Source: Oceanimonas aquatica (GTDB taxonomy: Bacteria > Pseudomonadota > Gammaproteobacteria > Enterobacterales > Aeromonadaceae). From it: 64,000 nt of DNA. Shown piece by piece: positions 1 through 64,000 of the stretch. A program made the translations under genes and the position numbers. The stretch is from NCBI RefSeq assembly GCF_030732065.1, contig NZ_JAVBHX010000005.1, forward strand, positions 186,001 through 250,000. Direction: 5' to 3'. Under the pieces are notes generated by a model. That model ran no database searches and was not told the origin of the DNA. It was given only the letters and a program-made list of their open reading frames with translations. How positions within the stretch are numbered: the stretch's first letter is position 1; every line of letters begins with the position of its first letter.

Positions 1-910
1 TACGCAGATTGGGAAACAGCAACGGTCGGCCACCGGTGAAGGTATGCAGCTCTTGCAGCAGCTCAACCGCCTGGCGGGAAAGCGGCACTATGTGAGGCTG
101 GCGCATCTTCATTTTTTCAGCCGGGATCCGCCATTCGGCCCGCTCCAGGTCAAACTCGTGCCATTCTGCTTTACGCAGCTCTACAGTGCGCACAAAAGTC
201 AGCAGCATCAGCCGCAGTGCTATCACTGTGGTTCTGTAGCCACCATACCCGTCCAGTGCCTTGATGAACTGAACAATCTGCTCTCGAGTGAGGGGTTTGC
301 GGTGCTCAACCTTGGGACGGTGAATTGCGTCCTTCAGAGCGGCGGCAGGATCGTGGTCAGCACGCAAAGTGGCAACAGCGTAACGGAAGATGGCAGACGA
401 CCACTGCCGGATCAGCAGGGCCACGGTTTCCGCTCCCCGTTCTTCTACTCGCCGAATAATTTCCAGCAGGTGGGCTGCCGCCACATTGCGAATGGGAAGC
501 TTTCCGATATAGGGAAACACATCTGCCGCCATAAAGCGCTCAACCTGACGTTGGTAGTAAGGCGTCCAGCCGGGAGATTTCTTGTCTATCCACTCTCGCG
601 CCAGCGATTCAAAGGTACTGGCATTCGCTGCCTGGTTCGCCAGCCGTTCCGCTTGTCGTTGGTGTGACGGGTGGAGCCCTTGCTTGACCAGGGCTCTCGC
701 CTTGTCATGCGCGGTACGTGCGCCAGCCAGGCTCAGGGTTGGGTACTCGCCAATGGCAAAGACATTCTCTTTACCGGCAATGCGGTAACGATACCGCCAC
801 AGCTTGGATCCCGAAGGTCTAACCTCCAGGTAGAGACCCTGTCCATCGGCCAGCTTCTGAGGTTTGCTGGCAGGCTTGGTGTTACGAACTTTGGCATCGG
901 TCAGCGGCAT
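1..910 (-). CDS. P4-type tyrosine recombinase (integrase), 3' end outside the window
   Basis: Site-specific recombinase that would integrate or excise a genomic island. Reading leftward from the ATG at 908-910 gives about 303 residues with no stop before the edge. The N-terminus (MPLTDAKVRNTKP, then LADGQGLYLEV and WRYRYRIAGKE) is the arm-binding DUF4102 domain of P4-like integrases. A helical core-binding domain follows (about 100-200), and the catalytic domain begins near KPLTREQI. The first catalytic Arg is probably that in LLTFVRTVEL. The distal H-x-x-R and Tyr motifs lie outside. No tRNA or obvious attachment core is seen to the right, so the island probably lies to the left. Domain assignment is confident; whether the protein is active cannot be judged from this part. 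Confidence 0.9.
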   Translation of the reverse strand, partial: MPLTDAKVRNTKPASKPQKLADGQGLYLEVRPSGSKLWRYRYRIAGKENVFAIGEYPTLSLAGARTAHDKARALVKQGLHPSHQRQAERLANQAANASTFESLAREWIDKKSPGWTPYYQRQVERFMAADVFPYIGKLPIRNVAAAHLLEIIRRVEERGAETVALLIRQWSSAIFRYAVATLRADHDPAAALKDAIHRPKVEHRKPLTREQIVQFIKALDGYGGYRTTVIALRLMLLTFVRTVELRKAEWHEFDLERAEWRIPAEKMKMRQPHIVPLSRQAVELLQELHTFTGGRPLLFPNLR

Positions 911-913
911 AAT

Positions 914-951
914 GCGGGTATCCTGATTTCGATACCCGCAACGATACCCGC
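914..951. repeat. Repeated GCGGGTATC boxes just upstream of the integrase start
   Basis: GCGGGTATC at 914-922 is answered by GATACCCGC at 931-939 (perfect 9-base arms) and again at 943-951, a further copy 12 bases on in the same orientation. They sit 4 to 41 bases upstream of the integrase ATG, where a recombinase arm site or an autoregulatory operator could lie. The function is inferred. Confidence 0.5.
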
Positions 952-1192
952 AATTTTCATGGATGGCAATAGACGCCAAAAACCGAAAATGGAGCTAAAG
1001 CACTGATATTTAATGATTTAGTGATTTACTGAGAGACTTTAATAGACACCGATGGACTAGAATGTCGATTATCGATCATCAGCAGCATGAGCAAAAGGCC
1101 TTTTCTTTTAAGGTCACAGCAAAAACACGGGGCGCATCTTCGCACGTATTGGTTTTGTGGAAAACCTTGAGCCGGCTTTCTTCATCCCGGGC

Positions 1193-2455
1193 TCAATATA
1201 CTCGGGGCAGATCGCTGATACGGGTGGTGTAGGCCGGCGACAGCAAGGCCCGTTTCATTTGCCAGCCCTGCTGAATGCCTTCGGCGGCGAGGAACACGCG
1301 ACCCTTGCCGGTGCGGTTGATGCGGTCCATCACTCGCATCAGGGGCCGGCTGTGAGGCTTGGGCTCATGTACCTCAAACAGCTCCGGCTGAAAGCTGCCC
1401 GGCGGCCAGAAGTCGGTGAGCATAACCGCCACCTTCTGGTAGGCAAGGCCGGGCCGCCAGATCTGCTGCAGACAGTGACAGGCTGCTCGCACCAGCTCTC
1501 GACTGTCGTGGCTGGGCACCGGCAGCGTCACCATGGCGCTGTTGCCATAAAACGGCTCGCGCGTGGCAAAGGGGCTGGTGCGCACCGACACCCGCACCAG
1601 CCGGCAGTATTGCTGCTGCTCCCTCAGTTTTTCCGCCGCCCGGGCGGCATATTTGCTGACCGCTTCCCGCAGCGGCTGCCACTCGCTTACCCGCTCGCCA
1701 AAGCTGCGGGAGCTGATGATCTGCTGTTTGGACTCGGGCAGCTGGTGCAGCGCCAGGCAGCTTTCGCCGTTCAGCTCGCAGATGGTGCGCTCCATGACCA
1801 CGGAAAAGCGCCGGCCCATGACCTTGGTATTGGCCCTGGCCAGCTGCCAGCCGGTGTGAATACCGAGCGCCTGCAACTGACGGGACAGCCGCGGACCAAT
1901 GCCCCATACCTCGCTTACCGGCACGCGTTGTAACAGCCGCAGCCGACGCTGTGGGCAGGTCAGCTCCACCACGCCACCGGTGGCGGGCCAGCGCTTGGCG
2001 GCGTAATTGGCAAGCTTGGCCAGGGTTTTACTCGGCGCCATGCCCACGCCGACCGTAATGCCGGTCCAGCGCTGCACGGTTTCGCGAATATCACGGCCCA
2101 GGGCGGCCGGTGTTCGAATGCCGGCCAGATCAAGAAAAGCCTCGTCGATGGAATACACCTCCACCCGCGGGGCCAGCTGCTCCAGGGTGTGCATCACTCG
2201 GGCAGAGATATCCGCATAGAGGGCATAATTGCTGGAAAAGGCCACGCCGCCGGCGCGTTCAAACCGGGCTTTCACCTTGAACCAGGGCGTGCCCATAGGA
2301 ATGCCAAGGGCCTTGGCTTCGGCACTGCGGGCCACCACACAGCCGTCGTTATTCGACAGCACCACTATGGGCCGGCCGGTCAGATCCGGGCGAAACAGCC
2401 GCTCGCAGGAAGCGTAAAAGTTGTTGCAGTCCACCAGCGCAAACAGGGGGCTCAT
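1193..2455 (-). CDS. umuC: Y-family translesion DNA polymerase, UmuC
   Basis: Catalytic subunit of DNA polymerase V, which copies past lesions during the SOS response. The 420-residue length is usual for UmuC. The N-terminus shows the Y-family motif LVDCNNFYASCE, and YSIDEAFLDL carries the catalytic Asp-Glu pair. GIGPRLSRQLQALGI is the helix-hairpin-helix of the thumb. The C-terminal little-finger and UmuC-specific region runs to the end with no disruption. The ATG overlaps the umuD stop by four bases (ATGA), so the two are translationally coupled and share the LexA-controlled promoter upstream of umuD. Confidence 0.95.
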   Translation of the reverse strand: MSPLFALVDCNNFYASCERLFRPDLTGRPIVVLSNNDGCVVARSAEAKALGIPMGTPWFKVKARFERAGGVAFSSNYALYADISARVMHTLEQLAPRVEVYSIDEAFLDLAGIRTPAALGRDIRETVQRWTGITVGVGMAPSKTLAKLANYAAKRWPATGGVVELTCPQRRLRLLQRVPVSEVWGIGPRLSRQLQALGIHTGWQLARANTKVMGRRFSVVMERTICELNGESCLALHQLPESKQQIISSRSFGERVSEWQPLREAVSKYAARAAEKLREQQQYCRLVRVSVRTSPFATREPFYGNSAMVTLPVPSHDSRELVRAACHCLQQIWRPGLAYQKVAVMLTDFWPPGSFQPELFEVHEPKPHSRPLMRVMDRINRTGKGRVFLAAEGIQQGWQMKRALLSPAYTTRISDLPRVY

Positions 2456-2877
2456 GGCGCCAGCCTGCGCACCACGCTGGTGACCACGCCGAAAACCTCC
2501 AGGCTGGTGCCCTCACCCGGCACCAGTGGCGCATAGTGTGGGTTTTCCGCCACCAGCCGCACCACGGGGTGCAGCTCCAGCCGCTTGCAGGTCATTTCAC
2601 CGTTCACGCAGGCAATGACAATACGGCCATGGGTGGCCTCCAGGCTGCGATCCACCACCAGCAGATCACCGGGATAAATACCGGCATTGATCATGCTGTC
2701 GCCGGCGGCCTGCACCAGATAGGTAGCCGCCGGATGGCGAATGCAGTAATCGTTGAGATCAATGCCCTGCTCCACGTAATCCTGAGCCGGACTGGGAAAG
2801 CCACAGGAGACCCGATCCGCCAGCAGCGGCAGCAAGGAATGCCAATGGACCTGCAAGGGCCTCATGAGAGTTGCCAT
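2452..2877 (-). CDS. umuD: SOS mutagenesis protein UmuD (self-cleaving)
   Basis: Accessory subunit of polymerase V; RecA filaments trigger self-cleavage to UmuD'. The Cys-Gly cleavage site is seen in VSCGFPSPAQDYVEQG, the catalytic Ser in AAGDSMINAG and the catalytic Lys in NGEMTCKRL. I take the ATG at 2875-2877 because GGGGTG lies five bases upstream and the protein then matches the usual UmuD length of about 141. An upstream in-frame ATG at 2958 would place the LexA box inside the gene and is rejected. It is the first gene of the umuDC operon. Confidence 0.93.
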   Translation of the reverse strand: MATLMRPLQVHWHSLLPLLADRVSCGFPSPAQDYVEQGIDLNDYCIRHPAATYLVQAAGDSMINAGIYPGDLLVVDRSLEATHGRIVIACVNGEMTCKRLELHPVVRLVAENPHYAPLVPGEGTSLEVFGVVTSVVRRLAP

Positions 2878-2893
2878 ATTCACCCCGCCAAAA

Positions 2894-2913
2894 TACTGTA
2901 TATATAAACAGTA
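2894..2913 (-). promoter_or_regulatory. LexA (SOS) box of umuDC
   Basis: TACTGTATATATAAACAGTA matches the LexA consensus CTG-N10-CAG with an almost perfect alternating TA core. It begins 17 bases upstream of the umuD ATG, where it would cover the promoter. Known biology of the family makes SOS induction of umuDC a safe inference. Confidence 0.92.
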
Positions 2914-2958
2914 TATTTTCCAGTGGTGCAGGCTGCAAGGTGGGCGATAAGGAGCCAT

Positions 2959-2988
2959 AAAAAACGCCCGCTCCTTGCCGGGCGGGCG
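2959..2988 (-). terminator. Intrinsic terminator of the RND efflux operon
   Basis: On the minus strand a CGCCCGC / GCGGGCG stem (arms 2982-2988 and 2965-2971, ten-base loop) is followed by six T residues. It lies just past the stop of the RND permease gene. Confidence 0.8.
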
Positions 2989-3008
2989 CTTTGTCAGTGA
3001 TCCAGCGC

Positions 3009-6000
3009 TCAGACCGGCTTTATGCGAAAGATCACCACATACAGCAGCGGCACCACCACCAGGGTAAGCACGGTGGCAAAGGCCAGACCGAACATGATGG
3101 TGACCGCCATGCTCTTGAAGAAGGGATCCATCAGTAGCGGCGCCACCCCCAGTATGGTGGTGAGTGCCCCGAGAAACACCGGCCGGGCCCGGCTGACGGC
3201 GGCGTCCACCACGGCGGTAAAGCCCGGCTTGCCTCCTGTTATTTCCGCATCTGCCTGATCCACCAGCACGATGGCGTTTTTCACCAGCATGCCGATCAGA
3301 CTGAGCAGCCCCAGTATGGCCATAAACTCAAACGGCACCTGAAACAGCACCAACCCCAGGGTCACGCCAATAATGGCCAGGGGCGCGGTGAGCCAGATCA
3401 CCAATGGCTGACGCAGGGCATTAAACATCACCACCACCGCCAGGATCATGGCACTGAAGCCATAAGGCGCCGACAGGGTCAGTCCTTCGTTGGCTTCTTT
3501 TGAAGCTTTATCTTCCCCATGCCATTCCAGCCGGTAACCGGGGGGCAGCGTCATGGCTTCAATCTCGGGCCGCAGCCGCTCCAGCAGCGGCCCGGACAGC
3601 TCACCGGGCAACGGGTCGGCCTGGGCCTTGATGGTGGGGAAGCGGTCCACCCGGCGAATAATGGCATCCACCCATTCCAGCTGCACCGCTGTGACCAACT
3701 GGCTCACCGGCACATACTGTTTGGCGGCGGGACTGTACACCTGCACGTTTTCTACCATGTCGGCACTGGCACGCTCGGCCGCTGGCGCCCGGGAAATAAT
3801 GGGAATGAGCTGGTCCCTTTCACGGTACACGCCAATGCGCTCGCCGCTGAAGGCGCGATTAATGGCCAGGCTGATGTCGGTGAGGGTCAGTCCGGCGCGG
3901 CGGGCGGCCACTTCGTCCACCACAGGACGTAATACCGGTACCTTTTCACGCCAGTTGTCCTGAATGGCAATGGCACCCTCATCCTGGGCCATAATGGCCT
4001 TGGCCTCTTCTGCCAGTTGGCGCAGCACCGCCGGCTCCGGCCCCATAAAGGCGGCTTCTATCTTTTTGCCGCCGCCCCGGCCCAGCATGAACTTCCATAC
4101 CTTGATATCCGCCAGCGGATGACGTTCAGACAACTGCTGCTGCAAACTCGCCACCATGCCGGCAATTTGCGTGGGATCGTCCACGTCCACCAGCAACTGG
4201 CCGTAACTGGTGTTGGGATCTTCCGGCCCGTAGGTGAGCATAAAGCGCAGGCCGCCCTGACCGATAAAGCTGGTCACATGAATCACCCCGTCCTGCTGCT
4301 GAACAAAATCCCCCATCCGTGCCAGCTCCGCTTCGGTTTCCCGAATATCCGTGCCCTGGGGGAGATACATGTCCACCACAAACTGGGGCCGGGCCGACTC
4401 GGGCATAAAGCCGGGCTGCACCCATTTAAAGCCAAAGATGGCGGCGGCCAGCAGCACCAGCAGCAGGCCACCGGTAATGGCCCTGTGATGCAGCGCCGAG
4501 CGCAACAGGCCGCGATAGCGCACCAGCACGCCCGACTCGGGGCTGTTTTCTGCGGTTGGCGACACCTTCAGCAGCGCCACACACAGCAGCGGCGTAAGCG
4601 TGACCGCAAACAGCCAGCTGAGCAGCATGGAATAAAGGATCACCCAGAACAGCGAGCCGGCATATTCCCCCATGTCGGTGGGCGACAGGCCAATGGCGCT
4701 GAACGCCAGAATACCCACGGCGGTACCGCCAAGCAGTGGCCACTGGGTGGCCTGCACTACGGCGGCCGCTGCCTGGTCGGCCCGCTCGCCCCTTTGCATG
4801 CGCACCAGAATGCCGTCGGTGACCACAATGGCGTTATCCACCAGCATGCCCAGGGCAATGATCAAGGCCCCCAAAGACACCCGCTGCATGGCGATACCAT
4901 CGAGCTTCATGGCAATCAGGGTGCCGGCCACGGTGAGCAGCAGCACGGCGCCGACAATAATGCCGCTGCGCAGCCCCATAAACAGCACCAGTACCAGCAC
5001 TACTATGGCCACCGCCGCCACCAGGTTAGCCACAAAGCCGTTTACCGCCTCGCGCACCGAGTCGGACTGGTAGGAGACTTCATTGAGCTCCATGCCAATG
5101 GGCCGCTCGCTGTCCAGCTCGGCCAGCCGGGCCCGCACCGCGTCGCCCATATTCACCACGTTGCCGCCGGCCACCTGGGAGATGCCCAGACCAATGGCGG
5201 GCTGACCGTCATATTTCATCAGCGCGTAAGGCGGTTCGCTCTCGGCCCGGGTAATGGTGGCCAGATCCTTCAGGAACACCACCCGGTGGCCACCCTGAGA
5301 AGTAATGGCAAGATTACCCAGGGCGGCCACCGAGTCGGCCTGCCCCGTGGGGCTGAAATACACCCGCTGGGGGCCAATCTGCAGATTACCGGCGTCGCTT
5401 ATCACGTTTTGCTGGCGCAGGGCCTGATAAATATTGCCAAGGGGCACACCCAGGCGAGCGGCCTGTGCGGCAGAAATTTCCAGATAAATGGCTTCCTGAG
5501 GCGCCCCGAGAGTGGCGATTCTGGCCACCCCCGGCACCTGCAGCAGCTCCCGCTCCAGCCCGCGCAGATAGTCTTTAACCTGCTGCAGGGTAAAGCCTTC
5601 GCCGGTCACCGCAAAAAACAGCGCATACACATCGCCAAAGTCGTCGTTCACCACGGACGGCCCCGCTCCCGGCGGCAGCTTGCGCTGGGCGTCGTTGACC
5701 TTGCGCCTGAGCTTGTCCCACACCTGCTCCAGCTCCCGGGCGCTGTGAGCAAAGCGCATGTCGATATCCACCTTAACCAGGGAGTCGCCCATGCGCGACA
5801 CCGAAGTCACTTCCTTCAGCTCCTGCAATTGCTGTACAGCTTCTTCAATAACTTCGGTGACCTCTTCCGCCACCTGCTCGGGCAGGGCACCGGGATAAGG
5901 AGTGGAGATCACCGCCTGACGAATAACAAACTCCGGGTCTTCAAACCGGCCCAGGCTCTGGTAACTGATGTAACCGCCCACCAGCACCAGCAGGCAGGCC

Positions 6001-6047
6001 ATCCAGGCAATGGTGCGCCTGGCAAGGGTATGTTCGGCAATATTCAC
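3009..6047 (-). CDS. RND-family efflux permease (HAE1/AcrB type)
   Basis: Inner-membrane proton antiporter expected to export drugs or other small amphiphiles as a trimer. At 1012 residues it has the usual length. It shows a first membrane helix at 12-30, a porter domain, and the TM4 region ALGMLVDNAIVVTDG. A second, homologous half ends in FGLAFATVLTLVVVPLLY. The TM4 motif has Asp-Asn where AcrB has Asp-Asp, so only one of the two relay aspartates is present, as in several other RND subfamilies. The start is GTG at 6045-6047 with AAGGAT upstream. It lies 14 bases after the adaptor gene and forms an operon with it. No outer-membrane channel gene is adjacent. The substrate is unknown. Confidence 0.92.
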   Translation of the reverse strand: MNIAEHTLARRTIAWMACLLVLVGGYISYQSLGRFEDPEFVIRQAVISTPYPGALPEQVAEEVTEVIEEAVQQLQELKEVTSVSRMGDSLVKVDIDMRFAHSARELEQVWDKLRRKVNDAQRKLPPGAGPSVVNDDFGDVYALFFAVTGEGFTLQQVKDYLRGLERELLQVPGVARIATLGAPQEAIYLEISAAQAARLGVPLGNIYQALRQQNVISDAGNLQIGPQRVYFSPTGQADSVAALGNLAITSQGGHRVVFLKDLATITRAESEPPYALMKYDGQPAIGLGISQVAGGNVVNMGDAVRARLAELDSERPIGMELNEVSYQSDSVREAVNGFVANLVAAVAIVVLVLVLFMGLRSGIIVGAVLLLTVAGTLIAMKLDGIAMQRVSLGALIIALGMLVDNAIVVTDGILVRMQRGERADQAAAAVVQATQWPLLGGTAVGILAFSAIGLSPTDMGEYAGSLFWVILYSMLLSWLFAVTLTPLLCVALLKVSPTAENSPESGVLVRYRGLLRSALHHRAITGGLLLVLLAAAIFGFKWVQPGFMPESARPQFVVDMYLPQGTDIRETEAELARMGDFVQQQDGVIHVTSFIGQGGLRFMLTYGPEDPNTSYGQLLVDVDDPTQIAGMVASLQQQLSERHPLADIKVWKFMLGRGGGKKIEAAFMGPEPAVLRQLAEEAKAIMAQDEGAIAIQDNWREKVPVLRPVVDEVAARRAGLTLTDISLAINRAFSGERIGVYRERDQLIPIISRAPAAERASADMVENVQVYSPAAKQYVPVSQLVTAVQLEWVDAIIRRVDRFPTIKAQADPLPGELSGPLLERLRPEIEAMTLPPGYRLEWHGEDKASKEANEGLTLSAPYGFSAMILAVVVMFNALRQPLVIWLTAPLAIIGVTLGLVLFQVPFEFMAILGLLSLIGMLVKNAIVLVDQADAEITGGKPGFTAVVDAAVSRARPVFLGALTTILGVAPLLMDPFFKSMAVTIMFGLAFATVLTLVVVPLLYVVIFRIKPV

Positions 6048-6061
6048 GCAGATATCCTTGT

Positions 6062-7123
6062 TCAGGGAGTGGATGGCATGGGGCGCACTCTGGTGCCTTC
6101 CCGCAACTGGCTGACACCGGCGGTCACAATGCGCTCGCCTACGTTAAGACCCGCGTTCACCACCACGTTATCGCCCTGAATGGGGCCCAGGGTGACCGGC
6201 TGGCGCTCCACCCGCTCGCTCTCGGGGGTTACCTTCCACACGCTGGTGCTGCCATCGGGTCCGGCCACCACCGCCCGCAGCGGAATAGTCACCGGACCAG
6301 CCGGATCCTGCTCCATGGCGTTGGGCATGATTTCTACCGACATGCCCGGCAACAGGATAAAGCCGGGCTCGGCGGTAAGCGCCAGCACGGCTTCATAACT
6401 CTGGGTTTGCGGATCCGCCTCGGCAGAAAACGACTTCAGCCGCACCGGCAGGGGTTGCTCGGGCCTGTCGGCAAACACCGCCAGGCCTTCCACCTGCCTC
6501 GGAGCGGTACGCACCACCCGCTCGGGTACGCTGATCACAATTTCCAGATTTTGCGTGTCCTGCAGGCTCAGCACCGGCTGCTTGGCCTGCACATTGCTGA
6601 AGTTTTCCACCTGGCGACGGGTGATCACACCATCGAACGGGGCCAGCAGCCGTGTGTCGTCCATGTCCTTTTTAGCGGCCAGATAACCGGCCCGAGCCAC
6701 TTCCATGGCGGTGCGCTTCTGATCCACTTCCGCCCGGGCCACCGCCTGGCTCTGCTGCCAGATACGGTTGACCCGGTTATAGTCGGTGCGGGCCTTGTTG
6801 TACTCGGCTTCGGCGGAGTTGAGCCGGATCTGGTAGTTTTCGCCGTCGAGCCGGGCCACCAGGGTGCCCTGCTCCACCCGCTGACCTTCCCGCACCGGCA
6901 GCTCCACAATGCGACCGGGCACGTTAAAGGCAAGCTCGGCCCGCTGCACTGCCCGCACCCGGCCCGGAAAACGCAGGCTGCTGTCGCCGGAGCCTGCGCC
7001 CACCTGCATGATTTGCGCCGGACGCACGGTTTCTTTCGTGTTGGCCGGCGGCGCGTTTTGATCACAGCCGGCCAGCATCAAGGCTGCACCCAGCAGGCCG
7101 AACACAGCATGTTTTATTCCCAT
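6062..7123 (-). CDS. RND efflux periplasmic adaptor lipoprotein (HlyD/AcrA type)
   Basis: Membrane fusion protein linking the downstream RND pump to an outer-membrane channel. The N-terminus has a lipoprotein signal ending in LMLAGC, so Cys20 should be acylated. PGRIVELPVREGQRVEQGTLVARLD is split here as the lipoyl half-motif. A helical hairpin (about 80-160, rich in A, E, R and K) and the second lipoyl half (LLAPFDGVITRR) follow. A beta-barrel and membrane-proximal domain complete the 353 residues. It is first in the operon and divergent from a winged-helix gene, its likely regulator. Confidence 0.92.
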   Translation of the reverse strand: MGIKHAVFGLLGAALMLAGCDQNAPPANTKETVRPAQIMQVGAGSGDSSLRFPGRVRAVQRAELAFNVPGRIVELPVREGQRVEQGTLVARLDGENYQIRLNSAEAEYNKARTDYNRVNRIWQQSQAVARAEVDQKRTAMEVARAGYLAAKKDMDDTRLLAPFDGVITRRQVENFSNVQAKQPVLSLQDTQNLEIVISVPERVVRTAPRQVEGLAVFADRPEQPLPVRLKSFSAEADPQTQSYEAVLALTAEPGFILLPGMSVEIMPNAMEQDPAGPVTIPLRAVVAGPDGSTSVWKVTPESERVERQPVTLGPIQGDNVVVNAGLNVGERIVTAGVSQLREGTRVRPMPSTP

Positions 7124-7234
7124 AGCTTGATCACTCTTGTTTTATTTGAGTCTGGTTTTGCATTAACCGGGGTCGAAGGGTTTGCGCTGTTATTTAGTGT
7201 CGGTCAAAGCCCGCTTGCCAACAAGATTGGAGCC

Positions 7235-7247
7235 GCCCAAAATGGGC
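7235..7247. promoter_or_regulatory. Small inverted repeat in the efflux/regulator divergent region
   Basis: GCCCA-AAA-TGGGC is a perfect 5-base inverted repeat 38 bases before the regulator ATG and about 110 bases before the adaptor ATG. It could be an operator for the winged-helix protein. A T-rich stretch follows it on the plus strand, so a weak attenuator is the alternative. Confidence 0.3.
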
Positions 7248-7285
7248 AATCATTTTTTCTTTTTTTTCATAAAGATATAGAAACC

Positions 7286-7723
7286 ATGGCGATAGACGAC
7301 GATCATCTGACCACCCATTTCGGGCGCATCTGGCCGGCCCATGTGGAAGCGCTGACCGGCCTGCTAATACAGCTTCGGCAGCAGTTTGACGGCGATCTCG
7401 ATTTAATGCTGATCCTCGGCATTATCGGCACCCGTACCCAGCCGGCACGTCAGGCCAGCGCCATGACCTATAGCCAGTTTATGGCAAACGACCGGCCGGT
7501 GCCGGCCAGCCGGCCCATCAATATTCAGTCGGTAGCGGAGTGCAGCGGCATTGCCAGAGAGACGGTGCGCAGAAAGGTGAGCAAGCTGGAAAGCATGGGG
7601 CTGGTAACCCGGGAAGCCAGCGGCAACCTGCTGGTAACCCCACAGGCCACCGGCGCACTGACGCCGTCCACCGAGGCCAGCCTGCGTTATATGGCGGAAA
7701 TGCGAAAGCATTATAAAGACTGA
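7286..7723 (+). CDS. Winged-helix transcriptional regulator, probable local regulator of the efflux operon
   Basis: A 145-residue DNA-binding protein. Residues about 75-125 contain a winged helix: IQSVAECSGIARETVRRKV is the helix-turn-helix and LVTREASGNLLVTPQA the wing. The N-terminal half (HVEALTGLLIQLRQQFDGDLDLMLILGIIG) is helical and probably dimerises. I take the ATG at 7286 because the upstream open frame is the antisense of the adaptor gene. The ribosome site is weak. The divergent arrangement with the RND genes suggests that it represses or activates them. The family could be MarR-like or GntR-like; I cannot tell which. Confidence 0.7.
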   Translation: MAIDDDHLTTHFGRIWPAHVEALTGLLIQLRQQFDGDLDLMLILGIIGTRTQPARQASAMTYSQFMANDRPVPASRPINIQSVAECSGIARETVRRKVSKLESMGLVTREASGNLLVTPQATGALTPSTEASLRYMAEMRKHYKD

Positions 7724-7751
7724 AGCAGCAGCAGAGATTGCCGGAGCTTTG

Positions 7752-7779
7752 GTCATTCCGGCCACCGAGCCGGAGTGAC
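7752..7779. repeat. REP-like palindrome, family A
   Basis: GTCATTCCGGC (7752-7762) and GCCGGAGTGAC (7769-7779) form a near-perfect 11-base inverted repeat between two convergent genes. The same ATTCCGG...CCGGAATGAC pattern recurs at 37442-37540, 44911-44940 and, in weaker form, 58431-58457. Confidence 0.65.
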
Positions 7780-7799
7780 AATATTTCTCCAGGCCCGGT

Positions 7800-8927
7800 T
7801 TATTCGGCCTGCAAGGCACTCTCTCCAAACCGTGCCAGCTGCATTTCTTTCAGCCGGCTTAGGGTGCGACGAAACGGAAATGCCAGGGCGCCATCAAGGT
7901 AGAGTTCATCCATCGGCACCGCCGCGTCTATGTAAAGTGGTATGCTGCGGTCGTAGCATTCGTCCACCAGAGCGATAAAGCGGCGCACGCCGTCGTCCTG
8001 GCGGGACAATGCCGGCAGTATGCGATCACCGGCGGCCACTCGCACGGCACCGTCTTCGGTACCCCGAGCTATGGAATTTTGCCGGCTGTCGCAACTGAGC
8101 CGGGGCACGTCACTGAGCAATACCTGCTCAAACTGGTCGCACAACACAATAAAATCCTGGGCCGCCAATGGCTGTTCGCACAGATCGGCATAACGGCACC
8201 AGAGCCCCCGCTCGCTGCGGCCAAGTACGGCAATGGGCCGGTTGCCCAGTATAAGTGGCTCGGTGTTTTTGGCCTTACCGGCCACTTGCTCAAACACGGC
8301 GGCAAGCGCCTCAGGCTCCTGTACCCAATAGCGCTGGTGCTGCTGCCCCGGGTGCAGGCGATGATCCTGCTCGCCGTGCATCGGCACCACTTGCATATGT
8401 TCGGTCATGGCGGTCACCGCCGGCAAAAACTGCGCCCGGTTAAAGCCGTCGGCATACAACCCCTCGGGGTGCTGGTTGGAGGTGGTGACCAGCACCAGCC
8501 CCTGCTCAAACAGGTGCCGCAGCAGCCGGCCCAGCAACATGGCATCGCCAATGTCGCTGACAAACAGCTCGTCCAGGCACAATACCCGCACCTCGGCACT
8601 CAGCTCCTGGGCCAGCACCTTGAGCGGATCTTCGGTGCCGGTGAGCTGAAACAGCCGCCGGTGCAGCTGCTGCATAAAGTGATGAAAATGCAGCCGCCGG
8701 GCCGGCACACCGGCGCCTTGCAGGCTGGCAAAAAACCGGTCCATCAGCCAGGTCTTGCCCCGGCCCACCGGCCCCCACAGATACACGCCCTGTGTGCCCG
8801 GTTCATCGGCCAGTACACCACGGTAACAACCTTCCAGCCACTCGGCTGCATGACGCTGGGCGGCATCCTCGACAAAACCGGACTCAAGGGCGGCAGAATA
8901 GGCGGCGTAGGGGGATAAGGGGGTCAT
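7800..8927 (-). CDS. zapE: Cell division protein ZapE (AFG1-like AAA ATPase)
   Basis: ATPase that acts on the FtsZ ring during late division and under stress in E. coli. The 375 residues match the family length. Walker A is GPVGRGKTWLM (about 53-63) and Walker B is VLCLDELFVSD. The sensor stretch LVLVTTSNQHPEGLY and the C-terminal RFIALVDECYDRSIPLY are family hallmarks. The ATG at 8925-8927 has AGGAG five bases upstream. It is convergent with the winged-helix gene and is the last core-like gene before the AT-rich kinase region. Confidence 0.94.
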   Translation of the reverse strand: MTPLSPYAAYSAALESGFVEDAAQRHAAEWLEGCYRGVLADEPGTQGVYLWGPVGRGKTWLMDRFFASLQGAGVPARRLHFHHFMQQLHRRLFQLTGTEDPLKVLAQELSAEVRVLCLDELFVSDIGDAMLLGRLLRHLFEQGLVLVTTSNQHPEGLYADGFNRAQFLPAVTAMTEHMQVVPMHGEQDHRLHPGQQHQRYWVQEPEALAAVFEQVAGKAKNTEPLILGNRPIAVLGRSERGLWCRYADLCEQPLAAQDFIVLCDQFEQVLLSDVPRLSCDSRQNSIARGTEDGAVRVAAGDRILPALSRQDDGVRRFIALVDECYDRSIPLYIDAAVPMDELYLDGALAFPFRRTLSRLKEMQLARFGESALQAE

Positions 8928-8973
8928 TAGGGCTCCTACAGCAACAGAATAAATGGATTAAGCCATATAAAGA

Positions 8974-8996
8974 TAAAAAGAGCCAATCACGAGGCT
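8974..8996 (-). terminator. Possible weak terminator after the kinase
   Basis: On the minus strand AGCC (8993-8996) pairs with GGCT (8981-8984) around an 8-base loop, followed by C and a T5 run. It overlaps the kinase stop codon. The stem is only four bases, so this is tentative. Confidence 0.3.
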
Positions 8997-10003
8997 ATGT
9001 TTTACGGACCTCATCAAAATATGGATGCTCCATCGCTTCTCTTGCTGTCAATCTTTCCTGGTGATCAACTTTCAATACTTTAGAGATCAGATCCAATGCC
9101 AAGTTAGATTTAAGAGCAGAGTCTGAACGCATCAAAACAAGCCTGCCTTCCTCGCTGGGGTTAACAATAGCCCCCAGAATTTCCTCACTAACTCCATTCA
9201 GACCATACTTTTCAATGTAATTCCAAAACTCATTTTCACCAAGCAAGCCAGAAATATTGCGTAGCAATTCAACATTAGACTTATCTCTACCTTTTACAAA
9301 AGGAAAAGAATTACAAACAAGGCCAGCGAAAATGCAAGCAAAAGACCACATATCCAAAGAGTAATCATATTGCTTCATGCCAAGCAAAAGCTCAGGAGCT
9401 CTATAATGATAAGAACTAACAGTAATGGGATATTCACTATAAGTGATGATAAAAGTCAGCCATACCCCAGTCAATAATCTTTAAACGACTTCTCTTTCTG
9501 TTAATGACAATATTAGCAGGCTTAATATCTCGATGTATAACGCCTCTACTGTGAGCTTCATCCAACCCGTTAAGAAGCTGAAACATGTACTCTTTAACTT
9601 CAGCTTCAGAAATAGGTGTGTTATTTTTTATTAACCTGTCATCAACGTAATAGTTAATGACAATATACTTTTCACTACCAGAGTTCCCTTTTACCGAATC
9701 GAAAATATGGGCATTATTCTTACTACCCTTTATACGCTTGAGTATAGACACTTCTCTTTTTATTTTTCCGGGGTTACCCTTCATTATCCTTTTTATAGCA
9801 ACATTAGCCTCCGACTTTTTATGAACACCTTTAAAGACTTCAGAAAAAGTTCCTTCGCCGAGTTTTTTACCTAATGTATAACCTTCAATACTCCCCCAAT
9901 TAACCACCTTGGACTTATAATTACAGCCTGCTTCACTCCCTGAGCAGTTAATATTTTGATAATTCCTGGATATTGATTTTTTACCAGCACCTTTCTTATA
10001 CAT
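8995..10003 (-). pseudogene. CK2-like serine/threonine protein kinase, frame split by a +1 shift
   Basis: The sequence reads as a complete eukaryotic-type kinase once one base is skipped near 9437-9445. Frame one (10003 to 9437, 188 residues) has the glycine loop KLGEGTFSEVFKG (48-59), Lys71 in VAIKR, Glu84 in KREVSIL, the catalytic loop HRDIKPANIV (157-166) and DWG at 178-180, ending FYHHL then TAG TGA. The next frame continues SEYPITVSSYHYRAPELLL, YDYSLDMWSFACIFAG and LTAREAMEHPYF. The DWG motif and the last two stretches are hallmarks of casein kinase 2 alpha rather than PknB-like bacterial kinases, and the spacing across the shift matches CK2 exactly. All catalytic residues are intact. 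The gene is very AT-rich (18 G/C in the 60 bases 9601-9660) and starts 9 bases after the fusion gene, whose stop overlaps its AAAGAG ribosome site. It may be a decayed gene, a sequencing error, or a recoded gene. Confidence 0.8.
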
Positions 10004-10012
10004 TCTAGTTCA

Positions 10013-13000
10013 CTACTCTTTCAACGAAGAAAACTCTGACAAACGCTTAAGCGCATTCACAACCTCGCTTAAACGAATGCCGTTGGACGACTTCACCAAT
10101 AGTAGATCCCCTTCCTGCAAATCCTGCCGAAGGCCGCTCATCACGGCTCCAGACCGCTCAAACCAGCTGCATGAAACGCCCTGCTCACTCAACCGCTCAG
10201 CTACCGCTTTCATGTAAGTACCAACCAGATATACCTTGTCGGGTGAACTCCTGACAATGTCAGGAACCAACTTCAAATGATACTGCTGTGCTCGCTGTCC
10301 CAGCTCCAGCATATCTCCGAGCACCAACAAAACGCGCCCCCGGTGAGCAAGCGCTGTCAGCTGTTGAAACGCTGCCACCATGGACAAGGGGTTGGCGTTA
10401 TAGCTGTCATCCAGCAACATGACACGCTTGTCATCAATATTTAACGGCAGCAATTCCCCTCGTCCTTCCACCGGTTTCAATGCAGTGCAACCTTCAGTAA
10501 TCACCTCCAGGGGTATACCAAGATGCCGGGCCAGGATCAGGCATACCAGGCTATTCACCGCAAAATGACGGCCAGCCATTCCTAATGAGTATTCAAGCTC
10601 ACGCCCCAGATAACTCACCACAGCCTGTCCATGCTTGCCATCAAAAGCCAGCAACCGGCAATCAGCCTGCTCATGTTCACCATAAGTGATAAGAACAAGT
10701 CCTTCCGCCTGCGCCCGTACCGCTATTTCATCGTAATGGGCGGTATCACGGCACACAATGGCCAAGCCGCCCCGGCGTACACCTTTGAAAAGCTTTGCCT
10801 TCCTGGCGGCAATAGCAATCGTACCTTCGTTACCACGCAGGTGAGCCGGACCAATATTGGTGATCACCGCCACATCGGGGGCAAGCAGTTTGACGCTTCT
10901 AGACTCTCTGGCATTGATGGCGGACACGGCCACCTCCAGTACGGCCAGCTGTGCCGATGGCGGTATGCTCGCCATTACCGCAAAGATACCTACGCGGGAA
11001 TTGTAGTTATCGTAGGTGGAATGAGCTTCCAGCCGCTCCGAGAATAACTGTTGGATCATGGATACCAGTGTTGTTTTGCCCGCACTGCCGGTCACTGCCA
11101 CCAAGGGACAAGACAATCTCTGCCGGGACGCGATACCCAGCTCAATAAACGCCTTGACGGGATCTTCCACCATCAATACCGGCAATTCCTTTGGCAAGCC
11201 GGCTACCGGGCGGCTAACAATCACCCCGACCACTACCTTGGGCAGCCCTTTCAGTACATGATGACTGTCCCAGCCACGTCGGTAGCAATTGGCAATCGCT
11301 GAATATTGTTCATGACGAGCCAGCTCGAGCGAGGTGGACGCCACATACAGGGTAGGAGACTTCACCATGGCAGCATGGCTTCGCCCCCGTATCACTGAAT
11401 TCACATGCCAGTCATCGAGGGGAGGCGTCAGCCAGCTTCCGCCGGTTACTGCCTGCAATTGTTCTGCATCCCAGGCATATTGCTGCTCCTTATTAAAAGG
11501 CAGCCAGGAAAAATCTTTGCGATAGCCGCTCTGAATAAAGGGCCAACGCATGGCCGGCTTTTCGGGCAACCCCAAACCAAAATGAATGGGCAGCCTGAGC
11601 CGGGCACTTTCGGATCCCGAAGCAGTGAGTAGCCTCAGTTGTAAATGCAGCTCGGTATTAACCCACTCCTTTCTTACAGGAGGGCGAATACCGTAAAAAT
11701 CCCGATAGATAACGCCGGGTTGCCACCGACTGGCAGGGTGCACCCAGTCGCAGAAGTCGTGATCCATCCCCAGCCCCCAGGGCTTGAGATTTTCTTCCCA
11801 GGTTGGCACCGCCGTTACTTCCAGCCGGAAGTCTTCATCCACTGGGGCATCGATGTACCAGAAGCTTTCGACCCAGATCATTTGTCGTTGTGTTATCCAA
11901 CGGGGACCGGCTTTAAGCCCCAGTAAAGTAAAAGGTCCCAAAGTGACCGGGTCCATCTTCGCTTCCAGGGGCACTTCTTTTACCGCCCAGGAAGAGTCCA
12001 GCACTGAAGCCCAGAGCTTGGATGAAGGCCGAAAAGTCTTGGACGGAAGAGGCGCGAGACATGTGCTTCGCGGCGTCGAGTGTATTTCCAGCACAGCGGT
12101 GCCATCATCGTTTGATTCAAAGCGAGTATTGAAAGGCTGACACCTTTTGGTGAACAGGTTCAATATATTCTGCGCTCTGCTTCCCTCTGCCTGCCATGAG
12201 TGACCAAAACCCACTTCGACCGGAACAAAAATGATCCGTTCAACCCCTTTATTGCTTAACTCCAGTTGAAAGATGCCGCCATACTTGGGAGAAGAACGCA
12301 CCGCATCAAACAGCAGATCGCCAGCATCGTAGATAATCGGCCTCTGTCGATACAGCTCCACCCCATGCAAACGGTGAGCAGAAGCACCCAATACGGCATC
12401 GGCACCGGCATCAATTAACGCATGTCCTGCCGCTATCTGTGACTCACTGGGGTGAACGGCATGGTTGGCTCCCCAGTGCACACAGACCAGCACGATATCT
12501 GCCGTTTCCCGCGCCCTGTCGATGCGGTGCTTCATTTGCTGCCAGGCGGTCGTATCCTGCAATGACAGATAAGCCGTACCCGGATTATTCCCGGTAACGG
12601 CGAAACTTTGCTGGGTGGCATCCACCGCCATCAGAGCCAACCGCAATGCCCCAAACTGTCGAAATAGAGGCCGGAAGGCCGATTCCAGATTCTCTCCCGA
12701 GCCAATCTGCTCAATGCCCGTCGCAGCCAGCCAGCGCTGCTGATCAAGGAGTCCGTCAGAACCATAGTCACCACTGTGGTTATTGGCCGTGGTCACCACA
12801 TCAACACCCGCCCGGACCAGCACCTCCAGCATCTCGGGGCGAGCGCGATAGTAGTAGGGTCCCCCCTCGCCCTTATCCACTCCTTGCTCTCCCTGTGTGG
12901 TGACCACGCACTCCAGGTTAATAAGGCTCAAGTGGGACTCTCTTAGTACCGGGATATTCAGCACTTTCTCTGCCCCCAGTTTGGCTGTGCGATAATGCTG

Positions 13001-14827
13001 TCGCCGTCCCAGATTGACATCTCCCCCCCAGGCCAGCAGCACGGACTCAGTTTCAGGCTCTGCAGAAAAAGGTTTAGTTGAACCCTCTTCCTCCAGACTT
13101 CTGAGCAATGCCCAATAAGCCACATACCCCGAAAGATAATGCTCAACATCATCAATCCTTACTCGAAATGAATGATGTCGAATAAAAAAGCTGCCCAGTA
13201 CTGTTTCAGGCTCGGCAAAGTACATGGCAAATTCGGGCCAGAAAAAGCCGTTCATCAGATAATTGGCCCGGGCGTGCAATGCCGTATAAAACGCTTCTTC
13301 ATCAAAATCTTGCAGCAGATGCTGCATCTCAGGCAACTGCTTGATGCGATCCAGCGTATGATGAAAGGCCATGCTCAGTTCAAGCAGGGTCGGATAGGTA
13401 GTTCGTCTGTTTTGGATGAAATCGAGATAGCCCGCGATATTGTTAACCGCAAAACGGAAGTACTTTTCTGCCGGACGATAACGAGTCAGCTCATTCACAC
13501 AGTAGGAAAGCCAGTGATCATGGGCTTGCCAGTGTTTATTATCTATAAAGTAATCAAAAGCACGTTCAACCAACTTCAGCCAGCGTTCATTTTTCGTTAA
13601 ACCATACAAACGCATCAGTCCGAACGCGGTTTCGCCATCGTAATAAATAATACGAAACGGCTCTTTAATGGAAAGATCTTCCGCATTCAGAACATGTACA
13701 AACTGCCCAGTATCGGTGTGCTGCATCAGTTCAATGCCCACCGCCAAGGATTCCATTAGTGATAAATAACGTTCATCATTGGTCAACTCGGTGTACTTCA
13801 CCATGGCCAGCAGGCAAACAGCGTTGCCTCCCAGCTTGATTTCGTTACCGGTGTCTACCAGGTAGGCCGCCTGCTGTTCACTATTAAGCGGGTAAGTATG
13901 GATCAGCTCATTGGCAAGGCATGCAAGGGCACGATCGATGGCGACTTTCAGCTCATCATTCTTTGTCAGCTCCCAGGCTTCAAGCATGGCGTACGTAGTA
14001 CTGGCATGGCGCAGCGCATTGTAATTGGAAATTTTGCGGCCAAAGCAGGGAAAGTAGCCATAAATGAACTTGCCCGACGGCATCACCTGCCGGGCAAGAA
14101 AGGAAGCACCGCGATTCACCAGGCTGAATACCTGCTCCGAGTTCAGCAGCCCGGGCTGACGCCGGCCACCATTACGCCCCGGACCAGCCAGCGCAATACC
14201 CTTGCTGCTAGCCCCTGGCAAGTCATCAAGGCCCGGATCCCGCGCATAGAATCGCCCACGAGTGGAAAACATATATACAGGGGCATCATCATTCACATTC
14301 AGAACCAGTCGGTTACCAAAACGTTTTTTGGCATAGGCAGCCAGGTTTTTCTGATTCAGGCTGGCATGAGGCACTTCACTACCGGCATAAAGAATGGCGT
14401 TGGCATTCAGTTCCTGCTCCAGCAGTGCCTGCTCAAAATCTTCAGAAAAGGAAAGGCCATAGCGGAAGTAGTTGCGCTTGGTTCTGCTCAGAAGGTCATT
14501 CAGCTCGGCTTGCTTCATGGGCTTGATCCTGGTAACCCAGTCTACTCGCAGCCACTTTACCGGAAGAGCAGTATCGGTATCTGCCTGGCGGCATACCTCC
14601 TCCCCTTTCTCCCAAGCCTCTTCAAAATCATGTCCGACAGCGGTTATCACACGGGCCTTTTCATGCCCATTGCTCAGGGAGAAAAACAGCACCATCCTCG
14701 GAAAAAGCGGTTCAGGAATGTCACTTGATGTGCGGGTCCTTTCAACCTTGATGGCCCGCACCCGCTCAAAAAGATGAGAAAGCTCGGCATACGCCTGCTC
14801 AAGTAATGTGTTCAACACCTCAATCAC
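10013..14827 (-). CDS. Giant fusion: unknown domain, helical toroid-like domain, CapA-like phosphoesterase and MurF-like ligase
   Basis: A 1604-residue protein with at least four parts. Residues 1-215 are unrecognised. Residues about 225-580 are helix-rich, with recurring hairpins (STTYAMLEAWELTKNDE, RIIYYDGETAFGLMRLYGL) like an alpha/alpha toroid. Residues about 596-870 are a CapA/PGA-cap metallophosphoesterase: GGDVNLGR, LINLEC, TTANNHSGDYG, VHWGANH and GASAHRLHG. Residues about 930-1100 are unassigned and perhaps a beta domain. Residues about 1138-1604 are a complete MurF-like ligase: P-loop VTGSAGKTT (Lys1251), ITNIGPAHL, GRHFAVNSL, DDSYNANP and LVLGDMLELG. CapA and Mur-ligase-like CapB act together in poly-gamma-glutamate synthesis, so an amide-bond-forming role is plausible, but no signal peptide or membrane helix is seen. 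The GTG at 14825-14827 is the only candidate start I find, with a poorly spaced GGGAG. It is followed by the kinase in the same operon. Confidence 0.8.
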   Translation of the reverse strand: MIEVLNTLLEQAYAELSHLFERVRAIKVERTRTSSDIPEPLFPRMVLFFSLSNGHEKARVITAVGHDFEEAWEKGEEVCRQADTDTALPVKWLRVDWVTRIKPMKQAELNDLLSRTKRNYFRYGLSFSEDFEQALLEQELNANAILYAGSEVPHASLNQKNLAAYAKKRFGNRLVLNVNDDAPVYMFSTRGRFYARDPGLDDLPGASSKGIALAGPGRNGGRRQPGLLNSEQVFSLVNRGASFLARQVMPSGKFIYGYFPCFGRKISNYNALRHASTTYAMLEAWELTKNDELKVAIDRALACLANELIHTYPLNSEQQAAYLVDTGNEIKLGGNAVCLLAMVKYTELTNDERYLSLMESLAVGIELMQHTDTGQFVHVLNAEDLSIKEPFRIIYYDGETAFGLMRLYGLTKNERWLKLVERAFDYFIDNKHWQAHDHWLSYCVNELTRYRPAEKYFRFAVNNIAGYLDFIQNRRTTYPTLLELSMAFHHTLDRIKQLPEMQHLLQDFDEEAFYTALHARANYLMNGFFWPEFAMYFAEPETVLGSFFIRHHSFRVRIDDVEHYLSGYVAYWALLRSLEEEGSTKPFSAEPETESVLLAWGGDVNLGRRQHYRTAKLGAEKVLNIPVLRESHLSLINLECVVTTQGEQGVDKGEGGPYYYRARPEMLEVLVRAGVDVVTTANNHSGDYGSDGLLDQQRWLAATGIEQIGSGENLESAFRPLFRQFGALRLALMAVDATQQSFAVTGNNPGTAYLSLQDTTAWQQMKHRIDRARETADIVLVCVHWGANHAVHPSESQIAAGHALIDAGADAVLGASAHRLHGVELYRQRPIIYDAGDLLFDAVRSSPKYGGIFQLELSNKGVERIIFVPVEVGFGHSWQAEGSRAQNILNLFTKRCQPFNTRFESNDDGTAVLEIHSTPRSTCLAPLPSKTFRPSSKLWASVLDSSWAVKEVPLEAKMDPVTLGPFTLLGLKAGPRWITQRQMIWVESFWYIDAPVDEDFRLEVTAVPTWEENLKPWGLGMDHDFCDWVHPASRWQPGVIYRDFYGIRPPVRKEWVNTELHLQLRLLTASGSESARLRLPIHFGLGLPEKPAMRWPFIQSGYRKDFSWLPFNKEQQYAWDAEQLQAVTGGSWLTPPLDDWHVNSVIRGRSHAAMVKSPTLYVASTSLELARHEQYSAIANCYRRGWDSHHVLKGLPKVVVGVIVSRPVAGLPKELPVLMVEDPVKAFIELGIASRQRLSCPLVAVTGSAGKTTLVSMIQQLFSERLEAHSTYDNYNSRVGIFAVMASIPPSAQLAVLEVAVSAINARESRSVKLLAPDVAVITNIGPAHLRGNEGTIAIAARKAKLFKGVRRGGLAIVCRDTAHYDEIAVRAQAEGLVLITYGEHEQADCRLLAFDGKHGQAVVSYLGRELEYSLGMAGRHFAVNSLVCLILARHLGIPLEVITEGCTALKPVEGRGELLPLNIDDKRVMLLDDSYNANPLSMVAAFQQLTALAHRGRVLLVLGDMLELGQRAQQYHLKLVPDIVRSSPDKVYLVGTYMKAVAERLSEQGVSCSWFERSGAVMSGLRQDLQEGDLLLVKSSNGIRLSEVVNALKRLSEFSSLKE

Positions 14828-14895
14828 ATCTCCCAGAATCCGCTTCTCAAATTCATGGCCACATGCCTGACAACGGACACTACCATGGGAAGCAT

Positions 14896-14922
14896 AAAAA
14901 ACAGGCCCTCATCAAGAGGGCC
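14896..14922 (-). terminator. Intrinsic terminator after the LapA-like adhesin gene
   Basis: On the minus strand GGCCCTC (14916-14922), loop TTGAT and GAGGGCC (14904-14910) are followed by TGTTTTTT. It separates the adhesin transcript from the fusion gene that starts about 70 bases further on. Confidence 0.75.
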
Positions 14923-15037
14923 CATGAGCATAACACCGGCAAGGCACATGAGAACGCAATCACACGGTGGTTTTGGACCAGCTGTCGGCCTCAGCAAGGC
15001 ATATCACTGTACGCCGACAGGACCAGACAACCCCACC

Positions 15038-18000
15038 TTATTGATCGATTGCCCCCTGAGAACCGGTTGAGTCAAATGGATCTTCCATCAGCGGATCCCC
15101 CGCATCTCCTGAGAATCCCGAATCAGGAGCTCCGCCGCTGTCTCCAGAGCCTGCCGGCTTACCAGTCTCGTCTGAACCAGCGTCATTCAATCCAAGGTCA
15201 TCGTCATCACCGGAAAGCAGACTGCCGACCTCCAACGGTTTTCCTTGTCCTTGCTGCTCTTCTGCATTGCCGGACTCCGACGTTTTATCCGTATCATTGT
15301 CTGCAGGCATGGGAATCGTATCGTCTTCTTCATCAGCAAAGAAGCTCAGTGCCCGAGGACTTTCTCCCTCTGAAGCCTCTCCTTGATGCTCTACAGTTTG
15401 ATCACCGGTGCTCTGCGAGTCATCATCTTCCGTTTGTTCCTCTTCGGATTGTTGAGGAGTGCCCTGCTTGAGCATTTTACCTTTATCCGGTTTACCACTA
15501 GGTTCTTTTTCGCTCCCTGCAGAGGCAGCATCATCCTCGCCACCCTGAGCAGACCAGTCAATATCTACATTACTGCCATTCCAGGTGCCTTCGTAATCCT
15601 GATCATTATGCGCTTCCGGATTATCAACCGGCATATCAGCAGCACTAACCTCTTGCCAGCTATCCCCTTCCAGCTTGATATGGGTGTAATCCTTTCCGCC
15701 TTTAATGGTGTAGCCAACAACAGCACCACCAGATCCATTCTCAATCTCGGCAATCAGATCCTGTGGCTGAGCGGCATTCTTTATGCCGTCAACCTTATAG
15801 TCGAGCTTAACTTCCTTAAGGCTTCCATCCTTGCCTTCGACATAGAAGGTGGCATTTGAGATAGCGTGATCCAGCGGGTCCAGGTCGTTATCCGCATTAG
15901 CTCCCGAATCCGAGTCGGCATCCGCATCGGCATCAGCGTCCGAATCCGAGTCAGCATCTGCATCGGCATCCGAATCCGAGTCAGCATCTGCATCAGCATC
16001 GGCGTCCGAATCCGAGTCAGCATCGGCATCAGCGTCCGAATCCGAGTCGGCATCTGCATCAGCATCAGCGTCCGAATCCGAGTCAGCATCTGCATCGGCA
16101 TCCGAATCCGAGTCAGCATCTGCATCGGCATCAGCGTCCGAATCCGAGTCGGCATCGGCATCGGCGTCCGAATCCGAGTCAGCATCTGCATCGGCATCCG
16201 CGTCCGAATCCGAGTCGGCATCGGCATCGGCATCAGCATCCGCGTCGGCGTCAGAATCCGAGTCAGCATCTGCATCGGCATCGGCGTCCGAATCCGAGTC
16301 GGCATCTGCATCGGCATCAGCATCCGAGTCGGCATCGGCATCGGCGTCCGAATCCGAGTCGGCATCGGCATCAGCGTCCGAATCCGAGTCAGCATCAGCA
16401 TCGGCGTCAGAATCCGAGTCAGCATCCGCATCGGCATCGGCATCAGCGTCTGCGTCGGCGTCGGCGTCAGAATCCGAGTCAGCATCCGCATCGGCATCGG
16501 CATCAGCGTCTGCGTCGGCATCAGCGTCGGCGTCGGCGTCAGAATCCGAGTCAGCATCTGCATCGGCGTCCGCATCCGCGTCCGCATCGGCATCCGCGTC
16601 AGCGTCGGCATCAGCATCAGCATCGGCGTCTGCGTCGGCATCCGCGTCAGCATCCGCATCCGCATCGGCATCGGCATCGGCATCAGCGTCAGCATCCGCA
16701 TCGGCGTCTGCGTCTGCGTCGGCATCGGCATCAGCATCAGCGTCAGCATCAGCGTCGGCATCGGCGTCGGCATCCGCGTCCGCATCGGCATCCGCGTCCG
16801 CATCGGCATCCGCGTCAGCGTCGGCATCTGCATCGGCATCCGCGTCAGCATCCGCATCGGCGTCTGCGTCGGCATCGGCATCCGCGTCGGCGTCAGCATC
16901 TGCATCTGCATCGGCGTCTGCATCGGCATCAGCGTCGGCATCAGCGTCGGCGTCAGCATCGGCATCCGCGTCAGCATCCGCGTCGGCATCGGCATCCGCG
17001 TCGGCGTCAGCGTCGGCATCAGCATCAGCATCCGCGTCAGCGTCGGCATCCGCATCAGCGTCAGCGTCAGCATCCGCATCCGCATCCGCGTCAGCATCGG
17101 CATCGGCATCCGCGTCAGCGTCGGCGTCGGCGTCGGCGTCAGCATCTGCATCGGCGTCGGCATCCGCATCGGCGTCTGCGTCGGCATCTGCATCCGCATC
17201 AGCGTCTGCATCGGCATCCGCATCGGCATCGGCATCAGCGTCGGCATCGGCATCCGCATCCGCATCGGCATCGGCGTCGGCGTCGGCGTCGGCGTCGGCA
17301 TCAGCGTCGGCATCCGCATCAGCGTCTGCATCGGCATCCGCGTCAGCATCCGCATCGGCGTCTGCGTCGGCATCGGCATCAGCGTCAGCATCTGCATCAG
17401 CGTCGGCGTCAGCATCTGCATCGGCGTCTGCATCGGCATCAGCGTCGGCGTCAGCATCGGCGTCAGCATCGGCGTCGGCATCGGCATCAGCGTCGGCGTC
17501 GGCATCAGCATCCGCATCCGCGTCAGCGTCGGCATCCGCGTCGGCGTCAGCATCTGCATCGGCGTCGGCATCCGCATCGGCGTCTGCGTCGGCATCTGCA
17601 TCCGCATCAGCGTCGGCGTCAGCATCTGCATCCGCATCGGCGTCTGCATCCGCATCCGCATCCGCGTCGGCATCCGCATCGGCGTCTGCATCTGCGTCGG
17701 CGTCAGCATCTGCATCCGCATCGGCGTCTGCATCCGCATCCGCATCCGCGTCGGCATCCGCATCGGCGTCTGCATCTGCGTCGGCGTCAGCATCGGCGTC
17801 AGCGTCGGCATCAGCATCGGCGTCGGCATCCGCATCAGCGTCTGCATCTGCATCGGCATCCGCATCGGCGTCGGCATCAGCATCCGCGTCAGCATCCGCA
17901 TCCGCATCCGCATCCGCGTCAGCGTCGGCATCCGCGTCAGCGTCGGCGTCAGCATCTGCATCGGCGTCGGCATCCGCATCGGCGTCGGCATCCGCATCAG

Positions 18001-18811
18001 CGTCTGCATCTGCATCGGCATCCGCATCGGCGTCGGCGTCGGCGTCAGCATCCGCATCCGCATCCGCGTCAGCGTCGGCATCCGCGTCGGCGTCAGCATC
18101 TGCATCGGCGTCGGCATCCGCATCGGCGTCTGCGTCGGCATCTGCATCCGCATCAGCGTCGGCATCAGCGTCGGCGTCAGCATCTGCATCCGCATCCGCA
18201 TCCGCGTCGGCATCCGCATCGGCGTCTGCATCTGCGTCGGCATCTGCGTCGGCATCTGCATCAGCGTCAGCATCCGCATCGGCGTCTGCATCCGCATCCG
18301 CGTCGGCATCGCTGTCTTCAGCAGCTACGTCATCAAAAGCAGTTCCGGCTCCCACCAATGTTTCAAATGGGCTAACCGGTTCAATATCAAAATCAAATGC
18401 AAGGGGGTCGACGGTCTCGGCAACACGGGTGAGTGTCACAACAGAGCTGCCACCTCCCGTTGGAGCACCGGCCAGACCTGCAGCAGGCGCTTCCAGCTCT
18501 TCCAGCAGATCATCGCCATTTTCCAGTGCCGCCAGCACGGCCTCCACGCTGGGGTCGAGTAACGCGCTTTCCTGTACTTCGGGCTCGGCCGAGGCCAGCA
18601 TGTTCGGGGTCATCTGTAATAACTGATTACTGCCGAATTGCACGGTTTCGTTATCGCCGTAATCAATCACCACACTGGCATTGTCACCGGTGATCAGCCG
18701 TTCACCGGCAAACAGAGTGTCACCAGCAGCCAGATCACGAATGGAACCATCCGCCGCCTGTGCCGTTACCTGGCCGCTAACTTCGGTTACCACTGCAATT
18801 GGAATACTCAT
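15038..18811 (-). CDS. LapA-like biofilm adhesin with a long Asp-Ala dipeptide repeat
   Basis: A 1257-residue, highly acidic type I secretion substrate. Residues 1-125 are the retention module of LapA-type adhesins ([33 protein letters not shown]). They end in [10 protein letters not shown], where PAAG at 109-112 fits the LapG cleavage pattern Ala-Ala-Gly. Residues about 165-969 are almost pure Asp-Ala, with Asp-Ser-Asp-Ser insertions spaced every 8-16 residues in the last third. The final 288 residues include a folded-looking part ([20 protein letters not shown]) and an acidic, Gly/Ser-rich tail. There are no Ig-like domains, VWA domain or RTX nonapeptides, and no classic C-terminal secretion signal is visible. 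It is divergent from its secretion operon; lapD and lapG close the cluster. Surface attachment controlled by c-di-GMP is inferred. Confidence 0.85.
15905..18319. repeat. 2.4-kb hexanucleotide repeat array (GAYGCN) inside the adhesin gene
   Basis: On the minus strand the six-base unit GA(T/C)GCN is repeated for about 2.4 kb, encoding Asp-Ala throughout. Third positions vary (GCA, GCC, GCG and GCT all occur). Towards the low-coordinate end the unit is broken by GACTCGGATTCG-like blocks encoding Asp-Ser-Asp-Ser at 30-50-base spacing, giving a higher-order period. Because the unit is six bases, gain or loss of units keeps the frame. Confidence 0.93.
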
Positions 18812-19069
18812 GATCTCACCGACCTCTTTTCATTCTGAATTGCTGTTATCATCTCCCGGCGACCGGCGAAAAAGTATTGGACTGAAGTACAGGAGGTATT
18901 TTCGCCTGAAGCGTTAATATGGGATGATTGGGATTCAAATGTAAACGAACCGATATGCAGAGCGGTGCGTACACGGAAGCCTTCGAACAACAGAACCCAA
19001 GAATGCTCTCGCTAACATATCGACTCTACCTATTCCACAAGTGTGCTTAAGCCAACAAGACCCTGAAAC

Positions 19070-20467
19070 ATGAATCCATTTAAATCTTGTGCAGTACTGA
19101 TTGCCGGCCTGTGTGCCGGTATGGCCTGGGCCCAGCCACCGGCCAGCAATGCAGCCGACGTGGTCAGAAAGGCCATTGATACGAACCCCGAAGTTCAGGC
19201 CAGCTGGCGCACCTTTCGTGCTGCCGAATACGACATCGACTTTGCCAAAGGCGGCTACCTGCCCACCGCCGATGTAACTGCCGGCTATGGCAAGCAATGG
19301 CGCAACTATGACGATCCCAGGGAGTTCAGCGGTGCCGCCGCCGAAATCTTCGTGGTACAGATGCTGTATGACGGCTTTAAAACCTCCAGCGATGTAAAAC
19401 GCTTTGAAAACGCCCAGCTGGTGCGCTATTTCGAGCTGCTGACGCAGCTTGAAGACACAGCCCTGGCTTCCGTGCGCGCCTATCAGGATGTACAACGCTA
19501 TCGGGAGCTCGTTGCCCTGGCCGAAGAAAACCTGGCCAGCCACCTTGAGGTATATGAGCAGATTGAAGTCAGTGCCCGGGCGGGCGTTGCCCGGCGCGCT
19601 GATCTCGAGCAGGCCAGCGGTCGGGTATCGCTGGCCGAGTCCAACCTGCTGACGGAACTGGCCAACCTGCACGATGTGAGCGCCCGCTACCTGCGCATTG
19701 TGGGTGAGCTGCCGGCTGCCGACATGGCGCCGCTGGAGCTGAACAACAGCAAACTGCCTGTTAGCCTGCAAGAAGCCATGACCCTGGCCTACCAGGGCAG
19801 CCCGGCGTTTCATGCTGCTCTGCGCAATATCGAGGCGCAAAATGCCGCCATCGACAGCCAGAAAGCCGCCTTTCATCCGGAGCTGAACCTGAGCGCCAGA
19901 TACGGTACTCAGGATTATGTTAACGGTGAGGTGGATGAGCGCCGCAATGAAGGCCGCATTGGTCTGGATCTGCGCTACAACCTGTACCGTGGCGGCCGTG
20001 ATCAGGCCAGCCTGAACAAGGCCAGTGAAGAGTTCAACCAGGCCCGGGATCTGCGGGATAAGGCCTGTATCGACATGCGCCAGACTCTGCAAATTGCCTA
20101 TAACGACGTACAAAAGCTTGATCAGCAACTACCCATTCTGAACCAGCACCGGTTATCCTCCAACCGGGTTCGGGCCGCCTACAAGGGCCAGTTCGGTATC
20201 AGCGAGCGCACCCTGCTGGATGTACTTGATGCGCAAAACGAGTATTTTCAGGCCAGCAGAGCTTACACCAATGCGGTATACGACCGGGGCACGGCCATTG
20301 CCAGAACCCTGACCGCCATGGGCCAGTTGTTACCGGCGCTGGAAGTGGTCAGTAACGATCTGCCTACCCTGAACGAACTGGGTGCCGAGCCCATGACAGT
20401 GGATGCGGAGTCGGCCTGTCCGGCCGATAACATCACTGCCATGGCCCGCTACAGCCCGGCCCGGTAA
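19070..20467 (+). CDS. TolC-family outer-membrane channel of the Lap type I secretion system (LapE-like)
   Basis: Outer-membrane exit duct for the adhesin. It has 465 residues with a clear signal peptide (ending AGMAWA before QPPAS). Two OEP repeats follow, containing long amphipathic helices (for example VRKAIDTNPEVQASWRTFR, and QASLNKASEEFNQARDL in the second half). The ATG at 19070 has no strong ribosome site. The 258 bases upstream are shared with the divergent adhesin gene and must hold both promoters; I see no clear operator there. It is the first gene of a run that continues with the ABC exporter, adaptor, LuxR-like protein and a small protein. Confidence 0.92.
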   Translation: MNPFKSCAVLIAGLCAGMAWAQPPASNAADVVRKAIDTNPEVQASWRTFRAAEYDIDFAKGGYLPTADVTAGYGKQWRNYDDPREFSGAAAEIFVVQMLYDGFKTSSDVKRFENAQLVRYFELLTQLEDTALASVRAYQDVQRYRELVALAEENLASHLEVYEQIEVSARAGVARRADLEQASGRVSLAESNLLTELANLHDVSARYLRIVGELPAADMAPLELNNSKLPVSLQEAMTLAYQGSPAFHAALRNIEAQNAAIDSQKAAFHPELNLSARYGTQDYVNGEVDERRNEGRIGLDLRYNLYRGGRDQASLNKASEEFNQARDLRDKACIDMRQTLQIAYNDVQKLDQQLPILNQHRLSSNRVRAAYKGQFGISERTLLDVLDAQNEYFQASRAYTNAVYDRGTAIARTLTAMGQLLPALEVVSNDLPTLNELGAEPMTVDAESACPADNITAMARYSPAR

Positions 20468-20494
20468 GCACCGGGGAATTTAACGGAAACGGAA

Positions 20495-22636
20495 ATGCCA
20501 CAAGCAAGACATCAAGAGCAACCAGGTGGTCCCCTGCTGGGATGCCTGCTGATATTGTGCCGCCTGCATGAGCGCAAGCTGACCCCGGATGCCGCCCTGG
20601 CCGGCCTGCCGCTGGTCGACAACGCGCTCACGCCCTCGGTGTTTCACCGGGCAGCGCGGCGTGCGGGGCTGACCAGCCGGGTACAACGCCATTCCCTGGC
20701 TGCACTCAATTCGTCGCTGTTGCCCGCAGTCTTGCTGTTCAACGACCACACCGCCTGTGTCATCACCGGCATCAATAACGAGCAACAAACGGCGCGAGTG
20801 ATCTGGCCGGAGCTGGCTGATGCCGAGGTGACGGTGCCGCTCGACAGCCTGGAGCAGCAATATACCGGCAACCTCATCTACGCCCAGCCCGAATTTCACT
20901 TTGATGAGCGGGCTCCCGGCAACTCTCGACGGGCACAGGGGCACTGGTTCTGGAGTGTGATCGCCGACAACCGCCATTTGTACCGTGACATCATCATCGC
21001 CGCCATCATGATCAACCTGCTGGCGGTGGCCATGCCGCTGTTTGTCATGAACATCTACGATCGGGTGGTGCCCAACCACGCCACCCACACCCTGTGGGTG
21101 CTGGCGGTGGGCGTACTGGTGGTGCTCTGTGCCGATCTGGGATTACGCCTGATGCGGGGCTGGTTTGTCGATCTCGGCGCCAGCCGGGCCGATGTCAGGC
21201 TGTCGGCGTCCATCATGGAACAGATCCTCGGCATGAAACTGTCGGAGCGGCCCGCCTCGGCCGGCTCCTTTGCCAGCAATGTGCAGTCTTTTGAGTCGGT
21301 GCGCGGCTTTATCGGCTCGGTCACCCTGGTGGCGCTGGTTGACCTGCCCTTTATGCTGGTGTTTTGCCTGATCATCGGGCTTATCAACGGCCTGCTGGTC
21401 ATTCCCATCATCGTTGGCGCACTGGCGGTGCTGGGCTATGCCGCTCTGGCTCAGCGCAAAATGCGCAAGTTGTCAGACACCATGAACCGTGCCAGCGCCA
21501 TGCGCAACGCCACCCTTATCGAAAGCCTCGGCAACCTGGAAACCATCAAGACCACAGGCGCCGAAAGCAAAATGCAGGGTAACTGGGAAAACAGCATTCT
21601 GTTTTTGTCAAAACTTACCACCCGAATGCGTCTGCTGGCCTCATCGGTCAGCAATGGCGCGCTCTGGGCCCAGCATGTGGTGGCGGTCAGCCTGATTATT
21701 CTCGGGGTTTACCTGATCCGCGAAGGCCAGCTCACTCAGGGCGGACTGATCGCCTGTTATCTGCTGTCTTCACGGGCCATGAGCCCCGTTGGTCAGGCCG
21801 CGGCATTGCTGTCCCAGTATCATCATGCGGTCACCGCCATGGACAGCCTGAACGGCATCATGGCGCGCCCGCGGGAGCGCAGCAATGACCGCCACCGGGT
21901 CAGCCGCCCCATTCAGCAGGGCGACATTGAATTTCGCCATGTAAACTTTACCTACCCCAACGCCGAGCGGCCGGCGCTGACCGATGTAAGCTTTCGCATT
22001 CGAGCCGGCGAGCACGTGGCCATACTGGGCCGCAACGGCTCGGGCAAAAGCACCCTGGAGCGGCTGATGCTGGGGCTGTACGAGCCCGATGCCGGCACCA
22101 TACTGATGGACGGCACCGATATTCGCCAGCTGGATCCGGCCGAGCTGCGACGCGGCATGGGCTATGTGCCTCAGGATGTTTCCCTGTTTTACGGCACCCT
22201 GCGCGACAACCTGGTGCTGGGCATGCCCCATGTGGAGGATGCACATATGGTGCAGGCCGCTGAGCAAAGCGGCCTGTCCGACTTCATCAATACCCACCCA
22301 TCCGGTTTTGACATGCAGGTGGGTGAGCGCGGCCAGCTGCTATCCGGCGGCCAGCGCCAGGCGGTGGCCATCGCCCGGGCCCTGCTCAAGGAGTCCCCGG
22401 TGCTGTTGCTCGACGAACCCACCGGCTCCCTCGATCAGCGCAACGAAGAGCAGATTAAGCACAGTCTGCAGCACTGCGCCAAAGGGCGGACCATGGTACT
22501 GGTGACCCACCGCAGCACCCTGCTGAGCCTGGTGGATCGCATTATAGTGGTCGACAACGGCCAGGTGGTGGCCAACGGACCCAAGGCCGAGGTACTCGAC
22601 GCACTGCGCCAGGGCAAAATCGGGAGTGCCGCATGA
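20495..22636 (+). CDS. Type I secretion ABC exporter with inactive C39-like domain (LapB-like)
   Basis: Inner-membrane ABC exporter expected to energise adhesin secretion. The 713 residues comprise a C39-like domain (1-130) and membrane domain (about 150-430). The nucleotide-binding domain follows (from about 465), with Walker A ILGRNGSGKST, signature LLSGGQRQAVAIA and Walker B VLLLDEPTGSLD. In the C39-like domain the position of the protease Cys appears to be Pro (GGPLLGCLLILCRLH), so it should bind rather than cleave substrate, as in LapB and HlyB. The next gene overlaps by four bases. Confidence 0.93.
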   Translation: MPQARHQEQPGGPLLGCLLILCRLHERKLTPDAALAGLPLVDNALTPSVFHRAARRAGLTSRVQRHSLAALNSSLLPAVLLFNDHTACVITGINNEQQTARVIWPELADAEVTVPLDSLEQQYTGNLIYAQPEFHFDERAPGNSRRAQGHWFWSVIADNRHLYRDIIIAAIMINLLAVAMPLFVMNIYDRVVPNHATHTLWVLAVGVLVVLCADLGLRLMRGWFVDLGASRADVRLSASIMEQILGMKLSERPASAGSFASNVQSFESVRGFIGSVTLVALVDLPFMLVFCLIIGLINGLLVIPIIVGALAVLGYAALAQRKMRKLSDTMNRASAMRNATLIESLGNLETIKTTGAESKMQGNWENSILFLSKLTTRMRLLASSVSNGALWAQHVVAVSLIILGVYLIREGQLTQGGLIACYLLSSRAMSPVGQAAALLSQYHHAVTAMDSLNGIMARPRERSNDRHRVSRPIQQGDIEFRHVNFTYPNAERPALTDVSFRIRAGEHVAILGRNGSGKSTLERLMLGLYEPDAGTILMDGTDIRQLDPAELRRGMGYVPQDVSLFYGTLRDNLVLGMPHVEDAHMVQAAEQSGLSDFINTHPSGFDMQVGERGQLLSGGQRQAVAIARALLKESPVLLLDEPTGSLDQRNEEQIKHSLQHCAKGRTMVLVTHRSTLLSLVDRIIVVDNGQVVANGPKAEVLDALRQGKIGSAA

Positions 22637-23955
22637 ACCCGCAAAAACCCCATTCGCACACCGGTCGCAACTGGGCTCAGGATGCCCAGTGGGCTCGCAT
22701 GCAGCAGGAGCCGGTGCGCGCCCGCGCCCTGCTCTATGCCATGGCAGCGGTATTGCTCGCCCTGCTGATCTGGTCTGCCTTTGCGCCGCTGGATGAAGTC
22801 ACCCGGGGCGAAGGCCGGGTCATTCCTTCACGGCAGTTGCAGGTGGTGCAGTCCCTCGACGGCGGCATAGTGCAGCAGATACTGGTGAAGGAAGGACAAA
22901 CGGTGGAAGCCGGCGAAGTGCTGTTGCGTATCGATCCCACCCGCTCCGTGTCCAGTCTGAACGAAAGCCGGGTGCAATACCTGTCCGCCAGCGCCGAGGT
23001 GGCCCGGCTGCAGGCACTGATTGACAATACCGAGCCGGTGTTTGCCGATGACCTGCACCAGCAGGCACCTGAGCTTATCAGCCGGGAGCTGCGTCTGTAC
23101 AAGGCCAGCCAGGAAGAGCTGGACGAGCAACGCGCCATTTACAATCATCAGCTCAGCCAGCGACAACAGGATCTGGTTGAAGCTCAGGCCGAGCTGAAGC
23201 AACACACCCAGTCGCTGGCACTTAGCCAGAAGGAGCTGAGGGTCACCCGGCCACTCTTGGAGCTCGGCGCCGTGTCCGATGTGGACATTCTGCGTATTCA
23301 GCGGGAGATCGGCCGGGCCCGGGGCGATGCCGAACGGGCCCGGGCCGCCATCAGCCGAAGCAAAGCCGCCATTGAAGAAGCCCGCAACAAGATTCGGGAA
23401 ACCGAGCTCAACGTCACCAACCGCTGGCGCCGGGAATACCTGACCGCCAAGGCCCGGCTCGACGCCCTTGGCGAGGCCGAATCGGCGCTGGAAGACCGGG
23501 TGGAGCAAACCGAAATCCGGGCCCCGGTGCGGGGCACGGTGCAGCGCCTGTTTGCCAATACCGTGGGGGGCGTGGTGTCTCCCGGCCGTGAAGTACTGGA
23601 GCTGATCCCGCTGGATGACGAGCTGATCATCGAAGCCAAAATCCAGCCCAAGGACATCGCCTTTATTCGCCCCGGGCAGGACGCCATGATCAAGTTTACC
23701 GCCTACGATTTTGCCATTTATGGCGGCCTGGATGCTGAAGTCAGGCACATCAGTGCCGATACCATCAGGGACGAAGACGGTAACAGCCATTATCTGGTGC
23801 GGCTGGCCACCCAGCGTGCCGGCCTGGCGGATGATCTGGCCATTATTCCCGGCATGATCACCGAGGTTGATATTCTCACCGGCAAAAAGACTGTCCTGGA
23901 ATACCTGCTCAAGCCCGTACTCAGAGCCACCTCAAGAGCGATGACCGAACGATGA
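22633..23955 (+). CDS. HlyD-type membrane fusion protein of the Lap secretion system (LapC-like)
   Basis: Periplasmic adaptor between the ABC exporter and the TolC-like channel. Its 440 residues comprise a short cytoplasmic tail, one membrane helix (about 35-55, LLYAMAAVLLALLIWSAFA) and the lipoyl motif VKEGQTVEAGEVLLRID. A long coiled coil (about 140-280) and a second lipoyl half (IRAPVRGTVQRLFANTVGG) follow. The C-terminus ends in the HlyD-typical GMITEVDILTGKKTVLEYLLKPV. The four-base overlaps with both neighbours show one translational unit. Confidence 0.94.
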   Translation: MNPQKPHSHTGRNWAQDAQWARMQQEPVRARALLYAMAAVLLALLIWSAFAPLDEVTRGEGRVIPSRQLQVVQSLDGGIVQQILVKEGQTVEAGEVLLRIDPTRSVSSLNESRVQYLSASAEVARLQALIDNTEPVFADDLHQQAPELISRELRLYKASQEELDEQRAIYNHQLSQRQQDLVEAQAELKQHTQSLALSQKELRVTRPLLELGAVSDVDILRIQREIGRARGDAERARAAISRSKAAIEEARNKIRETELNVTNRWRREYLTAKARLDALGEAESALEDRVEQTEIRAPVRGTVQRLFANTVGGVVSPGREVLELIPLDDELIIEAKIQPKDIAFIRPGQDAMIKFTAYDFAIYGGLDAEVRHISADTIRDEDGNSHYLVRLATQRAGLADDLAIIPGMITEVDILTGKKTVLEYLLKPVLRATSRAMTER

Positions 23956-24563
23956 GACACGTACTGTTTATCACCGAAGAAGGATTCAGCAGCCCGCGCT
24001 GGCGGCAGGCCTTTGCCAATGCCAGCGTAATGATTGCCGGCCAGCATGAGCCCGCCAACGCCAACCTGGTGTGGGTGCTGACCGGCCTGCCAGGCTGGGA
24101 GCAACTGATTCGGGAGCAGACCGCACTGGGCCGGACCGTGCTCGCCCTGACACGCCGTCCGCAACTGGAGGAGCTGCGCCAGGCCCTGGCCGCCGGCGCC
24201 CGGGGCTATCTGGAGGCCATGTCCAGCACGGCGATTCTTGCCCAGGCGGCGGCCACCGTTGAGGCCGGTGGCATCTGGCTGCCGGCGGAGCTGGTTAACC
24301 GCATGGTGGGACTGCTGTCGCCGCTGCTGGCGAAAAATGCAGCCAGCCCCCAGCCGGCGAGCTGTGATCTCAGCAGGCTCACCGCCCGGGAGCGTCAGGT
24401 CATGGACGAAGTACTCGGCGGTGCCAGCAACAAGCGCATTGCCCTCACCCTCAACATTACCGAGCGCACCGTCAAGGCGCACCTGAGCTCGGTATTTGAA
24501 AAGCTGGGCGCGCGGGATCGCATGCACCTGATGCTGCTGGCCCACGGAAAGGAGCAAGGCTGA
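23952..24563 (+). CDS. LuxR/FixJ-type regulator with degenerate receiver domain
   Basis: A 203-residue regulator ending in a typical LuxR helix-turn-helix (LTARERQVMDEVLGGASNKRIAL and ITERTVKAHLSSVFEKLGA, split here). The first 125 residues fold like a receiver, but the key sites seem lost. The strand that should end in the phospho-accepting Asp reads NLVWVLTGLP, and the conserved Lys position reads YLEAMSS. It is therefore probably not phosphorylated, and may respond to another signal or act constitutively. It is embedded in the secretion operon with four-base and one-base overlaps, suggesting feedback on adhesin or secretion gene expression. That role is inferred. Confidence 0.82.
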   Translation: MRHVLFITEEGFSSPRWRQAFANASVMIAGQHEPANANLVWVLTGLPGWEQLIREQTALGRTVLALTRRPQLEELRQALAAGARGYLEAMSSTAILAQAAATVEAGGIWLPAELVNRMVGLLSPLLAKNAASPQPASCDLSRLTARERQVMDEVLGGASNKRIALTLNITERTVKAHLSSVFEKLGARDRMHLMLLAHGKEQG

Positions 24564-24913
24564 TGTTTGTTAAACGCAATGACGAAGGACACATCTGCGC
24601 CGCCAGCCTGGAGGCGACAGAAGACATTAATGAAGCCATTCCTGCGGATTCGCCTGAGCTATGGCAATTCATCGGTGCCGCACAGGATTCACCGTCCCGC
24701 TCCGAGCTGGATGCGTTGCAAGCCTCGGATCTGGCGCTGGCACGGGTGCTGGAGGATCTGATCGACATTCTCATCGACAAACACCTGATCCAGTTCACCG
24801 ACCTGCCGGTTATGGCGCAGCAAAAGCTGCTGAACCGCCAGGGACTGCGCAGACAGCACCTGCTGGATCTGCTCGGCGACGGTGACGACGACGAGCAGAT
24901 CCCCATGCTCTGA
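24563..24913 (+). CDS. Small acidic conserved-looking protein at the end of the lap secretion operon
   Basis: A 116-residue soluble protein whose ATG shares a base with the previous stop codon (TGATG). It begins MFVKRNDEGHICAASLEATED and ends in an acidic stretch LLGDGDDDEQIPML. The middle (ALARVLEDLIDILIDKHLIQFTDLP) looks helical. Similar short proteins in marine gammaproteobacteria carry an uninformative tryptophan-synthase-beta-like name, as far as I recall. I see no catalytic motif and make no functional claim. Its position argues for a link to adhesin secretion or its regulation. Confidence 0.7.
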   Translation: MFVKRNDEGHICAASLEATEDINEAIPADSPELWQFIGAAQDSPSRSELDALQASDLALARVLEDLIDILIDKHLIQFTDLPVMAQQKLLNRQGLRRQHLLDLLGDGDDDEQIPML

Positions 24914-24914
24914 A

Positions 24915-24932
24915 AGGCCGGTCAGCCGGCCT
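24915..24932. terminator. GC-rich hairpin between convergent lap genes
   Basis: AGGCCGG (24915-24921), loop TCAG, CCGGCCT (24926-24932). It lies right after the small gene and overlaps the lapD stop. There is no T run on either side, so it may only slow or process convergent transcripts. Confidence 0.35.
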
Positions 24933-26847
24933 GCCGTATACCCGGCCCTCCGGCGGCATCAAAGCCCAGCGCCAGCAGCAACTCACGCTCCGCCGGTGAC
25001 TGTACGCCATCGGCAATCATGCACAGGCCAATGGAGTGCCCCAGCGAACAGAGCCCCCGTAAAAAGCCCTGATTGCCCTCATGCTCGGGCAGGTTTCGCA
25101 GCAAGGCGCCGTCCACTTTGAGGTAATCCAGCCCCAGCTCCTGCAGATGTGCAATTTTGGCAAAGTCGCGCCCGGCCCGCTCCATGCCCAGCCGGCAGCC
25201 CAGTGGCTTGACCTGTACACAAAATTCCCTGAACAGCGACACCTCACGAATAACCTGACTTTCCGCAAATTCCAGCCACAGCATGGGGGCCAGCTCCCCC
25301 GCCTCGGTGAGCAGGGCCATCAGTTGCTGCCGGCTGGCAGGCTGGCGCAGGGTCTCCATCGACAGGTTGATGGCCACCGGCTGTGGCGTGCCGCAGCGCA
25401 GGCCGTTCAGTACGGTTTCCACCATGGCCACATCAAAGGCCGGCAACAACCCCAGCCGTCGGGCCCAGGGCATGAACTCCCCCGCCTTCCAGGTATTGCC
25501 CTGCCATTGCAGCCGCATCATGGCTTCCTCATGCAGGGGCTGATCACCGGCCAATTGCAGTACCGGAAAACGCACCGCCGAAACGGCCTTCGCCGCCAGC
25601 GCCGGTGTCAGCAGCTGGCGCCATTCGCCCGCGCCCTGGTTATCGCTGCCAGAGAAAGTATCCCTGACCTCGGCACAGGTAACACAGCGCTGCTCGGCGG
25701 TGGCCAGCAGGCCATCCACCCGGCTCATCACCTCACCACGACGCTCGCCCGCCAGAAAATAACAGGCGCCGTGAGGCAGTTGTGGCTGCACCTGAGGCCA
25801 GCGCTCAGCCAACGCCCGCAGGCGCAGGTCAAGGGCCGCACTCAGGGTGGACAGCTCTTCGGCCTCGGTCAGCAGCAGCAGGAAGTCGCTGCCGTTGAGC
25901 CTGCCGCCAAGCGCTTCGGCAAACAAGGCCTGCTGGTCGGGCGCCCACTGCAACAGGGCCTCGGCCAGCTCATGCAACAGCCTGTCGGTATCGGCGCGGC
26001 CCAGGGTCCGGTTGATGGTCGCCAGTTCCTGCACCCGCACCAGAAGAATGCCATGGCGGCCATCCTCTTCGCTCAGCAGCGCATCCAGCTGACTGTTGAC
26101 GGTATCGCGGTTGGCCAGTCCGGTCACGGCATCATGCTGATGCTGGTAGCGCAGCGCTTCCAGCCGTCGGGATTCGCTTTCGAGCATGTCCCGCACCCGG
26201 CCCGACAACAGGTTCATGGCCCTTACCAGGCGGCCAAACTCCAGGGTGCGCGGCTCGCTGGAGGTAATAAAGCGGCGTCCGCCAATGGCTTCGGCCTGAT
26301 GAACCACATCCTCGAGCGGTTGAGTGATCTGTTTCAGCAACCAGCTGCCCAGGGCACCGCACAGCAGGGCCACCAGCAACAGCCACCCCAACAGCCGCAG
26401 GGTGGTCTGCCACAGGGCGGCATAGGCCACCTCGGTCAGGCTTTCCACATAGAGAGTACCGTACTGATGCCAGCCATCCTGCACCTGGGCCACTCCCGCC
26501 GGCACCGACAGGGCCGCCAGCTTCACAAACCAGGCGGGCACGGTATCGTGCTGCGCCGCCGGCTCAAACAGCTTGCGTTGCCGTACCTCACCGCTGGGTG
26601 CAATCAGTTCGATGCGCCGGTAGTGGCCGGTATCAAACTGGGCCGCCACCAGCAGCTCGACGGTGACTTCGTCCTTTTCCACCTGAGACAGGGTCAGCGC
26701 CAGCGAGTTGGCATTGTCGATGTTCTTCTGCTGCAACTGTTCCTGATAATAATTGCGTGCACTCAGGGTGCTGATGGTAAAACTGCTCACAAACGCCAGC
26801 AGCATTAACACCGCAATGGCCAGCCACAGCTGTTTGTTCAGTGACAT
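24922..26847 (-). CDS. lapD: LapD-type c-di-GMP receptor (inside-out switch)
   Basis: Inner-membrane receptor that sequesters the LapG protease when c-di-GMP is high, keeping the adhesin on the surface. From the ATG at 26845-26847 (GAAGG five bases upstream) the protein has 641 residues. It starts MSLNKQLWLAIAVLMLLAFV like known LapD, with a periplasmic domain between two membrane helices (about 5-25 and 150-170) and a HAMP region. The GGDEF domain is degenerate (NGSDF). The EAL-type domain is also degenerate, with EAMMRLQW where EALLRW is expected, so it should bind but not make or break c-di-GMP. It lies 40 bases downstream of lapG in the same operon. Confidence 0.93.
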   Translation of the reverse strand: MSLNKQLWLAIAVLMLLAFVSSFTISTLSARNYYQEQLQQKNIDNANSLALTLSQVEKDEVTVELLVAAQFDTGHYRRIELIAPSGEVRQRKLFEPAAQHDTVPAWFVKLAALSVPAGVAQVQDGWHQYGTLYVESLTEVAYAALWQTTLRLLGWLLLVALLCGALGSWLLKQITQPLEDVVHQAEAIGGRRFITSSEPRTLEFGRLVRAMNLLSGRVRDMLESESRRLEALRYQHQHDAVTGLANRDTVNSQLDALLSEEDGRHGILLVRVQELATINRTLGRADTDRLLHELAEALLQWAPDQQALFAEALGGRLNGSDFLLLLTEAEELSTLSAALDLRLRALAERWPQVQPQLPHGACYFLAGERRGEVMSRVDGLLATAEQRCVTCAEVRDTFSGSDNQGAGEWRQLLTPALAAKAVSAVRFPVLQLAGDQPLHEEAMMRLQWQGNTWKAGEFMPWARRLGLLPAFDVAMVETVLNGLRCGTPQPVAINLSMETLRQPASRQQLMALLTEAGELAPMLWLEFAESQVIREVSLFREFCVQVKPLGCRLGMERAGRDFAKIAHLQELGLDYLKVDGALLRNLPEHEGNQGFLRGLCSLGHSIGLCMIADGVQSPAERELLLALGFDAAGGPGIRQAG

Positions 26848-26887
26848 GGCGCCTTCTCCCTGCAAACCCGGTTGGGCATTGTGTATT

Positions 26888-27577
26888 TCACCAGCTCACT
26901 CCTTCCTGTCTAACTTTTGCCAGCACCTGCCGCCAGCGCGACAGCCGGGCCACCGGATTGGCCGCCGACGAGGTCGCGCCCGGGGTCCATAATCCCTGGC
27001 TGTTGAAACTGAAAACGGGGGTCAGATCCGTTCGCTGCGCGCCCGGCAGAATGTCGGGGATCAGACTGTCCAGCAGCAGAGGATCCGATGACGGGGTGGC
27101 ATAGTAACCAAGCACCATATGAGCCTGGGTGATCGAGCTGCGAGGGCCGCCTATCTTTGCCCGGACATAGATCAGCCGCAAACGATCATCACCGATCCCC
27201 GCCATGCGCAGGCTCAGGTACTGGGCAATGGCGTAATCTTCACAATCACCCCGCCCCCGCCCCAGGGTTTCCAGCGGTGTGGCCCAGTAATCCTCTTTAC
27301 CCCACAGATCCTTGTCCAGCTGATAGCGAAGGTGGCGATGAAAAAAACGGTTAACCCGCTGGATCTTGTCCCGCTCCGGCAGGGTGCCGATGTCGCTCAG
27401 CATGCGCTCCCATTCCCGGGACACAGTGGCGCGCTCAGGCCCGTAACGGTTTTCCATCAAGTGGTGCACACGGGAAAAATCGGCACTGATGCCGCCCGCG
27501 CCGTAGGAAAACGGAAGAGGCCGACAAAGCAAGCCCAGAAGCAGCAACAAGGTTACCCTTGTGGTCACTTTGCGCAT
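26888..27577 (-). CDS. lapG: LapG periplasmic cysteine protease (adhesin release)
   Basis: Transglutaminase-like cysteine protease that cuts the adhesin N-terminus and releases it when LapD lets go. Taking the ATG at 27575-27577 (GAGG nine bases upstream; two earlier ATGs lack a well-placed site) gives 229 residues with a signal peptide of about 26. The catalytic triad is visible as Cys112 (GRGDCEDYA), His153 (QAHMVLGYY) and Asp170 (PLLLDSLIPD). The likely target is PAAG in the adhesin encoded at 15038-18811. It is first in a lapG-lapD operon that is divergent from the importer genes. Confidence 0.92.
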   Translation of the reverse strand: MRKVTTRVTLLLLLGLLCRPLPFSYGAGGISADFSRVHHLMENRYGPERATVSREWERMLSDIGTLPERDKIQRVNRFFHRHLRYQLDKDLWGKEDYWATPLETLGRGRGDCEDYAIAQYLSLRMAGIGDDRLRLIYVRAKIGGPRSSITQAHMVLGYYATPSSDPLLLDSLIPDILPGAQRTDLTPVFSFNSQGLWTPGATSSAANPVARLSRWRQVLAKVRQEGVSW

Positions 27578-27731
27578 TCCGTGCATCCTCAACATGATTC
27601 ATGGGCGCGCGGGCCCGGCGAAGGACTCATCCTAGCATAACGGATTCATTCCGGGCAGATGGTGAAAATGCGCAACACTCGAGCACCGAATGTCATATTC
27701 GGTCGAAATTCCTGGGCTTACCGCCACATAA

Positions 27732-27764
27732 CTGCCTCAAAACTGTCGCCCAAGTGTCATCAAC
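27732..27764 (+). promoter_or_regulatory. Candidate Pho box (three 11-base direct repeats) before the importer operon
   Basis: Units start at 27732 (CTGCCTC-AAAA), 27743 (CTGTCGC-CCAA) and 27754 (GTGTCAT-CAAC), spaced exactly 11 bases. The E. coli PhoB pattern is CTGTCAT plus a 4-base A-rich spacer; the units match 4, 5 and 6 of 7. A -10-like TAGCAT starts at 27771, exactly ten bases after the last 7-mer, the spacing seen at PhoB promoters. PhoB control is inferred. Confidence 0.6.
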
Positions 27765-27814
27765 CCCGCCTAGCATGAGTTCGAACCTGACCTAGTCCAG
27801 AGGACACCACACTC

Positions 27815-28861
27815 ATGAAACAGTTGTTCACCGCAAGTCTGCTTACCCTGGCCCTGGGCACCACCGCCCAGGCTGCCGACCTCAGCGAACTGGAAGCCAA
27901 GGCCCGGGCCGAAGGCCAAGTCAACAGCGTCGGCATGCCCGACAGCTGGGCCAACTGGAAGGATACCTGGCGGGATCTGGGTAAGCAGTATGGCCTGAAG
28001 CACCAGGACACCGACATGAGCTCGGCCCAGGAAATCGCCAAGTTCGCCGCCGAAAAAGAGGATGCCACCGCCGACATCGGCGACGTGGGCGCCGCCTTTG
28101 CCCCCATCGCCGTGCAGCAGGGCGTAACCCAGCCCTACAAGCCGTCCACCTGGATCGAGATCCCCGACTGGGCCAAGGATGCAGACGGCCACTGGATGCT
28201 GGGCTACACCGGCACCATCGCCTTTATCGTCAACAACGAGCTGGTCAGCAAGGTGCCCACTTCCTGGGCGGATCTGCGCGACGGCGACTACCAGGTCACC
28301 GTGGGTGATGTGGGCGTGGCCGCTCAGGCCAACAGCGCCATTCTGGCCGCCGCCTTTGCGATGGGCGGGGATGAGTCCAACCTGGCGCCGGCCCTCGATC
28401 TGTTCGCGGATCTGGCCCGTCAAGGACGGCTGTCGCCGGTGGACACCAATATCGCCAACCTGGAAAAAGGCGAAATTGAAATGGCGGTGCTGTGGGACTT
28501 CAACGCCCTCAACTACCGGGATCAAATCGACCGTGATCGCTTTACCGTGGTGATCCCGTCGGACGGCTCCCTGATCTCCGGCTATGCCACCATCATCAAC
28601 AAGTACGCCAAAAACCCCAACGCCGCCAAGCTGGCCCGGGAGTACATTCTGAGCGATGCCGGCCAAATCAACCTGGCCCGCGGCTATGCCCGTCCCATTC
28701 GCAGTAACGTGACCCTGCCCGACGATGTGCAGGCCAAGCTGCTGCCCAACGAGATGTACGCCAATGCCCGCCCCATTGCAGACTTCGGTACCTGGGAGCA
28801 AAGCACCAAGCGCCTGCCGCGCCAGTGGCAGACCGAAGTGCTGGTGCACCAGCAGAGGTAA
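27815..28861 (+). CDS. ABC importer periplasmic substrate-binding protein (AfuA/PhnS-like class)
   Basis: Periplasmic receptor of an importer. Its 348 residues start with a signal peptide ending TTAQA before ADLSE. The fold follows the iron/thiamine/phosphonate SBP class, with a first-lobe motif TADIGDVGAAFAP, the hinge stretch GYTGTIAFIVNNELV and the C-terminal AREYILSDAGQINLARGYARPI. It heads a six-gene run encoding two permeases, an ATPase and two phosphohydrolases, and it lies behind a Pho-box-like repeat. A phosphorylated or phosphonate substrate is therefore more likely than iron. The exact ligand cannot be read from the sequence. Confidence 0.85.
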   Translation: MKQLFTASLLTLALGTTAQAADLSELEAKARAEGQVNSVGMPDSWANWKDTWRDLGKQYGLKHQDTDMSSAQEIAKFAAEKEDATADIGDVGAAFAPIAVQQGVTQPYKPSTWIEIPDWAKDADGHWMLGYTGTIAFIVNNELVSKVPTSWADLRDGDYQVTVGDVGVAAQANSAILAAAFAMGGDESNLAPALDLFADLARQGRLSPVDTNIANLEKGEIEMAVLWDFNALNYRDQIDRDRFTVVIPSDGSLISGYATIINKYAKNPNAAKLAREYILSDAGQINLARGYARPIRSNVTLPDDVQAKLLPNEMYANARPIADFGTWEQSTKRLPRQWQTEVLVHQQR

Positions 28862-28863
28862 GC

Positions 28864-29667
28864 ATGCACAAGGTCATACTGATCATCATTGACGGTTTGG
28901 CCCACGAGGTAGCCCGGCACAGCCTGGGCTACCTGCTGGCCATGACCGAAGCGGGCCGCGCCACCGGCTACAAGCTGCAATGCGAGCTGCCGGCATTGTC
29001 GCGCCCCTTGTACGAAACCATTCTCACCGGCACCCGGCCGGTGGACCACGACGTGGTGCACAACGGCGTGGTGCGCCTGAGCAGCGAGACCAGCCTGTTC
29101 CACCTGGCTCAGCGAGCCGGTCTCACCACGGCGGCGGCGGCCTACCACTGGATGAGCGAGCTGTATAACCGCGCGCCCTACGATCCGGTGCGGGATCGCT
29201 TCACTCGGGACGATCAACTGCCCATACAGCACGGCATTTTCTACCACCAGGATGATTACCCCGACAGCCACCTGCTGGTTGACGCCGAGTGGCTGCGCCA
29301 AAGTGCGGATCCGGAGCTGCTGCTGATCCACCCGATGAACGTGGACCATGCCGGCCACCAGTTCGGGCTGGACTCATCCCAGTACCGCAACAGCGCCCGC
29401 CACTTCGATCTGTTGCTGGCCGATTACGTGCCGGGCTGGCTGAAGCAGGGCTACCAGATCATGATCACCAGCGATCACGGCATGAACCGGGACCGCAGCC
29501 ACAGCGGCGCGCTGCCGGAAGAGCGGGAAGTGCCGCTGTTCGTGCTGGGCTCGGCGTTCAGTCACGACAGGCATGCCCACCCGCGCCAGACCGAGCTGTG
29601 CGGCACCCTGGCCAGCCTGCTCGGCATCGACCATCACAAGCCCCAGTGCCGGGAGCTGCTGACATGA
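28864..29667 (+). CDS. Alkaline phosphatase superfamily phosphodiesterase/phosphatase
   Basis: Metal-dependent hydrolase of the nucleotide pyrophosphatase/phosphodiesterase kind; 267 residues, short for the superfamily. The first metal Asp is in ILIIIDGLA. The nucleophile is probably the Ser of ELPALSRPLYETILTG, and the remaining metal ligands lie in NVDHAGHQFG and MITSDHGMN. No signal peptide is seen, so it should act in the cytoplasm on the imported compound. The ATG follows the SBP stop by two bases, and its own stop overlaps the permease start by four bases. Substrate could be a phosphodiester, a phosphonate or a pyrophosphate. Confidence 0.82.
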   Translation: MHKVILIIIDGLAHEVARHSLGYLLAMTEAGRATGYKLQCELPALSRPLYETILTGTRPVDHDVVHNGVVRLSSETSLFHLAQRAGLTTAAAAYHWMSELYNRAPYDPVRDRFTRDDQLPIQHGIFYHQDDYPDSHLLVDAEWLRQSADPELLLIHPMNVDHAGHQFGLDSSQYRNSARHFDLLLADYVPGWLKQGYQIMITSDHGMNRDRSHSGALPEEREVPLFVLGSAFSHDRHAHPRQTELCGTLASLLGIDHHKPQCRELLT

Positions 29668-30575
29668 CCGAGCACACCCTGACCCCGGCCCGTTCATTGA
29701 ACACCGTGCCCCCGGCGGCCACCGGCACCCCTGCAGCCGCCCGCCCTTCTCCCTGGCGGCGCCGGTTGCCGCTGCTGTTGCTGCTGCCCTTTGGCCTGGT
29801 GTTTACGCTGTTTCAGCTGGCGCCCATCGCCTGGGTGGCCATCAACGCCTTTCAGGCCGGCGGCGACTGGAGCCTGGCCAACTTTGGTGACGTCCTCGGC
29901 TCTCCCTATTACCGCCAGTCCTTTACCAACAGCCTGGATCTGGCGTTCTGGTCCAGCCTGGCAGGGCTGGCCATTGCCACTCTTGGCACGGCGGCGCTGC
30001 GCCGGGTACCGGGCCGGCTGCAAAACGCCGTGGTGGCCTTTACCACCATGGCCAGCAACTTTTCCGGCGTGCCCCTGGCCTTTGCCTTTATCGTGCTGCT
30101 GGGCATGAACGGCGCCCTGACCCTGTTGCTGCAGCAGCTGGGGCTGGCCGAACAGTTCAACCTCTATTCTCGTGGCGGCCTGCTGGTGCTCTACACCTAC
30201 TTCCAGGTGCCATTGGCTGTGCTGTTGCTGTACCCGGCCTTTGATGCCGTGCGCGACGACTGGCGCGACGCCGCCGCCCTGCTGGGGGCCGGCCCGGTGC
30301 GCTACTGGCTGCGGGTGGTGCTGCCGGTGCTGAGCCCGGCCCTGCTCGGCACCTTTATCATTTTGCTGGCCAACGCCCTCGGCGCCTACGCCAGCACCTA
30401 TGCGCTGATGACCAGCAACTACAACCTGGTCACCATTCAAATCGCCGGCCTGGTGGCGGGAGACATCTTCCTCGAGCCCCAGCTGGCGGCGGCGTTGTCG
30501 TTATTGCTGATGGCCCTGCTGGTGCTGGTCACCGCCGTTAACCAGTGGCTTGTTGCCCGGAGTCGTCATGTCTAA
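29664..30575 (+). CDS. ABC importer permease, first subunit
   Basis: Inner-membrane subunit of the importer. The 303 residues carry about six membrane helices, beginning LPLLLLLPFGLVFTLFQLAP. The coupling-helix motif lies near DWRDAAALLGAGPVRYWLRVVLP, quoted here as WRDAAALLGAGP. The N-terminal 30 residues are a Pro/Ala-rich cytoplasmic tail. I take the ATG at 29664 because it overlaps the phosphodiesterase stop (ATGA). It pairs with the next gene, which encodes the second permease; in size and order the two resemble PhnU/PhnV or PotB/PotC types. Confidence 0.88.
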   Translation: MTEHTLTPARSLNTVPPAATGTPAAARPSPWRRRLPLLLLLPFGLVFTLFQLAPIAWVAINAFQAGGDWSLANFGDVLGSPYYRQSFTNSLDLAFWSSLAGLAIATLGTAALRRVPGRLQNAVVAFTTMASNFSGVPLAFAFIVLLGMNGALTLLLQQLGLAEQFNLYSRGGLLVLYTYFQVPLAVLLLYPAFDAVRDDWRDAAALLGAGPVRYWLRVVLPVLSPALLGTFIILLANALGAYASTYALMTSNYNLVTIQIAGLVAGDIFLEPQLAAALSLLLMALLVLVTAVNQWLVARSRHV

Positions 30576-31350
30576 GCCTCCCCTGTCCGCCCGACTTACG
30601 GTCTGGACCCTGGTGGTCCTGCTGGCCTCCCCCATCGCCATTACCCTGGCCTACTCCCTGGCCGAGAGCTGGGGCGCCCACATTCTGCCGCAAGGGTTCA
30701 GTACCGAATGGTATGCCAAACTGTGGACCGACAGCCGCTTTCTGGCCGCCTTTGGTCGTTCGCTGCTGGTGTGTCTGGCGGCGCTCGCGCTCAGCCTGGT
30801 GCTGATATTGCCGGCGCTGTTTGTGGTGTTTTACTACTTTCCCAAGCTCAAAGGGCTGATGAACCTGCTGGTGCTGCTGCCCTTTGCGGTGCCGCCTGTG
30901 GTGTCGTCGGTGGGCCTGCTGCAACTGTACGCCGGCGGCCCGCTGCCCCTGGTGGGCACGCCCTGGATCCTGGTGCTGTGCTACTTCACCCTGAGCCTGC
31001 CCTTTATGTACCGGGCCCTGGCCAACAACCTGGAGGCGGTCAACCTGCCCGATCTGATGGATGCCGCCCACCTGCTGGGCGCCAGCACCACCCGCGCCTT
31101 TTTGCGAGTGGTGCTGCCCAACCTGCGCAATGGCCTGCTCAGCGCCCTGTTTCTGGCGTTTTCCTTCCTGTTCGGGGAGTTCGTGTTTGCCAACCTGCTG
31201 GTGGGTACCCGCTTTGAAACCCTGCAGGTCTACCTGTACAGCCAGCGCACCACCAGCGGCCACTTCACCAGCGCCATGGTGATGTCCTATTTCCTGTTTA
31301 TCGGCCTCGCCACCTGGGTGGCGCTGCGCCTGCAATCCCGGAGCACCTGA
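30568..31350 (+). CDS. ABC importer permease, second subunit
   Basis: Partner permease of 260 residues with six predicted helices, starting near LTVWTLVVLLASPIAITLAY. The EAA-like loop is LMDAAHLLGASTTRAFLRVV, which should contact the ATPase. The ATG at 30568 overlaps the first permease by eight bases. An ATG 18 bases upstream in frame is less likely because it lies deeper in the preceding gene. The stop shares a base with the ATPase start. Confidence 0.88.
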   Translation: MSKPPLSARLTVWTLVVLLASPIAITLAYSLAESWGAHILPQGFSTEWYAKLWTDSRFLAAFGRSLLVCLAALALSLVLILPALFVVFYYFPKLKGLMNLLVLLPFAVPPVVSSVGLLQLYAGGPLPLVGTPWILVLCYFTLSLPFMYRALANNLEAVNLPDLMDAAHLLGASTTRAFLRVVLPNLRNGLLSALFLAFSFLFGEFVFANLLVGTRFETLQVYLYSQRTTSGHFTSAMVMSYFLFIGLATWVALRLQSRST

Positions 31351-32366
31351 TGTTCTATCTGGAAGTTGCCCATCTCGCCAAATCCTTTGGCGACACTCGC
31401 GTGTTTAGCGACATTGACTTCGATATTCGCCGGGGCGAGCTGGTCACCCTGCTCGGCCCCTCGGGCTGTGGCAAGTCGACCCTGCTGCGCAGCCTGGCCG
31501 GCCTGGTCAGCCCGGACCATGGCCATATTCGCGTGGCCGGTGAAGACATCACTCACCTCAAACCCCAGAAGCGGGGCATCGGCATGGTGTTTCAGAGCTA
31601 TGCCCTGTTTCCCAATCTGACGGTAGCCGGCAACATCGCCTTTGGCTTGGCGCTGCAAAAGCTGAACCGGGCCGAGCTGAACCGCCGAGTGGCAGAGGTG
31701 ATCGAGCTGGTGGACTTGAAAGGCCGTGAGAAGCACTACCCCTCTCAGCTTTCCGGCGGCCAGCGCCAGCGGGTGGCCCTAGCCCGGGCCCTGGTGGTGC
31801 AGCCGCGCATTCTGCTGCTGGACGAGCCGCTGTCGGCGCTGGACGCCCCCATTCGCAAACGGCTGCGCGAGCAGATTCGGCGCATTCAGCAACAGCTCGA
31901 GCTCACCACGGTATTCGTGACCCACGATCAGGAAGAAGCGCTGACCCTGTCGGATCGCATCTTTGTGATGAACCAGGGCAGTATCGTGCAGGCCGACACC
32001 GCCGAAGGCGTCTACACCCGGCCGGTCAATGACTTTGTCGCGGGCTTTATGGGCAGCTACAACCTGCTTGGCCCCGAGCAGGCCGCCGCCCTGTTCGGCC
32101 TTAACATTCATGGCCGGCTGGCCATTCGCCCCGAGACCATTTACATTCGCGAGCCGGGCCGCGACTATGGTCCGGCCATGACCACTCCCCTGCCGGCCCG
32201 AGTGGAGCACCACCAGCTGCTGGGCAACGTGATCCGCTACCGCATGCGACTGGCCCACGCCACCCTGGAGGTGGATACCCTCAACCGGGGCCCGGCCTCA
32301 CTGCTGTCCATAGGCAGCCGAGTGGAGCTGCTGTTGCCCAAGAACGAACTGAAAGAGGTTGCCTGA
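31350..32366 (+). CDS. ABC importer ATP-binding protein (PotA/UgpC/PhnT-like)
   Basis: ATPase that powers the importer. It has 338 residues with Walker A GPSGCGKSTLLR, Q-loop FQSYALFPN, signature QLSGGQRQRVALARAL and Walker B ILLLDEPLSALD, and the switch His in FVTHDQEEA. A C-terminal TOBE-like regulatory domain occupies about 240-338. Start and stop share bases with both neighbours, so the operon is tightly coupled. Confidence 0.92.
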   Translation: MFYLEVAHLAKSFGDTRVFSDIDFDIRRGELVTLLGPSGCGKSTLLRSLAGLVSPDHGHIRVAGEDITHLKPQKRGIGMVFQSYALFPNLTVAGNIAFGLALQKLNRAELNRRVAEVIELVDLKGREKHYPSQLSGGQRQRVALARALVVQPRILLLDEPLSALDAPIRKRLREQIRRIQQQLELTTVFVTHDQEEALTLSDRIFVMNQGSIVQADTAEGVYTRPVNDFVAGFMGSYNLLGPEQAAALFGLNIHGRLAIRPETIYIREPGRDYGPAMTTPLPARVEHHQLLGNVIRYRMRLAHATLEVDTLNRGPASLLSIGSRVELLLPKNELKEVA

Positions 32367-33019
32367 TGAACCTGGCCATATTTGATCTGGACGAAACCCT
32401 GATTGCCGGAGATTCCGCCACCCTGTGGCTGACGTTTCTGGCCGAACGCGGCCTGGTGAGCGACGCCCTGCTGGCCGAAGAGCAGCGGCTGATGGACGAT
32501 TACTACGCCGGTATCCTCGATATGGACGCCTACATGGCGCTGACCCTGGCGCCGCTGGAAGGCCGCCGCCCGGAAGACATCACTGCGCTGGTGAATGAGT
32601 TTATCGGTCGTCACATTGCGCCCATCGTTTACCCTCAGGCAAAGGCACGGCTCGACTGGCATCGCGCCCAGGGCCACCGCTGCCTGGTGATTTCCGCCAC
32701 CGGCGAGCACCTGGTGAAACCCATCGCCCATCACCTGGGCGTGGCGGATGCCATTGGCGTGCAGACCGAGATCGCCAACGGCCGCTACAGCGGCCGGCCG
32801 CAAGGCATTTACAGCTTTCAGCACGGCAAGGTGGTGCGCCTCGGTCACTGGCTGCGGGATCAAGGCCTGGAGCCCGGCTTCTGCTACGGCTACAGCGACT
32901 CCCACAACGATCTGGCGCTGCTGGAATACGTGGATGAAGCCGCGGTGATCAATGGCAGCGATGCCCTGAACACCATCGCCACCGAGCGAGGCTGGCAGCA
33001 GTTAAGCTGGCAATTGTAG
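32366..33019 (+). CDS. HAD-IB family phosphatase (SerB-like fold)
   Basis: Phosphomonoesterase of 217 residues. Motif I is FDLDETLIAGDSA (nucleophile Asp9, acid Asp11), motif II is VISATGEHL, and motif IV is GYSDSHNDLALLE. The cap sits between motifs I and II, as in phosphoserine phosphatase. As the last gene of the importer operon it could remove phosphate from the product of the phosphodiesterase, giving free phosphate to the cell; that pathway is inferred. Its stop codon TAG lies inside a TGTAGGCCCG repeat unit (33015-33024) that recurs after phhB. Confidence 0.87.
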   Translation: MNLAIFDLDETLIAGDSATLWLTFLAERGLVSDALLAEEQRLMDDYYAGILDMDAYMALTLAPLEGRRPEDITALVNEFIGRHIAPIVYPQAKARLDWHRAQGHRCLVISATGEHLVKPIAHHLGVADAIGVQTEIANGRYSGRPQGIYSFQHGKVVRLGHWLRDQGLEPGFCYGYSDSHNDLALLEYVDEAAVINGSDALNTIATERGWQQLSWQL

Positions 33020-33090
33020 GCCCGAAGTTATTCAGGCGGCGGTGCCGTATGTCAGGCTATTACCCCGTTAACATGGGGCCTAATGAACAT

Positions 33091-33689
33091 TCATCCAAAG
33101 AGCTTCCTCGCAAGCTCAGCCACGGTTTTACCCTGGTAGCGGGCGATGGCCAGCTCCCGTTCGTCGGGCCGGCGCGAGCCGTCGCTCCCGGCCAGGGTCG
33201 TCGCACCGTAGGGGGTGCCGCCGCCCACCTGTGAGATATCGGCCACTTCCGGAGCGGCATAGCCGATGGGCACGATAATCATGCCGTGGTGGGCCAGGGT
33301 GTTCCAGGTGCTGGTAATGGTGGTTTCCTGACCACCACCGGTGCCGGTGGAGCTGAACACGCTGGCCAGCTTGCCCACCAGGCCGCCATTGGCCCAGAGC
33401 CCGCCGGTCTGATCGAAGAAATTGCGCATCTGGCCACTCATGTTGCCAAACCGGGTGGGCGTGCCAAAAATAATGGCGTCGTAATCGCCAAGCTCTCCGG
33501 GCTGGCGACTTCCGCTTTTTGATCCACCTTGCCGCCGGCCTGTTTGAACGCTTCTTCCGGCATGGTTTCGGGGACCCGTTTGATGGTGACCTCGACGCCG
33601 GCCACCTCACCCGCGCCCTTGGCCACCGCCTCGGCCATGGTTTCGATATGACCATACATGGAGTGATACAACACCAGCAGTTTGCTCAT
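33091..33689 (-). pseudogene. wrbA: NAD(P)H:quinone oxidoreductase WrbA, interrupted by a one-base frameshift
   Basis: Flavodoxin-like quinone reductase. Frame one starts [20 protein letters not shown] and goes out of frame after ASPESLA. The other frame encodes [20 protein letters not shown] through [12 protein letters not shown] and PIGYAAPEV to the normal C-terminus ARKLFG. Inserting one base near 33487 restores a protein of 199 residues, close to the 198 of E. coli WrbA, with every motif intact. Either the gene is freshly broken or the sequence has an error there. The start ATG (33687-33689) has AGGAGA upstream. Confidence 0.9.
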
Positions 33690-33753
33690 TTCGCTTCTCC
33701 TGTGCCTTGTGAATACCGCCCTTCACACTCTAGTTGCGACAGGCACAAGGCAC

Positions 33754-33785
33754 AAAAAAACGGCACTCCAGAGAGTGCCGTTTTT
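33754..33785. terminator. Bidirectional terminator between DUF2750 gene and wrbA
   Basis: Perfect 8-base stem CGGCACTC (33761-33768) / GAGTGCCG (33773-33780) with loop CAGA, flanked by seven A on the left and five T on the right. It can end transcription in both directions; on the minus strand it ends the DUF2750 gene. Confidence 0.85.
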
Positions 33786-33804
33786 GCGAACTTAACCGAC
33801 AGCG

Positions 33805-34146
33805 TCAGGCAAATTCCTTCACCATTTCCAGTACGTCCAGCTCAATGCCATCGAGCTCTTCATTCCAGTTGGGGCCAATGCGTACGCCGTCTTCCGACAG
33901 GTCTTCCACCCAGATTTCCAGAAATTCGGCCAGGGAGATTTCAAAGGGCTCATACTCGGCCCACTCGTCCACACACTGAGCCTGGGCCTCGGCCTTGGTG
34001 GACCACAAGGGCATCACTTCGGTATCCTGAAACTCGGTGGAATCACACACCACCCACTCGTCTCCGAAGCGAAGCCCCCACATCAGGTTGTCGGCTTTCA
34101 CCTGTTCGATAAAACGCTGGTATTCTGGCTGGTGGAGCTGGCTCAT
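33805..34146 (-). CDS. DUF2750 family protein
   Basis: A 113-residue soluble acidic protein (MSQLHQPEYQRFIEQVKADN, then LRFGDEWVV and SLAEFLEIWVEDL). The pattern of a short helix pair followed by a Trp-rich strand region is that of DUF2750, a family without known function. I take the ATG at 34144-34146; the open frame continues upstream to 34263 but that part is AT-rich and reads as non-coding. It stands alone, with a terminator behind it. Confidence 0.82.
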   Translation of the reverse strand: MSQLHQPEYQRFIEQVKADNLMWGLRFGDEWVVCDSTEFQDTEVMPLWSTKAEAQAQCVDEWAEYEPFEISLAEFLEIWVEDLSEDGVRIGPNWNEELDGIELDVLEMVKEFA

Positions 34147-34281
34147 TATGGTCACCTTTGGCTTAATGAGGGGAAGACACCCCGAATGGGGGCGATACTG
34201 AACCAAATTAACCTTAGACTCAATCAAAACAATATTAAAAACAATGCGACGCAGTGCCCACACTAACTAAGGAGGTGGCGT

Positions 34282-34929
34282 ATGAAATTGCCCGCCAAAC
34301 ACAGGGTAGCCAGTATTGACGTGGATGCCCAGTATACCTTTACCCCCGTTTGTCCCGATGAACTGCCGGTGGCCGGCGGTGATACCATTGCTCCCGAGCT
34401 CAACCGCCAGGCCGCCTTTGCCGGCTTTCGCCTGGGCTCCAAGGACGCCCACTCACCCTCGGCAACCTGGGTCGCCAGTGACGACAAGCCCGCCTTCAGC
34501 AAGGTGGACGGCGACCACGCCGACATTCGCTGGCCCCTGCATGCGGTGCCCGGTACCAAAGGCTTTGAACTGCTCGACGGCCTGCCTCACCCCGCCGACT
34601 ACGACTTTTTCGTGTGGAAAGGGGTCGAGCCCGACATGCACCCCTACGGCGCCTGCTATCACGATCTGGCCGAGCGCCAGAGTACGGGCGTCATTGAGTT
34701 CCTGCGCGGCAACGACATTAGCACAGTGCTGGTGGGGGGCCTGGCCACCGATTACTGCGTGTTTCATACGGTGAAACAGCTGCTGGCTGCCGGTTTTAAC
34801 GTGGTCGTCAACCGCGCCGCCACTCGCGGGGTGGCCGACGACAGCAGCCGCCATGCCATGGCCGAGATGATCCAGCTGGGTGCTCACTTCGTGCACGATG
34901 CCGGCGAGCTGGAGCAGCCCGATGACTGA
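34282..34929 (+). CDS. pncA: Nicotinamidase (isochorismatase-like cysteine hydrolase)
   Basis: Hydrolyses nicotinamide to nicotinate in NAD salvage. The 215 residues show Asp14/Asp16 in IDVDAQYTFTP, the catalytic Lys in FVWKGVEPDMHPYGA, and the cis-peptide and nucleophilic Cys in GGLATDYCVFHTV. AAGGAGGT stands five bases before the ATG, one of the best ribosome sites in the window. Its stop overlaps the next gene, pncB, by eight bases, which supports the NAD-salvage role over other isochorismatase-like functions. Confidence 0.9.
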   Translation: MKLPAKHRVASIDVDAQYTFTPVCPDELPVAGGDTIAPELNRQAAFAGFRLGSKDAHSPSATWVASDDKPAFSKVDGDHADIRWPLHAVPGTKGFELLDGLPHPADYDFFVWKGVEPDMHPYGACYHDLAERQSTGVIEFLRGNDISTVLVGGLATDYCVFHTVKQLLAAGFNVVVNRAATRGVADDSSRHAMAEMIQLGAHFVHDAGELEQPDD

Positions 34930-36118
34930 GCCCGTCATTCGCTCTCTGCTAGACACCGATCTGTACAAATACACCATGATGCAGGCGGTGCTGCACCAGC
35001 ACCCGGCGGCAGAAGTGGAATACCGTTTTCGCTGCCGTACACCGAACGTGGACTTTTCCGCCTGTTTCGATGACATCAGCCGGGAAATCGACCACCTCTG
35101 CACCCTGCAGCTGGCCGACGACGAGCTCGACTACCTGGCCGGACTCGACTACCTCAAACCCGATTTCATTCATTTTCTGCGACTGTTCCGGCTGGACCGG
35201 CGCTTTGTGCAGCTGGAATGCATTGACGGCCGGCTGGAGCTCGGCATTCGCGGCCCCTGGCTGCATACCATTTTGTTTGAGGTGCCGCTGCTGGCCATCA
35301 TCAGCGAGGTGTATTGCCGCCATCACTACTCAAGCCCCGACTGGCACCACGCCCGGGAAAAAATGCAGCAAAAAATCGACCTGGTGACCCGTACCAAGGG
35401 CAGCGAGGGCTTTCGCTTTTCCGACTTTGGTACCCGTCGGCGCTTTTCCGGGCGTTGGCACAAGGAAGTGGTGCAGGCCTTTGCCAAGGGACTGCCCGAG
35501 CAGTTTTCCGGTACCAGCAACCTGATGCTGTCGCGGCATATTGGCCGGCCGCCCATGGGCACCATGGCCCACGAGTTTTTGCAGGCGTTTCAGGCACTGG
35601 GGCCACGCCTTATCGACAGCCAGAAGGCAGCCCTGGACGCCTGGGTACGGGAATACCGGGGCCGGCTCGGCATCGCCCTCACCGATGTGGTGGGCGTGGA
35701 TGCCTTTCTGCGCGACTTCGATCTCTACTTTGCCAAGCTGTTTGACGGCCTGCGCCACGACTCGGGCGATCCGGTCGCCTGGACCGAAAAGGCCCTGGCC
35801 CACTATCGCAAACTGAAGATCGACCCATGCAGCAAGCGGCTGGTGTACAGCGACGCCCTCACCGTGGAGCGGGCGCTGGATCTTTACCGGCGGTTCGCCG
35901 GCCAGTGCCGACCGGCCTTTGGCATTGGCACTCACCTGACCAACGACGTAGTGGACAACAAGCCGCTGAGCATGGTGATCAAGATGACCCGCTGCAACGG
36001 CCAGGCGGTGGCCAAGCTCTCCGACAGCCCGGGCAAGGCCATGTGCGAGGACGCCGGCTACCTGACCTATCTGTCCCAGGTGTTTGGGGTGCCGACGCCC
36101 ACCGTAAACCAGGGCTGA
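34922..36118 (+). CDS. pncB: Nicotinate phosphoribosyltransferase
   Basis: Converts nicotinate and PRPP to nicotinate mononucleotide, the second step after nicotinamidase. The 398 residues start IRSLLDTDLYKYTMMQAVLH, a strong family marker. RFSDFGTRRRFS and the phospho-acceptor-like His region GTSNLMLSRHIGRPPMGTMAHE follow, quoted here as LSRHIGRPPMGTMAHE. LFDGLRHDSGDP forms the PRPP-binding segment. I take the ATG at 34922 because the eight-base overlap with pncA is typical. Both genes make a two-gene NAD salvage operon. Confidence 0.95.
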   Translation: MTEPVIRSLLDTDLYKYTMMQAVLHQHPAAEVEYRFRCRTPNVDFSACFDDISREIDHLCTLQLADDELDYLAGLDYLKPDFIHFLRLFRLDRRFVQLECIDGRLELGIRGPWLHTILFEVPLLAIISEVYCRHHYSSPDWHHAREKMQQKIDLVTRTKGSEGFRFSDFGTRRRFSGRWHKEVVQAFAKGLPEQFSGTSNLMLSRHIGRPPMGTMAHEFLQAFQALGPRLIDSQKAALDAWVREYRGRLGIALTDVVGVDAFLRDFDLYFAKLFDGLRHDSGDPVAWTEKALAHYRKLKIDPCSKRLVYSDALTVERALDLYRRFAGQCRPAFGIGTHLTNDVVDNKPLSMVIKMTRCNGQAVAKLSDSPGKAMCEDAGYLTYLSQVFGVPTPTVNQG

Positions 36119-36215
36119 CACCACCGTAACGCCAAACTGCCACCCTGCCCTTCTCAGTGGTCACTCAAGTCTCTAGATTTAAAGACAAAATGACACTGAC
36201 GAAGGGCAATGCTGC

Positions 36216-37010
36216 ATGAACGCCTCCACCTACGTGGCCCGTACTCCCGGGCCCGATGGCATCATTCATTACACGGAGGAAGAAAACGCCATCTGGCACA
36301 CGCTGATTACGCGCCAGCTCCGCTGCGTGCAGGATCGCGCCTGTGATGAATACCTGACGGGGCTGAAGCGGCTAAACCTGCCTCATGACCGCATTCCCCA
36401 GCTGGACGAGATCAACCGGGTCTTGCAGCCCACCACCGGCTGGCGCGTGGCCAGAGTGCCGGCGCTGATCTCCTTTGACCGCTTTTTCGAACTGCTGGCC
36501 GACCGGCAGTTTCCGGTGGCCACCTTTATTCGCCGGCGGGAAGATCTCGATTATCTGCAGGAGCCGGATATCTTTCATGAGCTGTTTGGCCACTGCGCCA
36601 TGCTTACCAATCCGGCTTTTGCCCGCTTTACCCATACCTATGGACAACTCGGCCAGAGCGCCACGCCCAAAGAGCGCGGCTTTCTGGCACGGCTGTACTG
36701 GTTTACCGTGGAGTTCGGCCTGCTCAACACGCCCCAAGGCCGGCGCATCTACGGCGGTGGCATACTGTCGTCGCCGGGCGAAACCCAGTACGCCTTTGAA
36801 TCGAGCGAGCCCGAATTCCGGCCCTTTAACCTGCTGGACGTGCTGCGCACCCCCTACCGCATCGACATTATGCAGCCCATCTACTATGTACTGGAGAGCC
36901 TGGACGATCTGTTCGCCATTGCCGATATGGACATCATGGCCGAGGTTCGCAAGGCACAACAGTTAGGGCTGTTTGAGCCCACTTTCCCACCCAAACAAAC
37001 CGCCGTTTAA
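36216..37010 (+). CDS. phhA: Phenylalanine-4-hydroxylase
   Basis: Iron and tetrahydropterin-dependent hydroxylase making tyrosine from phenylalanine. The 264 residues fit the monomeric bacterial enzyme. The iron ligands are the two His of DIFHELFGHCAML and the Glu of YWFTVEFGLL. The pterin-binding region is near RVPALISFDRFFELLADRQF, quoted as RVPALISFDRFF. The pterin-recycling enzyme gene follows by nine bases. HPPD, further along tyrosine breakdown, is encoded at 60584-61657. Confidence 0.95.
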   Translation: MNASTYVARTPGPDGIIHYTEEENAIWHTLITRQLRCVQDRACDEYLTGLKRLNLPHDRIPQLDEINRVLQPTTGWRVARVPALISFDRFFELLADRQFPVATFIRRREDLDYLQEPDIFHELFGHCAMLTNPAFARFTHTYGQLGQSATPKERGFLARLYWFTVEFGLLNTPQGRRIYGGGILSSPGETQYAFESSEPEFRPFNLLDVLRTPYRIDIMQPIYYVLESLDDLFAIADMDIMAEVRKAQQLGLFEPTFPPKQTAV

Positions 37011-37019
37011 GGAGCATTC

Positions 37020-37355
37020 ATGACCAACCTGGCCCAACAACAATGCGAGGCCTGCCGGGCCGATGCGCCCAAAGTCAGCGATGCCGAGCTGGCCGAGCTG
37101 ATGACGCAAATTCCCGACTGGACTCCACAGGCCCGGGACGGCGTGCTGCAGCTGGAACGGGAGTTCAAATTCAGGAACTTCAAGCTGGCCTGGGCCTTTG
37201 CCGACAAAGTGGCGGAGCTTGCCGAGAGCGAGTTTCACCACCCGGCCATTTTGCTGGAGTGGGGCAAGGTCACCGTGACCTGGTGGACCCACGCCATCGG
37301 CGGCCTGCACCGCAACGACTTCATCATGGCGGCGCGTACCGACCAGTTGCTGTAG
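37020..37355 (+). CDS. phhB: Pterin-4a-carbinolamine dehydratase
   Basis: Recycles the oxidised pterin produced by PhhA. The 111 residues include the family motif [20 protein letters not shown], quoted exactly at 20, with the catalytic His pair, and [18 protein letters not shown] near the end. AAGGAGC precedes the ATG. The stop TAG sits inside the TGTAGGCCCG end of a repeat element that starts at 37351. Confidence 0.94.
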
Positions 37356-37433
37356 GCCCGGTTTCAACCGGGCAAAGGTGCCGCATGTTGCACGGTTTGC
37401 CCGTTTACAACCGTGAATAAATTCGGGCCTACA
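37351..37433. repeat. Intergenic repeat, family B, with inverted ends
   Basis: The 83-base element begins TGTAGGCCCG (37351-37360) and ends CGGGCCTACA (37424-37433), a perfect 10-base terminal inverted repeat, with smaller palindromes inside (CCCGGTTTCAACCGGG at 37358-37373 is almost perfect). A compact version stands at 44839-44864 and a single end at 33015-33024. Confidence 0.7.
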
Positions 37434-37441
37434 AAAACACC

Positions 37442-37540
37442 GTCACTCCGGCGAAGGCCGGAGTCCAGGGCATGGTGCACGGCACTGGGCTGTTCCACAG
37501 CCGCCTGAGAAATGGATTCCGGCTCGAAGGCCGGAATGAC
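37442..37540. repeat. Compound REP/BIME-like element, family A
   Basis: About 99 bases between GTCACTCCGGC (37442-37452) and GCCGGAATGAC (37530-37540), with inner palindromes CTCCGGCGAAGGCCGGAG and ATTCCGGCTCGAAGGCCGGAAT (quoted as ATTCCGG/CCGGAAT). It follows directly on family B between the convergent phhB and puuB genes. It may end transcripts or bind gyrase or other proteins, as E. coli BIMEs do; that is inferred. Confidence 0.65.
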
Positions 37541-37569
37541 AGACACCATTTTTCCCATTAAAACGGGGG

Positions 37570-38844
37570 TTACACCCCCAACTTGTCCCGCAGGCTGTAG
37601 TAGGCCGCGCCCATGGCGCTGAAGGGCACCTGAAAACGGCGGCCGCCGAAGAACGGCAGGTGCGGAAGGCTGGCAAAGGCGTCAAAGCGCTCGGCCTGGC
37701 CTTTCAGCACTTCCGACAGCAAGCGTCCCGCCAGGTGAGTACAGGTCACGCCGTGGCCGCTGTAGCCCTGCATGTAATACACATTGGGCTCGAGCCGGCC
37801 AAACTGGGGCAGGCGCGACAGGGTCAGCAGAAAGTTGCCGGTCCAGCGGTAATCGATCTTCACCCCTTCCAGCTGGGGAAAGGTCTTCAGCAGTTTGGGC
37901 AGCACCAGGCGGTCGATATCGTCCGGATCCCGGGCGCCATAGACCACACCACCCCCGTAGAGCAGCCGGTTGTCGCCGGTAATGCGGTAGTAATCCAGCA
38001 GGTAATTGCAGTCTTCCACGCAATACTGGTTGGCAATCAAGGACCGGGCCTGATCCTCGCTGAGGGGCTCGGTGGTCACAATCTGGGTGCCGCAGGGCAT
38101 GGCCTTGGCCGACAGCTTGGGCTCCAGGTTGCCGAGATAGGCATTGCCCGCCAGCACCACAAAGCGGGCACTGACACTGCCTTTTTCGGTTTTCGCCAGA
38201 GCCGGATCGCCATACTGAAGGTCGGTGACCGCCGACTGTTCAAAGATGCGACCACCCAGTTTGCGAATGGCCTCGGCCTCTCCCAGCGCCAGGTTAAGCG
38301 GGTGAATATGACCGCCGCGGTGATCCAGCAGGGCGCCCACGTAGTTTTTGGTGTCGATCTCCTCGGCTACTTGAGTTTCATCGAGCAGTTCCAGGCCGTC
38401 GTGGCCGTAGCGCTCCCAGTTGCGCTTCTGGTTTTCCAGCTCGTGCAGCTGACGACTGTTCAGCGCCGCGAAAATGCCGCCGGGCTTGAAGTCGCACTGA
38501 ATGTCGTACTGCTGAATGCGTTCGCGAATAATGTCGCCGCCTTCAAACATCATGCTGCCCAGCATGCGGGCGGTATCGGCGCCGTAGCGGGACTCAATCA
38601 CGTCGATGTCCCGGCTGTAGGAGTTGACCAGCTGGCCGCCGTTGCGGCCGCTGGCGCCAAAGCCGATGCGGCCGGCTTCCAGCAGCACCACATCAAAGCC
38701 CGCTTCGGTCAGAAACAGCGCCGTGGACAGGCCGGTGTAACCGCCCCCCACCACGCACACATCGCACTGAATATTTTCGGTCAGTTGCGGCCAGGGCGCA
38801 TGCTTGTTGACGGTGGCCGCGTAATAGCTGTTGACGTGTTCCAT
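37570..38844 (-). CDS. puuB: Gamma-glutamylputrescine oxidase (FAD-dependent), PuuB
   Basis: Oxidises gamma-glutamylputrescine to the aldehyde in the putrescine pathway. The 424 residues are a DAO-family flavoprotein: FAD motif VCVVGGGYTGLSTALFL (about 29-45), RIGFGASGRNGGQLVNSYS, and the C-terminal YMQGYSGHGVTCTHLAGRLL. It is the last gene of the puuDRCB operon, 15 bases after puuC. The gene order matches E. coli puuDRCB, which supports PuuB over other DAO-family oxidases. Confidence 0.92.
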   Translation of the reverse strand: MEHVNSYYAATVNKHAPWPQLTENIQCDVCVVGGGYTGLSTALFLTEAGFDVVLLEAGRIGFGASGRNGGQLVNSYSRDIDVIESRYGADTARMLGSMMFEGGDIIRERIQQYDIQCDFKPGGIFAALNSRQLHELENQKRNWERYGHDGLELLDETQVAEEIDTKNYVGALLDHRGGHIHPLNLALGEAEAIRKLGGRIFEQSAVTDLQYGDPALAKTEKGSVSARFVVLAGNAYLGNLEPKLSAKAMPCGTQIVTTEPLSEDQARSLIANQYCVEDCNYLLDYYRITGDNRLLYGGGVVYGARDPDDIDRLVLPKLLKTFPQLEGVKIDYRWTGNFLLTLSRLPQFGRLEPNVYYMQGYSGHGVTCTHLAGRLLSEVLKGQAERFDAFASLPHLPFFGGRRFQVPFSAMGAAYYSLRDKLGV

Positions 38845-38859
38845 GGTTTAAATACTCCC

Positions 38860-40344
38860 TTAATCCAGTGCCAGCCAGGTGGTCTTGAGTTCGGTAAATT
38901 TGTCAAAGGCGTGTAAGGACTTGTCACGGCCGTTGCCGCTTTGCTTGACGCCGCCAAAGGGCACCGTCATGTCGCCGTCGTTGTAGTTGTTGATAAACAC
39001 CGAGCCGGCCTTGAGCCGGCGCGCCAGCCGGTGGGCCCGGCGCAGATCCGAGGTCCACAGCCCGGCGCCCAGGCCGTACTGGCTGTCGTTGGCGAGCTGC
39101 AGCGCTTCCTCTTCCTGTTCAAAGGTGGTCACCGCCAGCACAGGACCAAAGATCTCTTCCCGGGCCACCGTCATGTGCGGATTGACCTGCTCGAGCACGG
39201 TGGGGCCGACAAAGTTGCCCGCCTGATCCCGGCCATCCAGGCCCAGCACCGCGCCTTCTTCCAGGCCCTCGGCAATGTAGCGGCACACGCTGCCGTGATG
39301 ATCGCTGTCAATCAGCGTGCCCATGGTGGAAGACGGATCCAGCGGATCCTTTGGCTTGAAGTGCTCGGCGGCCTTTTTCAGCTCGGCCATAAAGGCGTCC
39401 TTGATGCTGCTTTCTACCAGCAGCCGGGTGCCGGCGATGCACACCTGACCCTGGTTGTAGAAGATGCCGGAGGCCGAGGCACGGGCGGCCCTGGCCAAAT
39501 CCGGACAGTCGGCAAAGACGATATTGGCGCTCTTGCCGCCGGCTTCCAGCCACACCCGCTTCATGTTGGAGCGACCGGCGTATTCCATCAGCAGCCGCCC
39601 CACGCCGGTGGAGCCGGTGAAGGTCAGGCAGTCCACGTCCTCGTGCAAGGCCAGGGCCTTGCCCGCCTCATGGCCAAAGCCGGGCAGCACATTGAGCACG
39701 CCGTCGGGCAGGCCCGCCTCTTTGGCCAATGCCGCCAGACGAATGGCCGACAGCGGGGATTTCTCCGAGGGCTTTAAAATAACCGAGTTGCCGGCGGCCA
39801 GCGCCGGGCCCAGCTTCCAGCAGGCCAGCAACAGCGGAAAGTTCCAGGGCACAATGGCCGCCACCACGCCGATGGGCTCGCGACTGACCAGCGCCAGCGC
39901 ATCGGGGCCGGTGGGGGCAATTTCGCCGTAAATCTTGTCCACCGCCTCGGCATACCAGCGCATGCAGCGCACGGCGCCGGGAATGTCGTCCCGCAGGCTG
40001 TGGCGAATGGGCTTGCCGGTGTCCAGGGTTTCCAGCAGCGCCAACTCTTCCCTGTGCTGCTCCATCAGTGCCGCCAGCTTCAGCAGCACCGCCTTGCGCT
40101 CGGCGGGCGCCTTTTGTGACCACACCCCCGCCTCGAAACTGGCCCGGGCGGCGATCACCGCCATGTTAACGTCGGCGTCTTTGGCCCGGCTGACTTCGGT
40201 CAGGCTGGCATTGGTGGCGGGATTAATCACCGCAAAACGCTCTCCGGCCACGGCCTCGCGGTATTCACCTTCAATAAACAGCCGGCTTTCGGGTTGCAGC
40301 TTTTCCGCTTCGTCCTGCCAGTGAGCCTTGTTCCTGAACTCCAT
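38860..40344 (-). CDS. puuC: Gamma-glutamyl-gamma-aminobutyraldehyde dehydrogenase, PuuC
   Basis: NAD(P)-dependent aldehyde dehydrogenase, third step of the pathway. The 494 residues are typical. The NAD site is FTGSTGVGRLLMEYAGRSN, the general base Glu lies in VWLEAGGKSANIVFAD and the catalytic Cys in YNQGQVCIAGTRLLV. The C-terminus has PFGGVKQSGNGRDKSLHAF. It is placed between puuR and puuB in the same direction. Confidence 0.94.
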   Translation of the reverse strand: MEFRNKAHWQDEAEKLQPESRLFIEGEYREAVAGERFAVINPATNASLTEVSRAKDADVNMAVIAARASFEAGVWSQKAPAERKAVLLKLAALMEQHREELALLETLDTGKPIRHSLRDDIPGAVRCMRWYAEAVDKIYGEIAPTGPDALALVSREPIGVVAAIVPWNFPLLLACWKLGPALAAGNSVILKPSEKSPLSAIRLAALAKEAGLPDGVLNVLPGFGHEAGKALALHEDVDCLTFTGSTGVGRLLMEYAGRSNMKRVWLEAGGKSANIVFADCPDLARAARASASGIFYNQGQVCIAGTRLLVESSIKDAFMAELKKAAEHFKPKDPLDPSSTMGTLIDSDHHGSVCRYIAEGLEEGAVLGLDGRDQAGNFVGPTVLEQVNPHMTVAREEIFGPVLAVTTFEQEEEALQLANDSQYGLGAGLWTSDLRRAHRLARRLKAGSVFINNYNDGDMTVPFGGVKQSGNGRDKSLHAFDKFTELKTTWLALD

Positions 40345-40362
40345 AATGTGTCTCCGCCTTGA

Positions 40363-40923
40363 TCACAGGTTGGCCGGGGTATGGGCACTGATAATGCGGC
40401 ATTCCCGGCTCGATGAATTGGTAAAGGTATGGGGCAGCCCGGTGTCGATCACGTAGCTCTGGCCGGCCTTGAGCCGGTAGTGCTCGCCGTCCACCGTCAG
40501 CTCGATCTCCCCCTCCAGCACGGTACCCACTTCCTCGCCCTGGTGCTTGAGGTGGCCGCCGGTGCTGGTGCCCGGGGCATAGCATTCAATCAAAAAACCC
40601 AGCGCCCGCTGGCGATTGCCGTTGTGCACCAGCCGGAACGACACACCCCGGCTGCCGATTTCCACCAGCTCGTCTTCGTTGACCACCACCTTGTTACGGG
40701 TGAGTGGCTGCTGCTCGGCAAAAAACTCCGACAGCGACATGTCGTACACCTTGAGCAGCTTTTGCAGACTGCTCACCGCCGGGCTGACCTTGTCCTGCTC
40801 TATGGTGCAGATGGCACCGTGAGTCAGCCCGGAGAGCTCGGCCACCCGACGCTGACTGAGCCCCAGCCGCCGGCGAATATCCGCCAGCCGGCTGCCCGGC
40901 GCCAGCTCCTGAGCGGCACTCAT
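40363..40923 (-). CDS. puuR: PuuR-type repressor (XRE helix-turn-helix plus cupin)
   Basis: Repressor of the putrescine utilisation genes. The 186 residues contain an XRE helix-turn-helix (LADIRRRLGLSQRRVAELSG, then GAICTIEQDKVSPAVSSLQKLL, cited in part) and a C-terminal cupin (APGTSTGGHLKHQGEEVGTV, KAGQSYVIDTGLPHTF). Its ATG overlaps the puuD stop by four bases. Two AAAATATAATGAACA-like sites in the puuD-puuA divergent region are its likely targets. Confidence 0.92.
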   Translation of the reverse strand: MSAAQELAPGSRLADIRRRLGLSQRRVAELSGLTHGAICTIEQDKVSPAVSSLQKLLKVYDMSLSEFFAEQQPLTRNKVVVNEDELVEIGSRGVSFRLVHNGNRQRALGFLIECYAPGTSTGGHLKHQGEEVGTVLEGEIELTVDGEHYRLKAGQSYVIDTGLPHTFTNSSSRECRIISAHTPANL

Positions 40924-41696
40924 GATGAACTCCGGGTTCGGCCGTGTTCCCGGCAGGCGGCCACAAAGCCGTCAAACAGCGCCCGGTACAAAGCATTGTC
41001 ACGGCTGTGCCATTCCGGGTGCCACTGTACGCCAAGGGCAAAGGGATGGTTCACAAGGCTGATGGCTTCCACCAGGCCGTCGGGGGCGGTGGCTTCCACC
41101 CGCACACCGGGGCCTGTGGTTTTGGTTCCCTGCATGTGCAATGAATTCACTCTGTGCACACCTTCACCCGCCAGCCGCGCCAGCAGACCACCCGCCACCG
41201 GCTGAATGTCGTGGGCCGGCGCGTATTGCTGCTCAAGGGGTTGATCCTTGTTTTCCCGGTGTTCGGCAAACAGGCCGGTTTCGTGCAGGCGCCGGTGCAG
41301 ACTGCCGCCGCTGGCAACCACCATTTCCTGAAAACCGCGACAAATGCCAAAGAGCGGCAGCTTCATGGCTTGTGCTGCGGCAATCAGCTGCAGGCTGAGC
41401 CGATCCCGGCCAGTGTCGGTATGATCCTCCACGCCGGTTTCGCCGTAATGGTGTGGCTCCATGTTGCTGTAGCTGCCGGTGAGCAGAATGCCGTCGAGAC
41501 GCGCCAGCATGGCATTCAGGCTTTGTTCATCCTCGCCCAGCTGATGCACCAGAGGCACCGGCACGGCGCCGGCGGCCACAATGGCATCCAGGTATTTCTG
41601 CTGCACGGTCAGGCCGATATGGGGCCCCAGCTGCTGTTGGCACAGGATGACGCCCACCCAGGGCCTGTTAAATATATGAACCATCGTCATATTCAT
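40920..41696 (-). CDS. puuD: Gamma-glutamyl-GABA hydrolase, PuuD
   Basis: Class I glutamine amidotransferase-like peptidase that frees GABA in the last step. The 258 residues carry the nucleophile in FGICRGFQEMVVASGGSLH, and the His-Glu pair in GVQWHPEWHS. HPEW is typical of peptidase C26. It is the first gene of the puuDRCB operon, transcribed from the region that holds two PuuR-like boxes. The alternative start MTMVHIF at residue 3 is equally possible. Confidence 0.93.
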   Translation of the reverse strand: MNMTMVHIFNRPWVGVILCQQQLGPHIGLTVQQKYLDAIVAAGAVPVPLVHQLGEDEQSLNAMLARLDGILLTGSYSNMEPHHYGETGVEDHTDTGRDRLSLQLIAAAQAMKLPLFGICRGFQEMVVASGGSLHRRLHETGLFAEHRENKDQPLEQQYAPAHDIQPVAGGLLARLAGEGVHRVNSLHMQGTKTTGPGVRVEATAPDGLVEAISLVNHPFALGVQWHPEWHSRDNALYRALFDGFVAACREHGRTRSSS

Positions 41697-41748
41697 TCAC
41701 CCGCTTTAAATTTTTAACACCTTACCCGTTATCGTGCAGGTGCCGTAA

Positions 41749-41763
41749 AAAATATAGTGAAAA
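41749..41763 (+). promoter_or_regulatory. PuuR-like operator 1
   Basis: AAAATATAGTGAAAA matches 13 of 15 bases of the E. coli PuuR box AAAATATAATGAACA. It lies 53 bases upstream of the puuD ATG in the divergent puuD-puuA region. Confidence 0.65.
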
Positions 41764-41808
41764 CCCTAGCACCGGCGCTTTCAAAGCTCAATAACTTTTA
41801 ACACTTGC

Positions 41809-41823
41809 AAAACAAAATGAACA
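41809..41823 (+). promoter_or_regulatory. PuuR-like operator 2
   Basis: AAAACAAAATGAACA matches 13 of 15 bases of the same box, in the same orientation, 60 bases after operator 1 (about six helical turns) and 53 bases upstream of the puuA ATG. The symmetrical placement suggests that one repressor controls both directions. Confidence 0.65.
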
Positions 41824-41875
41824 CACCTAACGTATCAACGTAAATTATATTTAACAGCCACATGACGGTGACATC

Positions 41876-43288
41876 ATGCAAGCGAACACAAAGGTAACGA
41901 CTCTTCCTTCGGCCAGCGAACCGGCTTCGACTCTCTTTGAACAAGAGGTGGCCGCCTATCTCAACCGCTACCCCGATACCCAGTATGTAGACGTGTTACT
42001 GACCGATCTCAACGGCATCTTTCGCGGCAAGCGGCTGCCGGTGAGCGCCCTCGACAAGCTTGAAGCCGGCTGCTTCTTTCCTGCGTCCATGTTTGCCATG
42101 GACTTTCGCGGTAACGTGGTGGAAGAAACCGGCATCGGCCAGGACATTGGCGAGCCGGATCTGCCCTGCTATCCCATTGCCGGCACCCTGGTGCCCTCGG
42201 CGGCCGACGCCGAAACCGTGGCCCAGTTGCTGCTGACCATGGTGGATGAGAACCAACAGCCCTTTGCCCTGGAGCCGCGCAACGTGCTGGAACGGGTGTG
42301 GCGCCAGGTAAAAACCAGAGGCCTGACGCCGGTGATCGCCCTGGAGCTGGAGTTTTACCTGGTGGACAGAGACAGGGATGAACAAGGCCGGCTGCAGCCC
42401 CCCTGCTCACCACTGACCCAAAAGCGGGATACCTACAGCCAGGTGTATTCGGTAGACAACCTCAACAATTTTGCGGAGATCCTCGCCGATATCGACAACA
42501 TTGCCGCGCTGCAGAAGCTGCCCGCCGATGGCGCCGTGGCCGAGGCCGCGCCGGGCCAGTTCGAGATCAACATGCACCACGGCAGCGACGTACTGGCGGC
42601 CTGCGATCAGGCACTGGCGCTGAAGCGGCTGATCAAGCTGGTGGCCGAACAGTACGAGATGGACGCCACCTTTATGGCCAAGCCCTATGAAGAGCACCCG
42701 GGCAGCGGCCTGCACGTGCATATCAGCGTCACCGACGACCAGGGTGAAAACCTGTTTGCCGACGAGCAGGGCGACGACTCGCCGCTGCTGAAGCGCTCCC
42801 TCGCCGGCATGCTGGATCTGATGCCCGACAGCATGGCGCTGCTGGCCCCCAACATGAATGCCTTTCGCCGTTTTCAGCCGGGCATGTACGTGCCGGTGCA
42901 GGCTTCATGGGGCCACAACAACCGCACCGTGGCCTTGCGCATTCCCGCCGGCGACGATGAAGCCCGCCGCATCGAGTACCGGGTGCCCGGCGCCGACGCC
43001 AACCCCTATCTGGTGGTGGCCACCATACTGGCCGGCCTGCTGCATGGCCTCGACCACGAACTGCCGCTGCCGGAGCCGGTGGTGGGCAACGGCCTGGAGC
43101 AGGAAGGCCTGCCCCTGCCCACCCGCCAGAGCAGCGCCCTGGCCCGGCTGGAAGGTGACACGCCGCTCAAGCGTTACCTGGGCGAAGAGTTCATTGATGT
43201 GTACCGCATCTGCAAGCAGGACGAGCTGCTCGAATTTGAAACACGCATTACCGACATCGAACTGGAATGGATGCTGAAAAACGCCTGA
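41876..43288 (+). CDS. puuA: Glutamate-putrescine ligase (glutamine synthetase-like), PuuA
   Basis: ATP-dependent gamma-glutamylation of putrescine, the first step. The 470 residues have the glutamine-synthetase fold: LTDLNGIFRGKRLPVSALDK near the N-terminus, the metal and ATP segments ALELEFYLVDRDRDEQ, APGQFEINMHHG and FMAKPYEEHPGSGLHVHISV, and RIEYRVPGADANPYLVVATI. The residues that fit PuuA-type proteins (a shortened adenylylation region and HPGSGLHVH) and the context support the name over true GlnA. Confidence 0.94.
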   Translation: MQANTKVTTLPSASEPASTLFEQEVAAYLNRYPDTQYVDVLLTDLNGIFRGKRLPVSALDKLEAGCFFPASMFAMDFRGNVVEETGIGQDIGEPDLPCYPIAGTLVPSAADAETVAQLLLTMVDENQQPFALEPRNVLERVWRQVKTRGLTPVIALELEFYLVDRDRDEQGRLQPPCSPLTQKRDTYSQVYSVDNLNNFAEILADIDNIAALQKLPADGAVAEAAPGQFEINMHHGSDVLAACDQALALKRLIKLVAEQYEMDATFMAKPYEEHPGSGLHVHISVTDDQGENLFADEQGDDSPLLKRSLAGMLDLMPDSMALLAPNMNAFRRFQPGMYVPVQASWGHNNRTVALRIPAGDDEARRIEYRVPGADANPYLVVATILAGLLHGLDHELPLPEPVVGNGLEQEGLPLPTRQSSALARLEGDTPLKRYLGEEFIDVYRICKQDELLEFETRITDIELEWMLKNA

Positions 43289-43344
43289 TTTCACCACACA
43301 GGTAAAAGAGCGCCAGCAGGCGCCGACCTCTCGACCAAAGGAAG

Positions 43345-44835
43345 ATGATGATGGAACAACCCAACACCCTGGCCCTTAACCCCAGTGTCAAATGGCCACC
43401 GCTCTGGCGTGGCCTGGCGGTGGCCGTGATCGCCGCCCTGGCCTTTGCCTGGCTCGGCTTCACCCATGAAAAAGGCAGCGATTACGGTGCCCTGAGCCTG
43501 TTGCCGGCGGCGCTGGTGATCACCATGGCGGTGCTCACCCGCAAAACCGTAGAATCACTGCTGGCGGGCAGCCTGCTCGGCCTGCTGCTGATCAACCCTG
43601 CCGATCTGGTCAGCCCGCTGGCGGACGTGACCCTGGCGGTGATGATGGACGAAACCATCGCCTGGCTGATCTTGGTGTGCGGCATGATGGGTGGACTGAT
43701 TAACCTGCTGGCCCGGGGCGGCGGCGTGCGCAGCTTTGGCGCCGTCATGACCCGCCTGATCAAAACCCCGAAAAGCGCCATGGTGGGCACAGTCGGTCTG
43801 GGACTGGTGGTGTTTATCGACGACTACCTCAACTCCCTGGCGGTATCGTCATCGATGAAGCGCATTACCGACCGCTTTGGCATTTCCCGGGAAAAACTGG
43901 CCTATATCGTCGACTCCACCGCCGCGCCCATCTGTATTCTGGTGCCGGTGTCCACCTGGGCGGTGTTTTTCGCCTCATTGCTGGAAGACTCCGGCGCCGC
44001 CGAGGGCGGTAAAGGTATGTCGCTCTATGTCAACAGCATTCCCTGGATGCTTTACGGCTGGGCCGCGCTGCTGGTGGTGGCGCTGGTGGCGGCGCGCAAA
44101 CTGCCGGATCTGGGTGCCATGAAGAAGGCCGAGGCTCGGGCCCAAGGCGGTCAGCCGGTGCCCACCGGCTGGCAGGACGAGGAAACGCCGGCCCCCGAGC
44201 GCACCGTGCCCGGCTGGCTGGGACTGACCAACTTCCTGCTGCCCATGGTGGTGCTGGTGCTGGCCAGTGTGTATTACGACATCGATCTGCTGAAAGGCGT
44301 ACTGGTGGCCCTGGGGGTGACCATGGTGCTCTATTCGGTACAGCGGCTGCTGTCCTTCCAGCAGCAGGTGGACGCCACCCTGGACGGCTTCAAGGTGATG
44401 CTCTACCCCCTCGCCACCGTCTGTGCCGGCTTTATTCTGAAGGAAGTGAACGATCAGCTGGGCATGACCCGCTACATCATCGACACCGTCACCCCGCTGC
44501 TGACGCCGGCGCTGTTGCCCGCCGTGGTGTTTCTGGTGATGGCCGCCGTGGTGTTCAGCACCGCCTCGAGCTGGGGCGTTTTCGTGATTTCCCTGCCCAT
44601 AGTAGTGCCCCTGGCCCAGGCCATGGACGTGCCCATGCCGCTGGTGGTGGGTGCCCTGCTGTCGGCCTCGGCCTTTGGCAGCCACGCCTGCTTCTTTAGC
44701 GACTCCACCGTGCTCTCGGCTCAAGGGGCCGGCTGCGACACCATGGATCACGCCATCACCCAGTTGCCCTACGCCCTGATCGGCGGCGTGCTGACCCTGG
44801 CCGCCCTGCTGGCCGCGGGCTTCTGGATGATGTAA
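43345..44835 (+). CDS. NhaC-family sodium/proton antiporter-like transporter, possible putrescine carrier
   Basis: Inner-membrane protein of 496 residues with about 11-12 helices. Family signatures include GLGLVVFIDDYLNSLAVSSS, STAAPICILVPVSTWAVFFA and SAFGSHACFFSDSTVLSAQG. These belong to the NhaC/YfcC-type ion-coupled transporter group. It follows puuA by 56 bases in the same direction, in the place where E. coli has the putrescine importer PuuP on the other side of puuA. A role in polyamine or GABA transport is a reasonable inference; plain antiport is the alternative. Confidence 0.85.
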   Translation: MMMEQPNTLALNPSVKWPPLWRGLAVAVIAALAFAWLGFTHEKGSDYGALSLLPAALVITMAVLTRKTVESLLAGSLLGLLLINPADLVSPLADVTLAVMMDETIAWLILVCGMMGGLINLLARGGGVRSFGAVMTRLIKTPKSAMVGTVGLGLVVFIDDYLNSLAVSSSMKRITDRFGISREKLAYIVDSTAAPICILVPVSTWAVFFASLLEDSGAAEGGKGMSLYVNSIPWMLYGWAALLVVALVAARKLPDLGAMKKAEARAQGGQPVPTGWQDEETPAPERTVPGWLGLTNFLLPMVVLVLASVYYDIDLLKGVLVALGVTMVLYSVQRLLSFQQQVDATLDGFKVMLYPLATVCAGFILKEVNDQLGMTRYIIDTVTPLLTPALLPAVVFLVMAAVVFSTASSWGVFVISLPIVVPLAQAMDVPMPLVVGALLSASAFGSHACFFSDSTVLSAQGAGCDTMDHAITQLPYALIGGVLTLAALLAAGFWMM

Positions 44836-44838
44836 CAG

Positions 44839-44864
44839 GTAGGCCCGGCTTTAGCCGGGCCTAC
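44839..44864. repeat. Family B palindrome (perfect hairpin)
   Basis: GTAGGCCCGGCT (44839-44850) and AGCCGGGCCTAC (44853-44864) are perfect 12-base arms around a two-base loop, four bases after the transporter stop. It could act as a transcript-end hairpin, though no T run follows. Confidence 0.75.
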
Positions 44865-44910
44865 AAAGGCCGGAGTCCGGAGTCCAGAGCGGGTTACGCA
44901 GATATCTGCA

Positions 44911-44940
44911 GAATGGATTCCGGTTCAGGCCCGGAATGAC
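44911..44940. repeat. Family A palindrome
   Basis: ATGGATTCCGG (44913-44923) and CCGGAATGAC (44931-44940) form the same hairpin as at 37511-37540, with a partner GGCCGGAGTCCGGAGTCCAG at 44869-44888 that makes the whole 44869-44940 a degenerate copy of the compound element at 37442-37540. Confidence 0.6.
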
Positions 44941-45011
44941 CGGCCTTTAGACACGACATTGTTGGCGCTTTGCGCCAAATTGCGGGCAAGCTGCCTGCGC
45001 TCCAATCCCCC

Positions 45012-46748
45012 TTACCCGTTCTGACTCTGGCAATACTCCACAAAGGCCTCGGGCTTGAGCGGCGGCGAATACCAGTAACCCTGCATCTGGGTGCAGCCCA
45101 TGGCCTTCAGCAACTCAACATGCTCGGGCCGCTCCACCCCTTCGGCCACGGTATCGCAGCCCAGAATGCGGGCCATGTGGATCACCGCCTGGGCCAGCCC
45201 CCGGTCCTGTTCATCGGTGTCCATACCGTCCACAAAGGCGCGGTCGATCTTGAGCACCGACACCGGCATGGTCTTGAGGTAGGCCAGCGAAGAGTAACCG
45301 GTGCCGAAGTCGTCAATGGCAATGCCAATGCCCGCCGCCGCCAGCTGGTTGAGCTGAACCAGCGCCAGCTCCATATTTTGCATCAGCCCCGACTCGGTCA
45401 CTTCAATTTCTATCGCCCCCGGGGGCAGCCGGCTGTGAGCCAGGCGGGTGATCAGGCTGTCAGCAAAGCCCGGCTGCATCAGCTGCAACGCCGCCACGTT
45501 CACCGCCACACGAAAGTCCGGCGCTACCAGCTTTTGCTCGAGCCACTGTTCCAGCTGGGCAATGGCGGTGTCGATCACCCAGTCTCCCAGTCGCAGAATA
45601 TCGCCGCTGCTCTCGGCGATGGGAATAAAGTCTGCCGGCGACACAAAGCCGAACTCGGGACTGATCCAGCGCAGCAAGGCCTCGGCCCCCACCACCCGCT
45701 CATCATGCAGCGCCACCTTGGGCTGATACACCAAAAACAGCTCGCCCTGCCCGGCGGCGGTGCGCAGCGCCTGGCGGTAATAACTAAGGGTGAGCAGCCG
45801 CTGCTCCAGCGCCGGCTCAAAGCAACGCCACTCACCGGCCTTGGGCGGCAGGGCAATGGCCGCCTGGCGGATCAGGTGCTCGGCGCTGTCGTGAGCCAGG
45901 TCGCTGTGGCTGATGCCAACACGGCCATCCAGATGCAACAGCAGCTGCTCCACTTCTATGCCCTGGGACAGGTTGTGCAGCAGGCCATCCCCCAGCCGGG
46001 CAATGGCGTCTGGCCGAGGCGGAACAAAGTCCAGCACCAGCCACTCGCTGCTGCTCCAGGCGCCGAACACACAATGAGACTCGGGCAACAGTGTCTGCAA
46101 GCGCGTACTCAGGGTCCGGCTCAGGGTTTCGGCCACCCGCAAACCGTGCAGCCGGGCGATGTCTTCCAGGCCATCAAGGGCCACAAAATACAGCACCACG
46201 TCGTGCCCGGCCCGACCCTGCAACCGCTCCAGCAGGCCGCGCCGGTTGAGCCGGCCGGTGACCGGATCGCTGATCGCCTGGTGCTGCAGCTCGCTGGTGC
46301 GCTGGCGTACCTCGTCTTCCAGACAGGCGGCCCGCACACTGCGCTCACGCAGCAAAAAGTGGGATTCCAGGGTGTTGCGAATGCGCTGCAGCACCTCCAG
46401 ATGATCAAAGGGCTTGTTGAGAAAATCCCGGGCCCCCAGGCCCAGCGCCCGAAGCCGGGTTTCGGCATCGGTCTGGGCGCTCAGCACGATCACCGGCGGC
46501 GCCCGCTCGCCCCACTCGGTGTGCAGCCATTCCAGTACTCGATAACCGTCCAAATGGGGCATGCGAATATCGAGCAACAACAAGTCTACTGCCTGCTCAC
46601 GCATATGCAGCGCCAGTCGGCGCGGATCCGTTTCTCCCCGGGCCCGGGTATAGCCTTCATCTTCCAGCAGGCACAGCAACAGCTCCACGTTGACCGGGTT
46701 GTCGTCGAGCACCAGTATGCGGGCATCGGCATGAACGGGCGCGGTCAT
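45012..46748 (-). CDS. Response regulator with degenerate GGDEF and apparently active EAL domain
   Basis: Likely c-di-GMP phosphodiesterase controlled by phosphorylation. The 578 residues comprise a receiver (1-125) with the acidic pair in LVLDDNP, phospho-Asp60 in LLLLDIRMP, and Lys in NKPFDH. A GGDEF-like domain (about 155-310) follows, in which the active loop reads WSSSEW. The EAL domain (about 325-578) has EALLRW at 356-361 and FGTGYSSLAYLKTMP and DRAFVDGM (quoted separately) as catalytic segments, so hydrolysis is expected. Its ATG overlaps the stop of the hybrid kinase by four bases, which names its partner. It may feed the LapD/LapG switch encoded 20 kb away; that is inferred. Confidence 0.92.
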   Translation of the reverse strand: MTAPVHADARILVLDDNPVNVELLLCLLEDEGYTRARGETDPRRLALHMREQAVDLLLLDIRMPHLDGYRVLEWLHTEWGERAPPVIVLSAQTDAETRLRALGLGARDFLNKPFDHLEVLQRIRNTLESHFLLRERSVRAACLEDEVRQRTSELQHQAISDPVTGRLNRRGLLERLQGRAGHDVVLYFVALDGLEDIARLHGLRVAETLSRTLSTRLQTLLPESHCVFGAWSSSEWLVLDFVPPRPDAIARLGDGLLHNLSQGIEVEQLLLHLDGRVGISHSDLAHDSAEHLIRQAAIALPPKAGEWRCFEPALEQRLLTLSYYRQALRTAAGQGELFLVYQPKVALHDERVVGAEALLRWISPEFGFVSPADFIPIAESSGDILRLGDWVIDTAIAQLEQWLEQKLVAPDFRVAVNVAALQLMQPGFADSLITRLAHSRLPPGAIEIEVTESGLMQNMELALVQLNQLAAAGIGIAIDDFGTGYSSLAYLKTMPVSVLKIDRAFVDGMDTDEQDRGLAQAVIHMARILGCDTVAEGVERPEHVELLKAMGCTQMQGYWYSPPLKPEAFVEYCQSQNG

Positions 46749-49384
46749 GGCGTGTCTCCGGTCAGTTCATTCAGCAGGGCCAGCAGCCGGGAAATGTCCA
46801 CCGGCTTGGTCAGGTAATCCCGGAACCCGGCCTGACGGGCCTGGCGTACTTCGTCCGGCATGGCGTTGGCCGACAGCGCCACCACCGGCACCTGCCTGGT
46901 GCGCGGATGCCGGCCCAGCAGCCGGGTGGCGTCAATGCCGCTCATGCCGGGCAGGTGAATATCCATCAGAATAAGATCCGGCGGGCTGGCGCAGGCCATT
47001 TCAAAGGCCAGCTCCGCCGAATGCACGCAGGCCAGCTCAAAGTCATCGAGATCCTCAAACAGATCGCACAGCAGCCGCTGGTTGGCCGGGTTGTCCTCCA
47101 CATAGAGCACCCGCTTGCCGCCTTCGGCAATGGCCTCGCGCAGCGGCCGTTCTTCCGCCACCGGCGTGACCGCCGCCGGTGCCTCCAGCGGCAGATAAAA
47201 CCAGAACTCGCAGCCCTCGCCCGGCATACTGTCGACGCCAATCTCTCCCTGCATCTGTTCGATGATGCTCTTGGTCAGGGCCAGGCCCACGCCGGTGCCT
47301 TCAATGGCGCCGTTTTCGGCCCCCAGGCGGTTAAAGGGCTGAAACAGCTGCTCGAGGTAATGGGCCTCAATGCCGGGACCGGTATCCCGCACCGAAATAC
47401 GCATGCGCTTGCCGTCGCGCCGGCAGCCGATCTCCACCCGGCCGTTGGGCCGGTTGTACTTGATGGCGTTGGACAACAGATTGATCAACACCTGCTTGAG
47501 CCGGGTGTAATCGGCGGTGACGGTGCCGCAGCGCCCCGGTTGCATCAGCAACTGAATGCCCTGCTGCTGGGCCATGGGCGAGAGAATGTCGCAGGCCTCG
47601 CGCACCACGTCGGTCACGTCAATGGCTTCCAGCGACATGTCGAGGCGGCCGGCTTCGATGCGCGCCAGATCCAGCACCTCGTTGATCAGGTTCAGCAGGT
47701 GGCTGCCGCTTTTGTAGATTTGCTCCACCTGGCGCTGCTGACGCTCCCCCAAAGGCGTGCGCCGGTTGTTCTGCAGCAATTGCGCAAAGCCCATGATGGC
47801 ATTGAGCGGCGTGCGCAGCTCGTGGCTCATGGACGACAAAAACTCGCTCTTGGCCCGGCTGGCGCGCTCGGCTTCATCCCGGGCCTGACGCAGCTGCTCG
47901 GTAAAGGCCTCCCGCTCGTTAAGCTGGCGGTAGAGATTGATCAGCAGGGCACAGGTGGAGGTAAAGGGCTCCAGCCAGGCCACCAGTTCCTGACTGTAAT
48001 CTTCGCGGCCGTTGGCGATGGCGTACATGCCAATCACTCGGCCGTCGTCGAGAATGGGTACGCCCAGAAAATTGTGCAGGGGCGGGTGGCCGGGCGGAAA
48101 GCCGCCCCGGCGGGCATCGCTGGTCATTTGGTTGCTGAGCACGGTCTGGCCACCGGCAAACACCTGGCCGAGCATGCTGTCGGGGTTGGTGAGCAGCATC
48201 TCCCCCGCCTGCAGCCTGAGCATCAACTGGCGGGATTCCTCGCTCCAGGACAGATCGGTAATGGCGTGGATCTTGAGCGCCGGGCCGGTGTCGGCGGACA
48301 GCACTTCGCCAATCAGCGAATAGTCGCTGCCGGTAAGCTCACGCAGGGCTTCCTGCAAAAAGGCCCACAGCTGGTTGCCGGACATAAGCGCGTGGTAATC
48401 GGTCAGGCCCTTGTGCAGTACGCTCAGCAGCCGCTGCTGGCGCTCCAGCAAGTGAGCGGCCTTGCGCTCGCGCTGCTCGGCCCGATGCATTTCACTGAGG
48501 TCGGTCAGAATGCCGATAAACTCGGCGTCGTCGCCCTGACCGTCCCGGCGTACCTGGCCCACCGCCAGGTGCACCGGCACCTGATGGCCGTCCTTGTGCA
48601 GGGCCGCCACCCGGCGGCCCTTGCCGATGACCCTGGCCTCACCGCCCTCGTGGTAGTTGTGCAGATACTGATCGTGATGCTCTGCCCACTGGGCCGGCAT
48701 CAGCCGGCTGACATTCTGCCCCAGCAGTTCAGTGCGTTCATGGCCGAGCAGATTGAGGGCGTAATCGTTGATCTCCCGAATCCGGCCCCGGCCGTCGATG
48801 CGCACTATGCCGGCGGCGGCCCCCTGGGTAATGGCCTCATAACGGGCCAGCCGGCTGTCGCTCAGGTGCCCCTGCTCATTCAGCATCTGCCGCTTCCAGC
48901 GCAGCCGCAGCAGCGCCCGGGCCTGGCCGGCGAGTAATTCCAGCCGGCGCAGCTGTTCCTCGCTCAGGGTCCGGGGCTGGGTATCCAGCACCGCCAGCAC
49001 CCCCAACACCAGGCCGGACTCCAGATAGAGGGGAAAGCCGGCATAAAAGCGCAGGCCGGGCTCACCGGTGACCAGGGGGTTGTCGGCAAAGCGCGGATCC
49101 TGGCCGGCGTCCTCGACGATCAACGGCGCGCCGTCGGCCACCACCCAACTGCAAAAGGCGATGTCACGGGGTGTTTCCTGCACCGACAGGCCGCGCCGGC
49201 CTCGAAACCACTGCCGGTTTTCGTCGATAAGGGACACCACGCCCATGGGGGCATCGAGCAACAGGCAGGCCAGCTCCACCAGCTGATCGAATTCCGGATC
49301 CGGGGGGGTATCGAGAAGGCACAACTGGTGCAGGCAGGCCAGTCGGTCCGACTCGTTGGCAGGCAAAGGCGCAGTGGTTTTCAT
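46745..49384 (-). CDS. Hybrid sensor histidine kinase (GAF-PAS-GAF-HisKA-HATPase-REC)
   Basis: Soluble sensor kinase with no membrane helix. Domains in order: GAF (about 20-160, [19 protein letters not shown]), PAS (about 185-300, [20 protein letters not shown]), a second GAF (about 320-490), HisKA (about 515-580) with His521 in [13 protein letters not shown], HATPase (about 620-735, [10 protein letters not shown] and GTGVGLAL), and a receiver (about 758-875) with Asp808 in [11 protein letters not shown] take the ATG at 49384; one at 49393 is in frame but has its GGG directly against the codon. The signal is unknown. The coupled EAL protein is the output. Confidence 0.92.
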
Positions 49385-49460
49385 TATCAACATCCCGTGT
49401 CAAAGCGTGCGTCACTATAAAGCGCGTGATTCTTCGCGCATCTTAACGCGCCCCCCAAAC

Positions 49461-49481
49461 AAAAACGACCCGTACGGGTCG
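49461..49481 (-). terminator. Terminator of the bd-oxidase operon
   Basis: CGACCCGTACGGGTCG (49466-49481) is a perfect 16-base palindrome followed on the minus strand by five T. It lies 25 bases beyond the stop of the last small gene of the oxidase operon. Confidence 0.8.
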
Positions 49482-49506
49482 CTTTGTGATGGGTTTCAAT
49501 TTGGAT

Positions 49507-49614
49507 TCATAAGAATCCAGTTAGTGACCGTATAGCCATGCCAATCAGGGTGATCCCCCCTACCCCGGCGAGATACAGGCCGGCAAACCACAGCCAGCTT
49601 TTCTTGCCGGCCAT
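49507..49614 (-). CDS. Small oxidase-associated membrane protein (CydX-like / DUF2474 type), 35 residues
   Basis: A 35-residue protein with one membrane helix: MAGKKSWLWFAGLYLAGVGG, then ITLIGMAIRSLTGFL. Its ATG shares a base with the cydB stop (TGATG), the usual position of the third bd-oxidase subunit. CydX and DUF2474 proteins are short, single-helix and stabilise the heme centres. The LYLAGV...R pattern looks closer to DUF2474, which goes with cyanide-insensitive oxidases, but I cannot settle which. A stop and a terminator follow. Confidence 0.8.
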   Translation of the reverse strand: MAGKKSWLWFAGLYLAGVGGITLIGMAIRSLTGFL

Positions 49615-50609
49615 CAGTAGCCTTCCTCGAAGTCTTCCACCTTGCCGGAAAAGATACGGTAACCCCACAGGGTATAGGCGCAGATCAGCGGCAGAAAGAT
49701 GGCAATGCTCGGCAGCAGGAAGGTGAGGCTGGAATCAGGTGCACTGGCCTGCCACAGGGTGAGCTGGTGCGGGATCAAATACGGGAACAGGCTCACCACC
49801 AGGCCGCCAAAGCCCAGCAGAAACAGGCCACAGGCCAGCCAGAAGGGCCGGGTCTCGTGAGGCTCGCCGTCCAGATCCCGGTACAGCAAAAAGCCAAGCA
49901 CCGCGCTCAGCAGCGGCAGCGGCGACAGCCACAGCAGATTGAGGCCGTCAAACCAGCGAGCGCTCACTTCCTCGTTGGCCAATACCATCCACAGGCTGAG
50001 TACCAGCAGAATCATCATAATGGCCACCACCAGCCGTCGGCCCAGATGGGCGGCCCGGGCCAGCATGGGATCCCGGCTTTTCAGCACCAGGTAGCAACAG
50101 GCCAGCAGGGCATAAGCCACCATCAGCGCAAAGCCGGTGAAAATACTGAAGGGGCTGAGCCAGGCCAGCGCGCCCAGCTCGCCGGGGCCGGCCTCCACAC
50201 CCTGCACCACGGCGCCGAGAATAGCGCCCTGGCAAAAGGTGGCCACGGTGGAGCCGAGCCAGAACGACTTGTCCCACCAGGGCTTGGAGCGATGCGACTT
50301 GAAACGGTATTCAAAGGCCACACCACGGAATATCAGCCCGATCAGCATGATGATAATGGGCGTATACAGGGTCGCCAGTATGCCGGCGTAGGCCGCGGGA
50401 AAGGCGGCGAACAACACCACGCCGCCAAACACCAGCCAGGTTTCATTGCCGTCCCACACATGGGAGATGGAGCGCATCATGTGATCCCGCTCGCCCTCGG
50501 ATTGAAACCAGGGATACAGAATGCCAAGGCCCAGATCAAAGCCGTCCAGCACCACGTACATCAGGACCGCAAAGCCCAGCAGCAAATAATAAAACAGTGC
50601 CAGATCCAT
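49614..50609 (-). CDS. cioB: Cytochrome bd-type (cyanide-insensitive) quinol oxidase subunit II
   Basis: Inner-membrane subunit of the bd oxidase; 331 residues with about eight helices, a bit shorter than E. coli CydB. Family features are YVVLDGFDLGLGILYPW near the N-terminus, ISHVWDGNETWLVFGGVVLF, GLIFRGVAFEYRFKS, and CAYTLWGYRIFSGKV at the end. It starts one base after the subunit I stop. The operon order subunit I, subunit II, small protein is standard. Confidence 0.93.
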   Translation of the reverse strand: MDLALFYYLLLGFAVLMYVVLDGFDLGLGILYPWFQSEGERDHMMRSISHVWDGNETWLVFGGVVLFAAFPAAYAGILATLYTPIIIMLIGLIFRGVAFEYRFKSHRSKPWWDKSFWLGSTVATFCQGAILGAVVQGVEAGPGELGALAWLSPFSIFTGFALMVAYALLACCYLVLKSRDPMLARAAHLGRRLVVAIMMILLVLSLWMVLANEEVSARWFDGLNLLWLSPLPLLSAVLGFLLYRDLDGEPHETRPFWLACGLFLLGFGGLVVSLFPYLIPHQLTLWQASAPDSSLTFLLPSIAIFLPLICAYTLWGYRIFSGKVEDFEEGY

Positions 50610-50610
50610 C

Positions 50611-52017
50611 TCAGTTCTCCACCACGTCGTGTTGCAGTTTCTTCACCCAGGCCAGGGCAAAACCGGGGGCCTTGACGCCAATCATGTGCTGCTCCAGCCG
50701 GGCCATGTCCGGCGGCCCCTTGCGCACCAGCTTGGCCATAAAGTAGAGGTACACGAAAAACAGCAGGCTGTAGGTGAGCACGAACAGGGTGAGCGAAAAC
50801 AACACCCGCTCCGCCGGCAACGGTGACACCACCTCCATGGTGCGCACCAGGCCGTGCACCAGCCAGGGCTGGCGGCCCACCTCGGCCACGTACCAGCCGG
50901 CCAAGGTGGAGATGACACCCGAGGGGATCATCAGCATCATCAGCCACTGGAAGGACTTGCTGTCGAACCGGCCATGCTTGCGGCGCAGCCACAGTCCCCA
51001 CAGGGCGGCGCCGATCATCAGCACGCCCAGCCCCACCATGATGCGGAAGGAATAAAACACCAGCGGCACATAGGGACGCTCGTCGGCGGGCACCGATTTC
51101 AGGCCCTGCAACTCGCCGTCGGCCTCGTGGGTTAGGATCAATGAAGCCAGCTTGGGAATTTTAATCTCGAAATGGTTGGTCTCGGCCTCCATGTCGGGCA
51201 CGGCAAACAGCAGCAGCGGCGCACCACTTTCGCTTTCGGGCCAGATCCCTTCCATGGCCGCCACCTTGATGGGCTGGTGCTCTTTCACGTTCAGGCCGTG
51301 AAAGTCACCGACAATGGCCTGCAGCGGCGCCAGCAGCAGCGCCGCCCACAGCGCCATCGACAACCCTTTGCGACCAAAGGCGCGATCCCGGCCCTTGTAC
51401 AGGTACCAGGCACTGATGCCGCCAATCAGAAAGGTGGCGCTGAGCATGGCTGCCAGCAGCATGTGGACCAGCCGGTAGGGCATGGACGGGTTAAAGATCA
51501 CCTCCATCCAGCTGGCCACTTCAAAGCGGCCATCCACCAGCTCATAGCCCGCCGGGGTCTGCATCCAGGAGTTGGCGACGATGATCCAGAACGCCGAGAT
51601 CCAGGTGCCCAGTGCCACCACGCAGGTGGAGAAGAAGTGCAGCTTTTCCCCCACCCGTTGCCAGCCGAACAGCATGACGCCGAGAAAGCCCGCTTCCAGG
51701 AAAAAGGCGGTCAGCACTTCGTAGGCCATCAGCGGCCCGAGCACGGCGCCGGTGATCTCGGAGAAGCGGGAAAAGTTGGTGCCGAACTCGTAAGACAGCA
51801 CGATCCCGCTCACCACCCCCATGCCGAAGGTGATGGCAAAAGGCTTGATCCAGAACTTGGCCAGCTGAAAATACACCGGGTTGCGGGTTTTCAGCCAGAG
51901 CCCTTCCCAGATGGCAATGGCGGTGGCCAGACCTATGGTCATGGCCGGAAAGATAATGTGAAAACTGACGGTAAAGGCGAACTGTATTCGCGACAAAATG
52001 GCGGCATCGAGCTCCAC
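50611..52017 (-). CDS. cioA: Cytochrome bd-type (cyanide-insensitive) quinol oxidase subunit I
   Basis: Heme-bearing subunit that oxidises quinol and reduces oxygen to water without pumping protons. The 468 residues are shorter than E. coli CydA, consistent with the short Q-loop of cyanide-insensitive oxidases. [17 protein letters not shown] carries an N-terminal heme His, [15 protein letters not shown] the second, and [13 protein letters not shown] is the conserved C-terminal block. The start is GTG (52015-52017) with AAGGAGG directly upstream, made by the end of a 32-codon frame, so translation is probably coupled to it. Transcription probably starts from the sigma-54 promoter at 52164-52179. 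Confidence 0.93.
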
Positions 52018-52026
52018 GGGTCCTCC

Positions 52027-52125
52027 TTAGCGGGCCAGCCGGCGGCGTACCAGTGCCGGCAGCCCCGCCATCAGAAGAACAACAAGGATTGCGGAAAATT
52101 CCATCAACAGCGTGATCAGGTTCAT
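52027..52125 (-). CDS. Short hydrophobic open frame upstream of cioA, 32 codons
   Basis: It reads MNLITLLMEFSAILVVLLMA then GLPALVRRRLAR: one membrane helix with a basic, cytoplasmic-side tail (positive-inside). The TAA stop lies within the TAAGGAGG ribosome site of cioA, a layout typical of translational coupling. Its own ribosome site is weak. It could be an additional oxidase subunit or assembly peptide, or only a leader that sets cioA translation. No named family is recognised. Confidence 0.6.
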   Translation of the reverse strand: MNLITLLMEFSAILVVLLMAGLPALVRRRLAR

Positions 52126-52163
52126 TATTGTTTTGCTCACTCGTTAGTCTGGTGAGCTGGTTC

Positions 52164-52179
52164 TGCATGAAGCGTGCCA
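52164..52179 (-). promoter_or_regulatory. Sigma-54 (-24/-12) promoter of the oxidase operon
   Basis: TGGCACGCTTCATGCA on the minus strand fits the consensus TGGCACG-N4-TTGCA, with GG and GC at the required 10-base spacing; one base of the -12 half differs. Transcription would start near 52152, about 27 bases before the short frame. A divergent NtrC-type regulator gene pair makes the assignment convincing. Confidence 0.78.
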
Positions 52180-52203
52180 GCCTTTTAAAAACCCCGCCCC
52201 GCC

Positions 52204-52217
52204 TTGCTTTGGATCAA
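52204..52217. promoter_or_regulatory. FNR/ANR-like site in the oxidase/two-component divergent region
   Basis: TTGCTTTGGATCAA matches the FNR box TTGAT-N4-ATCAA at 9 of 10 bases. It lies 25 bases upstream of the sigma-54 -24 element and about 94 bases before the histidine kinase ATG. In Pseudomonas the cyanide-insensitive oxidase is repressed by ANR, so an oxygen-linked role is plausible. Confidence 0.4.
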
Positions 52218-52253
52218 TAAAAACGCAAAAACTTGTGTTCACCGACAACAGGG

Positions 52254-52282
52254 TTTACAGTTTTTTCGCTTCCAACTGTCAA
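52254..52282. promoter_or_regulatory. Candidate activator-binding dyad (UAS) for the sigma-54 promoter
   Basis: TTTACAGTT (52254-52262) and AACTGTCAA (52274-52282) are 9-base inverted arms with one mismatch and an 11-base spacer. The dyad sits 75-103 bases upstream of the -24 element, the normal range for an NtrC-type enhancer site, and just before the genes of the presumed activator. Confidence 0.5.
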
Positions 52283-52310
52283 CGTCATTTACACCCGGAC
52301 TCGCCGATTC

Positions 52311-54179
52311 ATGCCCCTGGAACTCGCCTTTGAACTGATGATGATACTTACCAGCGGCTGCGCCCTGCTGGTATCGGCCTGGCTGTTCTGGCGCGCCCGT
52401 AACCGGCGCAGCATGAAGGCACTGGCGGGCTTTGGCATCATGATGGCGCTGTGGTGCGCGGGCCATGTGGCGGTGTTTTACGGCCTGCACGATCTCGGCA
52501 TGGCGCTGATACTGGCCAACCCGCTAATGCCCACCTTCTTTCTCGACTTTGCCATTGGCTTTGTCAATCAGGGCCCGGGGCAGCACCCCTGGCTGAGCCG
52601 GCTGGCCCGCTATCGCGGCCTGCTCTATACCGCCGCCATGCTGGTCAGCTCACTCACCCTGTGGCGGGGGGGCGGCGACATCATCGGCTTTGGCCCCTTT
52701 GAGCACTATTTCGTGTTTCGCGGCAGCGGCTGGTTCAATATCGGTTACACCATTTTCATCGGCGTGCTGGCCCATGCCCTGCTGCTGTGGGGCTTTGTAC
52801 GCCAGCGAGGCAACCGCCGCCGCTCCATTGCCGCCATGTTTGCCGCCGGCGCCTGGGGGCTGCTGCTGGCCACCAGCTTTATTTTTCCGTCACTGGGGCT
52901 GCTGTGGTACCCCTGGCCCATGCTGCTGCTGCCGAGCTATGTGCTGCTGCTGGTCTACGGCGTGGTGCGCTACCAGATGCTGGAAGTCAACGCCTGGGCC
53001 AACCGGGCGCTGCTGTGGATTTTGATGACCACGCTGCTGCTGGGGCTGATGGCGCTGTTCAGCGCCATGGCCGGACGCCTGGGAATGCAGGCCCTGGCTG
53101 CCGTGCCCCAGTGGCAGCTGTGGCTGTATTCGCTGCTGCTGCTGATGCTGGCGCTGGCCCTGTATCAGCCGGTGAGCAAGCTGGTAGAACGGCTCATTTA
53201 TCCGGGCAGCCGGCTCGATGAACAGCTGCTCGACACCTGGCTGGCGCAGCTGCGCGATGCCGACGGCTGGGCGTCACTGGCCGACACCGCCCAGCGGCTG
53301 CTGGCCCGGCAAATGGGCCAGCCGGTAACAGTACGGCTGCTGAACCGGCCGCCGTTGTTGCAGCCCGGTAGCGGGCTGGAGCTGTGGTGCCTGCACCAGG
53401 CCCAGGGCTGGCAATTCCGGCTCAAGGGCTTTGACGATGTGACGCCGGGCATGCGCCTGACCGCCGAGGTGTTCGGCTCTCTGCTGGCCACCCGCTGCGG
53501 CCTGCTGGAGCGCTCGCTGCAACTGGCCGAGGCCGAGCGCAAGCGGGTGTCGGAGCAGCACCTGGTGGAGCTGGGCGGCCTGTCGGCGGCCATGGCCCAT
53601 GAGCTGCGCAACCCGCTCAATATTATCTCCATGGCCACCGCCGGTCTGGAGGCGGATCGCAAGGCCATGATTCAGGACCAGCTCAAGCGCGCAGATCGGC
53701 TGATCGTCGACATGCTGGCCTACTCCGGTCAGCTGCAAATTCAGCCCAGATCCCTGCCCCTGGCCCCCCTGCTGGAAAGCCTGCGGCCGCAGTTTGACTG
53801 GCAGCAAGTGACCTTTGATTACGCCCTGCCGAACGATTATTGCCTGTACGCGGATCCATACCGGCTGCAGCAGGTGCTGACCAACCTTATCGACAACGCC
53901 CTGTCGTTTTTACGCAATCGCCCGGATGGCCACCTGCGGCTTGAAAGCAGCCCCAACCCCGGCGTGCTGTGGCTGCACAACAACGGCCCGGCCATCGAGC
54001 CCGACATGCAGGACAGCCTGTTCCGGCCGTTTGTGACCCGTCGGCCCGGTGGCAGCGGCCTGGGGCTGGCCATTGTTCAGCGCATTATGGAGGCCCACGG
54101 CGGCCATATTCGCCACCGACACGACGCCGGCTGGCCGGTAACCTTTGAGCTGACCTTTCCCGAGGAGTCCACATCATGA
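52311..54179 (+). CDS. Sensor histidine kinase with N-terminal seven-helix membrane region
   Basis: Membrane sensor paired with the NtrC-type regulator that follows. From the ATG at 52311 it has 622 residues. The first 270 or so hold about seven hydrophobic helices (for example LLLPSYVLLLVYGVVRYQML), like the 7TM sensor domain. A GAF-like stretch and HisKA with His430 (AMAHELRNPLNIIS) follow. The HATPase has LTNLIDNALSFLRN and GGSGLGLAIVQRIM. An in-frame ATG at 52233 would put the enhancer dyad inside the gene, so I reject it. It overlaps the regulator by four bases. The signal is unknown; the divergent oxidase suggests respiratory state, quinone or an inhibitor. Confidence 0.9.
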   Translation: MPLELAFELMMILTSGCALLVSAWLFWRARNRRSMKALAGFGIMMALWCAGHVAVFYGLHDLGMALILANPLMPTFFLDFAIGFVNQGPGQHPWLSRLARYRGLLYTAAMLVSSLTLWRGGGDIIGFGPFEHYFVFRGSGWFNIGYTIFIGVLAHALLLWGFVRQRGNRRRSIAAMFAAGAWGLLLATSFIFPSLGLLWYPWPMLLLPSYVLLLVYGVVRYQMLEVNAWANRALLWILMTTLLLGLMALFSAMAGRLGMQALAAVPQWQLWLYSLLLLMLALALYQPVSKLVERLIYPGSRLDEQLLDTWLAQLRDADGWASLADTAQRLLARQMGQPVTVRLLNRPPLLQPGSGLELWCLHQAQGWQFRLKGFDDVTPGMRLTAEVFGSLLATRCGLLERSLQLAEAERKRVSEQHLVELGGLSAAMAHELRNPLNIISMATAGLEADRKAMIQDQLKRADRLIVDMLAYSGQLQIQPRSLPLAPLLESLRPQFDWQQVTFDYALPNDYCLYADPYRLQQVLTNLIDNALSFLRNRPDGHLRLESSPNPGVLWLHNNGPAIEPDMQDSLFRPFVTRRPGGSGLGLAIVQRIMEAHGGHIRHRHDAGWPVTFELTFPEESTS

Positions 54180-55537
54180 CCACGGCCCGTATTATCGTCA
54201 TCGACGACGAGCCCGCCTTTCGCACCCTGAGCGCCCAGTGGCTGCAGGCGGAAGGCTACGAGGTGCACACCGGCGCCGATCTCGATGCCCTGCGCACCCT
54301 GCTGGCGCAAGTGGATGCCGATCTGATCCTGCTGGATCTGTCGCTGCCGCCTCAGTTCGATCCCCACCACACCCTGAGCGCCCTGCCCGAATTCACGGAT
54401 CGCCCGGTGATCATTCTGACCGGCCACGGCGAGCGGGAGCTGGCGCTGGAAGCCCTGCGTCAGGGCGCCTGGGATCTGCTGGCCAAGCCGATGGATCCGG
54501 ATCTGCTGGCGGTGGTGATCCGGCGCGCCATTACCAAGCACCAGCTGGTGCGCGAGCTCAACAGCCTGAAAACCCGCATGGGCCGGCAACACCCCATCAC
54601 TACCCTGATTGGCGCCTCGCCGGCCATGAACACTACCCGCGCCCTGGTCAGCCGTATTGCCCCCACCGATGTGCGGGTACTGGTGACCGGCCCGTCGGGC
54701 ACCGGCAAGGAAGTGATTTCCCGCGCCATTCACGATCTCAGCAATCGGGCCGGTGGCCCCTTTATTTCGGTGCATTGCGGCGCCATTCCCGCCGAGCTGC
54801 TGGAAAGCGAGCTGTTTGGTCACATCAAAGGGGCCTTTACCGGTGCCGACCGCAACAAGGACGGCCTGCTCAAGCTGGCTGACGGCGGTACCCTGTTTCT
54901 TGATGAAATCGGCGACATGCCCGCAGCCATGCAGGTGAAATTGTTGCGTGTATTGCAGGAAGGCAGCTTCTATCCGGTGGGCGGGCGAGAGCTTGAAACC
55001 ATTAACGTAAGGGTGATCTCCGCCACCAACGCCAGCCTGCCCGACAAGGTGGCCAGCGGCGAATTCCGAGAGGATTTGTTTTACCGCATCAAGGGCGTGA
55101 CCATTGAAACCCGGCCTCTGGACGAGCGCCCGGAAGACATTCCGCTGCTCATCAGCCATTTTCTCGAATTGCAGGCTCAAGCCAGCAGCCAAGCGCCCCT
55201 GCACCCGGACGCCGCCGCCTTTCAATGGTTTATTCAGCGACGCTGGCCGGGCAATGTGCGCGAGCTGAAAAGCACCCTCGACAGCGTGGCTGCCATCGCT
55301 CAGGGGGGCATTATTACCCTGGACGACATCGCCCTGCTCTACCCCGACGCCAGAGAACATACCCCCGCCCCGCTTACGGCGGCCGGTGATACCCTTGACG
55401 CCCAGGTACGGGCCCTGGAAATAACGCTTATCACCGACGCCCTGGCCCGCCACGACAACAACCGCACCCATGCCGCCCAGGCCCTGGGGCTGTCGCGCCA
55501 GGGCCTGCTGAAAAAGATTGAGCGTTACGGACTGTAA
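54176..55537 (+). CDS. NtrC-family sigma-54-dependent response regulator
   Basis: Activator of sigma-54 RNA polymerase. The 453 residues comprise a receiver (1-120) with IDDE and phospho-Asp54 in LILLDLSLP. The AAA+ domain (about 145-380) has Walker [17 protein letters not shown], the sigma-54-contacting GAFTGA at about 219-224, and [13 protein letters not shown]. The C-terminal Fis-type helix-turn-helix is [20 protein letters not shown]. It overlaps the sensor gene by four bases. The sigma-54 promoter of the oxidase operon, 2 kb away and divergent, is the likely target. Confidence 0.94.
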
Positions 55538-55552
55538 CCGGACATTCAGACA

Positions 55553-55578
55553 CAAAAATGCCGGCTCGAGGAGCCGGC
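55553..55578 (-). terminator. Terminator of the M48 protease gene
   Basis: GCCGGCTC (55560-55567) / GAGCCGGC (55571-55578) with a three-base loop. On the minus strand it is followed by ATTTTTGTG. It also lies 22 bases after the end of the convergent regulator gene. Confidence 0.75.
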
Positions 55579-55603
55579 AAAAAACTAACAAGGAAGAACT
55601 CGA

Positions 55604-56356
55604 TTAGCTCTGGCAGGAGGCGTTGGCGGCCGCTTGCTGCGCTTTTTCAATGCGGGTGTCGGTGGCCGGGTGGCTGGAGAACAGGCCACCGCCGTTACCG
55701 GCGTGCTTCATCAGTTTTTGTTGGGCACGCGCGGCGGCGTAGGGGTTCATGCCCAGCTGACACAGCACTTCCACGCCATAGACGTCGGACTCCAGCTCGT
55801 CCTGCTGGGAGAACTGGGCACTGAGAAACTTGGTGCCAATGTCGCCGTACTGGGACGACGCCAGCGCCCCCACCTTGCCACCGGCGGCCACAGCCGCCTG
55901 CTTGGCAGCTTCGGTCAGGTAGGCGGTCTTGAACTGATTCAGGGAGTGTTCGTATTTCACGTGACCGATCTCGTGGCCGATCACCGCTACCAGCTCGGCG
56001 TCATCCATCACGTCCATCAGACCGGAATACACGCGCACGGTACCATCGGGCATGGCAAAGGCATTGATCTCGTCGGACTCGTATACCGCAAAGTTCAGCG
56101 GGGTGCCGTCAATGCTGGTCAGATCTTTGGTCAGCCTTGCCAGGCGCTTGCTGTAACGGCTGTTGGCCGGAGACAGCTTGCTCTGGGCGTCCATCTGCTC
56201 CGCCGACAGGCTGGCCTGCGCCTGCAGTTCGGCTTTCGACAGGGTCACGCCCTTAAAGGCGGTCATGCCGGCACCGAGCAGACCGCTGGTGTCGTTGGAT
56301 ACACAGCCGGACAGGCCGGTAACGGCAACCAGGGCCGCGATCATGGTTTTTTTCAT
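55604..56356 (-). CDS. M48-family metalloprotease lipoprotein (LoiP/YcaL-like)
   Basis: Zinc protease anchored in the envelope, likely involved in outer-membrane or lipoprotein quality control. From the ATG at 56354-56356 it has 250 residues, with a lipoprotein signal ending GLSGC (Cys18). The zinc motif is AVIGHEIGHVKYEHS, and the third ligand Glu lies in FSQQDELESDVYGVEVL. The C-terminus has LFSSHPATDTRIEKAQ, common in the family. An upstream in-frame ATG at 56386 gives an N-terminus that would spoil the signal peptide. It is a single gene with its own terminator. Confidence 0.92.
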   Translation of the reverse strand: MKKTMIAALVAVTGLSGCVSNDTSGLLGAGMTAFKGVTLSKAELQAQASLSAEQMDAQSKLSPANSRYSKRLARLTKDLTSIDGTPLNFAVYESDEINAFAMPDGTVRVYSGLMDVMDDAELVAVIGHEIGHVKYEHSLNQFKTAYLTEAAKQAAVAAGGKVGALASSQYGDIGTKFLSAQFSQQDELESDVYGVEVLCQLGMNPYAAARAQQKLMKHAGNGGGLFSSHPATDTRIEKAQQAAANASCQS

Positions 56357-56419
56357 TTTTTGCTCTCTATTTTTTGCTTGCGGCAAGGGGGCACACTTGA
56401 GGTAAATTCAGCCCCATAT

Positions 56420-56473
56420 TTGCATAATGTTTTGCAAGTGATGCAATCTAAATAAAACAAGACTCACTTGCAA
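56420..56473. promoter_or_regulatory. Nested TTGCA inverted repeats in the 56357-56728 intergenic region
   Basis: The 372-base gap between the M48 gene and the chemoreceptor gene has no convincing gene. It holds TTGCAAGTGA (56432-56441) and TCACTTGCAA (56464-56473), a perfect 10-base inverted repeat with a 22-base spacer, plus TTGCAT (56420-56425) and ATGCAA (56441-56446). They lie 64-117 bases before the M48 start and may be an operator. The rest of the gap is AT-rich with no clear sigma-28 promoter. Confidence 0.4.
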
Positions 56474-56728
56474 CCCATTGTTTGGATTCTGTTGGCGCAA
56501 ACCTCCCCTGCTTCCATCCCCGAAATACCCCACCCAGCGGGCCTCCCAGCACGACAGAGCATCATTTTACCGGTTGGAAACCAAGCAATTAAATTCACCA
56601 CCAAACAACCAGGAACCAGTTGAATCCATCACAAAAACACCACCTGTGTTATTGATCTCTCGCAAAAAAATGGACACAAACAGCGACTATGATTGGCGCC
56701 TATTTCATCGCGCCAACGAGGGATGGCC

Positions 56729-58351
56729 ATGCTGAGAAAACTCAAAATCGGACCCAGGTCCATTGTTTCCTTTGGATTACTGGGGGCCATAACCCTGCTG
56801 CTGGGGCTGACTGCCATGATGCAGTTTGGCCGCATCGGTCAGGAAGTGAAGACCATGGCCGATAAGCGCCTTCCCGCCGCCATTCAAGTAGGCGAAATGC
56901 GCAGCGGCTTTTTGCTGATCCGCCTCTATACCATGAATGCCCTGTTTGCCGACACCGAGCAGCGCCGGCGCGCCGCCCTCACCCGGCTCGATGATCTGGA
57001 AAAAGACTTTGAAGCCCACCTGGAGCAAATGAGCCACCATGTGGAGTCCGCCGAGGGCAAGCAATTGCTGAGCAATATCGTCAGCAGCAAGGCCGACTAT
57101 GACGAGCTGCATCACCGACTGCTGAACATGCTCAATACCGGCCGGATTGAACAGGCGCAGCTGTTTCGCCATCAGGGCTTTAACGAGCGGGGTCTGAAGG
57201 TCAGCACCGACCTCGACCAGCTGGGCGATTATCAGAAACGGCGCGCCGATGAGTCGGTCACCATTACCGACAACATCATCTCCTTCTCCAACACCGCCAT
57301 GACCGCAGCCATTATACTGGCCCTGGCCCTGGTGGTGACGCTAGCACTGCTGTTCAGCCGCAGCCTGCTGCTGCCCCTTCGCAAGGCGGTGGAAGTGAGC
57401 GGCACCATTGCCTCGGGTAACCTTACCTCCCAATTCGACGATGACGCCAGGGACGAGGCCGGCGACATGATTCGGGCGCTGGCTACCATGCAGCAGCGGC
57501 TGAAACAGACCATTCTCGAGATCAACGATTCTTCTTCCCAGCTGGCTTCCACCGCCGAAGAGCTAAGCGTGGTCACCGACCAGTCCACCCGCACCCTGCA
57601 GCAGCAAAGTGACGAGCTGGAGCAGGCCGCCACCGCCGTCAACGAAATGACCTCGGCGGTGGAAGAAGTGGCCCGTAACGCCGCCGCCACCTCCCACAAC
57701 TCCGACACAGCCGATGACAAGGCCCGTATCGGCCGCGACAAGGTGACCCACACCATCAACACCGTCTCCGAGCTGGAGCAGGAAATTACCCACACCCGCC
57801 AGGGCGTGGAAAGCCTGGCCAATCGGGTGCGCGACATCGGCAGCGTGCTCGACGTGATCAGGGGCATTGCCGAGCAGACCAACCTGCTGGCGCTGAACGC
57901 TGCCATCGAGGCCGCCCGGGCCGGCGAGTCGGGCCGGGGCTTTGCAGTGGTGGCCGACGAAGTGCGGGCGCTGGCCCATCGCACTCAGGAGTCGACCAAG
58001 GAAATCGAGGCGATGATGAACGCCATTCAGAACGAGACCAACGACACCGTCAGCGCCATTCAGATCAGCACCGAGCGCAGTGTGCAGACCCGGCAAATCG
58101 CTCAGGAAGCGGGCGAGGCCTTGCAGCTCATCGCCGACGCCATCATGCAGATCAACGAGCAGAACCAGACCATCGCCAGCGCCGCGGAAGAGCAGGCCTC
58201 GGTATCCCGCGAAGTGGATCGCAATCTGGTCAATATTCGCGATCTGTCGGTACAGACCTCCGCCGGCGCCAACCAGACCAACGCCTCCAGCAACGATCTG
58301 GCCCGCCTGGCCGAGCAGCTCAATAATCTGGTGGGCAAGTTTCAGGTTTAA
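56729..58351 (+). CDS. Methyl-accepting chemotaxis protein
   Basis: Chemoreceptor of 540 residues from the ATG at 56729 (GAGGG six bases upstream; the ATG at 56723 is too close to it). Helix 1 is at about 10-32 (IVSFGLLGAITLLLGLTAMM), followed by a four-helix-bundle sensor domain of about 160 residues. Helix 2 (AAIILALALVVTLALLF) and a HAMP domain lead into the signalling coiled coil. The hairpin tip EQTNLLALNAAIEAARAGE is standard. No C-terminal NWETF-type tether is present. The ligand is unknown. Confidence 0.95.
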   Translation: MLRKLKIGPRSIVSFGLLGAITLLLGLTAMMQFGRIGQEVKTMADKRLPAAIQVGEMRSGFLLIRLYTMNALFADTEQRRRAALTRLDDLEKDFEAHLEQMSHHVESAEGKQLLSNIVSSKADYDELHHRLLNMLNTGRIEQAQLFRHQGFNERGLKVSTDLDQLGDYQKRRADESVTITDNIISFSNTAMTAAIILALALVVTLALLFSRSLLLPLRKAVEVSGTIASGNLTSQFDDDARDEAGDMIRALATMQQRLKQTILEINDSSSQLASTAEELSVVTDQSTRTLQQQSDELEQAATAVNEMTSAVEEVARNAAATSHNSDTADDKARIGRDKVTHTINTVSELEQEITHTRQGVESLANRVRDIGSVLDVIRGIAEQTNLLALNAAIEAARAGESGRGFAVVADEVRALAHRTQESTKEIEAMMNAIQNETNDTVSAIQISTERSVQTRQIAQEAGEALQLIADAIMQINEQNQTIASAAEEQASVSREVDRNLVNIRDLSVQTSAGANQTNASSNDLARLAEQLNNLVGKFQV

Positions 58352-58380
58352 TGCTTACCGCGAAAGAACGACCAATGACG

Positions 58381-58404
58381 AAAGCCCGCGATGCGGGCTT
58401 TTTT
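58381..58404 (+). terminator. Intrinsic terminator of the chemoreceptor gene
   Basis: AAAGCCCGC (58381-58389) / GCGGGCTTT (58393-58401), loop GAT, followed by a run of T. It lies 30 bases after the stop. Confidence 0.9.
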
Positions 58405-58430
58405 ATACGCAGGCCATCACCTTCAGCAGC

Positions 58431-58457
58431 ATGGATTCCGGGTTAAGCCCGGTATGA
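58431..58457. repeat. Family A palindrome, diverged
   Basis: ATGGATTCCGGG and CCCGGTATGAC repeat the hairpin seen at 37511-37540 and 44911-44940, between the chemoreceptor terminator and the convergent sirB2 gene. A further weak relative (ATGCCGGCTCAAAGGCCGGCAT) sits near 59022-59043, described here by its arms ATGCCGGC and GCCGGCAT. Confidence 0.5.
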
Positions 58458-58509
58458 CTGTGTGTTAAACCCGGCATTTCCCCACCCGGTCCCCGAGCAC
58501 GGGCGGCTG

Positions 58510-58887
58510 TTATCCCAGCAGCAAGGGAGTATGGCTTTTGGCAATCAACAGCATGGTTGCAAACAAGCCGCAGCTAATTCCCGCCAGCACATAACGCTGC
58601 CTGGCAGGGGCCACTGGCCTGAACGCCAGCATGGCAACGGCAACATAGGCAACCAGAAGCAGTAATTTCTCGGTTAACCAGGCATCGGTAACCGGGTATT
58701 GCCCGATCACCAAACACAAGCCAAGAGCACTGATCAGCATCAGCAGGGTCACCACTTTATGGGCCTTCAATGCCAGCGCATTGTGCAACCGTGCCGAACC
58801 GGTGACTCCCCACCAGGTACGCAACACAAAACTTAAAAACCCGAGCACAACAAGCACCAGATGCGCCTTGAGTAACAGCTGATACAT
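58510..58887 (-). CDS. SirB2 family membrane protein
   Basis: A 125-residue protein with four membrane helices, starting MYQLLLKAHLVLVVLGFLSF and including ALALKAHKVVTLLMLISALG and AYVAVAMLAFR. These fit SirB2 (invasion-gene-expression up-regulator family), whose biochemical role is not established. It stands alone between two intergenic regions with palindromic sequences. Confidence 0.85.
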   Translation of the reverse strand: MYQLLLKAHLVLVVLGFLSFVLRTWWGVTGSARLHNALALKAHKVVTLLMLISALGLCLVIGQYPVTDAWLTEKLLLLVAYVAVAMLAFRPVAPARQRYVLAGISCGLFATMLLIAKSHTPLLLG

Positions 58888-59075
58888 ACGACTTCCTTAT
58901 CCTCTTGAACCTCAAAAAAGAATGTTAAATTATTGTAATGACAACAAATCAACATTGATCCATATCAAGCGTGAAGGTGAAAACAGATAAGCGGCCACCG
59001 GCTGAGAGGCCGAATGAGCAAATGCCGGCTCAAAGGCCGGCATCAGTAGCAGTATGATCGGGCTGACGGTGAGTT

Positions 59076-60452
59076 TTACTTCAGATTGAAATAAAACACG
59101 ATCAGCAGGGCGATGGGGGAAAGGTAGCGGATCACCGGGTACCACAGCCGGTGCCAGCCGCCCAGCTCGGCGGCCGAGTGCGCCGGCTTCATTTTCCAGC
59201 CCACAAAGCAGGCGGTAAACAAGGCGCCCAGGGGCATCATGATATTGGCGGTGAGGTAGTCGTACAGATCGAACAGCGTCTTGCCCTCAAAGCGCGCAAA
59301 CATGTCGAGGGGAGTAAAGCCGGACCATTCGTTCAGCGACAGCACTGTGGTAATGCCCACCAGCCAGGCCACCAAGCCGCCGCCGATGGCCGCCTTCACC
59401 CGACTTACGCCTTTTTCGTTCAGGTAACTCACCAGCGACTCCAGCATGGAGATGGACGAGCTCCAGGCTGCGAACAGAAGCAGCACAAAGAACAGGGTGG
59501 CAAAGAAGCTGCCACCGGGCATCTGGCCAAAGGCAACCGGCAGGGTCACAAAAATCAGTCCGGGCCCAGCCCCCGGCTCCAGGCCATTGGCAAACACGAC
59601 GGGGAAAATGGCCAGCCCCGCCAGCAGGGCCACGCCGGTGTCCATGATCGCCACCACCACGGAAGTGCGGGCGATGGACACCTCCTTTTTCAGGTAGGCG
59701 CCGTAGGCCATCATGGCGCCGCTGGCCAGACTCAGGGTAAAGAAGGCATGGCCCAGCGCCACCAGCACCGCCTCGGCGGTGAGCGCGGAAAAATCGGGCC
59801 GGAACAGGAAGGCGGCCGCCTCGCCGAAATGCCCCGTGGTCATGGCATAGCCCACCAGGATCAGCAGCAGCACAAACAGCGCCGGCATCAGCTTGGTGAC
59901 CGCCCGCTCCAGGCCATGGCGCACGCCGCCGGCGGACACCAGCACCGTCAATCCCATAAACACCGAGTGCCACAACAGCAACTCGCCGGGAGACGCCAGC
60001 AGTCCTTCAAACAGGGCGCCGGTATCGTCCGCCGAGATGCCGCCAAACTCGCCACTGGCTGCCGACACGATATAGGGCATGGTCCAGCCGGCAATCACGC
60101 TGTAAAAGGACAGGATCAAAAATGCCGCCAGGGTGGCCATGATACCCACGCCCACCCAGCCCTGGCTGCGCCCCTCACTGGCTGCCACCCGCTCCATGGT
60201 GCCGATGGGACTACGGCCGCCACGGCGGCCCAGCATGACTTCCGCCATCATCAGCGGCAGGCCGATCACGGCGATACAGGCCAGATACACCAGCACAAAG
60301 GCGCCGCCGCCGTTTTCACCGGTGATATAAGGGAACTTCCAGATATTGCCGAGTCCGACCGCCGAGCCGACCGCCGCCATGATAAAGGCAAACCGGCTGG
60401 ACCACTGGGCCGGACGAGCACCGGCCTCATGCACACTGTTAACCACACCCAC
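59076..60452 (-). CDS. Sodium-dependent neurotransmitter:sodium symporter (NSS/SNF) family transporter
   Basis: Sodium-coupled amino acid importer with 458 residues and about 11-12 helices. Helix 1 has AFIMAAVGSAVGLGNIWKFP and the following loop TGENGGGAFVLVYL, the diagnostic NSS signature with the unwound substrate site. Helix 6 and 8 regions are SLASGAMMAYGAYL and LFAAWSSSISMLESLVSYL. The start is GTG at 60450-60452. Its nearness to the HPPD gene (131 bases, same strand) suggests an aromatic amino acid as substrate, as in bacterial TnaT/Tyt1; that is inferred. Confidence 0.92.
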   Translation of the reverse strand: MGVVNSVHEAGARPAQWSSRFAFIMAAVGSAVGLGNIWKFPYITGENGGGAFVLVYLACIAVIGLPLMMAEVMLGRRGGRSPIGTMERVAASEGRSQGWVGVGIMATLAAFLILSFYSVIAGWTMPYIVSAASGEFGGISADDTGALFEGLLASPGELLLWHSVFMGLTVLVSAGGVRHGLERAVTKLMPALFVLLLILVGYAMTTGHFGEAAAFLFRPDFSALTAEAVLVALGHAFFTLSLASGAMMAYGAYLKKEVSIARTSVVVAIMDTGVALLAGLAIFPVVFANGLEPGAGPGLIFVTLPVAFGQMPGGSFFATLFFVLLLFAAWSSSISMLESLVSYLNEKGVSRVKAAIGGGLVAWLVGITTVLSLNEWSGFTPLDMFARFEGKTLFDLYDYLTANIMMPLGALFTACFVGWKMKPAHSAAELGGWHRLWYPVIRYLSPIALLIVFYFNLK

Positions 60453-60583
60453 TCCGTTCTTGTTTTAGCCTGTTGGCAACATCAGCCACCCCGGCTAAAG
60501 GTGTAAAGAATGGCTGACAGCATGTCCTGCTATTTTGCCACCTTGGGCTCAAATAAAAAACGGCCTGGGTTAAAAAGTGGAGA

Positions 60584-61657
60584 TTATTCCGCCTTCAGCA
60601 CACCTCTGCGTATCTGATCCTCCTCAATGGATTCAAACAATGCCTGAAAATTGCCCTCGCCAAAGCCTTCATTACCCTTGCGCTGAATGATTTCAAAGAA
60701 AATGGGGCCGATGACGGTGTCGGTAAAGATCTGCAACAACAGCCCCTGGGTAGGGGCGCCGTCCATCAGAATGCGGTTTTTTTGCAGCCGGGACAGGTCT
60801 TCGCCGTGACCGGGCAGGCGCGCATCCAGACGCTCGTAATAGGTATCGGGCGTGTCCATAAAGCCCATGCCGCCAGCGCGCAGCTGCTCCACTGTGCGGT
60901 AGATGTCATCGGTCCCAAGCGCAATGTGCTGAATACCCTCACCTTTATACTGACGCAGAAATTCCTCGATCTGGCTGCGTTCGTCGGACGATTCATTGAT
61001 GGGAATGCGAATTTTGCCGCAGGGGCTGGTCATGGCCCGGGAGCGCAGCCCGGTGAGCTTGCCTTCGATGTCGAAATAGCGAATCTCCCGAAAATTGAAC
61101 AGCCGCTGGTAAAAGCCGGCCCAGGTGTCCATGTGTCCTTGAGCCACGTTGTGAGTGAGGTGGTCGATATAGGTGAGCCCCACGCCTTTGGGGTGGCGAT
61201 CCACGCCTTCCACCGGCCGAAAATCCACGTCGTAGATACTGTGATCGCCATAGCGGTCCACCAGGTAAATCAGCGAGCCGCCAATGCCCTCGATGGCCGG
61301 AATTTGCAGCTCCATGGGGCCGGCGCCGGACGGCACCACTTTGGCACCATCGGCCTGCAAACGGCGAAGGGCGGCGGCGGCGTCTTTCACGCGAAACGCC
61401 ATGGCATTGGCGCAGGGGCCGTGGCTCTGGGCAAATCGCGCTGCCTGGCTGTCGGGCTCGGCATTAAGAATAAAATTGATGTCGCCCTGGCGGTACAGGG
61501 TCACCTTCTTGCTGCGATGGTGCGACACGGCCACGAACCCCAACCGTTCAAACAGCTGCGCCAGCCGCTCGGGCTCGGTGGAGGCATACTCCACAAATTC
61601 AAAACCATCGGTCCCCAGCGGGTTTTCCCACAGGCCCTTGTTGTTGCTGGCTGCCAT
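60584..61657 (-). CDS. hpd: 4-hydroxyphenylpyruvate dioxygenase
   Basis: Iron enzyme converting 4-hydroxyphenylpyruvate to homogentisate in tyrosine breakdown. The 357 residues show the two VOC-like halves. The iron ligands are in [24 protein letters not shown] and [20 protein letters not shown], the last also containing the C-terminal gate region. AAAGGAGGG precedes the ATG. With PhhAB and the adjacent NSS transporter it fits phenylalanine/tyrosine catabolism, but the homogentisate ring-cleavage genes are not in the window. Confidence 0.95.
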
Positions 61658-61841
61658 GACGCCCTCCTTTTACCCCGGATGTTGCAACATTAAGTATATG
61701 AACGAGGGGCATTCAGATGCGGGAGACGTGGAAAACGGGTGTAAAGAAATCATGACAAAAACAGCAAGGCCGCCTTATCAAAAGTGATAAAGCGACCCTG
61801 GAACATGAAGCATCAGCCCTGGAACAAGGCTGATGTCCTGA

Positions 61842-62849
61842 TCAGTCCACGGCCAGTGGATGGTGACAGGCGACCTGCTGGGTATCACTGATATTTTGCG
61901 CCTGTGGTGAAGCCTGCCGGCACTGGTCGGTGGCAAAGGCACACCTTGGGTTGAAGGCACAGCCGGGCGGTGGCGAAATCGGGTTGGGTACCTCGCCGGT
62001 AACCGGGGTACGCTCCTTGTGGATCACGTCCATGCTGGGAATGGCGTCCATCAGCATGCGCGTGTAGGGATGGCGGGGGCGATTGAACACCTCCTCCACC
62101 GTGCCTACCTCCACCAGCCGGCCCAGGTACATGATGCCAACCCGATCGGAGAAGTGGGACACCACCGACATGTCGTGGCTGATAAATAGATAAGTCAGTC
62201 CCAGCTCGTCCTGCAAATCCTTCATCAGATTGAGTACCTGGGCCTGTACCGACACATCCAGTGCCGAAGTAGGCTCATCGCAGACCAGAAACTCCGGCTC
62301 GCCGGCCAGCGCCCGGGCGATGGAAATGCGCTGGCGCTGGCCACCGGAAAACTCATGGGGAAACTTCTCCATGTCCGACGCCGCCAGGCCCACCTGCTCC
62401 AGCAGCTGGCCGACCCGTTTCTTGCCTTCTTCCCGGTTTTTGATAAGACCGAACAGCACCAGCGGCTCGGCAATGATCCGCTCGACCTTCCAGCGAGGAT
62501 TGAGGCTGGCAAAGGGATCCTGAAAGATCATCTGACAGCGGCGACGAATGTGCTGGCGCTGCTCCCGGGTAGCGTCGGCCAGTACGGTGCCTTCATAGCT
62601 TATGGTGCCGTCGGTGGGCTCATACAGCCCGGACAACAACCGCGCCACCGTTGACTTGCCACAGCCCGACTCACCCACCAGGCTGAAGGTTTCGCCCCGG
62701 CGAACGCTGAAGTCGATACCGCGTACGGCATGCACATAGGTCTTTTCCGCACCGTTCAGCAGTCGGTGTATAAAGGGTTTGGAGATATCAAACTTGATAT
62801 GCAGATTTTGTACATCCAGCAGACTGCTTTCCTTGATCATCTCGCTCAT
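61842..62849 (-). CDS. dppF: Dipeptide/oligopeptide ABC importer ATPase (DppF-like)
   Basis: Second ATPase subunit of a peptide-family importer; 335 residues from the ATG at 62847-62849. Walker A is [16 protein letters not shown], the signature is [16 protein letters not shown] and Walker B is [16 protein letters not shown]. The C-terminal oligopeptide domain has [20 protein letters not shown], with the cysteines typical of DppF/OppF. The ATG overlaps the dppD stop by four bases, which decides the start over an upstream frame. Confidence 0.93.
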
Positions 62850-63847
62850 GACACCAACTCCTCTTCCATCACTTTCAGACACGCCACCCGGGAGTCTCCC
62901 ACCGCCTTCAGTGCCGGCTCCTGCTGCCGGCACTCGGCACTGCTGTTGGGGCAGCGCGGATTAAAGGCACAGCCCTGAGGAATGGCATTCAACCGGGGCA
63001 TGGATCCGGGGATCTGGGACAACCGCTGCTCCCGAACCCCGATACGGGGAATGGAGCTCATCAGCCCCGCCGTGTAAGGGTGGCTGGGCGACTTGAGCAC
63101 CGCCTCGACCGGGCCGATTTCCACCAGCCTGCCGGCGTACATGACCGCCACCCGGTCACAGATCTCGGCGATCACCCCCATGTCGTGGGTCACCAGCATG
63201 ACCGAGGCATTATGATTTTTACACAGCCGGCGCAGCAGCTGCAGCACCTGGGCCTGTACCGACACATCCAGCGCCGTGGTCGGCTCGTCGGCGATGATCA
63301 CCCTGGGCTCGACGCAGAGCGCCAGGGCAATCACGATACGCTGACGCATACCGCCGGAAAACTGGTGCGGGTATTGGTCAATACGCTGCTCTGCCGCCGG
63401 TATGCCCACCTCCTTCATCAGATCCAGCGCCTTTTGCCGGGCCTGAGCATAAGACAGCGGCAGGTGGGTCTGAATGGTTTCAATCAGCTGCTTGCCCACC
63501 GTCAGTACCGGGTTCAGACTGGTCAGCGGATCCTGAAAAATGGCACCGATCTCCTTCCCCCGCAGCAGCCGGCGCTGCTCTTCGTCGAGGTTGTCGATAC
63601 GCTTGCCGTGAAGGCGGATTTCACCACCGCTGATGCGTCCCGGGGCTTCCAGCAAACCTGTGATGGCTGAGCCGGTCAACGACTTGCCTGCCCCCGACTC
63701 GCCTACTACACCCAGGATCTCGCCCTGACGCATGTCAAAGGTGGCATGCTGAATCGCCTTCAGGTTGCCCTTGCGGTGCAGGAACTCGATACAGAGATCA
63801 TCGACCTCCAGAATCACCTCACCGCGATTGTCCTTAACCTTGTTCAT
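62846..63847 (-). CDS. dppD: Dipeptide/oligopeptide ABC importer ATPase (DppD-like)
   Basis: First ATPase subunit, 333 residues from the ATG at 63845-63847 (AAGGAGAAG upstream). Walker A is VVGESGAGKSLTGSAI and the signature QFSGGMRQRIVIALAL. Walker B is [20 protein letters not shown], and the end has [19 protein letters not shown]. It lies 10 bases after the permease gene. Together with DppF it powers import of di- or oligopeptides; the binding protein and other permease lie outside. Confidence 0.93.
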   Translation of the reverse strand: MNKVKDNRGEVILEVDDLCIEFLHRKGNLKAIQHATFDMRQGEILGVVGESGAGKSLTGSAITGLLEAPGRISGGEIRLHGKRIDNLDEEQRRLLRGKEIGAIFQDPLTSLNPVLTVGKQLIETIQTHLPLSYAQARQKALDLMKEVGIPAAEQRIDQYPHQFSGGMRQRIVIALALCVEPRVIIADEPTTALDVSVQAQVLQLLRRLCKNHNASVMLVTHDMGVIAEICDRVAVMYAGRLVEIGPVEAVLKSPSHPYTAGLMSSIPRIGVREQRLSQIPGSMPRLNAIPQGCAFNPRCPNSSAECRQQEPALKAVGDSRVACLKVMEEELVS

Positions 63848-63857
63848 TGACTTCTCC

Positions 63858-64000
63858 TTAACGCAGCTTGGGATTGAGGGCGTCGCGCAGCCAGTCACCT
63901 ACCAGGTTGACCGACAGGGCTAGCACGACCAGCACCAGTGACGGGAACAACACCACCCACCACTGCCCCGAGAACAGGTACTTGTTGCCTTCGTTGATCA
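63858..64000 (-). CDS. dppC: Dipeptide/oligopeptide ABC importer permease (DppC-like), C-terminal fragment
   Basis: Only the last 47 codons are in the window: INEGNKYLFSGQWWVVLFPS, then LVLVVLALSVNLVGDWLRDA and LNPKLR. This end is strongly conserved in DppC/OppC permeases (final helix followed by GDWLRDALNPKLR). The stop TAA at 63858-63860 overlaps the AAGGAG ribosome site of dppD. Confidence 0.9.
   Translation of the reverse strand, partial: INEGNKYLFSGQWWVVLFPSLVLVVLALSVNLVGDWLRDALNPKLR

Follow-up and report, generated by a model that had tools for sequence, protein, structure and literature searches.

A CK2-like protein kinase gene in Oceanimonas lies beside genes for a Mur-ligase fusion and a LapA-type adhesin rich in CK2-consensus sites

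CK2 is general in eukaryotes and is among the most conserved of their protein kinases. It is a constitutively active, acidophilic enzyme that uses both ATP and GTP. As set out in PMC9608649, its minimal consensus is S/T-D/E-X-D/E, residues R80 and R155 form the pair that binds the acidic residue at P+3, and K68 binds the nucleotide phosphates. A second account gives the motif also as S/T-X-X-D/E/pS and describes hierarchical phosphorylation (PMC8533506). For the V. cholerae protein FrhA, the PAAG motif is reported to be required for cutting by LapG (PMC6890996). A search of one open library by titles and the starts of abstracts, which gives no proof of absence, returned among the matches listed no paper on bacterial CK2 or on phosphorylated LapA-type adhesins.

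In the window, the 64,000-nucleotide stretch of Oceanimonas aquatica DNA analysed here, two overlapping minus-strand frames at 8995-10003 are the halves of one protein kinase. An initial annotation made from the DNA letters had described these two frames, and the kinase motifs it quoted are present in the translations. The features at this end of the locus are:

9437-10003, minus strand: N-terminal piece (188 aa) of the CK2-like kinase, with the N-terminal segment, Gly loop, VAIK lysine, KIKRE, HRD and DWG
8995-9474, minus strand: C-terminal piece (159 aa) of the CK2-like kinase, in the other frame, with YDYSLDMWS and DHQERLTAREAMEHPYF
7800..8927, minus strand: zapE/AFG1-like ATPase, the downstream neighbour, which bounds the AT-rich kinase gene

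The reading frame of the window genome breaks within the activation segment, in the overlap of the two pieces. Because three relatives are unbroken at the same site, a programmed frameshift is not favoured, and the break is either recent damage or a sequence error.

The kinase gene is present in 4 of the 23 Oceanimonas genomes: the window genome (G000), G006, G008 (O. baumannii) and G013 (O. smirnovii). The last three carry intact copies, single open frames of 333-337 residues that each lie directly downstream of a Mur-ligase fusion. A pattern scan of ~85,000 bacterial and archaeal species, which used peptides from the N piece of the window kinase and detects close relatives only, found two, Oceanimonas smirnovii and O. 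baumannii. Genomes sampled at the wider ranks (75 from the family, 394 from the order, 369 from the class and 398 from the phylum, in samples that overlap and all come from one phylum) gave no further CK2-grade match. Scores against the family alignment are 687-698 bits for the intact copies and 308 and 254 for the two pieces of the window kinase; the best other match reaches 85. Searches with tblastn returned 175 plasmid and 25 phage records, all 200 below 60% identity and none covering 80% of the query; the 20 listed rows of each search show 22-32% identity and are distant kinases. Viral-contig scans found no relative. With no close relative in the plasmid, phage or viral-contig searches, a mobile origin was set aside.

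Family placement was carried out with the intact relatives, the window pieces being searched singly and unjoined. The intact G006 kinase (P0003) matches CK2 alpha with an E value of 3e-83 (283 bits) over residues 7-332, N-terminal segment included, and in a search of solved structures the best 60 of 2245 matched sequences are all CK2. The two window pieces behave alike: the best PDB match of the N piece is CK2 alpha 6ise (E 2e-36, 129 bits), that of the C piece is again CK2 alpha (E 3e-31, 112 bits), and for each piece all of the best 60 rows are CK2. Identity between the family and CK2 is 36-41% over 320-326 residues, and P0003 aligns gap-free across the activation segment, where the initial annotation had pointed to conserved CK2 spacing. 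Alignment to the N-terminal segment of CK2 places a segment of the same type in the family; its contact with the activation segment is putative. A first tree, built with 19 bacterial kinases, 3 CK2 chains and 4 other eukaryotic kinases, groups the family with CK2 at a support of 98/98, and a second of 46 rows (34 bacterial, 3 CK2 and 4 other eukaryotic kinases) does so at 100/100. Forcing the family to group with bacterial kinases was rejected (AU p 0.011), for a grouping that was chosen after the first tree was known and is the one named in the finding. The kinase is almost certainly a member of the CK2 catalytic (CMGC) family.

The kinase also matches generic models, including the Pfam Pkinase domain, PknB (66-87 bits), a PHROGs serine-threonine kinase family (122 bits) and the PADLOC mad6 model (175-207 bits). 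The PknB and mad6 matches speak for an ordinary bacterial Hanks kinase of the PknB type, or a phage-defence kinase, that only resembles CK2. The mad6 model, however, behaves as a generic one: at E 1e-30 or better it finds matches in 203 of 274 class genomes, with scores of 234-293 bits among the matches listed. Many ordinary bacterial kinases thus outscore the Oceanimonas kinase on it, so that the match, striking at first sight, does not single out a MADS defence kinase (mad6), a reading we set aside. Against either version of this reading stand the CK2 match of 283 bits from one sequence and the placement with CK2 by tree and AU test, and we regard it as very improbable. The initial annotation had called the kinase CK2-like and not PknB-type, and the whole-length match, the two trees and the AU test bear this out: the best match lies in CK2, the tree joins the family to CK2 and not to the bacterial Hanks kinases, and the bacterial members adjoin Mur-ligase fusions, two of which lack the CapA domain. 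A search for the CK2 beta subunit (PF01214) matched in 0 of the 23 genus genomes, and its positive control also matched nowhere. For the kinase of O. smirnovii, AlphaFold2 run on an alignment of two rows gave a model too poor for use (pLDDT 38). Since CK2 is general in eukaryotes and is here confined to part of one genus, we infer that the kinase came from a eukaryote.

The GC content of the kinase gene is 35-39% in all four copies, as compared to 56-62% in the neighbouring zapE. The base counts of the initial annotation, 18 G/C in 9601-9660 and 37 in 8521-8580, are exact; its reading of them as a recent transfer finds no support, as all four copies are AT-rich and their synonymous differences amount to 0.64-0.84 per site. 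The shared composition and the diverged silent sites indicate that AT-richness is a lasting feature of a gene that is no newcomer to the genus. Between G006 and the window, silent-site differences are 0.68 and 0.64 in the two kinase halves, 0.45 in zapE and 0.53 in the first 580 codons of the fusion. The higher value in the kinase may stem from faster change or from exchange between lineages, and simple vertical descent from one acquisition is thus no more than a possible history of the gene. Across both halves the pN/pS ratio of the kinase is 0.21-0.35, and the gene is thus kept under purifying selection within the genus.

For the window genome itself, the break of the frame within the activation segment and the altered residues at R191 and K198 fit a decaying relic that has lost its function. 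We consider this quite possible, if on balance doubtful: the pN/pS of the window pieces (0.24-0.33) falls within the range of the intact pairs, so any decay is recent, and the intact frame is kept in three congeners.

Using CK2 residue numbers assigned through motif alignment, we found that E81, H154, R155, D156, K158, N161, D175, W176 and G177 are kept in all four copies, which thus have DWG (D175-W176-G177) in place of DFG, and that the P+3 anion pair R80/R155 is present in 4/4. Among the P+1 residues, R191 and K198 are kept in the three intact copies and R195 is lost in all four; in the C piece of the window kinase, positions 191, 195 and 198 read T, Y and R, so that 191 and 198 differ from the R and K of the intact relatives. 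The polybasic stretch K74-K77, which is a determinant of acid preference and not of family descent, is basic at two of four positions (74 and 77) in the intact copies and at 77 only in the window copy. At the K68 position, O. baumannii and the broken window copy have Lys while G006 and O. smirnovii have Arg. Two of the three intact copies could therefore be weak or dead enzymes, and this replacement is the strongest sign against their activity. The reduced basic stretch also weighs against activity, and the lost R195 against the acidophilic role proposed below.

Directly upstream of the kinase, with its stop 10 bases from the kinase start, lies the gene for a large fusion protein:

10013..14827, minus strand: CapA/Mur fusion protein, with an N-terminal domain of ~590 aa, PGA_cap (CapA) and MurF-like ligase domains

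The order adhesin, fusion, kinase, zapE is identical in 4/4 kinase genomes, and the first three genes apparently form an operon with the kinase as its third gene. This fixed position beside surface-protein genes bears on the proposal that the kinase acts on the proteins of other cells, such as eukaryotic hosts or grazers, and resembles CK2 by mimicry. The presence of a eukaryotic family inside a bacterium speaks for such a role, which the gene order in 4/4 and the purifying selection inside one genus nevertheless render improbable.

The first ~590 residues of the fusion (13058-14827) have no Pfam match. Beyond the window this domain gave three weak matches in 274 class genomes, and the ORF lists at two of these three loci identified nothing; its AlphaFold2 model was too poor for use (pLDDT 53.7). 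The fusions of G006 (L035:11213-14389, 1058 residues) and O. smirnovii (L006:4801-7992, 1063 residues) are without the CapA domain, which is present in those of the window, O. baumannii and G018 (about 1600 residues). The difference is a domain swap or loss between close relatives. A Pfam run over the fusions of G006 and G018, two type 1 secretion genes and three zapE copies confirmed the domains given here. The CapA part of the "CapA/Mur fusion" of the initial annotation is thus absent from two of the four kinase genomes. The same annotation had named the fusion as the first candidate target of the kinase. We found no S/T-D/E-x-D/E site in the fusion in 5/5 genomes, and for that reason it is a poor candidate.

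Upstream of the fusion lie the adhesin gene and a set of secretion and processing genes:

15038..18811, minus strand: LapA-type adhesin of 1257 residues, with retention module, PAAG, (Asp-Ala)n linker, Ser/Asp block and acidic tail
15905..16549, minus strand: block of SDSD/SDAD units within the adhesin (Ser/Asp block), 215 residues with 33 S/T-D/E-x-D/E sites; coordinates from residue numbers
19070..20467, plus strand: outer-membrane efflux protein, OEP/TolC-like, type 1 secretion (Pfam)
20495..22636, plus strand: type 1 secretion ATPase/permease, LssB type (938 bits, cut-off 693)
22633..23955, plus strand: HlyD-family membrane fusion protein, HlyD_3 (74 bits, cut-off 22)
24922..26865, minus strand: LapD-like c-di-GMP receptor (best NCBIfam match, 425 bits, below the equivalog cut-off of 1020)
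26888..27595, minus strand: LapG-like cysteine protease (best NCBIfam match, 217 bits, below the equivalog cut-off of 320)

The retention module of the adhesin matches NF033682 (E 7.8e-35, 120 bits, cut-off 50), and the body beyond it has no Pfam match. PAAG stands at residue 109 in 5/5 operon adhesins; in 20 further retention-module proteins from the genus, the di-alanine site reads TAAG, PAAG or AAAG. The GGxGxD pattern occurs 0 times in 5/5 operon adhesins (in G018 on the N piece only), a crude test that also gave 0 in 8 of the 20 other retention-module proteins, five of those eight being cut by contig ends. Export of the adhesin by the neighbouring type 1 system is therefore uncertain. Two alternative open frames across the gene, 15781-18309 (minus strand, 842 aa) and 15866-18562 (plus strand, 898 aa), resemble what the (Asp-Ala)n repeat yields when read in other frames and so appear to be artefacts. 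Cyanophycin synthetase decorates poly-Asp, and a Mur-ligase-type enzyme (10013-14827) that adjoins a poly(Asp-Ala) protein recalls it; purely as an idea, the fusion might modify Asp side chains of the adhesin.

There are 37 S-D/E-x-D/E sites in the window adhesin, 47 in that of G006, 55 in O. baumannii and 16 in O. smirnovii, and the densest 60 residues hold 12, 7, 11 and 7 of them, respectively. For comparison, the 20 further retention-module proteins (five truncated at contig ends, four being second copies in the four kinase genomes) hold 0-8 sites, at most 2 per 60 residues, and the DADADA run is absent from all 20; G001:C13, G009:C55, G009:C292, G022:C13 and the below-cut-off match G008:C6 were left out of this comparison. 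Within the window the adhesin is the site-densest of the 40 ORFs of at least 200 residues (3.0 sites per 100 residues, as compared to 0.76 in the next). The Ser units vary by species (SDSD/SDAD, SDDE, SDGE, SDDD) and the consensus is common to all. A tandem arrangement of SD units is one that the hierarchical phosphorylation described for CK2 would suit. Counting S/T sites, the Ser blocks of the window, G006, O. baumannii and O. smirnovii hold 33, 21, 43 and 16, against means of 8.6, 14.5, 10.6 and 5.6 in shuffled blocks, with 0, 63, 0 and 0 of 2000 shuffles as high; these figures overstate the case, because the tandem units depend on one another and, within an (Asp-X)n pattern, every Ser becomes a site. 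The G006 block is barely above shuffling (21 against 14.5, 63/2000 as high), and about half of the 47 sites in that adhesin are single Ser residues within the linker. The O. smirnovii adhesin (L056) contains a run of N (600 in the locus) inside its Ser/acidic block, and its site count is therefore a lower bound. A tail serine in FSDGEDE, aligned by eye, is shared by the three genomes with an intact kinase; in the window Ala takes its place, and G018 lacks it. The distribution of sites suggests that the operon adhesin is a better candidate substrate than the CapA/Mur fusion.

From the observed family, gene order, conservation and presence of a substrate-like block, we propose that the protein may be an acidophilic Ser/Thr kinase, active in the cytoplasm, that phosphorylates serines of the Ser/acidic block of the adhesin before export. 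The neighbouring type 1 system would then export the phosphorylated adhesin, and the cell would present the added negative charge on its surface, where it might serve, for instance, in divalent-cation binding or in adhesion, until the LapG-type protease cut the PAAG site and released the acidic adhesin. Read from the sequences, phosphorylation of the adhesin by an acidophilic kinase before export, taken as a whole mechanism, has in our estimate slightly less than an even chance of being right.

G018 has the same adhesin and fusion genes without the kinase. In its adhesin (L054:11757-13871, minus strand) the (DA)n linker leads straight into the tail and the Ser block is missing; the sites counted in its pieces are two, one at a threonine of the N-terminal piece and one at a threonine of the C-terminal piece, and none is at a serine. 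The frame is broken within the (DA)n linker, by mutation or by assembly, and with the break lying in repeats the missing Ser block may be a misassembly. The correlation of kinase and Ser block comes from five genomes, all related, of which one lacks the kinase, and a single branch of the tree might account for the whole pattern.

A competing account takes the protein for a kinase or pseudokinase of the CK2 family that controls the Mur-ligase fusion or some other protein of the cytoplasm, and sees in the Ser repeats of the adhesin nothing but compositional drift in a linker. Kinase and fusion are immediate neighbours in 4/4, the beta-3 lysine is replaced in two of the three intact copies, and Ala to Ser takes one base change, so that by this reasoning (DA)n can drift to (DS)n, as the single linker serines that make up about half of the G006 sites would fit. 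Yet the fusion has no CK2-consensus site in 5/5 genomes, its domains change between genomes and it occurs without the kinase in G018, while the Ser units are species-specific with a constant consensus, a combination that leaves this account unlikely, if a serious contender. Phosphorylation of the adhesin before export leads to a wider and more tentative suggestion: a captured eukaryotic-family CK2, tuned together with its substrate, may mass-phosphorylate a secreted surface protein, kinase and acceptor repeats being gained and lost jointly. If true, this would show how a bacterium can use phosphorylation to put charge on a surface protein that it secretes. A bacterial CK2 and its likely substrate in one gene row would also make a compact system for learning which residues make kinases acidophilic, and the prediction is sharp: it concerns few congeners, among them one with an intact kinase that has the lysine (O. 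baumannii) and a natural kinase-less control (G018).

Compared with known kinases, the Oceanimonas family shares with eukaryotic CK2 alpha/alpha' the N-terminal segment, the RE motif, HRD, DWG, YDYSLDMWS, the DHQxRLTAxEA block and the P+3 acid-binding pair R80/R155. It differs in that it forms its own branch beside CK2 (three CK2 chains compared), has lost R195, has a reduced basic stretch and, in two copies, Arg for the beta-3 lysine, and is encoded within a bacterial gene row. With PknB-type Hanks kinases it has the Pfam Pkinase domain in common; unlike them it has DWG instead of DFG and a CK2-type N-terminal segment, consists of the kinase domain only (333-337 residues) and is separated in the tree. 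The MADS kinase MAD6, compared here through its PADLOC kinase model, is alike in that this model is matched, but the model is generic. The operon adhesin resembles LapA-type giant adhesins in its Retention_LapA module, its PAAG and the adjoining type 1 secretion and LapG/LapD-like genes; in contrast to them it showed no RTX-type pattern in the crude GGxGxD test, such repeats near the C terminus being usual and not strictly defining, and it has a body made of a (DA)n linker and a Ser/acidic block. If kinase and adhesin do work together, such a system could, by analogy and with similar reserve, be the bacterial equivalent of acidic proteins that are heavily phosphorylated, casein and dentin phosphoprotein among them.
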